DNA from: Mytilisepta virgata
Lineage: Eukaryota > Mollusca > Bivalvia > Mytilida > Mytilidae
Length of the DNA stretch: 64,000 nucleotides
Direction of reading: 5' to 3'
Assembly (NCBI GenBank): GCA_028015205.1
Contig: CM051514.1
Location: forward strand, 21,282,150 to 21,346,149
Part shown: piece after piece, positions 1 through 64,000 of the stretch
Layout: the number at the start of each line of letters is the position of its first letter
Position numbering within the stretch: the first letter of the stretch is position 1
Notes under the pieces: model-generated
What the model saw: only the letters and a program-made list of their open reading frames with translations
What the model was told of the DNA's origin: nothing
Database searches by the model: none
Translations under genes and position numbers: made by a program

Positions 1-2194
1 TCATCCAGAATCTCAAGGTGCATTAGAACGTTTTCATCAAACATTGAAGAACATGATTAGAACTTTTTGTCTTCAATTTGACAGGGACTGGGATGATGGT
101 GTTCACTTTCTACTTTTTGCAGTCCGAGAGGCTGTTCAAGAATCCCTTGGTTTTAGCCCCTTTGAGTTAGTGTTTGGTCATACTGTAAGGGGACCTTTGA
201 AATTGATTAAGGAAAAATGGCTTACTGAACACACTGACTTGAATCTTCTAGACTATGTATCTAGATTTAAAGAAAAATTGTATACTGCTTGTCAAATTGC
301 TCAGAAAAACTTAAAAACTGTACAGAATAAGATGAAAATATGGTATGATAAAGATGCCAGGGACAGAGTTTTTGAGCCTGGTGATAAGGTACTTGTATTT
401 TTGCCAGTCCCTGGGCATCCTTTACAGGCTAAATACTGTGGTCCTTATACAATCCACAGTAAAATCAATGATTTGAATTATATTGTAAAAACTCCAGGTC
501 GGCGTAAACAAAATAGAGTGTGTCACATTAATATGTTAAAACCATATTTTGAGCGTACTAATGAAGGTGAGAGTAAACCAGTTGCCACTTTAGCCATGGT
601 TAAATTGGAGAACGATCATGACAAACCAGATATAATTGAAGCATCGTTTGATTCCAAGACTATGGAACAAACTGTTAGATTGAAAAATTCTGAAATTTTA
701 TCAGATTTAGACTCAAAACTTGCACATCTGACTTTCGATCGCAGAGAAAAATTGAAAACTTTGGTATTTTCTTTTAAAAATCTTTTTCCAGATGTGCCAA
801 ACAAAACCACTGCTGTTTGTCATGATGTTGATGTAGGCGATGCTTCTCCAATTAAGCAACATCCTTACCGGCTCAATCCACTTAAACTTGATGTTATGAG
901 ACAAGAAATTAGATATATGCTTGACAATGATATTATTGAGCCGAGTAACAGTGAATGGAGCTCTCCTTGTCTTCTTGTACCCAAACCAGATAAAACCTTT
1001 CGTTTCGTTACTGATTTCAGAAAAGTAAACTCAGTCTCAAAATCTGACTCCTATCCGATTCCAAGGATAGACGATTGCATTGATAACATTGAACAATCAA
1101 AATTCGTAAGCAAATTTGATTTATTAAAAGGTTACTGGCAGGTCCCCCTGACACCGAGAGCTCGTGAAATATCAGCTTTTGTCACACCAGACGGCTTATT
1201 TCAATATACTGTCATGCCGTTTGGTATGAAAAATGCTCCAGCTACATTTCAAAGAATGATTAATAATGTTATAAAAGATTTAGACTGTTGTTATGCTTAT
1301 ATTGATGATCTTATTGTATGTAGTGATAGCTGGGAAGAGCATTTAACACATTTATATGATACTTTTGATAGATTGTCATAATCAAATTTGACTGTTAATC
1401 TTGCTAAAAGTGAATTTTGTAAGGCCACTGTTGATTATTTAGGGCACACAGTTGGCCAAGGTCAAGTGAAACCTATTATGGCTAAAGTGGATGCAATTAC
1501 CAATTTTCCTCCTCCTACAAATAAAAAACAACTTATGAGATATTTAGGCATGAGTGGATTTTACAGAAAATTTTGTTCAAATTTTGCTACTGTTGTTCAA
1601 CCATTGACTCATCTTTTACGAAAAGATTCTAAATTCATCTGGAGTGATAATTGTCAAAACTCTTTTAAAAAAAGCAAATCACTTTTAATTAACAGTCCCG
1701 TTCTTATCACTCCAGACTTTAAAAAGCAATTCAAACTTGCCGTTGATGCAAGTGATGTAGGAGTTGGAGCTGTTTTATATCAAGAAACAGATGATAATGT
1801 TGAGAAGCCTATATCATATTTTTCCAAGAAATTAGATAAACATCAGAAAAATTATTCCACTATTGAAAAAGAATGTTTTGCACTGTTGTCTGCACTTCAA
1901 CATTTTGATATATATTTAAATCCCACTATGCATCCTATTCTGGTTTATACTGATCATAATCCTCTCACCTTCATACATAAAATGAGAAACAAAAACCAAA
2001 GGTTGACTAGGTGGAGTTTATTGTTACAGGAATATGATATTATTGTAAAACATATTAAAGGTAAAGATAATGTAATAGCAGATGCTTTATCTAGATCTTA
2101 TTAAAACACTGTATACATACTATATATTTTTGTATATATTGTTCATGAAGTTCTCGTTACACTCAAACTTCTTTTAAGGGGGGGGGGGGGGGGG
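1..2194 (+). mobile_element. Gypsy-type LTR retrotransposon, 3' part of internal region (copy 1, cut by window edge)
   Basis: This is the pol 3' half of a retrotransposon that begins upstream of the window. Bases 1-2194 match 5423-7613 almost base for base: I see two amino-acid differences in RNase H (Leu/Phe and Lys/Glu) and a length change in the G-rich tract. It holds the integrase C-terminal part, reverse transcriptase and RNase H, then a polypurine run (2177-2194) directly before the LTR. The near identity with copy 2 means the two arose recently by tandem duplication or unequal recombination through LTRs, not by two old insertions. Confidence 0.93.
2..2104 (+). pseudogene. pol: pol fragment: integrase C-terminus, reverse transcriptase, RNase H (one in-frame stop)
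   Basis: In order: the end of the integrase core with the E of the DDE triad (Ala-Leu-Glu-Arg-Phe-His, near 26), a basic integrase tail with a Gly-Pro-Tyr module (about 380-560), reverse transcriptase with the F-V-T-D-F-R-K block (near 1000-1025), the MPFGM-NAP block (near 1213-1245) and the YIDD catalytic site (1298-1309), then RNase H starting at Asp-Ala-Ser (near 1745). The frame is open except for a TAA at 1379-1381, shortly after the YIDD box; reading continues in the same frame to the TAA at 2102-2104. The same internal stop is in copy 2 (6801-6803). Integrase precedes RT. Products would be cytoplasmic replication enzymes; with this stop the RNase H part could be made only by readthrough. 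Confidence 0.9.
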
Positions 2195-2442
2195 TGTTTT
2201 GAGATTGTAATTATTATATTATTTATCTTGGACTAATTTGTTTTGCGTAGCCTTATAACATGTATAATATGTTTACATTATATTTATAGTTGTTTACCAA
2301 ATAATGTTATAACTGCGCAGTTTAGAAATCACTAGAACAATAATAGATACTGGTGGAATGACTAGAACTTTCTATTTGACTTACGTAATAATTATGGTGT
2401 GATTCGAACTTCTACCGTATTCCAGAAGTTTCCGTTCTACAG

Positions 2443-2450
2443 TATATATA
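2443..2450 (+). promoter_or_regulatory. TATA-like element of the LTR
   Basis: TATATATA about 250 bases into the LTR and about 280 bases before the AATAAA. This spacing fits a pol II promoter (U3) followed by R. The second LTR has the same run near 7862-7869. Position-based inference only. Confidence 0.5.
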
Positions 2451-2732
2451 CGGACAAGAAAGTTAGACTTTCAGAGCATAGCATATTGGACCGGACATAG
2501 ACATTCTTGTGTTCTCAGCTGTTGGATTTATTTACGTTTCACACATCGTACTTGACAGACTTTTATTTTCGTTGCATCATACTAGATTGTGACTGATTGG
2601 ATATAATATTCCGTTTGGATTCCCGCAACAGTGACGAGAAGAATTCCGGATTAGGAAAAGACGAAGGATTTTGAACAGTTAAGTTGACATTTTAGTTTTT
2701 TTTTTGTAATATTTTTTGTAAACCTTGTATAT

Positions 2733-2738
2733 AATAAA
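2733..2738 (+). promoter_or_regulatory. LTR polyadenylation signal AATAAA
   Basis: AATAAA in the 3' third of the LTR, also present in the LTR at 7614-8225 and in the LTR tail ending at 9016. It fits the R/U5 region of a retrotransposon LTR. Confidence 0.5.
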
Positions 2739-2813
2739 TCTTGTTAAATTTTATTATTGATTTGTGTCTTTTGTTGGCTACAATTTAAAGGTGATTTCGG
2801 CCGTAACAGAAAT

Positions 2814-2831
2814 TGGGGGCTCGTCTCGGGA
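2814..2831 (+). promoter_or_regulatory. Primer binding site, tRNA-Pro-like
   Basis: Five bases after the LTR end lies TGGGGGCTCGTCTCGGGA. The first 12 bases match the complement of the 3' end of animal tRNA-Pro, the primer used for example by murine leukaemia virus. After them there is one extra base relative to the vertebrate tRNA. The same sequence follows the second LTR (near 8231-8248). Primer identity is inferred from base matching. Confidence 0.7.
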
Positions 2832-2897
2832 GAACGTTCATATCTTATTAAATTTTTTCAGTATTTTTATTAGAATTAGCCAACAAAATTCTACAAA

Positions 2898-5800
2898 ATG
2901 GAATTTGATGCTGGTAAATTTTTGTAAACGCCAGACCTGGAAGGGTTTGATAAATTAAAGTAAGAAGAATTAGTGTTGCTTGCTAAACATCTAAAAATAG
3001 ATTTTAGAGTATCTATGAGAAAATAAATTATAAAAAATTTGGTAATAGACAATTTAGTTGATTCAGAAATTTTTGGTGAAGAGGCTCTTGACCTCAAGGT
3101 CGAAAATGTTGATGCTTTCAAATTAAAACAGCTTGAATTAGAACATGAACTTAAATTAAAACAATTAGAAAAAGAAGAAAAACAATTACAGGCAGAACTT
3201 CAAATGAGGGAAAGGTTAGAGATGGAGAAAATAAAAATAGAAATGGCTAAAGTAGAAAGCAACACTAAGTCAAAATCAGAACATTTTGAGGCAGCAAAAA
3301 ATATACGTTTGGTTCCTAAATTTTGTGAAAAAACTGTTGATAAATTTTTTCCACAATTTGAGAAAATTGCTCAAAATTTGAAATGGCCAAAGCCTTATTG
3401 GACTACAATGCTGCAAAGTGTTTTTGTGGGCAAGGCCGCTGAAATTTACTCAGCACTTTCTTCAGAAAAAAGTTCTGATTATGACACTGTTAAACAGGAA
3501 GTTTTGAAAGCTTATGAGCTAGTGCCAGAAGCATATAGACAGAAATTTAGGTCTTATAAAAAGTTTGAAACACAAATCTATGTTGAATTTGCTAGGGAAA
3601 AAGAAGATTTATTTGATAAATGGCTTACGTCAAAGAAAATAGATAAAAATTTTGATAAATTAAGACAATTAATGTTATTAGAAGAGTTCAAGCAGTGTGT
3701 TAATTTAGACTTAAAAACACATTTAGATGACAAAACTGTTGAGACATTGCAAGATGCAGCTGTTGTTTCCGATAATTATACCATTTCGCATAAAAGAAGT
3801 TTCAAAGGTCAAAATTTTAATACTTCTAGCGGAAACTACAAAAATCAAAGCACTGAGCGTACTGATTTTAAGCCTGTTGCACAGAATAAGAGTCCGTCTA
3901 GTTATAATATGTCTGGTCCAAAATTTGATACTTTTGAGAAGAAGTCACTAACTTGTGCTTATTGTAAGAAAAATGGTCACCTGATGGCTGATTGTTTTAG
4001 ACTCCAGAAGAAGAATAAAAGAGATCATAAGCCCAAGTCCAGTGCTTGTACGACACCCGTTTTTACCAATAAGTTGGAATGTCCTGCGAGTCAGGCTTTT
4101 AAGTCCAGTTTTTGTGATTACATGGAGGATTATCAACCCTTTATGTCTGATGGGTTTGTTTCTATTGTTAATAATACTACTCCTCAGCCTATTAAGATTT
4201 TACGGGACACTGGAGCTTCTCAGTCTTTGTTGTTAGAAGGTGTGTTGCCTTTGTCCGAGGAGACGTCCGTTGGTGCCTCCGTTTTGTTACGAGGTGTGGA
4301 GTTAGGTTGTATAGATGTTCCCCTCCATCGTATTTATTTGAAGTCAGATTTAATTACTGGACCAGTTGTTGTGGGTGTTCATCCTACTCTCCCCGTTGAG
4401 GGTGTTTCATTATTGCTAGGAAATGATCTAGCTAGGAACAAAGTGGTTGCTGAACCAATTGTTACAAGTGAACCGGTGGTGGATGTTAAATCACCTGAAG
4501 ATGATGCTGAACTGTATCCAGCTTGTGTTGTTACTAGGGCAATGGCAAGAAAACAACAAGATGAGGATTTGCAAGAAGGCCAGTATGATTATATGGACCT
4601 TTCTGACACTTTCCTTGCCGACATTGAAGGTCCCGGTAGCTCAAAAAAGGCCATAATCAGACCACCTGGTACTAACGAACGTGTAATTATGCCATGGCCA
4701 GACGTGAACAGCCATTCATTAGACAAAAGAACATTTAGGGAAGAACAGAATAAAGACCCTGAGGTTCTTCAGCTCGGCAAGAGGGCCCTACCCCAAGAAG
4801 CAGACAAAGTGGCCGAATGTTACTATCATCAAGACGGCATTTTGATGAGGAAGTGGAGGCCCCCTGATGCTATCCCAGAGGAGGAATGGAGAGTGGTATA
4901 CCAAGTGGTGGTGCCTAAAGTCTATAGGCAAGAAATTATTGGTCTTGCCCATGACACCCCCTTGGCTGGACATTTAGGTATAAGGAAGACTTGCCTTAAG
5001 ATCTTGCAACATTTCTACTGGCCCAGACTTAGAAATGATGTCACAGAATACTGCAAATCATGCTATATATGCCAGGTTGTTGGCAAGCCTAACCAGAAAA
5101 TACCACCAGCACAACTTCTGCTAATTCCAGCCTTTGAAGAACCTTTCAGCCGAGTACTTATTGATTGCGTTGGACCTTTACCAAAGACCAAGACTAGAAA
5201 TGCTTATTTATTAACGATCATGTGTACATCCACTCGCTTTCCTGAGGCTATTCCCTTAAGGAATATCAAGACACCAACTATTGTCAAAGCTCTTATCAAA
5301 TTTTTCACATTAGTAGGACTTCCTAAGTCTATACAGTCCGACCAGGGTTCAAATTTCATGTCAGGTTTATTTCAGTAGGTCGTTTATCAGTTAGGGATTG
5401 CTCAGTATAGATCAAGTGCTTATCATCCAGAATCTCAAGGTGCATTAGAACGTTTTCATCAAACATTGAAGAACATGATTAGAACTTTTTGTCTTCAATT
5501 TGACAGGGACTGGGATGATGGTGTTCACTTTCTACTTTTTGCAGTCCGAGAGGCTGTTCAAGAATCCCTTGGTTTTAGCCCCTTTGAGTTAGTGTTTGGT
5601 CATACTGTAAGGGGACCTTTGAAATTGATTAAGGAAAAATGGCTTACTGAACACACTGACTTGAATCTTCTAGACTATGTATCTAGATTTAAAGAAAAAT
5701 TGTATACTGCTTGTCAAATTGCTCAGAAAAACTTAAAAACTGTACAGAATAAGATGAAAATATGGTATGATAAAGATGCCAGGGACAGAGTTTTTGAGCC

Positions 5801-7526
5801 TGGTGATAAGGTACTTGTATTTTTGCCAGTCCCTGGGCATCCTTTACAGGCTAAATACTGTGGTCCTTATACAATCCACAGTAAAATCAATGATTTGAAT
5901 TATATTGTAAAAACTCCAGGTCGGCGTAAACAAAATAGAGTGTGTCACATTAATATGTTAAAACCATATTTTGAGCGTACTAATGAAGGTGAGAGTAAAC
6001 CAGTTGCCACTTTAGCCATGGTTAAATTGGAGAACGATCATGACAAACCAGATATAATTGAAGCATCGTTTGATTCCAAGACTATGGAACAAACTGTTAG
6101 ATTGAAAAATTCTGAAATTTTATCAGATTTAGACTCAAAACTTGCACATCTGACTTTCGATCGCAGAGAAAAATTGAAAACTTTGGTATTTTCTTTTAAA
6201 AATCTTTTTCCAGATGTGCCAAACAAAACCACTGCTGTTTGTCATGATGTTGATGTAGGCGATGCTTCTCCAATTAAGCAACATCCTTACCGGCTCAATC
6301 CACTTAAACTTGATGTTATGAGACAAGAAATTAGATATATGCTTGACAATGATATTATTGAGCCGAGTAACAGTGAATGGAGCTCTCCTTGTCTTCTTGT
6401 ACCCAAACCAGATAAAACCTTTCGTTTCGTTACTGATTTCAGAAAAGTAAACTCAGTCTCAAAATCTGACTCCTATCCGATTCCAAGGATAGACGATTGC
6501 ATTGATAACATTGAACAATCAAAATTCGTAAGCAAATTTGATTTATTAAAAGGTTACTGGCAGGTCCCCCTGACACCGAGAGCTCGTGAAATATCAGCTT
6601 TTGTCACACCAGACGGCTTATTTCAATATACTGTCATGCCGTTTGGTATGAAAAATGCTCCAGCTACATTTCAAAGAATGATTAATAATGTTATAAAAGA
6701 TTTAGACTGTTGTTATGCTTATATTGATGATCTTATTGTATGTAGTGATAGCTGGGAAGAGCATTTAACACATTTATATGATACTTTTGATAGATTGTCA
6801 TAATCAAATTTGACTGTTAATCTTGCTAAAAGTGAATTTTGTAAGGCCACTGTTGATTATTTAGGGCACACAGTTGGCCAAGGTCAAGTGAAACCTATTA
6901 TGGCTAAAGTGGATGCAATTACCAATTTTCCTCCTCCTACAAATAAAAAACAACTTATGAGATATTTAGGCATGAGTGGATTTTACAGAAAATTTTGTTC
7001 AAATTTTGCTACTGTTGTTCAACCATTGACTCATTTTTTACGAAAAGATTCTAAATTCATCTGGAGTGATAATTGTCAAAACTCTTTTGAAAAAAGCAAA
7101 TCACTTTTAATTAACAGTCCCGTTCTTATCACTCCAGACTTTAAAAAGCAATTCAAACTTGCCGTTGATGCAAGTGATGTAGGAGTTGGAGCTGTTTTAT
7201 ATCAAGAAACAGATGATAATGTTGAGAAGCCTATATCATATTTTTCCAAGAAATTAGATAAACATCAGAAAAATTATTCCACTATTGAAAAAGAATGTTT
7301 TGCACTGTTGTCTGCACTTCAACATTTTGATATATATTTAAATCCCACTATGCATCCTATTCTGGTTTATACTGATCATAATCCTCTCACCTTCATACAT
7401 AAAATGAGAAACAAAAACCAAAGGTTGACTAGGTGGAGTTTATTGTTACAGGAATATGATATTATTGTAAAACATATTAAAGGTAAAGATAATGTAATAG
7501 CAGATGCTTTATCTAGATCTTATTAA
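2898..7526 (+). pseudogene. gag-pol: gag-pol single frame with five in-frame stop codons
   Basis: The first ATG after the primer site is at 2898. One frame runs from it to the TAA at 7524-7526, interrupted only by TAA 2925, TAA 2961, TAA 3024, TAG 5376 and TAA 6801; I found no frameshift and no in-frame TGA. Domains: a charged, coiled-coil-rich gag segment (about 3040-3290), capsid-like part, CCHC zinc knuckle (3954-3995, Cys-X2-Cys-X4-His-X4-Cys), protease D-T-G-A-S (4206-4220), integrase HHCC finger (about 4955-5075), integrase DDE residues at 5163, 5340 and 5448 (35 residues between the last two), Gly-Pro-Tyr tail (about 5800-5980), RT YIDD (6720-6731), RNase H (from about 7167). The TAG lies between the second Asp and the Glu of the integrase site. 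Whether the stops are decay or are read through cannot be told from sequence. Confidence 0.85.
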
Positions 7527-7613
7527 AACACTGTATACATACTATATATTTCTGTATATATTGTTCATGAAGTTCTCGTTACACTCAAACTTCTTTTAAG
7601 GGGGGGTGGGGGG

Positions 7614-8225
7614 TGTTTTGAGATTGTAATTATTATATTATTTATCTTGGACTAATTTGTTTTGCGTAGCCTTATAACATGTATAATATGTTTACATTAT
7701 ATTTATAGTTGTTTACCAAATAATGTTATAACTGCGCAGTTTAGAAATCACTAGAACAATAATAGATACTGGTGGAATGACTAGAACTTTCTATTTGACT
7801 TACGTAATAATTATGGTGTGATTCGAACTTCTACCGTATTCCAGAAGTTTCCGTTCTACAGTATATATACGGACAAGAAAGTTAGACTTTCAGAGCATAG
7901 CATATTGGACCGGACATAGACATTCTTGTGTTCTCAGCTGTTGGATTTATTTACGTTTCACACATCGTACTTGACAGACTTTTATTTTCGTTGCATCATA
8001 CTAGATTGTGACTGATTGGATATAATATTCCGTTTGGATTCCCGCAACAGTGACGAGAAGAATTCCGGATTAGGAAAAGACGAAGGATTTTGAACAGTTA
8101 AGTTGACATTTTAGTTTTTTTTGTAATATTTTTTGTAAACCTTGTATATAATAAATCTTGTTAAATTTTATTATTGATTTGTGTCTTTTGTTGGCTACAA
8201 TTTAAAGGTGATTTCGGCCGTAACA
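7614..8225 (+). repeat. Long terminal repeat shared by copies 2 and 3 (612 bp)
   Basis: It begins TGTTTTG after the polypurine tract and ends GTAACA. It is practically identical to 2195-2808, differing in a T run near 8120. It is the 3' LTR of the complete copy and the 5' LTR of the truncated third copy. Confidence 0.93.
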
Positions 8226-8920
8226 GAAATTGGGGGCTCGTCTCGGGAGAACGTTCATATCTTATTAAATTTTTTCAGTATTTTTATTAGAATTAGCCAA
8301 CAAAATTCTACAAAATGGAATTTGATGCTGGTAAATTTTTGTAAACGCCAGACCTGGAAGGGTTTGATAAATTAAAGTAAGAAGAATTAGTGTTGCTTGC
8401 TAAACATCTAAAAATAGATTTTAGAGTATCTATGAGAAAATAAATTATAAAAAATTTGGTAATAGACAATTTAGTTGATTCAGAAATTTTTGGTGAAGAG
8501 GCTCTTGACCTCAAGGTCGAAAATGTTGATGCTTTCAAATTAAAACAGCTTGAATTAGAACATGAACTTAAATTAAAACAATTAGAAAAAGAAGAAAAAC
8601 AATTACAGGCAGAACTTCAAATGAGGGAAAGGTTAGAGATGGAGAAAATAAAAATAGAAATGGCTAAAGTAGAAAGCAACACTAAGTCAAAATCAGAACA
8701 TTTTGAGGCAGCAAAAAATATACGTTTGGTTCCTAAATTTTGTGAAAAAACTGTTGATAAATATTTTCCACAATTTGAGAAAATTGCTCAAAATTTGAAA
8801 TGGCCAAAGCCTTATTGGACTACAATGCTGCAAAGTGTTTTTGTGGGCAAGGCCGCTGAAATTTACTCAGCACTTTCTTCAGAAAAAAGTTCTGATTATG
8901 ACACTGTTAAACAGGAAGTT
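8226..8920 (+). mobile_element. Third retrotransposon copy, deleted after the start of gag
   Basis: It repeats 2809-3503 closely (one visible coding change, Phe to Tyr near 8763), then breaks off inside gag and joins directly to the last part of an LTR. The junction lies in a shared run of T (gag ...GTTTT, LTR TTTTTTG...), a microhomology that suggests deletion or template switching removed about 4 kb of gag-pol plus most of the 3' LTR. Confidence 0.85.
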
Positions 8921-8929
8921 TTTTTGTAA
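8315..8929 (+). pseudogene. gag: gag N-terminal fragment
   Basis: Same ATG context and the same three early TAA codons (8342, 8378, 8441) as the complete copy, followed by the coiled-coil-rich gag segment. The frame ends at the deletion junction at 8927-8929, which is LTR sequence. No zinc knuckle or pol remains. Confidence 0.8.
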
Positions 8930-9016
8930 ACCTTGTATATAATAAATCTTGTTAAATTTTATTATTGATTTGTGTCTTTTGTTGGCTACAATTTAAAGGT
9001 GATTTCGGCCGTAACA
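8921..9016 (+). repeat. 3' tail of an LTR closing the array
   Basis: Matches the last ~96 bases of the LTR, including AATAAA and the GTAACA end. The bases that follow (AGTTATTGCCC) belong to repeat family R1, so this is the outer right edge of the array. The matching left edge is upstream of the window, so the target duplication cannot be read. Confidence 0.85.
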
Positions 9017-9550
9017 AGTTATTGCCCTTTTTCGTCAAATTTTCAAAATTTAACATTTTTCGTCATTTATTTCCAAAACTATTTGAGATAGAAGTGAAAT
9101 GTAAATTTGAAAAATGTTTGCCATGTTGAGATCTACATATCCTGAAATATTAAAGGAAATCCCAAAACCCATTTAGGAGTTATTGCCCTTTTTTGGTCAA
9201 ATTTTCAAAATTTTAACATTTTTGCACTGTCATCTGTTGCCCGACAAAAGGACCAAAAATAATACCAACATATAAACATCCACATGAAATTCATAAAAAA
9301 CTCAGAAACCACTGAACCAAAGTTGCAATAGTCTTTAGGTGATCCCTTGAAGAATAGTGTCCAGCACTCCAACCAGGACTACCACCATCAGGGAATATAT
9401 TTTAACATTAAACCTTATGAAAAATAAATCTGCAACAAATTTTCCCTGAACAATTGAACCAATTGCAACAAAGTTGGTCAAATAGTTGATTAATTGTCAA
9501 ATGAAAACCAGACTCCAAGTGAGCGATACAGGCTCTGGTGAGCCTCTTGT
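9017..9550 (-). repeat. Repeat family R1, copy interrupted by the retrotransposon array
   Basis: Read on the minus strand this begins ACAAGAGGCTC, then a short palindrome, then CGCTCAC, the left end of R1. The interior (AATAACTCCTAAATGGGTTT type units) is shared with the copy at 21476-23066. The retrotransposon array ends inside one of these units, so the other half should lie upstream of the window. Confidence 0.7.
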
Positions 9551-9912
9551 TTACTTGATCCTGGCAAAAATCATGGCTGCCATGGGCAATTCTTGCTACT
9601 GATTAACTGAAACTTTAAAAATCTTGTGTCCTGAAACTATAAGTGCAAATGATTTGTAACTTGGAACAAATGATTGTTGTGAAGTCCTCCACATAGTATC
9701 CTCAAATCTTCTTGATATGGCTAAGGCAATTTTTGTTTCCAAATTGAACAAATCCAAAACTTTGTTAATTGGTACAAATGATGTGTTTGAGGTCTTCTAC
9801 AAAGATTTATCATTTCATCTTCAAAGGGCAAAATAGACAGGCTAGTCTTTAAATGAGATTTTTTGGGCTATTTGTAAACCTGGTGTGCGATACAGGCTCC
9901 TAGGAGCCTCTT
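9551..9912 (-). repeat. Repeat family R1, second fragment
   Basis: It ends on the plus strand with GCGATACAGGCTCC and GAGCCTCTTA, the R1 left end in reverse. The interior is short and diverged. It abuts the previous copy head to tail. Confidence 0.5.
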
Positions 9913-10613
9913 ATTTTCACACCTCAAGTGATCCTGGCTTTTTATTTTGCCAAAATCCTGGTCCTGGCTTATTGTTTCATATTTCGTCATGACCCATCCC
10001 CCCATAAAAATCAAATGGTTACTTCCTAAAATTAATAAAACACTATGAAGGCAATGGACGGCATCTTTATACAATTGAAAAGAAATGAATCTTATTTGTT
10101 TTGATTTATCTCCCGTGCATCGAAAATATCGAATCCGTCAAATAAATACCATTAGGTACCCCAAAGTGAAAATAAAGGGATAAAATCTATTGATAGAAAC
10201 CGAAATGTAGCGTAACCAAACGTGGGTTTCCGAATACATGTATATAAAAGTTCCTTCATTCACAATCATTTTTAATAGGGAAAAAAACTTTAAAATATTT
10301 TTCTATTTGTTAACATACAAAATGTAATCATAGTTAACGATAGAAATTTATACATTTTAAAATCTACAACAGTAATGAGTGAAACTAATTCAAAGTAAAG
10401 TAGCCCTAACTCGTATTTGCATTTATTTTTGAATTATTCATATTTATAGGTATCTCTCAACCTGAGGATGGGAAGCAAAGTTTTGAAACGGACTACATAA
10501 GAAAAATTCAAGATAATTTTAAATATATTTTTGTAAATCTGATAAATCCTAATTGATTTGCTGGAGATTAATAAAACTTGGGCATTAATGTAAAAATGAT
10601 TTCCTGGAGTACT
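9913..10613. other. Non-coding stretch, nothing recognised
   Basis: AT-rich sequence with no frame, RNA gene or clear repeat that I can support. Confidence 0.5.
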
Positions 10614-10770
10614 AATGAGGAACCAGAGTGAGTTATCTTTTCCTAACCAATGTCTGTAAGGGAGATAATTAAATTCTCTCCCTTTTGTCCTGAGGCTAAA
10701 AGGGAGACAAATTTATTATCTCCCTTACCTACATTGGTTAGGAAAAGATAACTCATTCTGGTTTCTCATT
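10614..10770. mobile_element. 157-bp foldback MITE, copy 1
   Basis: An almost perfect inverted repeat: left arm AATGAGGAACCAGAGTGAG..., right arm its complement, meeting around a GTCCTGAGGC-type centre. Arms contain CCTAACCAATG and AAGGGAGATAAT. The same element is at 25032-25186 and 56703-56859. It is non-coding; the RNA would form one long hairpin. The class of transposase that would move it cannot be told. Confidence 0.85.
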
Positions 10771-12843
10771 ATATCATTTATGTCTATCTACATGTCCACT
10801 TACCTCTCTAATTCACAGAAATTGGTTATTTCAATTTGTTACAATATGCAGGGTAATTTCAAATTTGGGGAATGGGATTCGAAGAAATAATTCCCATTTG
10901 ATGTGTGTGTATTACCCCATATACATCTAATTATGGTTGAAAAATGTGCTACGAACTGGTGTTGGCTATGAAAGAGATTGAAAATTAGTTCAGAGTGGAT
11001 TTTGCAGCTGTACTCGCATTTAATTAACTAATTAACCAATCACAACACGAAGATAACATTATAGCGAATCATATTCTTGAATTTTTAAAACAAAACATAT
11101 GAGAATATTTAACTTTATCAATTTTTATGCATACGAAAGATAAGCAGACGTGATATAGTCGTCACGTCACTTTAAAAGATAAATCTCTGATATTTATGTC
11201 TAAAGAAATGAACAACATACATGTATTTCCGTGTTATTGATGGCCCGTTTGCTCCCCCGGACACGCATTTGCAATTGCAGTTATATGTATAGGGTTGAAA
11301 TTTTGAATAATGAATAAATATATAAATAAAAAAGATTTATTTAAAAATTCTAATAAAACATCTTGAAATAAATTACCAGCGAAGTTGATCAATTAATGCT
11401 CTGAATGATGCTTTGACGTCTCAATTTTACACCAAACAAAGTTAATCGTTACTGTCAAAGTTTATCGCCAGCTGTATAATACAAGATATATATCGAACAT
11501 TATAGAGCTAGTTCCCAATGTTTAAAATAGTTATGAAAACTAATGGCATTGTATTTTTGTTTTCGTTGGATACAACAATATATATAAACAAAGGCATATG
11601 TTACCATATATATTTACATTAACTTCAAAGAATCTCATGCACAGTAGATATTTAACAGATTCTCGAGATTTCTGTTTGCACAATTACTGACAGAAATGAT
11701 AGAGACGATTATGAAATCGGTCAATGTAAGCATCTTTTGTACAAGTTTTTCGCATAAAATGTCTTTAGGCCTTTGAGAAAATGCGTATTAATCTTCATCT
11801 AAAAGAGTTGAGATTCCTCTTTTAGATTTGGCATGGCCATGAGACGTCAAATCATGAAGTTTTACATATCAATAGCGCTCTGACGTCCCACGGCCCCGCC
11901 AATTATAAAACAGGTAGTTTGACTTAAGAGTGATCTCAGATACGTAAAATTCTGATAAGTAGCTACTCTGGACAGAATCTGCAAATATCTGTTTTATACA
12001 TGAAGTGCGTTCTTACGTCCCACGGCCAAAGTCAATTATAAAACAAGACGTTTGACGTCGGAGGAATATTGGATTATTCTAGAACCCCGGCATATCCCTG
12101 GAAAGCTAGAATCACAAAAACTGCTCTAGCAATAGAATTAGCCTGGGATTTATATTAAAGTTCAGGTAACCTCAACTTTGCCTACATGGGTAGTTGATAA
12201 ACTTACTTTTAAAATAATTGCAGAAATTTATCAAGTGGAAAGATTTCTGCAGTCACATGCTACATAGAGAATACATGATGGCAAACCAACGTACTTAATA
12301 TTTCAACTTTTGTATTCTATTAATCTTGACGATATAATGAAAGAAAATTTTGGCGTTCTGTCAAATGATCGTTTGAATCATCTGGTAAAAATTTTGTCTA
12401 GTGTAGCAGTTTTAAAGCAATTTTGGTCATAAAAATATACCAATAATTGTTACTTGACGTTTTACTACAGGATCAAGGGTTTGAAAAGAATGCCGTTTTG
12501 TCCATTTGAAGCTAAAAAGGTTTTTATACGAACACTATAATTTCAATAGAAAACAAGCTAGACATTCAGAGAACAGTCTGCATAATAAAAAATTAAACGT
12601 GTTTCAAGTGGGGTGGGGGGTAAAAACTTGTAAACCTGAACTCTAGTGCCTATTCTATGATATCTTAAGGTCATTTCATAATGATGGATTCAGATACAAA
12701 ACTTTTGTTTTTCCGTAGGAACTGATAATTCTTCTGATAATCCAGAACTTAAATTCATAATAGTGCCTCACAAATACTTTCGACTTCTGTAAAATTTAAG
12801 GAATTTATATAATTAAATTATAACCATTTATATTATAGTTCAT
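10771..12843. other. Non-coding stretch with two diverged direct repeats
   Basis: Nothing gene-like seen. Short related segments around 11876-11915 and 12005-12050 share ACGTCCCACGGCC and AATTATAAAACA, so a small diverged duplication is present. Confidence 0.4.
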
Positions 12844-13048
12844 CAATGTGCGAATTAAGATACGGTTCCTTGAGTTTTGTTTTACAATAAACCAGAGCGC
12901 TGACGCAAAATGGCTATACACAATGTGCGAACCAAGATACGATTCCTTGAGTTTTGTTTTACAATAAACCAGAGCGCTCACGCAAAATGGCTTTACACAA
13001 TGTGCGAACTAAGATACGATTCCTTGAGGTTTGATTTACAATAAGTCT
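12844..13048 (+). repeat. 77-bp tandem repeat, about 2.6 units
   Basis: CAATGTGCGA starts at 12844, 12921 and 12998, exactly 77 bases apart. Units share AGATACGRTTCCTTGAG and CAGAGCGCT. The third unit decays after about 50 bases. Confidence 0.85.
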
Positions 13049-14160
13049 TAAAAGGGATAATATATACAAATTTATCTGTAAAATCAATTGATTTGTGCAA
13101 TTTTCTATTTCTAAAACGGGAAGCTATGTTTGATGATTATTCCACTTAATGCAATTTGATTTACATGTGTTTTGTAAAACCACTTTTATTGGGTTTTTTT
13201 CTTTCTATTATTCCATTCTGCTATTGGGTCTTGAAAGGGTATACACATTGTAGTGCAATATGCATTTTTGTCTATCTTCTCGGTGAAGGTCAAATATCAG
13301 TCAATCATTTTAATATATTAGTTTTATCTATTTTAACAAAATATTGCTAAATAAGAATATCCATTAAACATAGAAAAAATTAATCACGATGTGATTTTCG
13401 CAAATCTATGGAATAAAACGAGCTTAGTTGGAAATAATCGGAGAAAATGCACAAAGAATAAAGTTATATTCATAGCGTGAAACCGACCAGCGAAGGTAGG
13501 CAACAGACAGAACAGTTCATTACCAAAATCTTATACAGCCGAAAATACATTGAAAGTTCAGATATCCAACAAGTTATGAACATGACAGTTAAAATCCAGA
13601 TAACGTCCTCTTTGAAATTCAAAATGGAAACCTTACGTTTAATGCAAATTTTAAATTGGGGTTAATTTTTTTCAACGAATGTGCTTCGTATGCTACAACG
13701 TAGTTACATTTCATGCCACACAAAAAAGCTTCCGTTTTAGTTTTTTTTCACCTTCTAGAGGTGTCATCAATTCTAACACCAAGACACTGTCGAGTTTTTT
13801 TTAGTATTGGTTAGTCCCATATAATGGACTTAAATGAAATATGTAGAATACCTATGAGTCCAAAGTAGATTCAAAACCCTCGACCTACAATTTGGCCATC
13901 CTCCGAAATCTGGGGTTCTGATTCCACGTTGATCTCGGAACCCCTGATTTGGGATGATGCGATGTAACATGCTGTAGTCACGAAGGTCGGTGGTCGAACT
14001 GTATGCCAAGAATTCCTAATTCGATTTCCCCGCAGAATGAAAAGTTTTGGAGTCGACACCATTTGCGAGGATGATCTCGATCGACCTATGTATATAGGTT
14101 GTCTGATTTGGACAAATAATGGGCCATTTGTGTTAAGGATAAACACGCCGTTTAAGTAAT
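13049..14160. other. Non-coding stretch, unrecognised
   Basis: No supported gene. A less AT-rich block at about 13860-14160 is open for 97 codons on the minus strand, but it has no recognisable domain and abuts an R1 repeat, so it is more likely part of an unidentified repeat. Confidence 0.4.
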
Positions 14161-15778
14161 ACAAGAGGCTCCTAAGAGCCTGAATCGCTCACCTGTTACT
14201 TTTTGTGTAAATCTTGCATCAATGATTAGTTTCGCCTTAATAATTATTGACTTGTACAGCTAAAATATAGAATCCAGAACCCAAATATATATGGTTTCTA
14301 TGGACTTTTTCATCGGTTTCTATAGACTTTAACTGGTAAATTGTAGGGTATATGTGGTTGCTAGGGACTTTTCAATCGGTTGCTATGGATTGACCCTTTG
14401 AGCCTCCATATTGACTTGTACAGCTATATTGGAGGGTCCTGAATCTAAATATGTATGGTTGCTAAGGACCTTTTCAATGACCTTGACTCTTGACCGTTCT
14501 TTTTGACTTTAACTGGTAAATTATAGGGTCCCATATATATATATGGTTACTATGGACTTTTTTATAGGTTGCTATGGACTTTTTCAAATAACTTGAACCT
14601 TGACCCCTCCCCCACCATTTTACTTGTACAGCTACCATTTAATTTATTTCAAGTTATGCTCTAAACATCTGTGACAATATGTCAGACCATAATTTTTACT
14701 GATAATTACTGTTTACATGTAAATAATCGTTCAAGGGCAAAAAAAACAAAAAAAGGCGTCAATTGAGGATTTTGGTCATGTTGAATTATTTGTAGATCTT
14801 ACTTTGCTGAACATTTTCACTGTTTACAGCTTGTCTTTATCTATAATAATATTCAAGTTAAAAAAAACCCTTAAACTGCAAACTTTCCTTAAAATTAACA
14901 ATTCAGGGGCAATTACTCAAAAATGGGTTGACCGATTCGTCTGAAAATTTTATGGTAGCTAGATCTTGACGTCATAAACATTTGATTTCCTGACAGTTTT
15001 GCTCTAACTGCTTTAGTTTTTGAGATATGAGCGAAAAAGTGCATTTTTCACCTTTGTTCTATTTTAGCCATGGCAGCCATGTTTATCGATGGACAAAAAA
15101 AAAAAAAAAAAAAATAAATAAATAAAACACAGACTTTATACTAGATACCCTAAGGACTTTCAGCCTACATTTGGATGGAATTGGGTGTAGTTTCAGGGGA
15201 GAAGATTTTTGAAAGATTACAAAGATGACAAAAAAATGTGAAAAATTGTCTTTAAAGGGCAAAAACTCCTATAAGGGTTCAATAAAAGATTTTGTTCTTT
15301 TAACTTATTTGTAGATCTTACTTTGTACAACATTTTTGCTGTTTAAAGTTTGTCTTTATCTATAATAATATTCAAGTTAGTAACCTAAAACCGCAAAATT
15401 TCCTTAAAATTAACAATTCAGGGGTCATAACTCAACAAAGGGTTGACTGATTCCTCTGAAAATTTGATAGCAGGTAGACCTTGACCTGATGACCATTTTT
15501 CATTTGTCAGTTTTGCTCTAAATACTTTAACTTTTGAGATATGAGCCAAAAACTGCAGTTTACCCCTATGTTCCATTTTTAGCCATGACGGCCATGTTTC
15601 TTGACTGACAAGAAAATAAAACATAAATTTTATTCTAGATACACCAAGGATCATTCAGACTATGTATGGCTGTAATGGGTTCAGTGGTTTCAGAGGAGAT
15701 CTTTGAAAAATATTACGACAGACAACGGACACCAAGTGATGGCAAAGGCTCGCATGTCCTTTTATGACAGGTGAGCTA
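14161..15778 (+). repeat. Repeat family R1, full-length-looking copy
   Basis: Left end ACAAGAGGCTCC with an AGGCTCC/GAGCCT palindrome, then TCGCTCACCTG. Right end has a GACAACGGAC tract, AAGTGATGGCAAA, and CAGGTGAGCTA. GCTCACCTG near the start and CAGGTGAGC at the end are inverted copies. The interior holds diverged internal duplications: for example TTAACAATTCAGGG occurs near 14896 and 15411. No coding capacity. Confidence 0.75.
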
Positions 15779-16689
15779 TTAAGAATTCAATAAGGATGTC
15801 GAAAAGGAGTTTGCTAAATGCCACTACCGGGTCTGCTCTGGCTCCCTAATGTTGAAGATGGATAAGTATCAATTCCTTTAACTTGTTTTTCAAAGTACTA
15901 AAGATAATGAAATTAAAATAACCTTGGTGATATCAGTAATTTAGATAAACTTTTTGCACTTTTCAACAAATTAAGAATATACTTGCAATGAACTCAAGTC
16001 AAGAAAAGACATTTGCAGTTGACGTTCAATTACCCCACACGCCAATTATTGACCTTTTAATCTCAAATGAACATGCAAATGCACAAAAAGAAAATAAATC
16101 GTAATTTTAATATTTGTACTGCTTAGAAATATGATAAAAGTTTCCATTTTCAAATTCGAATCCCTATAAAGTTCTCCTGTGGTAGGGTTATATTTTTTCA
16201 AGATTTTTGTAAAGTCATTCGACATTTTTTTTTTAGAAATATGCATGTATTTCTTGTGTTTGTTTTATCTTAGGTGTGTGATGTCTTTTACACAAGATAA
16301 ATTCACATGTTATTAAAATGATTTGTTTTTTCCCCCATTTATCTATGCCTGATTGGTTTTCACATCCTGTTTACGATTTTGACATGCAAATAAAATGATT
16401 ACCGATTCCAGAAGTGAAAGGTGCGGAGATAAGGCTTTTGCACTATTTATACTGTACAATTATGATGCAATTTTACTTTCGCGTCATTGGTTTTTAAGAA
16501 TTATTTTTTGAAGAAATTTAACCAGTCAAATAAAACATATCAATAAGATTACAACCCGTGCGCTTATTAATAAATGCGTCCAGTTCTGTTATAATTAAAC
16601 ATTCCGAGGGTATAATACAATTAACAGTCTGTTATGAAACAACACGATGTACACGTACACATATATATGTAAGGAATGTTTCCAATTTT
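15779..16689. other. Non-coding stretch, nothing recognised
   Basis: AT-rich sequence between repeats R1 and R2; no gene or clear repeat seen. Confidence 0.5.
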
Positions 16690-17771
16690 TATACGCCCGT
16701 CAAAATTTTGACGGGACGTATTATGGTATACAAATGTCCGGCGTCCGTCTGTCTGTCGTAAACATGTCGCGCCGTAACTTGAGAAAGACTCATCCAAATT
16801 TCACGAAACTTAACATAGTTGTTTCTTATGATGGTCAAACGATCTGTATACTTTTTGGTGAAAATAAGATTAAAACGTTTTGAGTTACGGGACTTTGTTT
16901 CTAAAACAGAAGTGTGTGTTTTTTTCACATGTCTCGCCGTATCTCAAAAACGATTTATGATTATTGCTTAAAACTTAACACACTTCTTAGTGATATTAAT
17001 CTAAAGATATGTATACTTTTTGGTGTTCATTCAAAATTTTCTTTTGGGGTTTGAGTTTTTTGTAAAAAAAAAAGGGGGGGGGGGGGTTTCACATGTCGCG
17101 CCGTATCTCAAAAACGATTTATGATTATTGCTTAAAACTTTACATACTTCTTAGTTATATTAATCTAAAGATCTGTATAATTTTTGGTGATGATTCAAAA
17201 TTTCATTTTAGAGTTTTTGAGTTTTTTGTAAAAAAAAAAGGGGGGGGGGGGGGTTCACATGTCGCGTCGTATCTCAAAAAACGATTTATGATTATTGCAT
17301 AAAACTTTACACACTTCTTAGTTATATTAATCTTAAAATCTGTATACTTTTTGGTGATAATTCAAAATTTTATTTTAGAGTTATTGCGTTTTTTGTAAAA
17401 AAGGGGGTGGGGGGGGATGGGGGGGGGGTTCACATGTGGCGCCGTATCTCAAAAATGATTTATGATTATTGCATAAAACTTTACACACTTCCTAGTTATA
17501 TTAATCTGAAGATCTGTATACCTTTTCGTGATGATTCCTTATTTTATTTTTGAGTTATTGAATTTTTATTGAGCTTTTTGGTAAAAAGGGTAGTCTTTTT
17601 TGGTCACATTTCGCGCCGTATCTCTATTGCTTAAAAGTTTTTACGCTTATATTTTGCCGGGTTTTCAAATACATCCCACCAGCAGCTCCACTAAATAAAG
17701 GAGGATTCCAAAAACATTTATTATGTTTTTTTCACAAGACGACGGGCGTATCATGCGCTCGTGGCGCAGCT
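16690..17771 (+). repeat. Repeat family R2: hairpin-ended element with ~165-bp internal tandem units
   Basis: The left end is a hairpin (ATACGCCCGTC, AAAATTTT spacer, GACGGGACGTAT, 16690-16721). The right end carries GACGGGCGTAT near 17741-17752, the inverse of the left terminal bases, followed by a GC-rich CGCTCGTGGCGCAGCTG tail. Between them ACATGTCGCGCCGTA-type units recur at about 16761, 16926, 17090, 17256, 17431 and 17605. Three unit junctions carry a long A run followed by a 10-13-base G run. Apparent frames inside are products of the repeats. Architecture recalls bivalve elements with internal tandem repeats, but I cannot assign it to a named family. Confidence 0.8.
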
Positions 17772-17778
17772 GTTTATT

Positions 17779-17880
17779 AAACAGGTTATACGATAAATAA
17801 CTAAGTTTGGGTCAGTTTACGCATAATAAACAGCGAAGCGGTTCATGAATACCGTAAACTTACCCAAGTATAACCTGTTC
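17779..17880. repeat. Imperfect inverted repeat beside R2
   Basis: AACAGGTTATACG at the left and GTATAACCTGTTC at the right, with TTTGGGTCAGTTTACG and CGTAAACTTACCCAAG inside, form an imperfect ~100-bp foldback. It lies immediately beyond the R2 right end. Confidence 0.6.
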
Positions 17881-19154
17881 AAAAATTGTAAACATTCCGT
17901 ATAATTTAATTTCCAAAAAGAAGTACAACGATTCGATCCTCGATTCAAGCACCAATAATGATATATTGGACTATTTGAATTTACAAGCATGATTTACAAG
18001 TAGGGATTAATCCGTTGGTGATGTCAAAAGACCAAACCATGTTATACAGTGTAACATATGCTGTTCAGCCAATCAAAATGCAGTATTCAAATCAAATTAA
18101 ATTATATATATAATCGGAATGTAAAATTCCTTATAACTCGTAACAGTTACAACAAAAATGTGAAATAAATTTCGAAGTGTCATATGTCATACTAGAACAA
18201 TGTGGTAACTACCCTGAGATAGTTGTCTGTGAAATTTAAAAAAAAAAGCAATTATACTTTTACGGTACTGTTTTTTTTATGTAAAAATGTTTGTTCTAGC
18301 ACCGAACGTATCGAATTCTAAGTACTGATACCGACTGATTTTTATTAGATGTCTACCGTTGTTTAGTTTAAAAAAATAACAATCCAAAGATACTAATATT
18401 AGATATAGTAAATTTATACTATGCTGTATACGACGCATTTCAAGGAGTTACCTCTCATCATCAGCATTAAAACCGAAACATTTGGAAGACCAAAAACCAA
18501 ACTTATTTTAAACAAGAAGTACTCATAACCAAAAATACCGAAATAGGAAGCCACATTTCAGCTAAGGGGGTCTATTGATTGTTTAAGTTGTTGAGGTGGG
18601 GGACTGAGTATGCAAAAACATGTTTCACCCCGCCACATTCTATGCGTGCCTTTATCTTGTACATTCCTCCTGAATTCAGATAATGTATACTAGCACTTTC
18701 ATTTCAATAAGTATTGAAGATCATACTAAGATCAGTTAATTAAAGTAAAAACTTTTAAAAAGTTTCTATGATACTCCAAAACCATTGTAATCGAAGCATT
18801 TATATATTAAGAGTCTTAGATAACGTAACTAATATACGGTAATTAATTTCTTTATCAGCCATTTCAGTAACCTTGTTCTAATATTTGGACATACTTACAG
18901 AAACGTTGTAACATGCAAGATTGTTGTAATAGTTCAAAATAAAAAAAAATAAAATAAAATAAAAAAAAAACCCCATATCCCAAACTTCACGAGCAAAAAA
19001 CCCAAAAACATCATGAGAACCAAGATTAAGAGCATTTGACTGTATAATAAACATGGCAACTGGAGACAAGATTTCGACCTCTAGACTGACATTTTGATCA
19101 ACGGAATATAAAGTGACAACAGGGTAATCAGTAGTAATAACAGATATTTAACAA
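17881..19154. other. Non-coding stretch, nothing recognised
   Basis: AT-rich, with A-rich simple sequence near 18940-18970. No gene supported. Confidence 0.5.
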
Positions 19155-19977
19155 ACTAAAGGTTCCCAGGAGCCGTGTATCACTCACTTCAGTATCATTT
19201 GTAGACTTCAAGGAGAATAAATAAAAGTATGTCCATTCTGGTTGGCAGTCTTGAATATTGCTGTCATTTTGGGTTCGAATTTGTTGACTGGTTTCATACA
19301 AAAATATTTTTAGGTGAATATTTTCATAGGGTCTTGTTAATCGTGACCTTCTTTTGGATGTTGGGAGAGTTAATCGGATGTAACTTATATAGAGGACCAT
19401 CTAAGAACCATTGCTGCCAAATTTGGTTCCAATTGGCGTACTTATGTGTCATACCAGAGGATTTTTAAGTGAATTTTCCATATGGTTGTATGATACACTA
19501 AGTTCTTGGAGGCTGTCTGGTTCATTGGGTACAGTTCTGAAAGAGGACCACCTATGGACTATTGCTATCAATGTTTTGGGTCTAATCGACTAACTGATTC
19601 AGAGAAGTAGATTTTTAAGTGCATTGTCCCAAAGTTCGTCTGTGGCAGCCATCTTTCATGGCGGTCCGGGTCATCGGATAAAAATCAGGTTAAGGACCAT
19701 ATATGCACCATTGCTGCCAAGTTTGGTTCCAATTGACTTACGGATTTCAGACAAGAAAATATTAAAGGGTTTTATGTCAAACTATGTTCGGCACTGTCGG
19801 TCATCTGGTATGCCGGTCGTGCCATCTGATATAATTCTGAAGGAGGACCACGCAAGGATCATTGCTCCAATTTTGTATCAATTGGCCAAAGAAGATCTTT
19901 AAAGGAAAGTTTAGGACGACGGTCCCCAAGTAATGGCAGTAGCTCATCTGGCCTTGCCCTTTGGGCCAGATGAGCTA
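19155..19977 (+). repeat. Repeat family R1, shorter diverged copy
   Basis: Left end AGGTTCCCAGGAGCC then TCACTCAC. Right end is a strong hairpin, AGCTCATCTGGCC with GGCCAGATGAGCT, ending GAGCTA. Interior units contain AAGGACCA, TTGGTTCCAATTG and GTCATCTGG motifs. Short open frames inside follow the repeat and show no domain. Confidence 0.65.
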
Positions 19978-21475
19978 ATGAAACCATGTCTTTATTCCAT
20001 TTAGTATTGTCCTACCATCATAAAACTCAAATCTAATATTTGTATACATGTACGTTTAGAATCTGGATGGTATACACTACCCATTTTCGAAAGTGATAAG
20101 GTATTTATTTATTATATAAATGTTTGGAAACAAAGGAGTATCTTTCACACTCATACTCTTTGTTCTTAAATTGTTTGGTGTTTTTGTTTTTTGCTAATTT
20201 TGGCATTTTAGTATTCTCTACAATGTTAAATCGTGCTTTTTTGCGTCAGCTTCCCACATTTGCTTGCATTTGAGACTGTTAAAGACATTTGTGTATATAG
20301 GGCATCCAAATTGTAGGATACTAACAACTGGGATCCAATTGAGCATTTAAGAATGACAATGGAGCAAAGTGTCTGTGTGTCTTTTTGGCGAACGACCTTC
20401 ACTATTCCATTCAGAAGAAGTGATTAAAAAACATTAATGGGTGGGTTGGGTTATATTTTACAGTAATTAATAGAATATTTTAGTAGCACATTGTTTTACA
20501 GGGTTCATTAATGAAAAGAATTAAATCAGTTTTATATCTCTTCAAAACGCAGGTGTTTAATTTAAATCTTTAATATTGGTTTGCTATCCGCGTGACACGT
20601 GTGTCTGTGTCTAACTTTTTACGTTCTTTACGCACGATTGAATATGAGAAGTTTATGATTTTTTAATGGTTTTGTCTGATGAATTTCCTAAAAAATTATT
20701 CCCAATAGGCCAACAGAAAAAAACCCGTAATAACAACTGATACAGTTTTATCGTAAATTGTACAACCCTGCTATTTCCATTTTCGACATTTAATCACCAA
20801 TGAAGTTCATAAATATAGATATTGTAACGGTAAACCTTACAGTAAGGGCTACGGTAACTCCGTCGTAAGGGGGCAATCATTTGAGGGAGTGATCTTGAAC
20901 CATGAACGTGCATTTTTTTCAGGGTGCTTTCGGATCAACTTTTTTTCAAAATATACTATTGTTTCATTCCAGGTGATATTCAATTCTATCTTTTTTCAGT
21001 AATTTGAGCCTGCCTTTTTAACCAAATTTTAGATCCTGTAAATTTTTCAACTCCCCTCCCTCCATTCCCCTAAAAAATGTTCTCTTACGAAGCGATCCAC
21101 AAGTTCACTTGATTGGTCAACTAATGTACGAATCAAAATGAATCTCCATACTCTTTATTGTGCATGAATTAGCTGGTCGATTATTCATGGCTTGTACCTT
21201 CTTATGTCACGGGTTAAAAATAAAACAATTGCTAGGGCCATTCCTTAAGAAATGGGAAGAAAACATGTTGTTCACTTTATCAATATTTACATCCTGTATT
21301 TATAATGTCATGAATGTCTAGATGTGTATCATGATCATAATTTGTGCAATATCGTCGATAAATTAATTTCTATATATTGTGATGATTATAATGCTTTGGT
21401 AACTGCACCTTAAATAAAAATGATAAGACGGGAAGTTTGGTCCAAACACTCTAATCAAACAGTAAAGGATATAAA
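19978..21475. other. Non-coding stretch, nothing recognised
   Basis: AT-rich intergenic sequence without a supported gene, RNA or repeat. Confidence 0.5.
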
Positions 21476-23066
21476 ACAAGAGGCTCACCAGAGCCTGTAT
21501 CGCTCACCTGGAGTCTGGTTTTCATTGGACAATTAATCAACTATTTGACCAAGTTTGTTGCAATTGGTTCAATTGTTCAGGGAAAATTTGTTGAAGATTT
21601 ATATTTCATAAGGTTTAATGTTAAAATATGTTCCCTGATGGTGGTAGTCCTGGCAGGAAGTTGATAAAATTGACCAGGAATAAGGGTGAACCTTAATTAA
21701 ATGTAACAGCACCCAACCTCAAATTACACAAACCAATAACTCCTAAATAGAATTTGGGATTCTCTTCAAAATTTCAGGGTAGGTAGATCTCAACATGGCA
21801 AACATTTTTCAATTTACATTTCACTTCTATCTCAAATACTTTTGGAGATAAATGCAAAAATGTTAAAATTTTGAAAATTTGACCAAAAAAGGGCAATAAC
21901 TCCTAAATGGGTTTTGGGATTTCCTTTAAAATTTCAGGGTATGTAGATCTCAACATGGCAAACATTTTTCAAATTTACATATCACTTCTATCTCAAATAG
22001 TTTTGGGGATAAATGACGAAAAATGTTAAATTTTCAAAATTTGACGAAAAAAAGGCAATAACTCCTAAATGGGTTTTAGCATTTCTTTCAAAATTTCAGG
22101 TTAGGTAGATCTTGTCATGCTGATCAATTTTACTTCAGTCAGATTTTTGATATTTGTAACGGTTTTTAAGTTATAAGCCAAAAACAACACATGCACCCCT
22201 ATATTCTATTTTTAGCTACGACAGCCATGTTTTATGTCAGATCAAAATAAATTGAGGACCGTTTGTAGAGGACATGTCATAGATCATTCCTATTAAGTTT
22301 CAAACCAATCGGCCTAGCGGTTTCAGAGGAGAAGATTTTTGAATGAAAAAATTTTGAAAATTTGACAAAAAAAGGGCAACAACTCCTAAATGGGTTTTGG
22401 GATTTCCTTTAAAATTTTAGAGTAGGTGGATCTCAATATGGCAAACATTTTTCAAATTTACATTTCACTTCTATCTCAAATAGTTTTGGAGATAAATGAC
22501 AAAAAATGTTAAAATTTTGAAAATTTGACGAAAAAAGGGCAATAACTCCTAAATGGGTTTTGGAATTTCCTTCAAAATTTCAGGGTAGGTAGATCTTGTC
22601 ATGCTGATCAATTTTATCCCATGTCAGATTTTCGATATCTCTAACGGTTTTTGAGTTATAAGCAAAAAACAGCAATTTACGCCTATGTTCTATTTTTAGC
22701 AACAGTGGCCATGTTTTTCATCGGATCATTATAAAATGAGGATCGTTTGTGGAGGACATGTCATATATCATTCCTATGAAGCCTCGATCCAATCTGCCCA
22801 GCCGTTTCAGAGGAGAAGATTTTTGAAAATCAGCCAATCAGAAACAAGAATTGCCTCTGGTGGCCATGTTTCTTGACCAATCGGAACTAAATGAGGAAAC
22901 TTTGTTGAGAACCTTCCATACACCACTCATGCAAAGTTTGGTTGGAAGTGGCCAAATAGTTTCTGAGGAGAAGATGTTTGAATGAAAAGTTTACGACGGA
23001 CGGACGGACGGACGACGGACGAAAAGTGATGGCAAAACCTCACATGGCCTTTGGCCATTAGAGCTA
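21476..23066 (+). repeat. Repeat family R1, long copy with internal ~165-bp units
   Basis: Left end ACAAGAGGCTCACC with GAGCC, then CGCTCACCTGG. Right end has a GACGGACGGACG tract, AAGTGATGGCAAA, CTCACATGGCC/GGCCATTAGAG and GAGCTA. The unit containing GGGCAATAACTCCTAAATGG recurs about every 165 bases (near 21890, 22050, 22373, 22536). The same unit, reversed, is at 9017-9550. Confidence 0.78.
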
Positions 23067-23670
23067 AAAAAGGAAAAACTATATCGATAAAATTTAGATT
23101 TTGTACTTCAAAACTAACACGATTTGACATTTGCGTAATTTCCGCCGACTGAAAATGATAAGCTCTAAGGTACCATTAGCGATGATACAAACACAATTCA
23201 TGTTTGTGGAATTATAATGCAAAACCTACATTTTGAACTCCACTATCGTTACATTTTTTTTCTTATTTTCCTTTGAAAATGTACTACCGGAATTTTCGAA
23301 ATTCAGACAAATGATTAGTATGTCCTCACGTTCGAATGAACGACTTGTTATCTTAATGTTACATTCGTTCGTCCGATTCAGTGGAACACATGTATATAAT
23401 GTAAATGTATAATAAATTATATAGATTGTAAACTTTTTTTCTCAGGCAATAGGCCTAATTTTGCCAGATTCATGTCAAGTTTCCTGTTTTTAAAAATGCA
23501 TCAAGTCAATTAAGTTTAAATCATAAAAAACCCTTTTAATGGTTACTATATGATAATTCATGTTTGGGTAACGTCAGGCATTGAGCGTTGTAATTTGTCA
23601 AATGCTATGGATTATTCCTTGGCGAAAACTTCTGACTTATACCTGATAGTTTAAACTGGGGAAAGCTGTT
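23067..23670. other. Non-coding stretch, nothing recognised
   Basis: No gene or clear repeat seen. Confidence 0.5.
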
Positions 23671-23925
23671 GTTCATAAATTGTAGGATAAGCTACTTACA
23701 GCCGACATAATTTTGAACCAATGTCGGTGAAAGCAAAAACTGCACAGATGAAAAGTTCCCCGAAGGCTCAAGCTGACAGAAATTCCCTTTTTATTCTTTT
23801 TGATTGATGAAAAGTCATTGTACCGTTATTAACAGACCATGCGAAAGTTCTATTCTGGGCATTTTTTTGTTTTCATCGACATTGGTTCAAAATTATGTGG
23901 GCTGTGCGTAACTTACGTTACGAAC
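23671..23925. mobile_element. MITE-like element with ~55-base terminal inverted repeats
   Basis: Left arm GTTCATAA...ACAGCCGACATAATTTTG then AACCAATGTCGGTGAAA. The right arm is the inverse, with TTTTCATCGACATTGGTT, then CAAAATTATGTGGGCTG and GTTACGAAC. Arms are about 90% matched over the inner 40 bases. It is 255 bp and non-coding. No target duplication is evident. Confidence 0.75.
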
Positions 23926-24354
23926 TATAGATTTCCTCCAACAGAACAACGCTTTTATTGCTCTTCTTCGCGAGGTCTTTAACAAGGAGAATTTTTAAAA
24001 GATCTAGAAGAAAGTATCCAATTATATTAACTGTGACGAAATACGATTAAGGATACATATATTCCATATTCCCACAGATTCATGACTGACAATAGCATTT
24101 TAGATAGACACAAGTCAAGAAGTACTTGACATCAGGAAGCTATTGTTGGCCAATTACTTTCTGCATATATATTTTTATATATACTATCTTAGTTTACATG
24201 TACTAAAAGATATAACTTAGATATTTATTTTACTTGTTCTCTAATGAATATTAAACAATGTTTTACTTCAGAACCGGTGTCGACTTTGAAATTGAAGCAG
24301 ATTTTCAGCCGCCTTAGGACATATATATATAAAGATAGAACTGACATTAGTTTC

Positions 24355-24399
<45 letters not shown>

Positions 24400-25031
24400 C
24401 GGCAAAACGTATTACTGGATATTAAAAATGTAGGAAAAAGTCACCGTGTGGGAAGTTTTATAAATAAATCCTTGAAAGTTAAAGGAAACAAACTGAAAAA
24501 GTTTAATAGTGAACCCTTGTTTCATTAAAATGCTAACAAACAAAAACCTTTTTTTTCCCAGACACATTATCGGCTTTGTAAAAGTGAAAGGTTTCGATTT
24601 TATAGTTTTTTCCCTAAATTGTGCAATTAATGAACCGTCAATCGATATTTATTAAAGCCATTTGTTTGTAAAATATAAATTTTTTTGTATTAAACATCCC
24701 ACGATTGGTGTCAGCCGCACGAGTTTATAAAATTCCTAGCATATATTCATATACACTTCATATATTCAAAAATCAAGGGAAAAGATTCATAAAGGAGTTC
24801 TATACCCATTAGAATTTAACACTGTATTTTTATCAACAATCTCTCCTTTACTAATTCTATTGAAACTGTATTTTTGTGGCATTTGCTTGCATTTGTTGAA
24901 TACTATATGAATTTAATGAGTATATACATGCATGTACTCGTGCTGAGAGCAAATCAGTGAAATGCACACGGAAACTGACGAAACAATACGATATTAAACA
25001 TTTTGCCGTACTACGGTCATTGTGTGTACAA
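23926..25031. other. Non-coding stretch with (TA)n microsatellite
   Basis: Contains a (AT)n run at about 24357-24397. Around 24061-24150 is a segment related to 61481-61570 (CCCACAGATT, GACAAGTCAAG-like, GGAAGCTATTGTT), a dispersed repeat of unknown type. No gene supported. Confidence 0.5.
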
Positions 25032-25186
25032 AATGAGAAACCAGAGTGAGTTATATTTTCCTAACCAATGTAGGTAAGGGAGATAATAGATTTGTCTCCC
25101 TTTTAGCATCAGGACAAAAGAGAGAATTTAATTATCTCCCTTACCTTCATTGGGTAGGAAAAGATAACTCACTTTGGTTCCTCATT
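25032..25186. mobile_element. 157-bp foldback MITE family, copy 2 (155 bp)
   Basis: Same hairpin as 10614-10770: AATGAGAAACCAGAGTGAG at the left, CTCACTTTGGTTCCTCATT at the right, with CCTAACCAATGTAGG in the arm. Confidence 0.85.
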
Positions 25187-28100
25187 GTATTATAAAATTT
25201 TAACTAAGATGGTACCTTAAATTAATGGACGTGACAATACTTAAAGTCGAATTTATGTAGACATTTGAAGTACGGATTATTTTACCGATATTCTGTATCA
25301 TTTTGACGAGCAAGGTAGTAACTAATTTTGTCTTTAATGCACAGAATATCTTATAATATAACGTTTCCTTAAACTTTTCATACACAATTTTATCTAACTC
25401 GAAAATATGTTCATATGTAACAATATACCTATTTTTCATGACGTTCAATAATTTTTAATAGTAATTTTCCTAAAAAAAAGTACGGAATTTGGGCATTTGA
25501 ATCTAAAACTTGTACTCAAACTAAATAAGTTTTGTTTGACATAACGTATTTTTAAACTCTATATACACTATCTATTATGATTGGTGCGTATACTCCGTAT
25601 CCTTTTAATTTCATGTTTTTCTATCATTTAAAGTGAATAAAATCCATAAATAATAAATTTCCAGATGTCATAAATCTCATTCCCACCAAACCATACGCGT
25701 GTCATACCCAGTAATCAAACAGTATCTTAATATACACAATACTGCATACAAAAGGTCTCATAAATCTATTTTATATAACTATATTTATTGTACAAGTCAA
25801 GATAACAGGAACCAGGAACTATTGTTGCATGTCAAAACACGTACAGCAAAACAAATGTATTTTAAATATTGCTTTAATCAGTGTAATTATCTAGAGTAGG
25901 TGTTACTCTATAAAACAAGATAACACGTGTTTTATTATGTAAACAATGTTTAAGAGGCATAAAGTTTAACATAGATTTTCATATGTTGATACTGATCAAG
26001 AATTGAAATATATACGTATTCCATATCTCATAATCCGTGTCGTGGTTTCAGATACATTTTGTACCATCTAGGGCCATCTGGCATGCTTATGCTTTGTTTT
26101 GATTGAAACATTTAAAAATTAAAACATCAACAGCTCAACACAATTATTTTGTTTCAGTTTGATTTTCAATAAAGTTATAAACTTCAGAATTCGGTCAAAC
26201 AGTTGATAAAACTATCATGTAACCTTTTTGACACACTTGTTTAACATGTCCTTACTCATAATTATGTTCACCCAAAACAACGAAGTGGGGAACTTATTGT
26301 TTTTGCTCTCTTTCTTATTATTCTTCTTTCGCGTAACCTGAAACGGCCCTCGTGTGTTCTCAGAATTGGACAAATGGAATTGAACCAAACTTGGCACAAA
26401 AATAGAGCACCATCTGTAGTTGTGCAACGTCATATTAAGAAATCAAACATGGCCGCCGTTCAAAGTCAAAAAAATAGTTGTAAAAAATATTATAGAGACT
26501 TGATACTTGATTTAAATATATGTCACCACAAGGTCTTTTGATCGGCCATACTGGAAAATCCAAGATGGCCGCCACTCGAAAATTGAAAAAAAATTAAAAA
26601 ATTCGAAAATTTCTAGGAGCCGTAGAAATTGATATTAGAAGCCACTGAGGCAATGGGAACGTTGGGGGAACACCCTTTACGCTGCGAGTTACAACTATAT
26701 CTAGTTTGAAATATGCTGTATATGGATCAATATTTGAAATTCCATAGCATCAAGGCTACACAAGGAAAATGTAAATCTAGGGTCTTTTGAGCTAAGTAAA
26801 AGCTTAAAAATATTGCAGTCAGAGTATTTTCCCTTTTATCTATACATGTGCACTAAAACATTTCTCAATCGTGAATTGATTGAAACCCGATGCAACGTTG
26901 CATGTTCTTGAGGGTATCATTCCCATCGGTATACCTAGTCATTGCTTCGTCTATGGCATGATTTTAGATGCTGGGGTTTAAATTGTCAGCCGATAAATTT
27001 TGAAATTATATTAAAAGTTGCGTTTCAGCAGTTGGCCCTACCTTGATTTTGGAAGATCTGGATAAACAGTTTAGACCCCTTTGGTACTATTGCTTACAAC
27101 TTTGAGCTGATTTTTCGCAATCCTAGTAATCCGACTTCAGTATTTGGTGCGTTAAATGTCCCCGATGTACAGATCTTGACCAGGAGTGGTTATGCGAGGT
27201 CTTCCATTCCTCTGGAGGTATTAGCTGCACCAGTTGATTGGAATATGTTCTACAGCCGCGAACTCTTGCTCTGGTTAACTTTCAGAGTTCGTGCAACTTT
27301 ATTTTGGGACTAATCGGCTTGAAAACGACCGATAATGATATTTCGAAAGGCAGGTTCCATCCTCGGGATGGCAGCATTTCAACTCTATGATAAAATTTAA
27401 TCTTCAAACTAGGTACTTTTATACTCTTTAGGTTAAAAGTTGAATTAACCGCAAAGTGGCTGTGAAAAAACAAAATTTCACGGAGATATATGGGATCTTC
27501 ATTTCATTGTACAGGTGTGGCAGCGAGCGAAAATATAATGAACAGGCATTTAAGTGCTTAAACTAACCTTTATAACATCAACAATTTAAAGTGGTCATTT
27601 AGTTTTACTTTGATCATCCCATTTTTTTCGTTTTGAAAAATAAAATGGGGTTATGGGTTTCTTTTTTTAACAGTATATATGATAAAGCATATAAAACATG
27701 TCAAAATCCGTATCACATGCCGTGCCACCCCTCGACCAATATCCCCGCTCTGGGTGATACGGATTTTGCCATGTATTATTATTCTCTATATGTATCATAT
27801 TGATAGCAAAACTTGTCCACTGTCATGACTGTAACATTTATGTTTCAAACTGACTTCAAAGTTATCCATAATTACCGTTTCGTTATCCCTGACACAGGAA
27901 ATTGTGAAAAATACCGATGTGGATACTTTTTTACATACACAAACGATTTTACCTATAGATCAAATTTCCTTAAAAACAAAATATATGGATGTTTCAGTTA
28001 AATTTTATCTCAAGATATTCGAAAGACGCCCATCCGTTGATAAAATATAGGATTTGAGAAAGTATATCGGTGGCCTATATTAACAATTTGTTTATTTGTT

Positions 28101-28997
28101 TAAAAAATGTATACTTAAAGCATTGAATGATAAATGTTATTAATTACTTGATATAAACTGATTCATTGTATCTTTGCTTATATAAGTACTCTTGATTACA
28201 ACTGCTGTAAACTGATTCTAAACATGTGCAGAATCCTGGTGAGTGATATAGTAAATAGGTAATTAAACAAATAGCATTTGATAAAGCATGTGAATGAATA
28301 TAATCTGTAATCATTTTCGGTCTTGTGCACTATTGACGAAACATATTGAAGTTTGATCTTACAGAATATTTACTTGTATCAAGTGTTTTTCAAGAGATAC
28401 ATGCGCATGAAAGCGCATATTACTCTATCAGAAAACAGGGGAATCATGACAGCATGATGTTTAGTGGTTTTGAACTGTTTGCGGGTACTATAAATATGCT
28501 TAAGTAGTCTCTGTATACACCAAAGGCATAATCATTTGTCCTATTTAACAAAATTTGTACTAAATGGAAAGACAGTTAGTTAAAAAAAACACAACTCAAT
28601 GACATTCAAAACTAAAGCCAGGTCAGGTCAATCTTTTATAAAAGCGGAAGTGAAATCGGATATCCAGGAAGGTAAGTATATCCTGCTTCGCAGGCAGCAA
28701 ATATCGCACAGTACTGTAAAAAAATACAATTTGGAGTGAAGAGAGCTAATTTATATTAATTCAGAGTAAGATACAGACTACGCTTCAACTTTTGTTTCTC
28801 ATTTAATCGAGAAACAAGTTCCTGGTGGATAACCAAATTTTATTACTACAGTATATAAAATTACAAAAGACCCTACTAAACTTGCAACAATGCCAGATCA
28901 TGTGTTCTACTGATACCAGAAAATCCTGATAATGCTAATTAATACCTTATTATTAAATTTGCAACTCAGTACTGCATTATTTCTTTAAAAAAATCTT
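25187..28997. other. Non-coding stretch with part of an unidentified repeat
   Basis: Around 26270-26700 are motifs typical of invertebrate repeats (GAAGTGGGGAACTTATTG, ACCAAACTTGGCAC, ATGGCCGCC twice). Near 28635-28659 a segment TTTATAAAAGCGGAAGTG is repeated at 29175-29199. No gene supported. Confidence 0.4.
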
Positions 28998-28998
28998 G

Positions 28999-29053
28999 GG
29001 TCCCCTAAAGTAAAAGAGGACTATAATTATGCCTAGTTTTACTTTAGGGGACC
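28999..29053. repeat. Short perfect hairpin, copy 1
   Basis: GGTCCCCTAAAGTAAAA and its exact inverse TTTTACTTTAGGGGACC flank about 21 bases. The 17-bp arms are perfect. Second copy at 29198-29249 and a half copy near 29434. Confidence 0.85.
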
Positions 29054-29197
29054 TACAACATATATAAAAATTAACAAATACGTACATTACCAAACTAGTC
29101 ACATAGAACATTTCAGAAATGAATAAATGTCATATACATTTGTAACAATAATAAAAAGCATACTAATCATATGATTTATAAAAGCGGAAGTGAAATC

Positions 29198-29249
29198 GGT
29201 CCCCTAAAGTAAAAGAGGGCTATAATGCCTAGTTTTACTTTAGGGGACC
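29198..29249. repeat. Short perfect hairpin, copy 2
   Basis: Same 17-bp arms as 28999-29053 with an 18-base loop (GAGGGCTATAATGCCTAG-like). It is preceded by the 25-base segment that also occurs at 28635-28659. Confidence 0.85.
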
Positions 29250-31280
29250 CACAACCTATATAGACAACAAATCAATATACCACTTATATAGACAACAAAT
29301 TAATATCAAACACACAATAACAAAAAAAAAAAAAAAAATAGAAGATTACAGTATAGTCTTCTACAAAAATAAGACACAAAAAACATTAAAAAAATGTGGG
29401 TCCCCTCATATTTTTGGGATATGGTTTGGGTCCCCTAAAGTAAAGTAAGGCCGCCTACTGGATTGGTCTTACTTCACCTTATTTTAGTGGTCTCGTTTGC
29501 TTATTCCTGGTCAGAATTGCTAAAATATGGATCCTTCAAAGTTGAATCGGTAAAAAATAAATCTGACGGTAAACAGTATTGCTAACAGAAAATTAATGAA
29601 ATGTCAATCACTTTTGATTATTAGGAATGAACCATTGCTTTTGTTCTGTCGCTTTTAGTCCATTATGAAGATGTTATATATGAAACAAATTACCCTATGT
29701 CTGCAGCATAATGTTGCACCGATGCGTATCCCATAAAATTCAACTTTATGCAAAAATCATTTTATTATGCCAGTGTCAGAAAAAGAAAACGATTGAAGTT
29801 TACTGATGCACATTTTACTAAGCCTATAAATTGTGAAATTGTTGCATGCACATAATGTATGCAAATCTTTAAAACAAACGGTTTGCTTCATTAAGAAAGA
29901 ATTTGGAAAGTAAAGTTAAACAACTTGTGCATGGAACTGATTGATAGATTACAAAAGTCAGGCTTGTAATTAGCCCATATAATGAGATCATCATTCATAG
30001 CAAAATTCTCTATCAATTGGATACGAACTTTTAGCGACTTCAAACGCTGAATCATGCATTTAATACATGAAAACATTATGTTTCCTTGAATTTCTCCTAT
30101 TCTTGACATGTTTAATAGGTGGGATAAAAACACATAATATTTTTAACCACTTCCCCGTGATTAAATTTCTACATAGGAATTCCCGCAGTTTTTTTATGTT
30201 TATTGGAAAGATAAATTAGAGAAGTTCCGAAATGTCGTTCATCTTAACAAAATGCCCTTTTCAAAAAAAAAAAAAAAACTATAACTATCGTAATCTGCTT
30301 ATATTGTATTGAATATGGCAATTTATCATATTCATTAATTAAACACATACTCTAAAATATACACGCTCCAAGTCAGGAACCGTTACATTAGTGCATTTCA
30401 CAATTATTTTATTATTTTTTAGCAAAAAAAAGGTCCAAAAAAATTCTCGCACCCGCCAAGTGGAGTGGGATTAGTATAAGTTGGTATAACTTGTTTCCCA
30501 ATCCACTATAAATAAATAAGTTTAAACTAATGTGCACAGAAATTCTCGAAGTTTGCAAATGTTACCAGTTTCATTTATTAAATAAATAAAACTGACAAGT
30601 TTTAATTATCACAACTATCAGTTGGAACCAACATTGTTTAATCGAAAAATTATTTTACAAATGTAATTTGAGACCAGAACTCCATATGTTCAAGTCGCTT
30701 AAGTCTCAGGACATAAAATTAATTTTATATTAAAAATAAACCTTTTCATATTTTAATGATAGAAGCGGCAGTCTTTGATTCAAAGGGGAACTGACAAAAC
30801 CTACAAAATAAGCAAACAATTGAAAGATCACAAGAGACAAATCAAAGTAAAAATACTATTGTCGTTAATAATTCATATCAGATTAATAATGTAATTTTAA
30901 AATAGCTTTTTGATCGTATCATTTGACATAGTTTTACCATTTTAACACATTAACAACAGTTTCATTTGACTCTGTTGTTATTTAAACTGAACATATACAA
31001 AACGATATAGGCTAGCTATTATTCCTTTGAAAAACATTTCAAAGATACTTTTTGTGAAGTTTGTATAACGATAGTGTTCTATTCATTCTGAAACATATGA
31101 ATGGAAAAACAATAGCTAAGCTAATTGGGAACTTCATATGATTTTGATAAATGTTAAAAATGTTAACATCGACTTATTTGATAAATTATACAGACTTTTG
31201 GTTCAATTTTAAAATGATAAACTGTTTATTAGGTGTGTGGAACATGCTAAGTTACAAATTAAATCAAGAGTACACTGAGT
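29250..31280. other. Non-coding stretch with diverged dispersed repeats
   Basis: A third partial GGTCCCCTAAAGTAAA arm lies near 29434. The segment about 30083-30240 (GGTGGGATAAAAACACATA, GGAATTCCCGC) resembles 59030-59170 in inverse orientation and, less well, 36700-36830. No gene supported. Confidence 0.4.
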
Positions 31281-31610
31281 CGATGCCACTGCTGGTGGAC
31301 TCCAATTCCCCGAGGTAATCTCGAGCAATGTTGCTAGTATTTCGTTACTAGCCCGAAATAGATATTTTTAAAAAATTTACTGTTACAAAATTGCAAAATT
31401 TGTGAAAAATAAGGATTATCTCCCTTTTGCATAGCCCTGTCCTTAGATGGTTTTGGCTTAAATAGCTCTTTTGGTCATTTTGGTATTTTTGAATTTGCTC
31501 TTCAACGTTTTGGTTTTCAACAATTTAGGTCTTGAGCACAATAGATGAGTCGTGAATCAACGAAATGTGCACATCTTGTGCATCAAAATTGGTATCAAAG
31601 AATTTTACAT
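31281..31610 (+). repeat. Hammerhead-ribozyme-bearing dispersed repeat, copy 1
   Basis: It begins GATGCCACTGCTGGTGG and ACTCCAATTCCCCGAGG, passes AAGGATTATCTCCC, and ends with a hammerhead-like segment at 31519-31594: ACAATTTAGG (stem I 5' side), a degenerate core TAGATGAG (consensus CTGATGAG), a stem II, CGAAA (31561-31565), a short stem III, GCATC (predicted cut after 31584) and AAAATTGG (stem I 3' side). Related segments at 40560-41100, 49272-49340, 55558-55665 and 57055-57283. The altered core suggests this copy is inactive. Confidence 0.65.
31519..31594 (+). ncRNA. Hammerhead ribozyme-like motif, degenerate
   Basis: CGAAA core and stem III/cut-site region (GTGCATC) are present. The other core block reads TAGATGAG in place of CTGATGAG. 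CAATTT upstream can pair with AAATTG downstream as stem I. Confidence 0.5.
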
Positions 31611-32486
31611 TTAAAATAATAGAATGGTATTTAAAAAAAAAAAAAACAGCGTATGACGACCTCTTTTTACTGTTCGGATTCTGTTTGTTGGTTGTATGAT
31701 CGACGTTTACCCCGTACAGTAAGGCCACACCAAATGTATTTTTAGTTCTTTGTATTTCGCCGCTCCGATTTTCGGACTTTGTAAATTTTAAGAAAATTTT
31801 ATTTGCCGCTTCATTTTGCTGATAATTTCCCCCAAATTCTTCATTTTTCAAGAAATTAAAAATGAAAAGTGTTCACTCGCTCCTAAAATTTGGTAAAAAA
31901 TGAAAATATTTACTTAAAAATATTTGTGCCGCTCGTAAATTTGATCTTCGCCTGGAAAAAAACTAGTCCTCAAGAAACAAAATTAAAATTAAAACCTCGC
32001 TCGCACCTAGGTTTGCCATGAAAAAACCAAAAGAACTAAAAAACAAATTTTGAGTGGCGTTATCTCCTTCACTTTTACGCTTTCCATTTTATATTTCTAA
32101 CCGACTGTGAGTTGAATATCTAACATAACACGCCACAACGCTAAATACGTGTATATGAAAATAATACTGATATAGCTCAGTATTGAAAAATAAAATTCAT
32201 TAATTGACATTATGAATGAATTAGTAGTCAAACAACTATTTAAAACAATCAATTAACCGATATCTGTAAAATAATAGAATCTACAAAAAATATTTTCTGC
32301 CAATCTGACATATACAAAATGTTAATGAGTCCAACAAAGAAAACCTTGCCTGGCATGTGTATCGTACTACACATATACCTGACTCTTGTTTTTGTATATT
32401 TTGTTATTTGCTGGTTGGCCGTGAATCTGCTGATTTCTGCTATATGTCACTGTTGACATTGTATGTTGTTTTCTGCATTTTTCTCA
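31611..32486. other. Non-coding stretch, nothing recognised
   Basis: AT-rich sequence without a supported gene. Confidence 0.5.
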
Positions 32487-32595
32487 ATCTCCGTCACAGA
32501 GTTCATATCCGTTCCGTACATGCTTCGCAATACTGCACATATTGTGTAGTGGTGCGTAGTGGAACGGAACGGATATGAACTCTGCGCCGGAGATT
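32487..32595. mobile_element. 109-bp foldback element with near-9-bp target duplication
   Basis: Left arm AATCTCCG..CAGAGTTCATATCCGTTCC, right arm GGAACGGATATGAACTCTG..CGGAGATT, about 28 of 30 bases matched. It is flanked on the right by GCATTTCTC and on the left by GCATTTTTCTC, the same bases with two extra T. A 9-bp duplication would fit Mutator-like elements. Non-coding. Confidence 0.7.
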
Positions 32596-32753
32596 GCATT
32601 TCTCTAACCGTACATTGTAACTACTGAAAAACTGTTTATAAACAAGCTGAATAAAGCAATAGCATGCAGTCAGAATTTATATAGTTATCTAGGTCATTAC
32701 TTTTTGCCTGAAGCTGAAGTAACATAAATTAAAAAAATAAAAATAAAATAAAT

Positions 32754-32951
32754 TGTAACAGTAGAGCATGATTTGTCTCCCAAAATTACCTACCGCACCA
32801 ACCGGGGATCGAACCCGGAACCTTTGGTTCAGTAGTCCACCGCTCTACCAACTGAGCTAAAGGAGTACTCCACTAGCGCAGCTAATGGAGGGTGGTTATA
32901 AACCTGTTACGGTTCTATAACTTCTATATTAATCAAGGGAAGCCCGTTACA
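32754..32951 (-). repeat. LTR of the TRIM-like element (3' LTR on the minus strand)
   Basis: 198 bases with ends TGTAAC...GTTACA, which are mutually inverted. Contains the tRNA-like segment and, beyond its 5' side, a hairpin CTCCATTAGC/GCTAGTGGAG. Confidence 0.85.
32792..32866 (-). promoter_or_regulatory. tRNA-like pol III promoter in LTR (tRNA pseudogene)
   Basis: Minus strand A box TAGCTCAGTTGG (32848-32859) and B box GGTTCGATCCC (32805-32815), 32 bases apart as in a tRNA gene. D and T arms fold normally. The anticodon stem is only partly paired and the acceptor strands do not match, so it is not a functional tRNA. It could drive pol III transcription from inside the LTR. Confidence 0.75.
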
Positions 32952-32964
32952 CTTCCCCCACCTC
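32952..32964 (-). promoter_or_regulatory. Polypurine tract of the TRIM-like element
   Basis: On the minus strand GAGGTGGGGGAAG sits directly before the TGTAAC start of the 3' LTR, the position of a plus-strand primer. Confidence 0.65.
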
Positions 32965-33045
32965 AAGAGTCATCGTCCTACGATGACGATATCCAACTTC
33001 AACCCTTTTGCCAACTAGCCCTTTTTGACAACCGTGGGTTTTTTA

Positions 33046-33056
33046 GTTGGGCGCCA
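33046..33056 (-). promoter_or_regulatory. Primer binding site of the TRIM-like element, tRNA-Lys-like
   Basis: Minus strand TGGCGCCCAAC, one base after the 5' LTR end. Animal tRNA-Lys(CUU) ends GTTGGGCGCCA, an exact 11-base complement. The match stops after that, shorter than the usual 18. Confidence 0.7.
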
Positions 33057-33057
33057 A

Positions 33058-33255
33058 TGTAACAGTAGAGCATGATTTGTCTCCCAAAATTACCTACCGC
33101 ACCAACCGGGGATCGAACCCGGAACCTTTGGTTCAGTAGTCCACCGCTCTACCGACTGAGCTAAAGGAGTACTCCACTAGCGCAGCTAATGGAGGGTGGT
33201 TATAAACCTGTTACGGTTCTATAAATTCTATATTAATCAAGGGAAGCCCGTTACA
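33058..33255 (-). repeat. LTR of the TRIM-like element (5' LTR on the minus strand)
   Basis: Matches 32754-32951 except an A/G change in the A-box region and a C/A change near the outer end. High identity implies recent insertion. Confidence 0.85.
33096..33170 (-). promoter_or_regulatory. tRNA-like pol III promoter in LTR, second copy
   Basis: Same tRNA-like segment with B box at 33109-33119 and A box at 33152-33163; the A box has one change (TAGCTCAGTCGG). In the 5' LTR, so transcription from here would run through the internal 106 bases into the other LTR. Confidence 0.75.
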
Positions 33256-36200
33256 AAATAAATAAATAAATAAAGATGTACAACATATTGTTCATTTTAA
33301 ATAAACAAAACCATAAAAAATATGTATTCAAAATTTCAAGGTTTGAAGCGAAACTAAATTTCAGAAATAAATAACGGCATACTATGGTTTGTTGGGAGAT
33401 TTTACCACGGATGCGTCTTCTTTTTACAAACAATTTACCCTGGGGAGATAAATAAAGCAGCCTGGAAATTTTACCTAGGTTTTGTTCATATGCCGATTAT
33501 GAAGACATCATATTAGAATAACGACTAAAAGTTTAGATGCATAACAGACATTTTGGAAATAAATTTACCTTGAGATATAACTCAAGATTGAAATCTATCT
33601 CATTTAAAAAAAAAAAAGGATTAAAAATCTCGCTATATTTTATCAGTCTTTATGAAATATTTTTTCTTTAGTGCAGCAAAATAATCCAACACAACTTGTT
33701 TATGAATTGTTGATGTCTTTAACAGCAGTTGATCCTCTGAGGTCACACCCTTCAAGTCAAAGACCAGGTCGTACTTTATCTCAAAAACTGAAAAATGATT
33801 TCTCATTTCTCTAACGCAAAAGAAAGTTGACGGAAAGTAAGGGAAAATTCTTCAGATCTTAATTTGTACTGTTACGTTGATACAATTTTAACTTCTTACC
33901 GGAGTTATTTACCCCTTATTAACGGACAGAACATAGGAGTCATTTACAGAGATCTTTGTGATATAAGCTTTGTTTCATCGTTGAAAACCGCTTTTGCCAA
34001 ATGAACCTTTCTTTCCACGACATATACCCGATATATTGTAAATGTTTAAAGAACAGCGAATGTCGCAACTGTTAATCCAGGGGGGTACAACAGATCTATA
34101 TTAGCGAATGGGGCAAAAAGTTCATAGAAAACATACTATCTCTTTTACTGCATCTTTTATTACGATATGAAAGAAGACTAATGGTTAAAGAAAAAGCAAA
34201 ACGAAAAGATACATAAAACCGCAGTAATATTGAATGATTTCGGTGATCGTAAAGAATACAGTTCTTAATTGATTGATATATTGTTACGTCTGTGTGTCTT
34301 TCACGATAACCACCAATATAGCTCTATAAAATATCTATTTTTTAATCGTTAACGTATAAATCAAGGCTATCTCTAAACACATTTTCAATTCCTAGTACCA
34401 TTTTAATCTTTCTATATAATTAGGTTTGCACGTCTAGCTCTGATACTTTTTACACTCCCAAATTTGTTATTGCTCGAGGTCGTGGTTGGGATTATTCTCT
34501 TACTCCCTAAAGAATTTCCATAGCCATTTAATAAAGTTTAACTAATGATAAGTCAGAAAAGCTAAATAGTTTGGTAATTGAATATTAAATAGTTTACGGA
34601 TTGATCCAATTTGATATTTCGGTCAGCTTATTGTTCATGGCCAAACATGAAATTTGAATTAAACGTAATACTGGTCGAAAAGAAAATTGGAAATTCCAAG
34701 ATATAATATTCTTACGAGTCAAATAAACTTGATCTAGGACAAATTTCTACTACCCGTTCCGGAGAGAAATACGTCGTAATTTTGCGAATACGATTTGCGT
34801 CAATTCATCCAAGGCCATTTTAAAAACATTATTTATTTGTTGGTTACATGACATTAACCTAAAAAAAAGCTTTTGTACAGAGACCAATCTGTCTAAAGTA
34901 TTGTAAAAGACCATATTCATGATATTAAACCTGGTTATGACATTGAATACATTTGATCCAAAATATATACCATTTTGTCTGTTTATCTAAACTCTTTTAC
35001 AGCCAAACGTATTTGCCCAATTTTGAACTTGGCCAGTAAGCAATTGTTTCTGACAATATCGTGCGTATATAATCGGTTATCGTACTTCGAACATGATCTA
35101 ACCGATAGGTCATAAAAAGGACCACAACAGTCAGTAAAAATTTGTATGGTAACTTCGAAATTTTCAGTTACATGTACTCTTGTTTCAAAAAGATCAGTTT
35201 CATTTAACCAAACAATTTTTTTCCCGGGTTCCACCATACTGCAAATCTAAATTATGGTATTGTGAATGTCGAACGTGCGGGCGACGGGCAGGAAGAATTT
35301 GGTACCTTTCTTGTGTAATCAATTCCTTCCACAGATTTTTAAACCCACATCTTTGAAACTTTGCAGAATGTTGGTGCACACATTAGAGTTGTGCACGAAG
35401 AAGTATCATTTCGATTGAAGAATGTTTTCAGGCTTTTCCATATTATTGAACTTAGAAAATGTTGCAATAATTGTTTGCGTAGGTTACCAATTTTGTACAA
35501 TCAACTTTTAACCCAGATCTTTGAATCTGTACATAATGTTTACGAACATATTGAAGATGTAGGAAGGAGTATGATGTCATTTGATTTCTATGTTGTAGAG
35601 ACTTAAAACTTTGCAGAATGCTTAATCGTGTTATAGATGTACATGGGTAGTATACCATTTGCAGAACTTTTTACATGTTTTTCACTAAAAATGTATTTCC
35701 CCCAAATATTCTATTATACACACAATGTTTTGACTTCAATGTCACATTGATTGTGTTACTGGTTATTTTAAGCCTACCTATGGCATGTGACCCTTTTATA
35801 AACACAACCTGGTCTATTTAGTCTTTGACCAATTTTTAAACGAAAAGCGTATCTTTGCGTTTTAGCCATCATTTGGATCACCCAATTTGAATGTATATAT
35901 ATATATAACACATTGTACAATTTCAGTTTATGTGAATTAGTTGCACACTTTATACATGTGTATTATTCAATTGCATTTTAATTGGTCCCGGCAATTCTTG
36001 AACCCTGTCACTGGAAAGGATTGTCTTACAAATCAGCAATATAGGTACTTTGATTATTTCTGGTACTCAGCACTTTTCTACAAAAAATTTCCATTTAGTA
36101 AAGTCGAAAACGAAAGATCGAGAGATATATTATATTAGGGCTATAATCAGTCGAATTTGTCACAATCGTAAATTCAATTGTAATACCTTAGCAAACATAC

Positions 36201-36472
36201 CAATCTGCGTAAATTTAATGAAATATTGCTGACGGAATTGGTAATCTAGCCAAACAGATTTTGTTTGTTATGAATAGAAATTTGACGTGATTTCTTGATA
36301 TGAATGTTCTGAAAAACGATCTATTTCTATGATACTGTCATAAATTTATGACAGTTCGAGATTTAATTGCGTTTTGTGCTATTTTATAGAAAACAAGCCA
36401 GTCATGTAGATCAATTTCGTTATCCTTCAAGTTGTTTTTAACCTTGATGTTTGAAAGTGTCTTTAGAAATAT
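33256..36472. other. Non-coding stretch, weak internal repeats
   Basis: AT-rich. AAACTTTGCAGAATG occurs near 35356 and 35606, so part of 35000-35660 is a diverged internally repeated element. Short frames there show no domain. No gene supported. Confidence 0.4.
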
Positions 36473-36641
36473 AGATTCTCCTTCAGGCACGAGTGCGTTA
36501 TGGAATTTCTCTACCCGAAATAGTTAATGTTTTTATTTTCAAGACGCGAGCTTTAGTGAAGGTGTTAAAATTTATAAATTTAAATTTAATTATCGAGGGT
36601 GGAGAAATTCTATAACTCACCAGAAAATTGAAGGAGAATCT
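36473..36641. mobile_element. MITE-like element with ~40-base imperfect inverted ends
   Basis: AGATTCTCCTTCA at the left and TGAAGGAGAATCT-type bases at the right, with TTATGGAATTTCTC and GAGAAATTCTATAA further in. 169 bp, non-coding, AT-rich centre. Confidence 0.6.
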
Positions 36642-37599
36642 GTTTCTCCAATAATTTTAAAAAAAAAACCTGAAAAAAATGCCGTTGCTACGCAATTTGT
36701 TTAGATGAACGTCATTTCGGAACTTCTCTAGTTTATTGTTCTGATAAACGTAAATTCCGTGAATAACGGTGGGGGGAATTGCACAAAGACTTTTTAATCC
36801 CCAAGGGAATTAAATAATTTTAACCACTGGGCTGACAAATGGGCCAGGATTGGTGAAAAGTATTTCCTTTCTAGTTCCTTACATGAGTAAATACATGAAT
36901 TGCATGTTGAGTTTCGAACGGCATCTACTGTGGATTAAAGTTGTTGAATGTAACTTTTCGTGATTTTTATGGATTATTTGGAACACGAAATTAAGGACTC
37001 AACGAAATATATATTTCATAACATTACCTTATAGAATAACGTTCACGTTTAATCAGTACATGTTACATTTTCTTTTAATATTTTTGGATTTCCGTTTTAA
37101 GTCCACTACATTGAATTGTTGTTTGCTGCACGTAGAGTGGCAAATACTCCATGCCTATTCAGGAAGAGAACCAATTCAGCAATTTTCCAAACAGAATTCA
37201 AATATTGGATGCGAGCGGACACAAAGGGGAACCGATTTATGACTGCCACTGTAAAAGAGTGGATGGTTGGGTAGTTCGGATAATTTATCCTTCTGTAGCG
37301 GCTATTAGCCTACTCTTTTCAAAAACTACAGAAGGAGTCTATAGAGTGCAGGGAGCGTGACATTCTCCAAACAGGTTTCCCGCGGTCAGGCTTACCGTAT
37401 TATGATATACCAACCTTCAAGAAGGTCTCCCCGTTGCGCCATCTTGCCATGCGCTGGGCAGGTATGTTAGTTGAACTTCCGTCGTGGAACCACGAAAATA
37501 AGGACTCAACTAAATCTAATAACATAATATTACCATGTACACTACCTTTAGGTTTTATAAGTATTTAGTATATTTCTTTTACTATTTTTGCATTTCTGT
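36642..37599. other. Non-coding stretch, possibly part of a repeat
   Basis: The segment about 36700-36840 resembles 59030-59110. The less AT-rich block 37130-37500 has two overlapping short frames but no domain I recognise. No gene supported. Confidence 0.35.
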
Positions 37600-37610
37600 T
37601 TTAAAATTGA

Positions 37611-37848
37611 TGTTTGTTTGTTTAATTGGGGTTTTACGCCGTTTTCAGCACATTTGGCTATTTCGCGGAGGCCAGTTTTTATTGGTGTAGGAATCCGGAG
37701 TACCCGGAGAGAACAACCGACCTTCGGTAGGAAAATTGGCAATCCTTGTCAATTAAGATCGGAGTCGAACACACCCTCAGCGTTGACACGCTAGTGATCA
37801 TTAGTAGTCATGACGAACTACCTAGACCACTCGGCCACCGAGGCCCCC
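37611..37848 (-). mobile_element. tRNA-derived SINE with 11-bp target duplication
   Basis: The minus strand begins with a tRNA-like head: A box TGGCCGAGTGG (37827-37837), B box GTTCGACTCC (37761-37770). It ends in GGCGTAAAACCCC and an AAACAAACA tail, resembling molluscan V-type SINE tails. TTTAAAATTGA is present on both flanks (37600-37610 and 37849-37859), an exact 11-bp target duplication, so both edges are certain. The head resembles tRNA-Ser or tRNA-Leu by its A box. Non-coding; it would be copied by a partner LINE. Confidence 0.88.
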
Positions 37849-37859
37849 TTTAAAATTGA

Positions 37860-38795
37860 AGTATTCAGATCCATTAGAGTTGTCCACAATCATGAAGTCA
37901 ATTTTCGTTACAATACCTGAGGAATTCCTTTGACCGGTAATTCTGTGGTACTGCGGACCACCAAAGAGTTCTATTGCCTGAGGCCGACATCCTCTGCAAA
38001 TACATATAGAACACATTGATTGTTTCCAGTTCTTCGGGACAAAGTTTTGGGTATACTACTTTGATACAAATGAAAGTATTTACATTGTTTAATTACCAGA
38101 AAAATTAAACAAAAACACGAAATTAGGTTTTCTCGAATCATATATTTATAAATACGACACTTGAAACCCACGAAAAGAAGTAGTCAACATTATACATATT
38201 CAAATATTCTGTTTTTAATGTCTTAATATGTCAGATGAATTCTGTTTATAATCAGCTCTTCGCCCTCGTAATTTATCTTCAAAAATATATCCGATTATAT
38301 ACAATAATTATTAAAAAATGATCCATAATATTTGTTTCTTGTATAATCAGGGGAAAAGGCGGAAGTCTATTTTAGTCTAGTTGGTTTTTACTTCACTAAT
38401 TGCGATAAAATAACGAAAGATATTCAGTTTTAACATCACACCATTGCTGTCACGCAGAGTTTTCATAGGTAAAAGAGTAATTCTGTTCTGTTCAATTGTA
38501 GTCGGATCTCTCTCTATAACCTTTGGTCCGTGGTATGTCAAGAAAGCACTACAATTTACACATTTAAAAGTGGAGAAAATTTCCGATTATCTCAAGAAAC
38601 GGCAATTATTAGTATTGTACAATAAGCGCATTGAATTTTGTACAGAGGAAAACGTATGTCAATTCTTAGCCATTTTTATTTCTAATAAAGTACATTGTAT
38701 GACACTTAGTCCAACACTTACCAAGGCACTAGTCAATCAAAAGTTACAGTGTCGCTGTTGTATTTCCGTCGTCTGCTTTCATTTTTCAATGCATA
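37860..38795. other. Non-coding stretch; one unrecognised open frame
   Basis: A plus-strand frame at 38444-38818 is open for 124 codons but has no ATG at its start, shows no domain, and runs into the R1 repeat. I do not call it a gene. Confidence 0.4.
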
Positions 38796-40107
38796 ACAAG
38801 AGGCTCCCAGGAGCCTGAATCGCTCACCTGGTCCTTAAGCTTTAAGGGAGTCTTTCATGAGCTATTACCCATATAATGGATCATCTGACAACTTCGACCC
38901 AATTCAGACTTTTGTAGAGCTCAATGAGCTGATTGTTTAAGCAAACAACAGCTTTTCTCTATCGACAATAGTTTTCATTCTATAGGGCAAAAACAAGAGA
39001 AAACGCTATTTTTGACATTTAAAGGGTCATCTATAAGGCATCAACAGTTATTTTGACATTTAAGGGACAAAACTTTAACTCCTAAAGGGCTCATTTAAAC
39101 ATTTTGCAAACTAAGAGAAATGCTGTGAAAATGGTCAATTTTGATGTTCTAAGGGGAATAACTCCTAAAAGGAATGATCATACAACTTAATAAGTACAAA
39201 TTTAAAAAAAAATTAAGAAAAAGGGCAATAACTCCTACATGGGTGGTTACATCTTCTTCAAAATTTCAAAGCAGGTAGATCTTGAGGTGTTGAACACTTT
39301 AGCTTCCCATCAGAATTTTGATATCTGTCACCATTTTTGAGTTATTTGCAAAAAACTGCAATTTACCCCTATGTTCTATTTTTAGCCATGGCAGCCATGT
39401 TTTTTTACAAATCAAAAATCCAAACCATAGTTTAGTAGCACTCATGCCAAGGAACAACTACACTAAGTTTGGTTGCAATTAAACTTATGGTGTAAGAGGA
39501 GTTAACGATTTTATTACAATGAATAAAGACTGCAAAAATGGTCAATTTTGACGATCTAAGGGGAATAACTCCTAAAAGGAACGAACCTACAACTTCGATC
39601 CTGTTACAAATTTTGTAGATCTTTGTGTGCCTAACAATATGAAATTTAAATTTTTCAAATTTCCTTTATAGTATCCAAGATATTGAGCTTAATAAGTGCA
39701 AAATTTGGAAAAAATGCAGAAAAAGGGCAATAACTCCTACATGGGTCGTTGGATCTTCTTCAAAATTTCAGGGCAGGTAGATCTTGAGGTGCTGAACACT
39801 TTTACCCTCTGCCAGAATTTTGATATCTGTTATGGTTTTTGAGTTATTTGCAAAAAACTGCAATTTACCCCTATGTTCTCTTTTTAGCCATGGCGGCCAT
39901 GTTTTTTTACGAATCAAAAATCCAAACGATAGTTTTGTAGCACATATACCAATAAACAACTGTACGAAGTTTGGTTGCAATTGGACTTATGGTGTCGGAC
40001 GAGTTAACGTTTGAAAAATTGTTAACAGACGACGACGACAGACGACGACGACGACGGACGCCAAGTGATGGTAAAAGCTCACATGGACCTTTGGTCCAGG
40101 TGAGCTA
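38796..40107 (+). repeat. Repeat family R1, well-preserved ends
   Basis: Left end ACAAGAGGCTCCCAGGAGCC (palindromic), then CGCTCACCTGGTCC. The right end, after a (GAC)n tract near 40028-40060 and AAGTGATGG, is the hairpin GCTCACATGGACC / GGTCCAGGTGAGC ending GAGCTA. The two ends are inverted copies over about 14 bases. Interior duplications with GGGCAATAACTCCTACATGG near 39222 and 39725. Both termini are the cleanest in the window. Confidence 0.82.
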
Positions 40108-40559
40108 AAAAACCAGAACAAGACAGCACAGAAACTGAAATTGTAATTTTTTTAGTTGTACGCTACTGACATTGCGTTTTTGCATCACCCTGTTACTGTA
40201 CAATCGGATGACAAAATACATTATTGAGCAACCCGTTCAAATAAATGCATAGTTGTAAGCATTTCAATGTAACAATTTGGAATATTGTCGATTTGTTTCC
40301 TTTTTGAAAATATACTGAGGCGATATCGCTTTTTATTTAAAGGTTAAATGCTAAGACTTTATAAGGAGAAAAAAAAATTGAAATCTTATTATTCAGATTA
40401 AATACAGTTTTGTAACTTTAAGCTTAATTTAAAATTTTAAATAAAAGAAGATGAATGATAAATTCAATACTGAAAAGCAAACAACCACAAGCTTCTAGAA
40501 AACAACAACGAAGGGCATAAATCGAAAAGTCAGTATACACAGACATGAAACAAAGGTGG
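40108..40559. other. Non-coding stretch, nothing recognised
   Basis: No gene or clear repeat seen. Confidence 0.5.
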
Positions 40560-41100
40560 GAGTAAACCTCTTTTAGTGTATGGACAGCACAGATGCATGT
40601 GGGTATAATTCGGTCAGTTTGGTAGTAACATACTACCCTAATTTCCCAACTGTCAGATTTTACAGATTCTAGTCCGAAATTTATACATTAAATACTCCTG
40701 TTATAACATTGTTGAATATTGTAAAAACTAAGGAATATCTCTCTCCTGCATAGTTCTGTCATTATTCTCTCCTGCATAGTTCTATCATTACTCTCTCCTG
40801 CATAGTTCTGTCATTACTCTCTCCTGCATAGTTCTGCCATTAATCTCTCCTGCATAGTTCTGTCATTACTCTCTCCTGCATAGTTCTATCATTACTCTCT
40901 CCTGCATAATTCTATCATTACTCTCCCCTGCATAGTTCTGTCATAAGATGTTTTACCCTTTTGGGAATTTTGGCTTTTTTTTAATTTGCTTCAAATTTTT
41001 GGATTATTGTTTTGGTTTTTAACAATTTAGGCCTTGAATACAACTGATGACGAAATAACCACATCTCAAGCATCAAAATTGGTATCACAGACAATGCATT
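40560..41100 (+). repeat. Hammerhead-bearing dispersed repeat, copy 2, expanded
   Basis: Shares with 31281-31610 the CTAAGGAATATCTC region, AACAATTTAGG, and CATCAAAATTGGTATCA. The hammerhead part reads CTGATGACGAAA: both core blocks are fused and stem II is lost, so no ribozyme can form. A 26-bp segment within it has expanded to eight units. Confidence 0.6.
40741..40942 (+). repeat. 26-bp tandem repeat, about eight units
   Basis: Units read ATTACTCTCTCCTGCATAGT plus TCTGTC with few changes. The equivalent single segment in copy 31281-31610 is ATCTCCCTTTTGCATAGCCC, showing where the unit came from. Confidence 0.88.
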
Positions 41101-41755
41101 ACACTAGGTACATGAATAACACAGAGGAAAAAAAATCGAGTTAAACAATAAAATTACAACAATTATAATACCTTTCAGTTAAACTAACATACAACATACA
41201 ACTTCATAATAAAATTTATTTAGACATTAATATATAATGCCTTTAGAGAGTGATCAGGTACAAGCATTTGTTTAGTGTATCGTTTGAAGTTTAAATTCTT
41301 CTACAGGATATCTTGGTCAATTAGTTGATTTAATATATATTTCTGCATGTATACCGACAGTGTAAATGTTTTTGTTTCAGATTGGTTTTCTTTTTAAAAA
41401 GTGCAAAGTATCACCAAAAGGAACTAACAATTTTATTATGTATACAAAACAATTTTGATTCATCTATTAATAGACGTAGAACTTGATAAATATAACGAAA
41501 CGAATACAAATTACATTGAAAAAGAGACCAAAATACAATGTTAGGTCTATAATACAAATTTTGAATTTTTTTCTTTTTTTGTTTGTTTTTGTTTTTTTGT
41601 TTTTTTTTTTTTTTAGAAAAGTCCTAGATTAAATTTCTTTCCGTAGGTAAGATATAATCTTCCTTTGCGGGTCTTGATGCCAAAAGCTTAAGTTTTAGAA
41701 TAATTTTAATGGTAATGTGAAATAAATCTTCTACTGAATAAAATCAAACGTTAAA
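41101..41755. other. Non-coding stretch with T-rich simple sequence
   Basis: A T/GT-rich run at about 41570-41615. No gene supported. Confidence 0.5.
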
Positions 41756-43016
41756 ACTAGAGGCTCAGAGGGCTTAACCTGTATCGCTAACCTGACATGA
41801 AAGCCGGTTTTACTGATGTACCTCAAAGAGAGAAGTCACTTCTCCCTCTCATTATGAAGTGTGGTAAGCCTTGTCGGGACCAACCTTTTCTACATCAAGG
41901 ACCTTCTACTTACAGGTCAGCATATTCCAAAATTCAGCGGTTCTCCAGAAGATTTTTGCAAGTATTTCCCATTAGGTCTTATGTCAACCTGGGTCCTCTG
42001 CAAATAGCCATCTTGAATGAGGGATTGGTACCAAAGTAACAACACTTGGTCAGCACCTAATGAAGAACATTCAGGCCATGTTTGGTTTCAAGCGATTCTG
42101 CTGTTCTGTAGATTTTTGTTATAAGCCATAGACACTTTCTGTCAAGTTTAGCTCTATTTAGCCCAGCAGTTTCAGAGAATTTCTTTTTTTAAATTAGACA
42201 ATCAGAAACAAAAATTGCCCATGGCAGCCATGATTATCGCCTTATCTGGACAAAACGAGGAAACGTTATGAAGGACGTCCCATATATGCTTCATGTCAAG
42301 TTTCGTTCCATTTGGCCAAGCGATTTCAAAGGAGAAGATTTTTTTTAGCCAATCAGAAACAAGAACTGGCCATATTTGTAATCCGATCAGGAAGAAATGA
42401 AGAAATTTTGTATAGAACCTCCCACAGGTGCTTCCTGTCAAGTTTCGTTCCATTTGGCCAAACTGTGTCAGAGAAAAAAAAATAAAACAATAAATCAGAA
42501 ACAAGAATTGCCCATGACAGCCATGCGTGTCGTCCAATCAGGATGAAAAAAATAATAATTTCATATAAGACTTTCCATAGATGCTTCTTGTCAAGTTTCG
42601 CTAACAGTTTTGGCAAAGTGGTTCCAGAGATTTTTTTAATCAACAAATGAGAAACAAGAATTGCCCATGACGGCTATGTTTATTGCCCGATCATATGAGG
42701 AAACTTTGTAAAGAGCCTCCGATAGATGTTTCCTGTCAAATTTTGTTCCATTTGGCCAGGCGACTTCAGAGAAGAAGAATATTTTGTATCAGCCAATGAG
42801 AAAAAGGAACTGCCCATGGTAGCCATATTTGTAGTCCGATCGGGAAGAAATGAGGAAACTTTAGAAAGGACCTGCCATATATGCTTCCTGTCAAGTTTCG
42901 TTCTATTTGGCCACACAATTTCCGAGAAGATTTTTTTTTATATCTGCCAATCAGAAATAAGAACTGCCCATGGCGGCCATTTTTGTAGTCTGATTGGGAC
43001 GAAATGAAGAAACTTA
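41756..43016 (+). repeat. Repeat family R1, diverged copy with ~150-bp internal units
   Basis: Left end CTAGAGGCTCAG then TATCGCTAACCTG. The unit with AATCAGAAACAAGAATTGCC and CAAGTTTCGTTCCATTTGG recurs near 42208, 42352, 42492, 42649, 42806 and 42953. The right terminal hairpin is not recognisable, so the right limit is approximate. Overlapping short frames on both strands follow the units. Confidence 0.6.
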
Positions 43017-44718
43017 TTATTAGTCGAGAGGCAGTGAAATATCCCGAGTAACATTTAGTCTCAAGAATAGTATTTTCGCAATTATCCTGACTGCTTATCG
43101 GTTTCATTATACCAAACAGAATCTACTAAAATGCAGCAATGATAAAGACGTTACAAGCGCTCGACAGAAGTCAAAACGTTTGGCGTATACGTACTTCTCT
43201 GCAGAGAGTAAAAGAGGACAGCCCACATTGCAAATAATCCGCTTGTATAGAATGAAGAGAAAATTAGACGATTGTGAAAGCAATAGGCCGACTATTAACC
43301 AATCATAATTCTTGATTCTACTACACTAGTAAGTGTATTTACAATATAAAATGTATTGGAAATTAATTCGGCTCTCTGTACTTCCTATTTGCAGTGTACT
43401 TTAAACTAATGTTTATAGCATCGTTATTAGGCTGTTTATGAAATAAAATAATGTACATTCTATGATTTTATCACTGTCAGTTATTCAGATCTTGTTGCGT
43501 TTATTCAGGTCAAGTTTTGAAAAGCCTTAAGTGTTCTATTTTCGATTTATTATTGAAGTGAAAAAATAAGTGCAATTTTGCTTTTATGTTAATTTACAAC
43601 TATTTGTCTAGTCATCAGAGCAACAATTGACTTAGAGGTTTAATTCTTCTCTAATTGATTGGTTTTGTACAATTACGCAGTTCTAACTATTTACATTAAT
43701 TTTTATTGCTCAAGATACTATTACTCAAGGCTAAAATTCATCCCAAAGGTATTGAGTGTTAACGTTAATAAAACAAAAGGACATAATTGTCAAATATAAT
43801 GTTTAATGCAAACAACAACATATGAGGTTAATTATTGTGTACATATAATGCCATGGTAATATAAAAACAAGTCATATGTACCTTTTTCTCGTGACCAAGC
43901 CAGTAACAAATCAAGCTAGATCTGGTGTAAACGTTGTTCAAACAACAACCCTTAACACAGTCTGTATATAGTCTCCATTTAACCCGCTTGTATGTACCGT
44001 GTTCGTATCGGACAAATTATATGGCCACCGTGACTGATATTCTAAAAAAAAACATAATAAATTGTCTTGAATACACAAAAAGATCTATGAAATCTTGTTA
44101 AATGAGACAAAAGAAAAACGAAATATATAAATCTAATTTCCCCATCATGTTTGGTAATTTATCAATGTAAATATACGTAAGAAAATATTGTTATCGTTCT
44201 TGAATTCAGAAAGAACTGACTGTTGATGCCTACATGTACACAATGCTCTTAGTTTCACTTAACCCCTTCAACCGATGATGCCAGCATATTGTGTTTACCT
44301 TTTGGCTCTAATATAAAAGGGAAACAAAGACATTAATCTTCTGTTATTAGAAACAAGTCGGAAAGATTTTTCTTCACATGTTAACATCAGTTTCCTATCG
44401 ACGTTTCAACTCCCCGTTCTGTGTACATAATATTTTGCTATTTCATGCTGACATACTTTTAGCGATATCCTTATAAGAAAATTATAATTTATATTGAAGC
44501 CTGCAGAATCAAATAAAATCATTGATAATCGTCCGCACAGACTAATTTATATATTCTTATAAATCGAGATAAATGTCTAAGAATGCGACTGCGACCAGAT
44601 ATAAATGTATTTGAAAGTTATTTAAAATACCTCTTGCATAAATGATGTTGAAAATGTTGCATTTTGGTATATGTACTGCAATTAGTTATCTGTTGTTTTA
44701 ATGATGAAACCGTCTACT
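43017..44718. other. Non-coding stretch, nothing recognised
   Basis: AT-rich sequence without a supported gene or repeat. Confidence 0.5.
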
Positions 44719-44998
44719 TTAAGGTATCCGGAAATAAATGACCACGTGATTATTCAAAAGTTCTCGGATGTTCCATACAACACAATTGAAATGACCTCGG
44801 TAATTATCGGCAAACTTCGGAAATGTCAATATAACTAACTTATTTTTACAGACTCTGCATATAAGCAACAAAGTGTGTTTCAACTTGAGAAAAATATATA
44901 AATACAAAATTCCAGCTTTGAATTGTTTGGTTCAGTCATTCACGGTCAAAAAGAGATACAATTTTCGATCATGATCTATTATGGTCCGGATACCTTAA
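44719..44998. mobile_element. 280-bp MITE bounded by TTAA
   Basis: Left TTAAGGTATCCGGA, right TCCGGATACCTTAA, a perfect 14-base inverted pair including TTAA at both ends. TTAA is the target duplicated by piggyBac-type transposases, but the terminal bases differ from the classic piggyBac CCC start, so the class is uncertain. Non-coding. Confidence 0.72.
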
Positions 44999-45637
44999 AT
45001 GCTACAAAACAGAAAAAAATAATGATATCTGAAACTTTCGTATTGTAATTTGAATAATTACACTGATGGTTAGGATACATCAGTTTTTGTATCCAATTAC
45101 TTCATGGTGTTTTTTAAAAGAATCGTCATCGATTGCAGTGTAGTTTTGTCGCTATTCTTCGAAAATTCCTCCACTCGTCGACGTTTGAAGGACATGAAAT
45201 GTTTTATGCTAGAATAAAAAAGGTATTATTACAACTATAGTCATACATACGATGCAGAACTAAAAGTTATTTTTGTCTTATGGTGTGTATTGACCTTGAA
45301 ACCCTATGAAGATAAACAGTAAAACGGATTACAGTGAAGTTCAAAAATGACATTGAACCGACATACAGCCAGACTAAAACAACATTAAAGAAAAAAAAAA
45401 AAAAAACACAAGAAAACACATGAAAACAACAGAATCAGAATAGCTTGACTGGTTTTACGAGTACCAAAACTTACCCCTGTCTATCATGACCTTAAGGTGT
45501 ATAGTATACACTATAAACACCAAAAAAGAATGATTACAATGAAGGTAAATGTTTTATCTAGCCAACAGTTATATATAAATGTCGTTCAGATACTGTCGAT
45601 CTATTAAACGAGATAGTCTATAACCCTGATATATCAA

Positions 45638-45671
<34 letters not shown>

Positions 45672-46260
45672 ACAAAGCGAAAAGATAGAAGGGACATCCA
45701 TCAAAGCCTGGCAAACAAATACATACAAAAGTTATAACAAAAAGAGCAAACAAAACAAAATCTGACCAAGAGAGCACAAAAATTAAACCGCTAGCAATGC
45801 GAACTCCCACAGAAAACTTTTTGTGTTTTATTATTTTTTATTTCTTAAGAAAAACGTAAAAAGTTGATTTATGAAAGTACATAAATATATCAATAGTTAC
45901 GGATGTGTCGTGATTTTGTTCCTGTTAATTAGTCTAATGGTCAACCAATCCTTTTTGTAGATGACTTTTATATAAAATAATCAAGCAATATTTTATATTT
46001 AGCATTACATTTTCAGACATACCCTTTGAATGATTATCATTTACAATGAGATTCTTTCGTGATTGAACAGTATCTATGGGAAATCCTTTTATATTAATGG
46101 ATACGCATCAGACATTGTACTGTTTAGTATTTCTTTTTATATGAACAGAAAATGCAACGCGGAGATAATGGTGAACATATCACGAATCTTACATGCAGCT
46201 ACATAAACTGTACAACTGCAATACGTATACAATTTAAAAAACGAATATTAAAAAATGATG
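44999..46260. other. Non-coding stretch with poly-A and dispersed repeat segments
   Basis: An uninterrupted A run of about 31 lies at 45639-45669. Segments at about 45440-45540 (TACGAGTACCAAAACTTACC, ACTATAAACACC) recur diverged at about 58115-58200, a dispersed repeat of unknown class. No gene supported. Confidence 0.45.
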
Positions 46261-46655
46261 TTAAGGATGCTCGCTGGTCATGTTTTGTTTTTTTTGTCAG
46301 ATTTTCGGAATCCTCGGGTTTTATCCATTTTTTTGCCCATTTTGTGCCCATGAACCCCCACTTTTTCTTTTATAATTCAATCATATATAGCTTAAAGTGG
46401 TATTTGACAAAATTTTATGAAATTCTTTTTATTTTTTTATACATTTTTGAGAGACTGAAGTTGTCAATGAAAATACAATGAAAATTCCAGAGAAAACCCA
46501 TTTCCTGCAAATTTTCAAGGCTTTATAGCCCTTAAATGAGCACATGAACCTATATTTTTTTCTTGCTTATTTGTTTACTATTCATATGTTCTCTCAAACT
46601 AAAACACCTATTTCAAATCCTATTTATTTCCTATTACACGAGCGATCATCCTTAA
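46261..46655. mobile_element. 395-bp MITE bounded by TTAA
   Basis: Left TTAAGGATGCTCGCTGGT, right ACGAGCGATCATCCTTAA, inverted with two mismatches in 18. Both ends start or end in TTAA. The interior is AT-rich; the open frame overlapping it has no domain. Confidence 0.68.
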
Positions 46656-48204
46656 ATAAATAAATTTTCACGAAATAGGAAAGCTGTTATTTTATACAGT
46701 TTTTATGAAGTTTCATGTATTTTTCTTATCTTATTACTGGGAATACGTCTCCTTTAAAACAGCCAAAAGTGTGCCCTCAACACCGCCACATACATCTCCA
46801 ACTTTTTCATAATATTTTATAAAATCGCACATTACAGGCTATGCTTGTAAGTCACATAATATGACGCGACCATATGTTCGTCAATGTACGCGCTCCTATT
46901 TTGTAAGTTCAATTTAATTTTATGAAAAACCAATAATTCTGATAATAGAACAAGAGAAAAATCCAAGCACCTGAACTTTCATTGCTGACCCATATATTGA
47001 GAGGCCAAAATTAAACACATTGTTAAACATTACCAATGGAAAACCATCTGTTCCCGGTATTGTGATTACTCAATTTGCTAGTATATCGGTACAATGGCTT
47101 TGAAATTAACATTAAAAATTTTTGGAAACTAAGGATTATTGCCTTATGTAGACTTTCCTGTTCTGATTTTAGTCTTTCTTTTTATTTTGCAATTTGAATA
47201 TTTGCCACAAGCTTGTTGATTATTGTTCCTGATTTTTGCATTTTCTTGTTGAAATGTGGACATGATTAGTCTGTAGTCTAGATATTCTTCTCACTGTTCA
47301 TGTTGAACATAAATAATACATATACTTTTCAAGTCAATTAAATTCGTATGATATTTGACGACAAGGCAATTATTAACACGTTTCATTTCTCAGTCATAAT
47401 ATAGATTATAAGACCGAAATCAAGATGTCTATTTAAGTAAAGTCAAGAAATACCAAAGGGATATTCGAAGGAGGGGAAAATCGAAACAACTGACAAACTC
47501 CGGAGAACAACGAAGACAAGACCAAAACAATATATGCACTACAATTAAAAACTAAAAACACATGAACAACATGGACCCCACCAAAAAACCGGGGATAGAC
47601 TCAGGTACTCCGGAAGAGTAAGCAGTCTCTGCTTCCTGCAGGACACCCGCCATGCTGCCCATGTCAAATCCGGTATGAGGAAGGGACAGCATCAATGGAA
47701 CATGTCCATTTTCACTTGGGAATCGGTTTTGTCATACCTGTCAACCAAGTCATGATGACGTCCATAAAACTTTAATAACGATGACTCTAACTTAGGAGCA
47801 ACATACCGCTGTCTGAGCATCCGTTGGATTTTTTCAGGCTAATGATCAAGTACAGTGCATACATTGTGACTCTTTGTTGTGTTTATGTTTGTCTTTTGTA
47901 ATTGTTTGTTTGGGGTTCTGTCTGTTTGGTGACGTTGATTGATTGTTACGTCATTGTTGACCTTTCCTGTTTTATATTTTGTATTGGTTTTTATACCAGG
48001 GGCACTGTGTATTTGTGTATAAAAAACAAACGCTAAATCTACAAGAAATTAACATTTTTTATTAACAGAAATCGGTCAAAACAAAAGTAAGCTAATATCA
48101 GCATTCAATTCTATACGTGTTATATATGCATACTATTGTTGGTATTACATTAATAATTATCTATTAGTTTTTAATATTTAATTAACATCAAATCAAAGTT
48201 CATA
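46656..48204. other. Non-coding stretch, some repeat-like sequence
   Basis: The segment about 47430-47720 (GACAAACTCCGGAGAACAAC, GGACACCCGCCATGCTGCCC) is compositionally unlike its surroundings and looks like a dispersed element. 47138-47250 resembles the hammerhead repeat interior (AACTAAGGATTATTGCC). No gene supported. Confidence 0.4.
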
Positions 48205-48419
48205 TTACACAATGTTACATGTTATAATATTTTTTTCTTTAAAAGTACACAGTTTTATGTTATACAGTTCTGACTTTATTGCGCTATTGTAAATATGTTC
48301 GTTACTTGTGTCAATCCACATATAATTTGGTACCACCCGTATCATGCTGCCCTGAAAATCAACTGTCCTGTCTGCAATTTTAAATAAATGTAATTGACGG
48401 AAAACTTTCTCTATTTGAT
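48205..48419 (-). other. Probable 3' untranslated region of the receptor gene
   Basis: Lies directly after the stop of the class B receptor and includes an AATAAA at 48275-48280. Extent inferred. Confidence 0.4.
48275..48280 (-). promoter_or_regulatory. Candidate polyadenylation signal of the receptor gene
   Basis: AATAAA on the minus strand, about 140 bases after the receptor stop codon. No transcript evidence. Confidence 0.4.
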
Positions 48420-48776
48420 TCAAAGGAATGACACCTTTTGAATGGACAAAAAAGGTACCTTTTCATTGTCGTCTGTCATTGTGACGCTAACACCCGAGTC
48501 CGAGACCTCATTGTTAAAAGAATGTTTATTGACGATATTACTTCCGTTTTGGTTTAGTTCAGTTTCTGATATTTCTTTGTTGTCTATATCGTTGCAAATG
48601 CTGTTGGATGAATCTTTTCCTTTTAATATTGGCAAAGAACTTTTTCGTTTTTCGGAAGTTGGCGAATCTTTCCCAGAAGAAGAATGAACCGACATTGTCC
48701 GAGTAGACCTTGTTGACACCAAACTTTGTCTCCGAAGCATATGCATTCGCCAGTGTTTCATGATTTCTGTTTTAAC
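48420..48776 (-). CDS. Receptor exon 13: cytoplasmic tail and stop
   Basis: Acceptor ATTAG, then VKTEIMKHWRMHML (helix 8), a Ser/Thr-rich tail of about 100 residues with likely phosphorylation sites, and TGA at 48422-48420. Confidence 0.93.
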   Translation of the reverse strand, partial: VKTEIMKHWRMHMLRRQSLVSTRSTRTMSVHSSSGKDSPTSEKRKSSLPILKGKDSSNSICNDIDNKEISETELNQNGSNIVNKHSFNNEVSDSGVSVTMTDDNEKVPFLSIQKVSFL

Positions 48777-51700
48777 CTAATAACAAAATGCAGTTCTATT
48801 ATTTTAAAGTGATAGGAAACATTTCATTAAGAATGTTTAAGAATGTTTATGGTGTTCATGTTCGAGTTGTTATTCCATTGAACAGATTATGTTGGATGTC
48901 CTCAATAAAATAGCAGGAATATCATTGAGTTGAATAACAATAACGTTGGCCTTTAGAGGTGAACAGCCTAGGCGGGAAACTGCTTATGGACGAAATATCC
49001 CGCCTGAAAATGTCTTCTTGGCCTATATTTAAAATTTCGGTAGAGACAAGTTTTTTTCTTAAACAACGCTTTATTAGTTGAGTTAGTTGGATAAAGTATT
49101 GGATGCACTATAGTAATCAGTGTATATCTTTATATTTAGTTCTGTACAGTGATCTCCATCATAACCAGCAATTTTTTAATTTCAAAATTATCAAATTTCA
49201 AAGAATGTATGTCCTTGGCTCCGACACTAGAAAACTATTTATTTTCTATTTCATATTTTTAAATATTTACTTAAAGGCCTTGAGCAACTGCTGAGTCGTA
49301 AATCGACGAAATGTGCACATCTTTTGCATCAAAATTGATATCAAAGAGTTGTTTTTAATGAGGACCACCATCATCAACATTTTATAATTCTACTAGTAAT
49401 TAAAACTATAACATAATATTTATTGATATGATTTCATAACAAATATAAATATGCATAAAAAAGAAATTGATGGATTTTCATTTCATATCCGATTAACATC
49501 CAATTATCTCATTGGTTTGAATGTAGTCATGTGTCATTCCTTCATCTATGAGAAATTATAATGTCTGCCTTAAAAATGCAAAATAAATGGGATTAAGAAA
49601 CCAATACGTCTGACTCGGACAAATTTAAAAATTGAAAAAATCTCTCTGGTGCGAATACCGGACTGTTTAATAATTCAAGGTTATCGGTTTTCTAAAATAA
49701 ACACACGTTATACGTATGAAGAGTGCATAAATAGAATAACATTGACTTCAACATCACACAATGTACCTTCGTCAATGGATCGGGCATAACCAATGTTTAA
49801 GGCAATATTGTTGTTCATGGACAGTCTATATATCACAATAATGCCCTATTCATAAGTAAATTTTATATAATATTAAGTTGAATTATACTCTTATATACGT
49901 TGTATTGATTTTCTGGTAGAAAGTAGTTTGTATATATGTTAAAAACACACTAACATTTGATATGTATATCGTACCTCCCCATTCAGGAAACAAAACAGCA
50001 TGGACACAACAAAGCCCTGAAATAAATTATAAATAGAAGTTCTGAATACAAAAATGTGCAATCATTTTCTGTTAAAAATCCATATTAAAGAATGTTTCTT
50101 TTTTATTTTCTTTTCAGCATATATTGTGTCGGGCATCCAAATGCAGTAAACTAACTTAGATCGTCTTCTCCGGTGAACAATGTTTATTAAAAAAAAACTG
50201 TAGAACATACAAACAGAAATAATACGTTTGATTCCTGCCGATCATCGCATTAAAAGATATAAACACCTTGACTAAAATAAATTTGGCTCGTTTAATTTTC
50301 ATAAAACTTTTAGGAAATATTTACTTTGACCTGTTGACATAAATGTTGATTTTTTTTAGTAAATAGAATTTCACACTTCACGGGAATAATTTCGTTGAAT
50401 ATATGGCAGTTTGGCAAACATCAATTTTGATCATAGAGAAGCTCAATTTCTCTTTACTTATTAAATTAGATTAAAACGCTTTGGTGATTTTTAAGAGTTA
50501 TCTCCATGTAGTGTTGAGTACCACCTTAATGACGGAATTTACCAGCCTATGGGGCAAGTCTAAACCATCGTAGTCCATGAAACTTTGAACTGATGATTAA
50601 TCGCCTGAATAACCGTCATCAAAAAAAAATCATGTAAATGTCCATCTAGCCTGACAATGGAGAAGCTGGAATGAGTAATTTATAGTATATATTTCACCTT
50701 CTCATGGAGATGCCGAGAGGAGTAATTTTTCAATTCCACGATAGGGCCGAAATATTAGCAGCTGAGCTTATTCCACTCTCAAGGACTCGACTTCATATAC
50801 ACAAGTATTTCTAGATCATATTATGGAAACGTCTTAAATGTTTCTTGTATATCACACCTTCTGAAGAGGCTGAGAGCAGTAATTTTTGTAATGTACATTT
50901 CACTTCAGCAGCTAAGCTACTTCTACTTTTAATGACTCGATTTCATATGCAGCGGAATTTCTAGCTGCTGTGAAGGAACATTCCAAATGTTTATCTTACC
51001 TGAAAAGAACTAAAGAACAGCTCAGTGTACATCCATACAATCTCTACCATTGGTTCTAAACATATTGGTATCGCCATGAATAATATATAATGTACTCCAA
51101 AAAGTGGGATTAAAACCAGAGTTGACTTGGCTAATTTTCTGCAAATATAAGGTACAACTATTTTGCTGACTTTGAATTAATGACCACACTGTTTCCATCT
51201 TATATGGAGACTTCTGGGCTACTAGTTTTTGACATAATTTGTTCATAATTAAGGTAAAAAGTTTTACATAGGCAATTAAAATGTATGTCAAATCATGCAA
51301 TAATTAGAATATCTATAACCACAATAATTAGGTAGAATAATGGCATATTATCATGCAAAGCTCTGCAGCAAAAACAGAAAATTACCTATAGCATTTTGGA
51401 TCCCTACTATGTCCTGCTGATAATTTGGTAAACAACACACGTACTATATTGAGGAAAAATCCAAAATTCACCTGAAACAGACAAGGCATTTCCTGAAAAT
51501 CTACATAAACAATAAAAGCTTTTCGATTCGACTTTGACCATGTTTAATTTAAGTGAAAAGAAATTAAATGGAGAAGAATTTGTATGTACAGTATAGTAGT
51601 ATGAAACATCGATTTATGCCTGCATCTTCTGCCGATTGCGTGATGTGATATTGTCTGCAATACATTTCCCAAAACTGCAATCAAATGTGTCTTAATTCTT

Positions 51701-54700
51701 AATGGAACAGCAAAGAGTAATGCAATTATTCAGGAGCATTATTTTACTTTTAAACTTACAAAAATCGATTTGTCTTTCAACCCTTCTTAGATGCAGAAAT
51801 TAGTTCTGAAGTGAAATATTGCACAGATGACAAATTCGCAAAGCTTACAAAGTAACCATGCACTTTTATCGTGTTTTAACATGTATGAAATAAGTAAACT
51901 CACAACTAATGTCGCTACGACTGGTCCTTGTAATATCCAATAGTAACCGTTGTCTGGATTATGCAAGTTCCAGCACCTGGTTAAAAATACATACCGTAAT
52001 ATAGAATTGGTATACTTTATGAAAAATATACGAATTGCCTAGGGCTTCGTCTCAAACACACGTGTTCTTGTAGTACCATTTGAACATATTCCACCTTACC
52101 ATAATGCACATGTATGTACAAACGTATGAGAGAGACATATTTTCAATTCAGTAAAGTGTTTTAACACGTTATTTTGACGTAGCCTTAGACTCTACAGTAT
52201 CAAACACTAGTAACACATCTTTAATCTTATAAATACATACCGTAGTATCAAATTGGTATACTGTAAAATCGGAAATTATTGCGATGTTTTTATTATTGCG
52301 ATAAATGCGACAGGGTTGTAATCGCAATAATTTAAATTCGCATTTTGGATTTTTTTATTTGAATGAAGCGTGATTTTTCTCAGTATCGCAAAAATTTAAA
52401 CCGCATTTTCGTCTAAAATGACAAAATCGCAATAAAAAATGCACGCAATAATTTCTGAATTTACAGTACTATACGAAAAATATACGAATTGCCTTTGGCT
52501 TCGTCTCAAACACACTTTTTCTTGTAGTAACATTCTGGTCATGTTTATTCTTATTATTCCTTGATTTTTTCGTCATCACAAACTCAAGATCAAAATCAAA
52601 AAATGTTGGCTTGTTGAAGAAAAGTTTAGATACGTTCAGAAAAAGTAAAACAAATTATTTCATTCTTAAATCAATGTTATGAACTGGTCTCGAACAGTTT
52701 TGATCGACTGCGAAAACGATATATCGTTACATGTATCTTGATTCTATCTGAATTTTTTAGGACAATGGTCGTTTAAGAACTGAAATGTGTTACTTGTGAA
52801 AGCCTTCGGAATAATTCGAACCTTGAACTTGAACGACAATGAAACATTTCAATTCAATTTTACATCTGTCAGAACAATGTAATAAAGATATATAGAAAGT
52901 AGAAAGAACTCAAATGATAAGCATTTATTTTAATTACTTACAGTGTGTCTTCGTATAGAATTTTAATAGTCACCCACGGCATCACGCATAACAGTGGTGA
53001 AACTAAAAAATATACATTAAAGTCATCACCTGGGATTATATATTGAATTGCAGAAATGATCATGCACTTAGGTACATGTAAAGGTTGGATCATTGGTGTG
53101 AACTTTCACTGGAAAATTGATAATTATGATTTGTAATAACATGAAGGATTCGCTCACATTAACCAAAGGTTCAAGTGAGCTATTCTCATCACTTGGCGTC
53201 CGTCGTCTGTCATCGTCCGTCGTCCGTTAAATTTTCACAAAAATCTTCTTCTCTGAAACTGCTGAGCCAAATAAAACCAACAAGCCGCAAGCATAATTAG
53301 GATATCTAGTTTTAAAAATGTATCCGATGATCCCGCCTGCATGGCTAAAAGGAGAACATAGGGGTAAACTGCACATAGTAAAAATGTTTACCAGGTAAAG
53401 GTCTACCTGCCATGAAATTTTCAGACGAATCGGTCAACCGTATGTTGGGTTATTTTCTCTGAATTTTTAATTTCGAAGTAAACTTTTCCTGTAAAGATCT
53501 CATCTGAAACCACTGGGCCAATTGCGACCAAACTATGGTGGAATGGTCCTGGGTGGCCCCCTTCTCACAATGTGTCCGGAATCCCCTACTTCCAACCGAC
53601 ATGGCTGCTGTTAAAAAAAATAGAAAAAAGGTGGGATTAATTTAAAAAATCTTCTATGAAAGCACTTGACCAATTGGTACCAGACTTGGCCGCAATGGTC
53701 CTTAGGAGGTCCTTTTTTCAGAATTGTATCTGATGACCCGAATTGTTAACTAAGATGGCCGCCACATTCAAACTTATTTTAACACAGGACCCTATGGGAA
53801 AATTTATTTAAAAATCTTCTTGTTTGAAACCACTTAGCAAATTAGAACTAGGTTTGGTAGCAATGTCCTCAGATGGTCCCCTTTCAGAATTGTGTCCGAT
53901 GACTCGGACTTTTAACCAAGATGGCAGAACTTAGTTTAACGTAGTATCCTATGGGAAAATTAATCTTCTTGTCTGAAACTACGGAGCCAATTGGAACTAA
54001 ACCTGGAAGCAATGGCCTTAGATGGTCTTCTTTCAGAGTTGTGTTCGATGACCCGGGTTGTCAATCAAGATGACTGCCACAGTCGAACATGGTTTAACAT
54101 AGGACACTATGGGAAATTCACTTAAAAATCTTCTTGTCTGAAACTACTGAGCCAATTGGAACTAAATTTGGCAGCAATCGTACTTAAATGCTCTTCTTTC
54201 AGAAATGTGTCCGATCACCTGAATTGTCAACCAAAATGGCCACCACAGTCGAACTTGGTTTATCGTAGGATCCTATGGGAAATTCATTTAAAAATCTTCT
54301 TGTCTGAAACAAGTGAGCCAGTTGGAACCAGACTTGGCAGCAATGGTCCTGACACGGTCCTCTTTGCAGCAATGTTCCTTTGATGGTCCTCTTTCAAAAA
54401 TGTGTCTGATGACCCAGACTGTCAACCAAGATGGCTGCCACAGTCAAACTTAGTTTAATATAGGACCCTATGGGAAAATTCATTGAAAAATATTCTTGTC
54501 TGAAACTACCATCGCAATTGGAACCAGACTTGGCAGCAATCGTCCTTAAATGGTGCTCTTTCTAGAAAATGTCCGAAGACCCTGGCTGTGAACCAAGAAG
54601 GTATCCACAATTGAACTTAGTTTAAGATTGGACCCCACGGGTAAATTGATTTAAGGTTCTTTTTGTCTGAAACCACTGAGCCAGCTGGAATAAGACTTGG

Positions 54701-57700
54701 CAGTAATGGTCCTTAGATGGTTCTCTTTTAGAAATGTGTCAGTTGACCTGGACTGTCAACCAAGATGGCTGCCACAGCCGAACTTAGTTTAACATAGGAT
54801 CCTATTAAAAAAACCAGCCAAATTGACTGCTACACTTAAATTTTTAGTCCTGTTCAAGGTGACAAGTTAAATCCAAGCGAGCGATACAGGTTCTTGAGAG
54901 CCTCTTGTTAGTTTTATTGGTATACCGATTCCTGATGAACAGACAAACGTAAATTTAAATACACATGTATCTTTTTGATTATTGAGAAAATTTGATCATA
55001 GTTTGGCTCAGAACAACAATTAGCCTCTTAAATCATTTTATAGAATATTTGAAAGCAATGACGAAAATGTTTTATTTCGTAAAATGAACTCACCCCATCC
55101 GACCAAGATAAGTACCCTAAACATTCTCCTTGAAATGTTGTGGAATGTCGTTATAAATATCAGAGTATGTAGATAAACCCCTTCCACAAAGATCCACATG
55201 TAGTTAGCGATCAGGAAGTAGAAAAACAATGTGTGAACAAGTTTACACCTCCACGACTGAAAAATAACAAATAAACACTTCCATTACTATAAATCAATTT
55301 TTAACAGGTTTACTCCATCAAATCTGAAACATCTTATAAATAGGAGAGTGACGATTTGATTTTTATGATCTCTGTACAACAGCGTCCATCAACGTGGATT
55401 TATTTTTTGGGGCACTTTTACGCGCAACATTTATTGGGGTTAAACTTCACAATCATTTTGATTAATGTCTTTTAAGTTTTGTTCAAATTTTTTCTTGAAT
55501 CCCCTAAATCTATAGGGGCCCATAAGACTATATAGACTGAAATATATAACAAGCAAGCCAGGTTACAATAAAATGTATCACAAAATACCGAAATAAATTT
55601 GATGCAGTGTATGGCCATTTCGTTGACTGACAACTCATCAGCAGTGCTCGAGATCAAAATGTTGGAAAACTGATCATTTATGATTTATTACATTATCTTA
55701 AACGCTGCAAATGAAGATATCCGTTGCTTTTGATATAAAATCCTTTCACTGTAGTATTTAACTAAATGACAGTTAATGTCGATGTCGATATTTTGATTTC
55801 ATTCAAAGACAAAATTCAAGTGTCTCTATCAAGACTTGTCATTAGAATTAGCAAGAATATAAAAATTCGTAGCAAAATATGGAACTCAAAGGGAAATGTC
55901 ACAATCAAAGGCCAAAAACCTGGCTAGTTCAGGAGACAAGCAAACATCCAGAACAACGGGAAAGCAACAGTCATACTCGGGACTTGGTACAGGCATTTTC
56001 AAATGAAAATGGTGGGTTAAAAGATGTTTTACGGCATGACAAACCTCCCACTTATATGACCGTTGCTATAATTCTAGGTTGTTTACGAAAATGAGTAGCC
56101 GTTAAAACAACCGACTCATAAGTCACATCAGGAAACAGTGGTCAACAATCTCAAGGAATTTCATCAAGACTTACATTGCTGATTATCATGACAAAAATTT
56201 ATGTGAGGCAATTATTTAATTCCAACCGCTTTCAACGAGTAGTCTATGCAATTGTCTGACCAGAAATTAAGTCATAGTAAGTGCGACAAGATTAGTATAA
56301 TCTTTTACCTCATCAGACGATTCTAACTGCTGGATCACTTCTTCCATTATATTTGTCTCATCTGCGGGAATTAAGTTCTCATCTTTAAGAAAGCAGACAA
56401 TGCACCGGAAGATAAATGATAGGAATAAGTTAATGTGAATGGTATTTCTTTGGCATCTCAGTTTACTGAAAAATAAAAAAAAAATGAAAGTAGAAGGTAG
56501 AAGGTATTAAGTATAGATGGGATCTAGTAAATTTTGACTTCTTTTGAAGTGTCAATCATTCTACGAATTTACGGAGGCATACTATGGGAATATTAAAAAC
56601 TATTTTGAAACGACAATCAAGTTTGTAAAATATCTGTCCATTCAAAAAGTTTAAAAAATATGTCTCAAATACGCTTCAATACTAATAAGATATGATGAAA
56701 TCAATGAGAACCCACAGTGAGTTAAATTTTCCTAACCAATGTAGGTAAGGGTGATAATAAATTTGTCTCCCTTTTAGCCTCAGGACAAAAAGGAGAGAAT
56801 TTAATTATCTTCCTTACCTACATTGGTTAGGAAAAGATAACTCACTCTGGTTCCTCATTAATATGACAATGGAAAATATATATATCTGTGTTATACTAAA
56901 ATGACAACTCTTTAACGTAACATAGAACAATTAATTCATGCATCGTTCATGATTAACCATGATTATTTCTATTTACATATCCCGTTGGAATCTGGTATAT
57001 AGCTAAAACACACTTAAACGCCTTTTAAATTTTCCGTACAAAACTACAACAAATTTCTAAGGCCCTTCCTTTTGATGCAGAGGTAAGCCTTAGCTGAGTT
57101 TGATTCCTGTTTGTTTTGATGGTTTTGGTTTTTGACGGCTGTGCTTGTTAATTCATCATTATATAGCCGGATTTCCAACATTCTGATCTCGAGCAATGCT
57201 GATGAGTTGTCAGTCAACGAAATGGCCACACAATGCATCAAATTTATTTCGGTATTTTGTGACACATTCTATTAGCAATGGCATCTACTCACAGACATTT
57301 ACAGACACCTTTATATTTTACAAAGCAGATCCTGATTTTGTTATATCCCGCTTTCAGTAAATGGAAGAACAATTTAATTGCTATCAGAGAGTAAACGCAA
57401 TTGACCCACATTTGTTTAAATGTATACTGATATTTAATATTAGCCTTTATTCTTTATTTACAATTACACTCATGATTATACACAAAACTATACATTACAT
57501 TCTTCATTTCGCATTTTATCCACGAGATCATGGCATTTCTTTAACTCACCTGAATGCCGTCATAATGAAAACAGCTATTGACAGAAAAGTTAAGGAGATG
57601 GCATACCCCACTCTGTACAAAGTTTGTATTGAATGCATGTGGCTCTAAAACGAAAATGAAATACATATCTGAGGCCAGTCGTACATAATTGTTGATATGT

Positions 57701-60700
57701 TCAATAGTAGTCGCAGATATTAACTCTTCTGGATAACTTTGGTATTGAAATTTAAATCAGTATTTAAAAACATATTTACCCGTTATATTCATAGAAAGGT
57801 ACAACATGTAAAAAGTGAGAAAAATTAAAGTACTGATTAAAAAGTTTGAACAAAGCCCTAACGTAACTCCCAGGCAAATTTAGAATTGGGAGTGGTTTAG
57901 TTTTTGTGCTATCTTACTCGAATTATCCTGGGGTTTAATAAAAAGAAAATGGAAAACAGAAAAGGTCAACAATGACATACCAATCAATCAACGCCAACCA
58001 ACAGACAGAAGCATGGACAAAAAATTACAAAAGAGCACAAAACACAAACATGCTCACAACAGAGAGTCACGATAATCTGGCCTGGTATAAACACTGAAAA
58101 TGTGTGAGGTTAATCTCGTTATACGGGTACCAAAATCCCTCTTATCTATCCCGAGAGTCTGGTATTTAAATCATACTATAAACACTAAAACTGTATGATT
58201 ACCAACAAGATGACCGCTTGCTAGAACTGCAAAAATTTGTTGGACGGTACATTATTCAGTGTTCGTTTGTAAAATTATCAAGGACTTTCATACTCATAGC
58301 TGTTGGTCGCTTAATTAAACGAAAAAGTCAGAAATAACACTGCCGTAAAGGGTTTTATGCTATCTGGTCACATGTTGGTATGTAATCTTTTGATAATGAT
58401 AATGGTATTTTTCGTCTGTGTTTCCGGTTGATTTGACTTTATTTTATTTGCCTTTCCCCTTTCTTTTGTTGATCCAGTATTCCTTTGTCGATACTTGTAA
58501 AAGTTGTTGTACATGTTGATAGTGTTTTATTACATCGTAGCACGATTGATTCGAAAAACAGAGTAGACCTGATTATGTATTTTCTCCGGCATCAATTCAC
58601 AAAATCCTTTCTGAATAATAGTTGCGTGGAACATTCTACCTGACCCAACACTAATTTGCTAGAAGCGTCTATGAAATTAATTGTCATTGATTGAATAAAT
58701 TCTATCTGCAGGTACTAAATGAATTTCTATTTTTTTTTCACATCGGGCTTATTATATAATGGCCTATAAATAAAGAACAAATTGACTAGCTTTGTTAAGA
58801 TAAATATAGTCAAAATAACAAAACATTCGTGAATTAATGTGTTGTTCAGTAACTCGTATATTTGTAGGTAGTTGAATATCAAGATTAGTTTTTACATCAA
58901 GTGTGGTGAAATACCGTTTTTTTCCGAGTGAAAGAAAATCTGACGTAACAATAGCCGTCGAAAAAGACGTAACCATAAGAGAAGTCAAATAAAAAATGTA
59001 ATCCATTGTATTTTCTCATAAAACTTTTCAGAACTTCTTTAGTTTATCTTTCCAACAGACGTAAAAACGGCGGGAATTCCCATGCAGAAATTTAATCACT
59101 GGGAAGACGTTAAACATATAATGTATTTTTATCCCACCAATTAAACACGTCAAGAATAGGAGAATATTCACATAATGTCTTTTGATGAGGTAAATGTGAG
59201 GAGGATTTGACTTTTGAACAAAAACGCTTAGTTGCCGAGCCCAACGGACGAGGTGAATAACAGTTTTTCAAAAGTCATTATTGACAAGATAGTTATTGTT
59301 TTATTCAATTCAAATAAATTTTCTGTTTGTTGTCGTATTGAAAATTTCCATTTTCCATTTTTCTATGTTTCCTGCAGTCGTTGTTTACAAGATGGCAGAG
59401 CTAGGTAATGAAGTAAACCCCGGACAGTGGTTCACTTCAGCTCCGGTACACATACGCTGCTTCAACTAGTTTCCATTGGACGATAATAATAGGAGATTTC
59501 CATAATGCTAAAAATAAATGGGTTCCCGATTTCAAGTGGTGAATAAATGTATCCTTTTTGTTCGGTGAATATCCATTTTTTTTTTATACAAAATTTCGTA
59601 TATCCAATTTTCCTATTAAATTATGGATATTATTGAATAAACAAAGTAACTAATCTAAAGGTATTCGAAATTAAAGATTAGTTTTACTGTAGTATTATCG
59701 AACTGAAAAAAAGTCATTACCTGAAACAGTTCTGCTCTCGATACTAAGTCTGTTGGATGTAATGGAGTCGTAGGTATACATCCCGTAAAATTTGTATATG
59801 TGACATTATGTATTGGATGAACAAACCATTCCCCAGATGGAAGACATTGTTTAGTCGCATAGCCTGTAATAATTTTAAGAATTATTTTTTTTACTACATT
59901 CTATTGACATACAAACTTTAGAATGATTCGCCTTTCATGTTCTTCATCTTCAGCTAAAACATGCTCCGTTAACTGCACCCATCATATTGTAAGTGGGAAA
60001 ATTACGTGAAATGCGAAGTCTAGCATCTACTGAAGCAAAAAACTTTTATCTGATTTAGAAAAAAAATGTACATATAATGCTAAAAAGTGAATAATGTAGA
60101 TTAATAACTAATGTCATAAGTAAATGTAAATAATGTTCACCTGAAGAATTAAATCCATGAACATAGGATGGACACTGTAAGTGGACAGTAAATCCTGCTC
60201 TCGTTTTTGGCCAACATATCAATCCATCAAAGAGGCCACTACAATGTGAGCCTGCAACTAAATGTATTAAAAATAGCTTTTAGTGGTGAAATATGATATT
60301 TGTTTTCATTTCGGCATTGTTTTTACAAAGATTTGAAAATCAATATCTTTTATAAGATTAAAAAGTTGCCCTTTTTCAATCCCCCAAAGTTAGACAGAGG
60401 CCACAGTTTTGTAAGACTATTTTCAGTTTTCGCCCCTTCCATGTTTTAAAAAAACACAATTAAGTATGAAATCTGTTCCTGAAGGTTATGATTGTTACCA
60501 CTTTTTGATAAATATAAAAAATATGGGTATGTGTCGATCAGATATCCTATCTGAAAGTGCATAGTATCAGATAATTAAAACGTTCAAATGATAATACATA
60601 CGTGTTTCATTCTGTGTTTCTAATATGTCTGAAATACATCTGGACTTTACATCACTTAAAACTTTCAACTGGTCTAGTTGTGTCACTTCCTAAAATAAAT

Positions 60701-61240
60701 GGTTTCAGTTGAATTAAACAACACAGAATGAGGAACAAATATTGTTATATTAATTAAATATAATGATTCTTGTAAATTATCGACGAAATACCCATTTATT
60801 TGATGCTAAATTTTAAAATGCATATATTTTAGGATTGGCTCACTCCGGTATATATAAACCTTTGAACAAAAAACAAATCCAAAAATTAAATCGTAGGATA
60901 TTGGGGAAATAATATATGAAAATAATTAAAACCCCAGGCGAAATCGTGGTCTTAATACACATTATAAAAGAGAATCAAGGATTCTGATTGGTTGATGGTA
61001 AGGGTAATTTTACATATTTTCGCCTTGCAGCTCAGTATATTTTACCTACTAACGTCTCGGCTAATATTTTTCGCAAATACCATCCCGATCATGAAGTATC
61101 ATTTTAAAAGTAACAAAACAAACAGATACAACAACATTACAACCAGAAAACACATTCACAGCAAATGAAACAGCATTATAACAAGACCACACAAAAACAT
61201 ACAGAAATGTCATGTGCTCCTTAAAAGTGAACACCTCCAT
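48420..61240 (-). CDS. Class B1 (secretin family) G-protein-coupled receptor, PTH-receptor-like, 13 coding exons
   Basis: A peptide-hormone receptor of the plasma membrane. Joined coding exons (minus strand): 61240-61160, 60689-60602, 60251-60141, 59863-59721, 57644-57550, 56465-56309, 55256-55094, 53002-52942, 51976-51904, 51471-51386, 51138-51000, 50016-49975, 48776-48420. All junctions use GT...AG, phases agree throughout, and the total is 1596 bases, 531 residues plus TGA. Order: signal peptide (cut predicted after ~27), hormone-receptor domain with six cysteines (~45-125) and DG-x2-CWP, TM1 (~148-172), TM2 with RNTIHxNLF, TM3 with WIFVEGVYLHTL, ECL2 CW paired with the TM3 Cys, TM5, TM6 KSTLVLIPLFGVHY, TM7 ending FLNGEV, Ser-rich tail. 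N-glycosylation sites NET, NSS, NVT, NFT. TM2 (LFLSF..R, KD), TM3 and TM6 look closest to PTH receptors; secretin/PACAP-like receptors are the alternative. Ligand unknown. Confidence 0.93.
49272..49340 (+). ncRNA. Hammerhead ribozyme-like motif in receptor intron 12 (antisense to the gene)
   Basis: Core CTGCTGAG (one base off CTGATGAG), perfect stem II GTCG/CGAC with a five-base loop, CGAAA, stem III, GCATC with predicted cut after 49330. Only the 3' end of the dispersed repeat is present. Confidence 0.5.
49975..50016 (-). CDS. Receptor exon 12: 42-base TM7 microexon
   Basis: Acceptor TTTCAG, donor GTACGA, exactly 42 bases encoding GFVVSMLFCFLNGE. A 42-base exon at this place is typical of vertebrate class B receptors, supporting the model. 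Confidence 0.92.
50017..50999 (-). other. Receptor intron 11
   Basis: 983 bases; no repeat or other feature recognised. Confidence 0.6.
51000..51138 (-). CDS. Receptor exon 11: TM6, ECL3, TM7 start
   Basis: Acceptor TTGCAG, donor GTAAGA, 139 bases. KLAKSTLVLIPLFGVHYILF matches TM6, SSFQ begins TM7. Confidence 0.95.
51386..51471 (-). CDS. Receptor exon 10: TM5 and ICL3
   Basis: Acceptor TTTCAG, donor GTAATT, 86 bases. VNFGFFLNIVRVLFTKL is the TM5 NF..FL.I..VL..KL pattern. Confidence 0.92.
51477..51903 (-). other. Receptor intron 9, main part
   Basis: Intron of 432 bases from 51472; nothing recognised inside. Confidence 0.6.
51904..51976 (-). CDS. Receptor exon 9: ECL2 and start of TM5
   Basis: Acceptor AACCAG, donor GTGAGT, 73 bases. 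CWNLHNPDNGYYWILQGP has the conserved ECL2 Cys-Trp and TM5 GP. Confidence 0.93.
51985..52080. repeat. Duplicated intron segment, MITE-free copy
   Basis: AATACATACCGTA through ACGAATTGCC, GGCTTCGTCTCAAACACAC to CTTGTAGTA. It recurs at 52231-52533, where a MITE splits it. Lies next to the exon 9 acceptor. Confidence 0.8.
52259..52468. mobile_element. 210-bp MITE with TA ends, in receptor intron 8
   Basis: Left TACTGTAAAATCGGAAATTA and TTGCG, right CGCAATAATTTCTGAATTTA then CAGTA; inverted ends of about 26 bases with two or three mismatches. TA at both ends suggests a Tc1/mariner-type target. The flanks match the MITE-free paralogue at 51985-52080. Confidence 0.82.
52942..53002 (-). CDS. Receptor exon 8: TM4
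   Basis: Acceptor TTTTAG, donor GTAAGT, 61 bases, a size typical of this exon in class B receptors. Encodes SPLLCVMPWVTIK. Confidence 0.9.
53149..54909 (-). repeat. Repeat family R1 inside receptor intron 7, with about eight ~165-bp units
   Basis: On the plus strand it opens CGCTCACATT...AGTGAGCTA and CACTTGGCGTCCGTCGTC, the reversed right end of R1, and closes GAGCGATACAGG and GAGCCTCTTGT, the reversed left end. Units with TGTCTGAAAC...GAGCCAATTGG recur near 53500, 53655, 53820, 53970, 54132, 54302, 54498 and 54665. Short frames inside are by-products. Confidence 0.75.
55094..55256 (-). CDS. Receptor exon 7: TM3 and start of TM4
   Basis: Acceptor TTTCAG, donor GTGAGT, 163 bases. WRCKL gives the disulfide cysteine; NYMWIFVEGVYLHTLIF is the class B TM3 signature. 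Confidence 0.95.
55558..55665 (-). ncRNA. Hammerhead ribozyme-like motif in receptor intron 6 (sense)
   Basis: Minus strand GCTGATGAG core intact (55634-55641), stem II GTTG/CAAC, CGAAA core intact. Stem III is weak (three pairs). About 94% identical, in inverse orientation, to 57173-57283. Cleavage competence uncertain. Confidence 0.5.
55870..56130. repeat. Dispersed repeat-like segment in receptor intron 6
   Basis: CAGGCATTTTCAAATGAAAA is a local palindrome-like motif within a sequence less AT-rich than the intron around it. It looks like a mobile-element fragment; only one copy in this window, so this is a guess from style. Confidence 0.3.
56309..56465 (-). CDS. Receptor exon 6: ICL1, TM2, start of ECL1
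   Basis: Acceptor TTTCAG, donor GTAAAA (weak), 157 bases. Encodes LRCQRNTIHINLFLSF and an acidic ECL1. Because 157 is not a multiple of three, skipping it would shift the frame. Confidence 0.93.
56703..56859. mobile_element. 157-bp foldback MITE, copy 3, in receptor intron 5
   Basis: AATGAGAACCCACAGTGAG at the left and CTCACTCTGGTTCCTCATT at the right, with the same CCTAACCAATGTAGG arm as the other two copies. Confidence 0.85.
57173..57283 (+). ncRNA. Hammerhead ribozyme-like motif in receptor intron 5 (antisense)
   Basis: CTGATGAG (57199-57206) and CGAAA (57218-57222) cores are intact, stem II GTTG/CAAC is perfect, stem III is short, predicted cut after 57239. Upstream sequence to about 57055 also resembles the repeat interior. 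Confidence 0.5.
57550..57644 (-). CDS. Receptor exon 5: TM1
   Basis: Acceptor TTTTAG, donor GTGAGT, 95 bases. Encodes IQTLYRVGYAISLTF and the rest of TM1. Confidence 0.93.
57645..59720 (-). other. Receptor intron 4
   Basis: About 2.1 kb. 57960-58210 shares TACCAAAA and ACTATAAACACTAAAA motifs with 45440-45540. 59030-59170 is related in inverse orientation to 30083-30240. No other gene seen. Confidence 0.5.
59721..59863 (-). CDS. Receptor exon 4: end of hormone-receptor domain
   Basis: Acceptor TTACAG, donor GTAATG, 143 bases. Carries cysteines 5 and 6, GEWFVHP, and tandem NVT/NFT glycosylation sites, then the linker to TM1. Confidence 0.95.
60141..60251 (-). CDS. Receptor exon 3: hormone-receptor domain, DG-CWP block
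   Basis: Acceptor TTGCAG, donor GTGAAC, 111 bases. Carries GLFDGLICWPKTRAG and QCPSY, the class B hallmark, with cysteines 2-4 of the domain. Confidence 0.95.
60602..60689 (-). CDS. Receptor exon 2: start of ectodomain
   Basis: Acceptor TTTTAG, donor GTATGT, 88 bases. Amphipathic segment (QLDQLKVL) followed by the first conserved cysteine and an NET glycosylation site. Confidence 0.85.
61160..61240 (-). CDS. Receptor exon 1: signal peptide
   Basis: ATG at 61240-61238, donor GTGAAT. Encodes a hydrophobic core with Ser-Phe-Ala just before the junction, fitting signal peptidase, and exon 2 starts Glu-Val-Thr. A second in-frame ATG at 61213-61211 would give an 18-residue signal peptide. An upstream in-frame ATG at 61324 is possible but adds a non-hydrophobic leader. 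Prediction only; this is the least certain exon. Confidence 0.6.
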
Positions 61241-63321
61241 ATCTGTTAAATGTACGGAGCAAGTAGAGATAACCCGGTGAAGTGTCAAATACGGTGAGGA
61301 GTCAATTTGACGTAATATTGTCAAATGAAATGTATTCCGAACATCCTGTTTTTTTTTAAATAGATAAGATGTTGACCTGGCATACTCTTAAAACTGGATA
61401 TTTACATCTTAGATAATAATCTAAGCAAAATTTCCATTCAGCCTGGGAAAATACAATAAGAAGTATACACACAGTCATTGGTTATTCCCACAGATTAATG
61501 GCTGACAAAACGGTTGTAAATAGAAACAAGTCAAGGAGTACTTAACATCCGGAAGCTATTGTTACCCAATTAGCTTAAAATTGTGACTGAAAATTCACCG
61601 TTTTATCCAAATCGTTAATGATACATCTGCCGATGTATATTTTTAAAATGTTAAGATGCCACCTTTCCTTGATACTGGTATTTATGAGGTACATTCGTTT
61701 TTTATTTGTAAACTGAAAAAAGTGTAATGAATGACTGGGGTAAACGAATCTGACCCCCTCCTCTCAAATCCTCCCAAATATATAAAATAAACCAGTAAAC
61801 ATAAGTAAATAGATGAATGAGTTAATAAAAAAGTAAAGAAATCAATTTCCATTTGAACCGGTATCAAATGAAAGAACAACCATTTGATTTCTTTATTTGG
61901 GAATTGGGGCGGGGGGGGGGGGGGGGGGGGGGGTTGGTAGGATGTACAAAGAAGCGACATTTATGAATTCATTGATATCAGTTTTGATGCACAGGATGTG
62001 CACATTCCGTCGCTTTATTAATCAACCTTATTTAATAATAATATATCAGGGGAACTCCAAAGTTTCTCACAGAAGAGGTAGGTTAATTGATACGTGATAT
62101 GGAATGCAGCATAGAAAATTGTCACAAACCAAATTTAAAAAAAATGTCGGGCGTGCTTGTGCACCAAAAAGGTGTGTTCTTCAACCCCCCAGCCCCATTT
62201 ATTTTTTTTCTGCATAATGCAATGAAAAAAGGGGTACTGGGCCAAAGTAATATAAAAAAAATCAGACTGGCGATTTGGAATTTTAGATACGATTTCCAAA
62301 AAAGCTCAAAGATACTGAAGAAAAGTTAACTGATACTAATTCATGTAATTTGATACATTTATTTCATTTTGCAAGAAAACATTGTATCGGTGCCTAAAAT
62401 CACAAGCAATATCTTACTAGGAATTTGCAGTGCATGAAATCCAATAAATCGTTTGATTATAGCTATAATTATATGCCATTATCAAGATAACATTAACCAG
62501 TAAATGTCAAAAAATACAGAATGAAACAAATGTGTTATAAATATCTCTTTAATCTATGTTATTATCAACAGTAGGTGTTTCTCAAAAAAATAAGATAACA
62601 AATAGTTATTACGTAATCTGCTAGAGATGCATAAAACACGAACTTGCGTCCTTAGAATTGACATAGTTTTGAAAAGTCGACACAACTGTGTTTAAACAGA
62701 ATAGATTAGTGAAATGAATGAATAAGTAATTTTAAAAATGTATAAACCTACGAAAAATTAAGAACCAAATTTTATATTTATTATTATTATATGCATGTAT
62801 TAATTTTTGTCTGCTCGTTTTGTTGGTTGAGAGTGAACATTCTTATCTATGACCCATTGTCTCCTATTATAGATTAATGTCGACATCTTAGCAAGACATA
62901 ATTAGTTGCATATCTCCTCCCTACTCTGGTGTTTTTGAAATCCATACAATCCAAACTAATGCTGTTGGTATAGTGATTCCAAATATATAGGGTTGCTAAG
63001 TAGAAATTACAAATGAAGTAATCATTCAGGAAATTTACTAAAGTTGGAATCACATATTTCTGAAATTCAACTGATCCAGATAAGTCTTAAAGCTAATATG
63101 ATAAAAAAAATCTATAGTTGCTTAGTAAAATTCCAAAATTAATAGTCATAGACACTTTCAGGAAATGTACCAAAGCTGGAATCACATATTTTTTACAACT
63201 AGATGATCCCAATATGTGTCACTGATGATGTGGTCCAGAAAATACATGGTTTTTTGTCAAAAATAATAAACAAATATCGGCCTTTGCGACTTCCAGTAAA
63301 TTTAGCAAAGTTCGAACTACA
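61241..63321. other. Non-coding stretch upstream of the receptor
   Basis: Would contain the receptor promoter and 5' UTR but no element is clear. A 23-base G run is at 61911-61933. The minus strand near 61966-62006 keeps the last part of the hammerhead repeat (TGTGCATCAAAA) with a changed core. 61481-61570 repeats 24061-24150. Confidence 0.4.
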
Positions 63322-63880
63322 TCTTAAAACAATTCCGAAACCTTTAGCACAATCTCCATTAGTGGCACAATTACTGAGCCAACTTTCAGTTCCGCATTAC
63401 AAATTACGTGAGAGGAGTTGCGTGACAAAGGAATAATGTATCCTAAGGCTACCTGTGTAGCCCGGTCCAGGAGCGCTAATCAAATTCTGAAACATTTAGC
63501 ACAATCTAAATTGGAAGGGCAATTACTGAGTCAACTTACAGTTCCGTATTCTAAATAACCTTAGAGGAGTTCCGTGACGAAGGAATACTGTACCCTTAGG
63601 CTGCACGTATAAACCGGCCCCCAGGGGCGCTATTCAAGTTCCAAAACCTTTGGCACAATCTACAATGACAGGGCAATTACTGAGCCAACTTTCAGTTTTG
63701 TGAGAGGAGTTGTGTGACAAAGGAATCATGTACCCTTAAGCTCCCGTTGTAGCCCGGCCCCCAGGGGCGCTATTCAAATTCCGAAACCTTTGGCACAGTT
63801 CCCACACACAGTGCAATCAATGACCCAAATTTCATCTTTCTACTTCCAGTGATTACTGAGATTATCCTGGACATTACGTA
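63322..63880 (+). repeat. Diverged tandem repeat, period ~140-150 bp, about four units
   Basis: Units share CGAAACCTTTGGCACA, GGGCAATTACTGAGCCAAC, GAGAGGAGTTG.GTGACAAAGG and CCCCCAGGGGCGCTATTCAA. GCGCT boundaries lie near 63474, 63627 and 63767. A short frame over the first unit is not a gene. A less clear related pair (GGAATCACATATTT) at 63048 and 63178 suggests the element extends to about 62920. Confidence 0.75.
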
Positions 63881-64000
63881 CGTACGCCGAACAGCAAAAC
63901 ATAATCCTCGCGCTTCGCTGGATAAAAACAACACATGTAGTTTATATTTTATAAACCATTCAAATTTTTGAAGCTTTCTTTTACAGCTATCTGTAAGAAG

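Follow-up and report, generated by a model that had tools for sequence, protein, structure and literature searches.

The 502-bp sequence at positions 32754 to 33255 of the window (the whole stretch of 64,000 bases that was analysed) is very probably a Helenus-like TRIM that carries a tRNA-type promoter in its LTRs, and is likely copied by pol III and likely mobilised by the enzymes of larger elements. The kind of element has been known since 2024, when Helenus was introduced for TRIMs whose LTRs contain a tRNA-derived sequence (Kojima 2024, Biology 13:119; PMC10886601). Helenus is also mentioned in a meeting report (PMC12859917). The first-pass annotation had supposed that tRNA-bearing relatives might already be described, and Helenus answers to that supposition (Kojima 2024). 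The present element fits Helenus by the features given in the published description. It reads in the sense direction on the minus strand of the window, and its main parts are the following.

32754..33255, minus strand (sense): whole miniature LTR element, 502 bp
33058..33255, minus strand: 5' LTR in the sense direction, 198 bp
32952..33057, minus strand: internal region, 106 bp
32754..32951, minus strand: 3' LTR in the sense direction, 198 bp, with 2 differences from the 5' LTR
33046..33056, minus strand: primer binding site (PBS) TGGCGCCCAAC, 1 nt after the 5' LTR; the interior opens with T, followed by the PBS
32952..32964, minus strand: polypurine tract (PPT) GAGGTGGGGGAAG, abutting the 3' LTR
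32750..32753, no strand: candidate target duplication AAAT, one side, in flanks of AAAT-like repeats that match over 8 bases
33256..33259, no strand: candidate target duplication AAAT, other side, in the same kind of flank

Two 198-bp direct repeats with TG...CA ends and two differences, separated by only 106 bases, had been proposed at this locus, and the alignment of the repeats and the letters at their ends confirmed the arrangement. On the sense strand, the LTRs start with TGTAACGG and finish with CTGTTACA. The pair is 99% identical, and the differences are exactly two: A at 32850 against G at 33154, and C at 32921 against A at 33225. With 2 of 198 positions differing between its LTRs, the element is young-looking as judged from its letters. 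A megablast comparison of the window with itself, in which direct repeats of at least 100 nt at 97% identity or more were retained, returned two pairs, the LTR pair and a Gypsy array at 1-8922. In six frames read from stop to stop, open stretches within the element reach 58 codons at most, and its 502 bp without coding sequence lie within the 311-1263 bp given for animal Helenus elements (PMC10886601). With the element masked, blastn at E values up to 1 detected no further LTR copies in the 64-kb window, and the interior gave two short matches of 13 nt (E 0.21) and 22 nt (E 0.72); that a single copy was seen counts against the proposed explanation. A collection of viral contigs contained no exact match to patterns taken from the tRNA-like segment, U5 or the LTR/PBS junction, and a collection of genome contigs contained none to those from the tRNA-like segment and U5. 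Such an outcome is expected for an animal element because the collections consist of viral and prokaryotic DNA.

The minus-strand primer site and the polypurine tract that had been read in the letters are both present, at 33056-33046 and 32964-32952, respectively, and occupy the two ends of the interior as in Helenus. The PBS motif occurs once in the window when both strands are searched, and we take it to be a tRNA-Lys1,2 site. Its 11 nt coincide with the beginning of the PBS of human foamy virus as given in PMC3386198; the agreement stops after these 11 nt, a point that we count against the proposed explanation. The AAAT pair is weak evidence for a 4-bp duplication because the flanks are AAAT-rich and agree over 8 bases, and 71 of the 1369 4-mer pairs taken from the 40-nt flanks match too. 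A chance tandem duplication of a tRNA-derived SINE or a tRNA pseudogene could also place a tRNA-like segment within a short direct repeat, giving a structure that is merely LTR-like, and a single locus was seen here. We consider this origin exceedingly improbable, as it needs the coincidence of TG...CA ends, a PBS 1 nt inside, an abutting PPT and a 4-bp flanking repeat.

The tRNA-like segments and promoter boxes of the two LTRs are located as follows.

33098..33170, minus strand: tRNA-like segment of the 5' LTR, Rfam RF00005 (tRNA), 41.3 bits
33152..33163, minus strand: A box TAGCTCAGTCGG of the 5' LTR, from the consensus scan
33109..33119, minus strand: B box GGTTCGATCCC of the 5' LTR, from the consensus scan
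32794..32866, minus strand: tRNA-like segment of the 3' LTR, Rfam RF00005 (tRNA), 41.3 bits
32848..32859, minus strand: A box TAGCTCAGTTGG of the 3' LTR, from the consensus scan
32805..32815, minus strand: B box GGTTCGATCCC of the 3' LTR, from the consensus scan

Both the Rfam scores and the box scan agree with the earlier claim that each LTR holds a tRNA-like segment with A and B boxes at tRNA spacing. The two segments are the only Rfam matches at gathering score (29 for the tRNA model) in all 64,000 bases. The starts of the A box TAGCTCAGTYGG and the B box GGTTCGATCCC are 44 nt apart, and a pair of boxes at tRNA spacing was found only in the two LTRs when both strands of the window were scanned with our consensus patterns. 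The letters of the boxes also agree with those of animal Helenus, which are TRGCY and YGG for the A box and GGTTC for the B box (PMC10886601). In the Rfam alignment, non-standard pairs occupy four of the seven positions of the acceptor stem and two of the five of the anticodon stem, while there are none among the 4 pairs of the D stem or the 5 pairs of the T stem. The D and T arms house the A box and the B box, respectively, and the combination of paired D and T stems with broken acceptor and anticodon stems suggests that the promoter was kept and the tRNA was lost. ARAGORN at default settings found no tRNA gene (under relaxed settings it made 7 and 8 weak predictions that overlapped one another, and these were left out of the reading), and the folding of the segment was at shuffle level (z 0.35, with 128 of 200 shuffles equally good), so that it looks unlike a functional tRNA. 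In a comparison for isotype, alignment to eight tRNA sequences, with a query 4 nt off the Rfam segment, gave scores of 21 for Phe, 15 for Tyr, 13 for both Lys-CTT and Lys-TTT, 9 for Cys, 5 for Ala, 4 for Thr and -1 for Val. Taken together, the LTR pair, PBS, PPT and boxes support the TRIM anatomy with a tRNA-type internal promoter that the first-pass annotation had put forward.

The tRNA-like segment could serve reverse transcription or packaging, as a primer or a tRNA mimic, instead of transcription, and tRNA mimicry in RNA viruses is a precedent for such a role. Priming of the element's own PBS by the segment was rejected: against the first 20 nt of the interior, the segment attains a best complementarity of 5 nt, and 670 of 1000 shuffles score at least as high. 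The broken acceptor stem also speaks against the wider role. No such complementarity was seen in Helenus either, according to the main text of Kojima 2024 (PMC10886601), and we regard a role of this kind as very improbable.

Signals that bear on the choice of polymerase are listed below for the sense strand.

33200..33206, minus strand: TTTATAA, a putative TATA-like box of the 5' LTR, upstream of the A box and separated from it by 36 nt
33086..33089, minus strand: TTTT of the 5' LTR, a possible weak pol III terminator
32782..32785, minus strand: TTTT of the 3' LTR, the possible 3' end of the genomic RNA

On this strand the element has one run of four or more Ts per LTR and no others, each of them 8 nt beyond its tRNA-like segment. 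Further runs of 4, 5 and 7 Ts are found in the first 23 nt of the flank downstream of the 3' LTR. Depletion of T runs as evidence for pol III was considered and rejected, since shuffles of the body tested, the 300 nt between the two TTTT, also lacked T4 in 652 of 2000 cases for dinucleotide shuffling and in 800 of 2000 for mononucleotide shuffling. Among 1274 stretches of 300 nt from both strands of the AT-rich window, 39 are without T4. As about one third of the dinucleotide shuffles lack T4, the pattern of T runs is compatible with pol III use and is no proof of it. Pol III is able to read through TTTT. The TTTT of the 5' LTR would end part of the pol III transcripts early, and this, together with a TATA-like box equally suited to pol II, is counted against the proposed explanation.

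It is conceivable, and in our estimate unlikely, that the element is a TRIM transcribed by pol II from the U3 TATA-like box, with the tRNA-like part as a passive remnant of a SINE that once inserted into the LTR. Pol II is the polymerase of ordinary LTR elements, and TTTATAA stands at a distance of 36 nt from the A box; the sense strand of the element, however, contains neither AATAAA nor ATTAAA, and the arms that carry the A and B boxes have fully paired stems while the other two stems are broken. We infer pol III transcription from these letters, as Kojima (2024) argued it for Helenus from sequence conservation and likewise calls it unproven there (PMC10886601).

Under the proposed pol III mechanism, TFIIIC would bind the A and B boxes and pol III would initiate approximately 10-20 nt ahead of the A box. 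The polymerase would read through the first TTTT part of the time, continue across the interior into the 3' LTR, and stop at the second TTTT or, as a backstop, at the T runs of the flank. The product would be an RNA of ~390 nt with the tRNA-like segment at both ends, forming the R region. Reverse transcription would then be primed at the PBS by a lysine tRNA, with transfer of the strong-stop DNA from one R copy to the other, and second-strand synthesis would begin from the polypurine tract. Integration by a Gypsy integrase would create a 4-bp duplication. For animal Helenus, 4-bp target duplications are described and Gypsy is proposed as the mobilising partner (PMC10886601).

The window itself contains Gypsy-type sequence. 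Two near-identical stretches of a Gypsy-type retrotransposon lie in 1-8922, approximately 5.42 kb apart and 99.7% identical over 3505 bp. The frames of this array run in the order gag with a protease-like part, integrase, and reverse transcriptase with RNase H. The position of integrase ahead of reverse transcriptase recalls Gmr1-like elements. A fragment of the Gypsy pol matched Solemya velum (a bivalve) at 62% identity over the whole query, the best organism-named match among the 120 of 2164 matches listed; the matches listed also include P0001 (93% over 74% of the query), P0003 (93% over 71%) and sequences of snail, coral, brittle star and catfish. This spread fits a mollusc host without proving one. 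The motif TGGCGCC is absent from both strands of 1-8922, so the array is probably not the partner of the element, and the array is not supported as a Helenus-type partner sharing the PBS.

Several other sequences were observed in the window. An inverted repeat at 32485-32596, approximately 160 bp from the TRIM, has 33-nt arms that are 94% complementary and a 46-nt spacer; it gave only sub-threshold matches to microRNA models and is perhaps a small foldback transposon. Three related copies of ~160 bp (10610-10771, 25032-25189 and 56700-56863) are all palindromic and likely represent a MITE-type hairpin element. Related repeat units of ~140-165 bp are dispersed, some in tandem, at 14869-15698, 21734-22983, 39186-40015 and 42187-43015. 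The minus strand of 48423-59900 contains sequence of a secretin-family (class B) receptor, with Pfam 7tm_2 matches at 55041-55283 and 56270-56506; the frames at 48423-48776 and 59658-59900 within this range had no Pfam match. A seven-transmembrane receptor of the secretin type makes an animal host likely.

The LTRs of the TRIM contain a foldback, made up of the tRNA-like 5' half and an inverted copy directly upstream of it.

33141..33199, minus strand: imperfect 59-nt palindrome of the 5' LTR, centred on GGAGTACTCC
32837..32895, minus strand: 59-nt palindrome of the 3' LTR, placed by LTR register

The first-pass annotation had noticed a hairpin here (CTCCATTAGC/GCTAGTGGAG, 33172-33194). The hairpin itself stands, with 10 pairs, a 3-nt loop and -13.3 kcal/mol (z -4.3, 0 of 200 shuffles), and is better read as part of the foldback, which inverts the 5' half of the tRNA-like segment. 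The inverted copy at 33172-33199 adjoins the tRNA-like 5' half at 33141-33169, and the reverse complement of this upstream arm is identical to the tRNA-like 5' half in 20 of 29 columns. The alignment suggests that the LTR foldback is likely an old, diverged inverted duplication of this half. The palindrome score was reached by none of 1000 mononucleotide shuffles of the surrounding 76-nt stretch, the best self-complementarity of the whole LTR by none of 300 LTR shuffles, and the RNA fold of 62 nt at 33140-33201 (z -3.5) by none of 200, counts that are somewhat flattering because the stretch was picked after being seen. A word search of the main text of Kojima 2024 (PMC10886601) found no mention of a half-tRNA foldback, and the inverted half-tRNA beside the promoter is the one feature of the element that we have not seen described for Helenus.

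The arm GCTAGTGGAG (33172-33181) has two possible partners. Pairing with the upstream CTCCATTAGC keeps the tRNA-like segment free, whereas pairing with CTCCTTTAGC, where that segment begins, places the A-box half in a long hairpin. That the LTR holds a two-state RNA switch built from a tRNA through this alternative pairing is a speculative reading to which we give little credence. With a pol III start immediately ahead of the A box, all three pieces would be transcribed only from the 3' LTR copy. If the switch is real, the R copies at the two ends of an RNA would then differ in their folding and so mark the 3' end, and possible uses would be to guide the strand jump or to prevent tRNA-like action of the 3' copy.

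Reported hosts of Helenus are fungi, plants and six animal phyla, and 51 families come from five bivalve orders (PMC10886601). As described there, Helenus resembles the present element in having A and B boxes within a tRNA-like sequence of each LTR, the remaining tRNA structure being degraded in most families, and a short interior with PBS and PPT, with a total length in the same range. The primers of bivalve Helenus include tRNA-Lys, and some bivalve families have a PBS of this type (PMC10886601). For the element's PBS, the tRNA-Lys naming is our own proposal. The defining property of TRIMp3 is pol III transcription, which is argued from sequence for the element and is unproven for Helenus according to PMC10886601. 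Cassandra, a TRIM described in PMC7215508, likewise carries a pol III promoter from a small RNA gene in both of its LTRs, but this is 5S rRNA in plants as opposed to tRNA in what is likely an animal. In the Rfam scan of the window, tRNA alone reached gathering score, and no 5S rRNA was found in the LTRs. The biv-TRIM of bivalves is likewise an animal TRIM, bounded by a pair of short direct repeats, and differs in having no clear PBS in its description (PMC6934838), whereas the PBS of the element is clear. An inner segment of biv-TRIM, TGATCCCAAAGGAC, is common to all of its host species but one (PMC6934838). This segment is absent from both strands of the element. SINEs derived from tRNA (SINE2) have the same type of internal pol III promoter as the element, but they are mobilised by non-LTR retrotransposons via target-primed reverse transcription (PMC10886601). 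To our knowledge, SINE2 elements have no LTR, PBS or PPT.

The locus provides one clean case of a kind of retrotransposon, described only recently, whose LTRs carry a tRNA promoter. The foldback is a feature to seek in other Helenus families. With all of these signals and one TTTT in each LTR, the element would be a convenient case for examining pol III use by animal LTRs.
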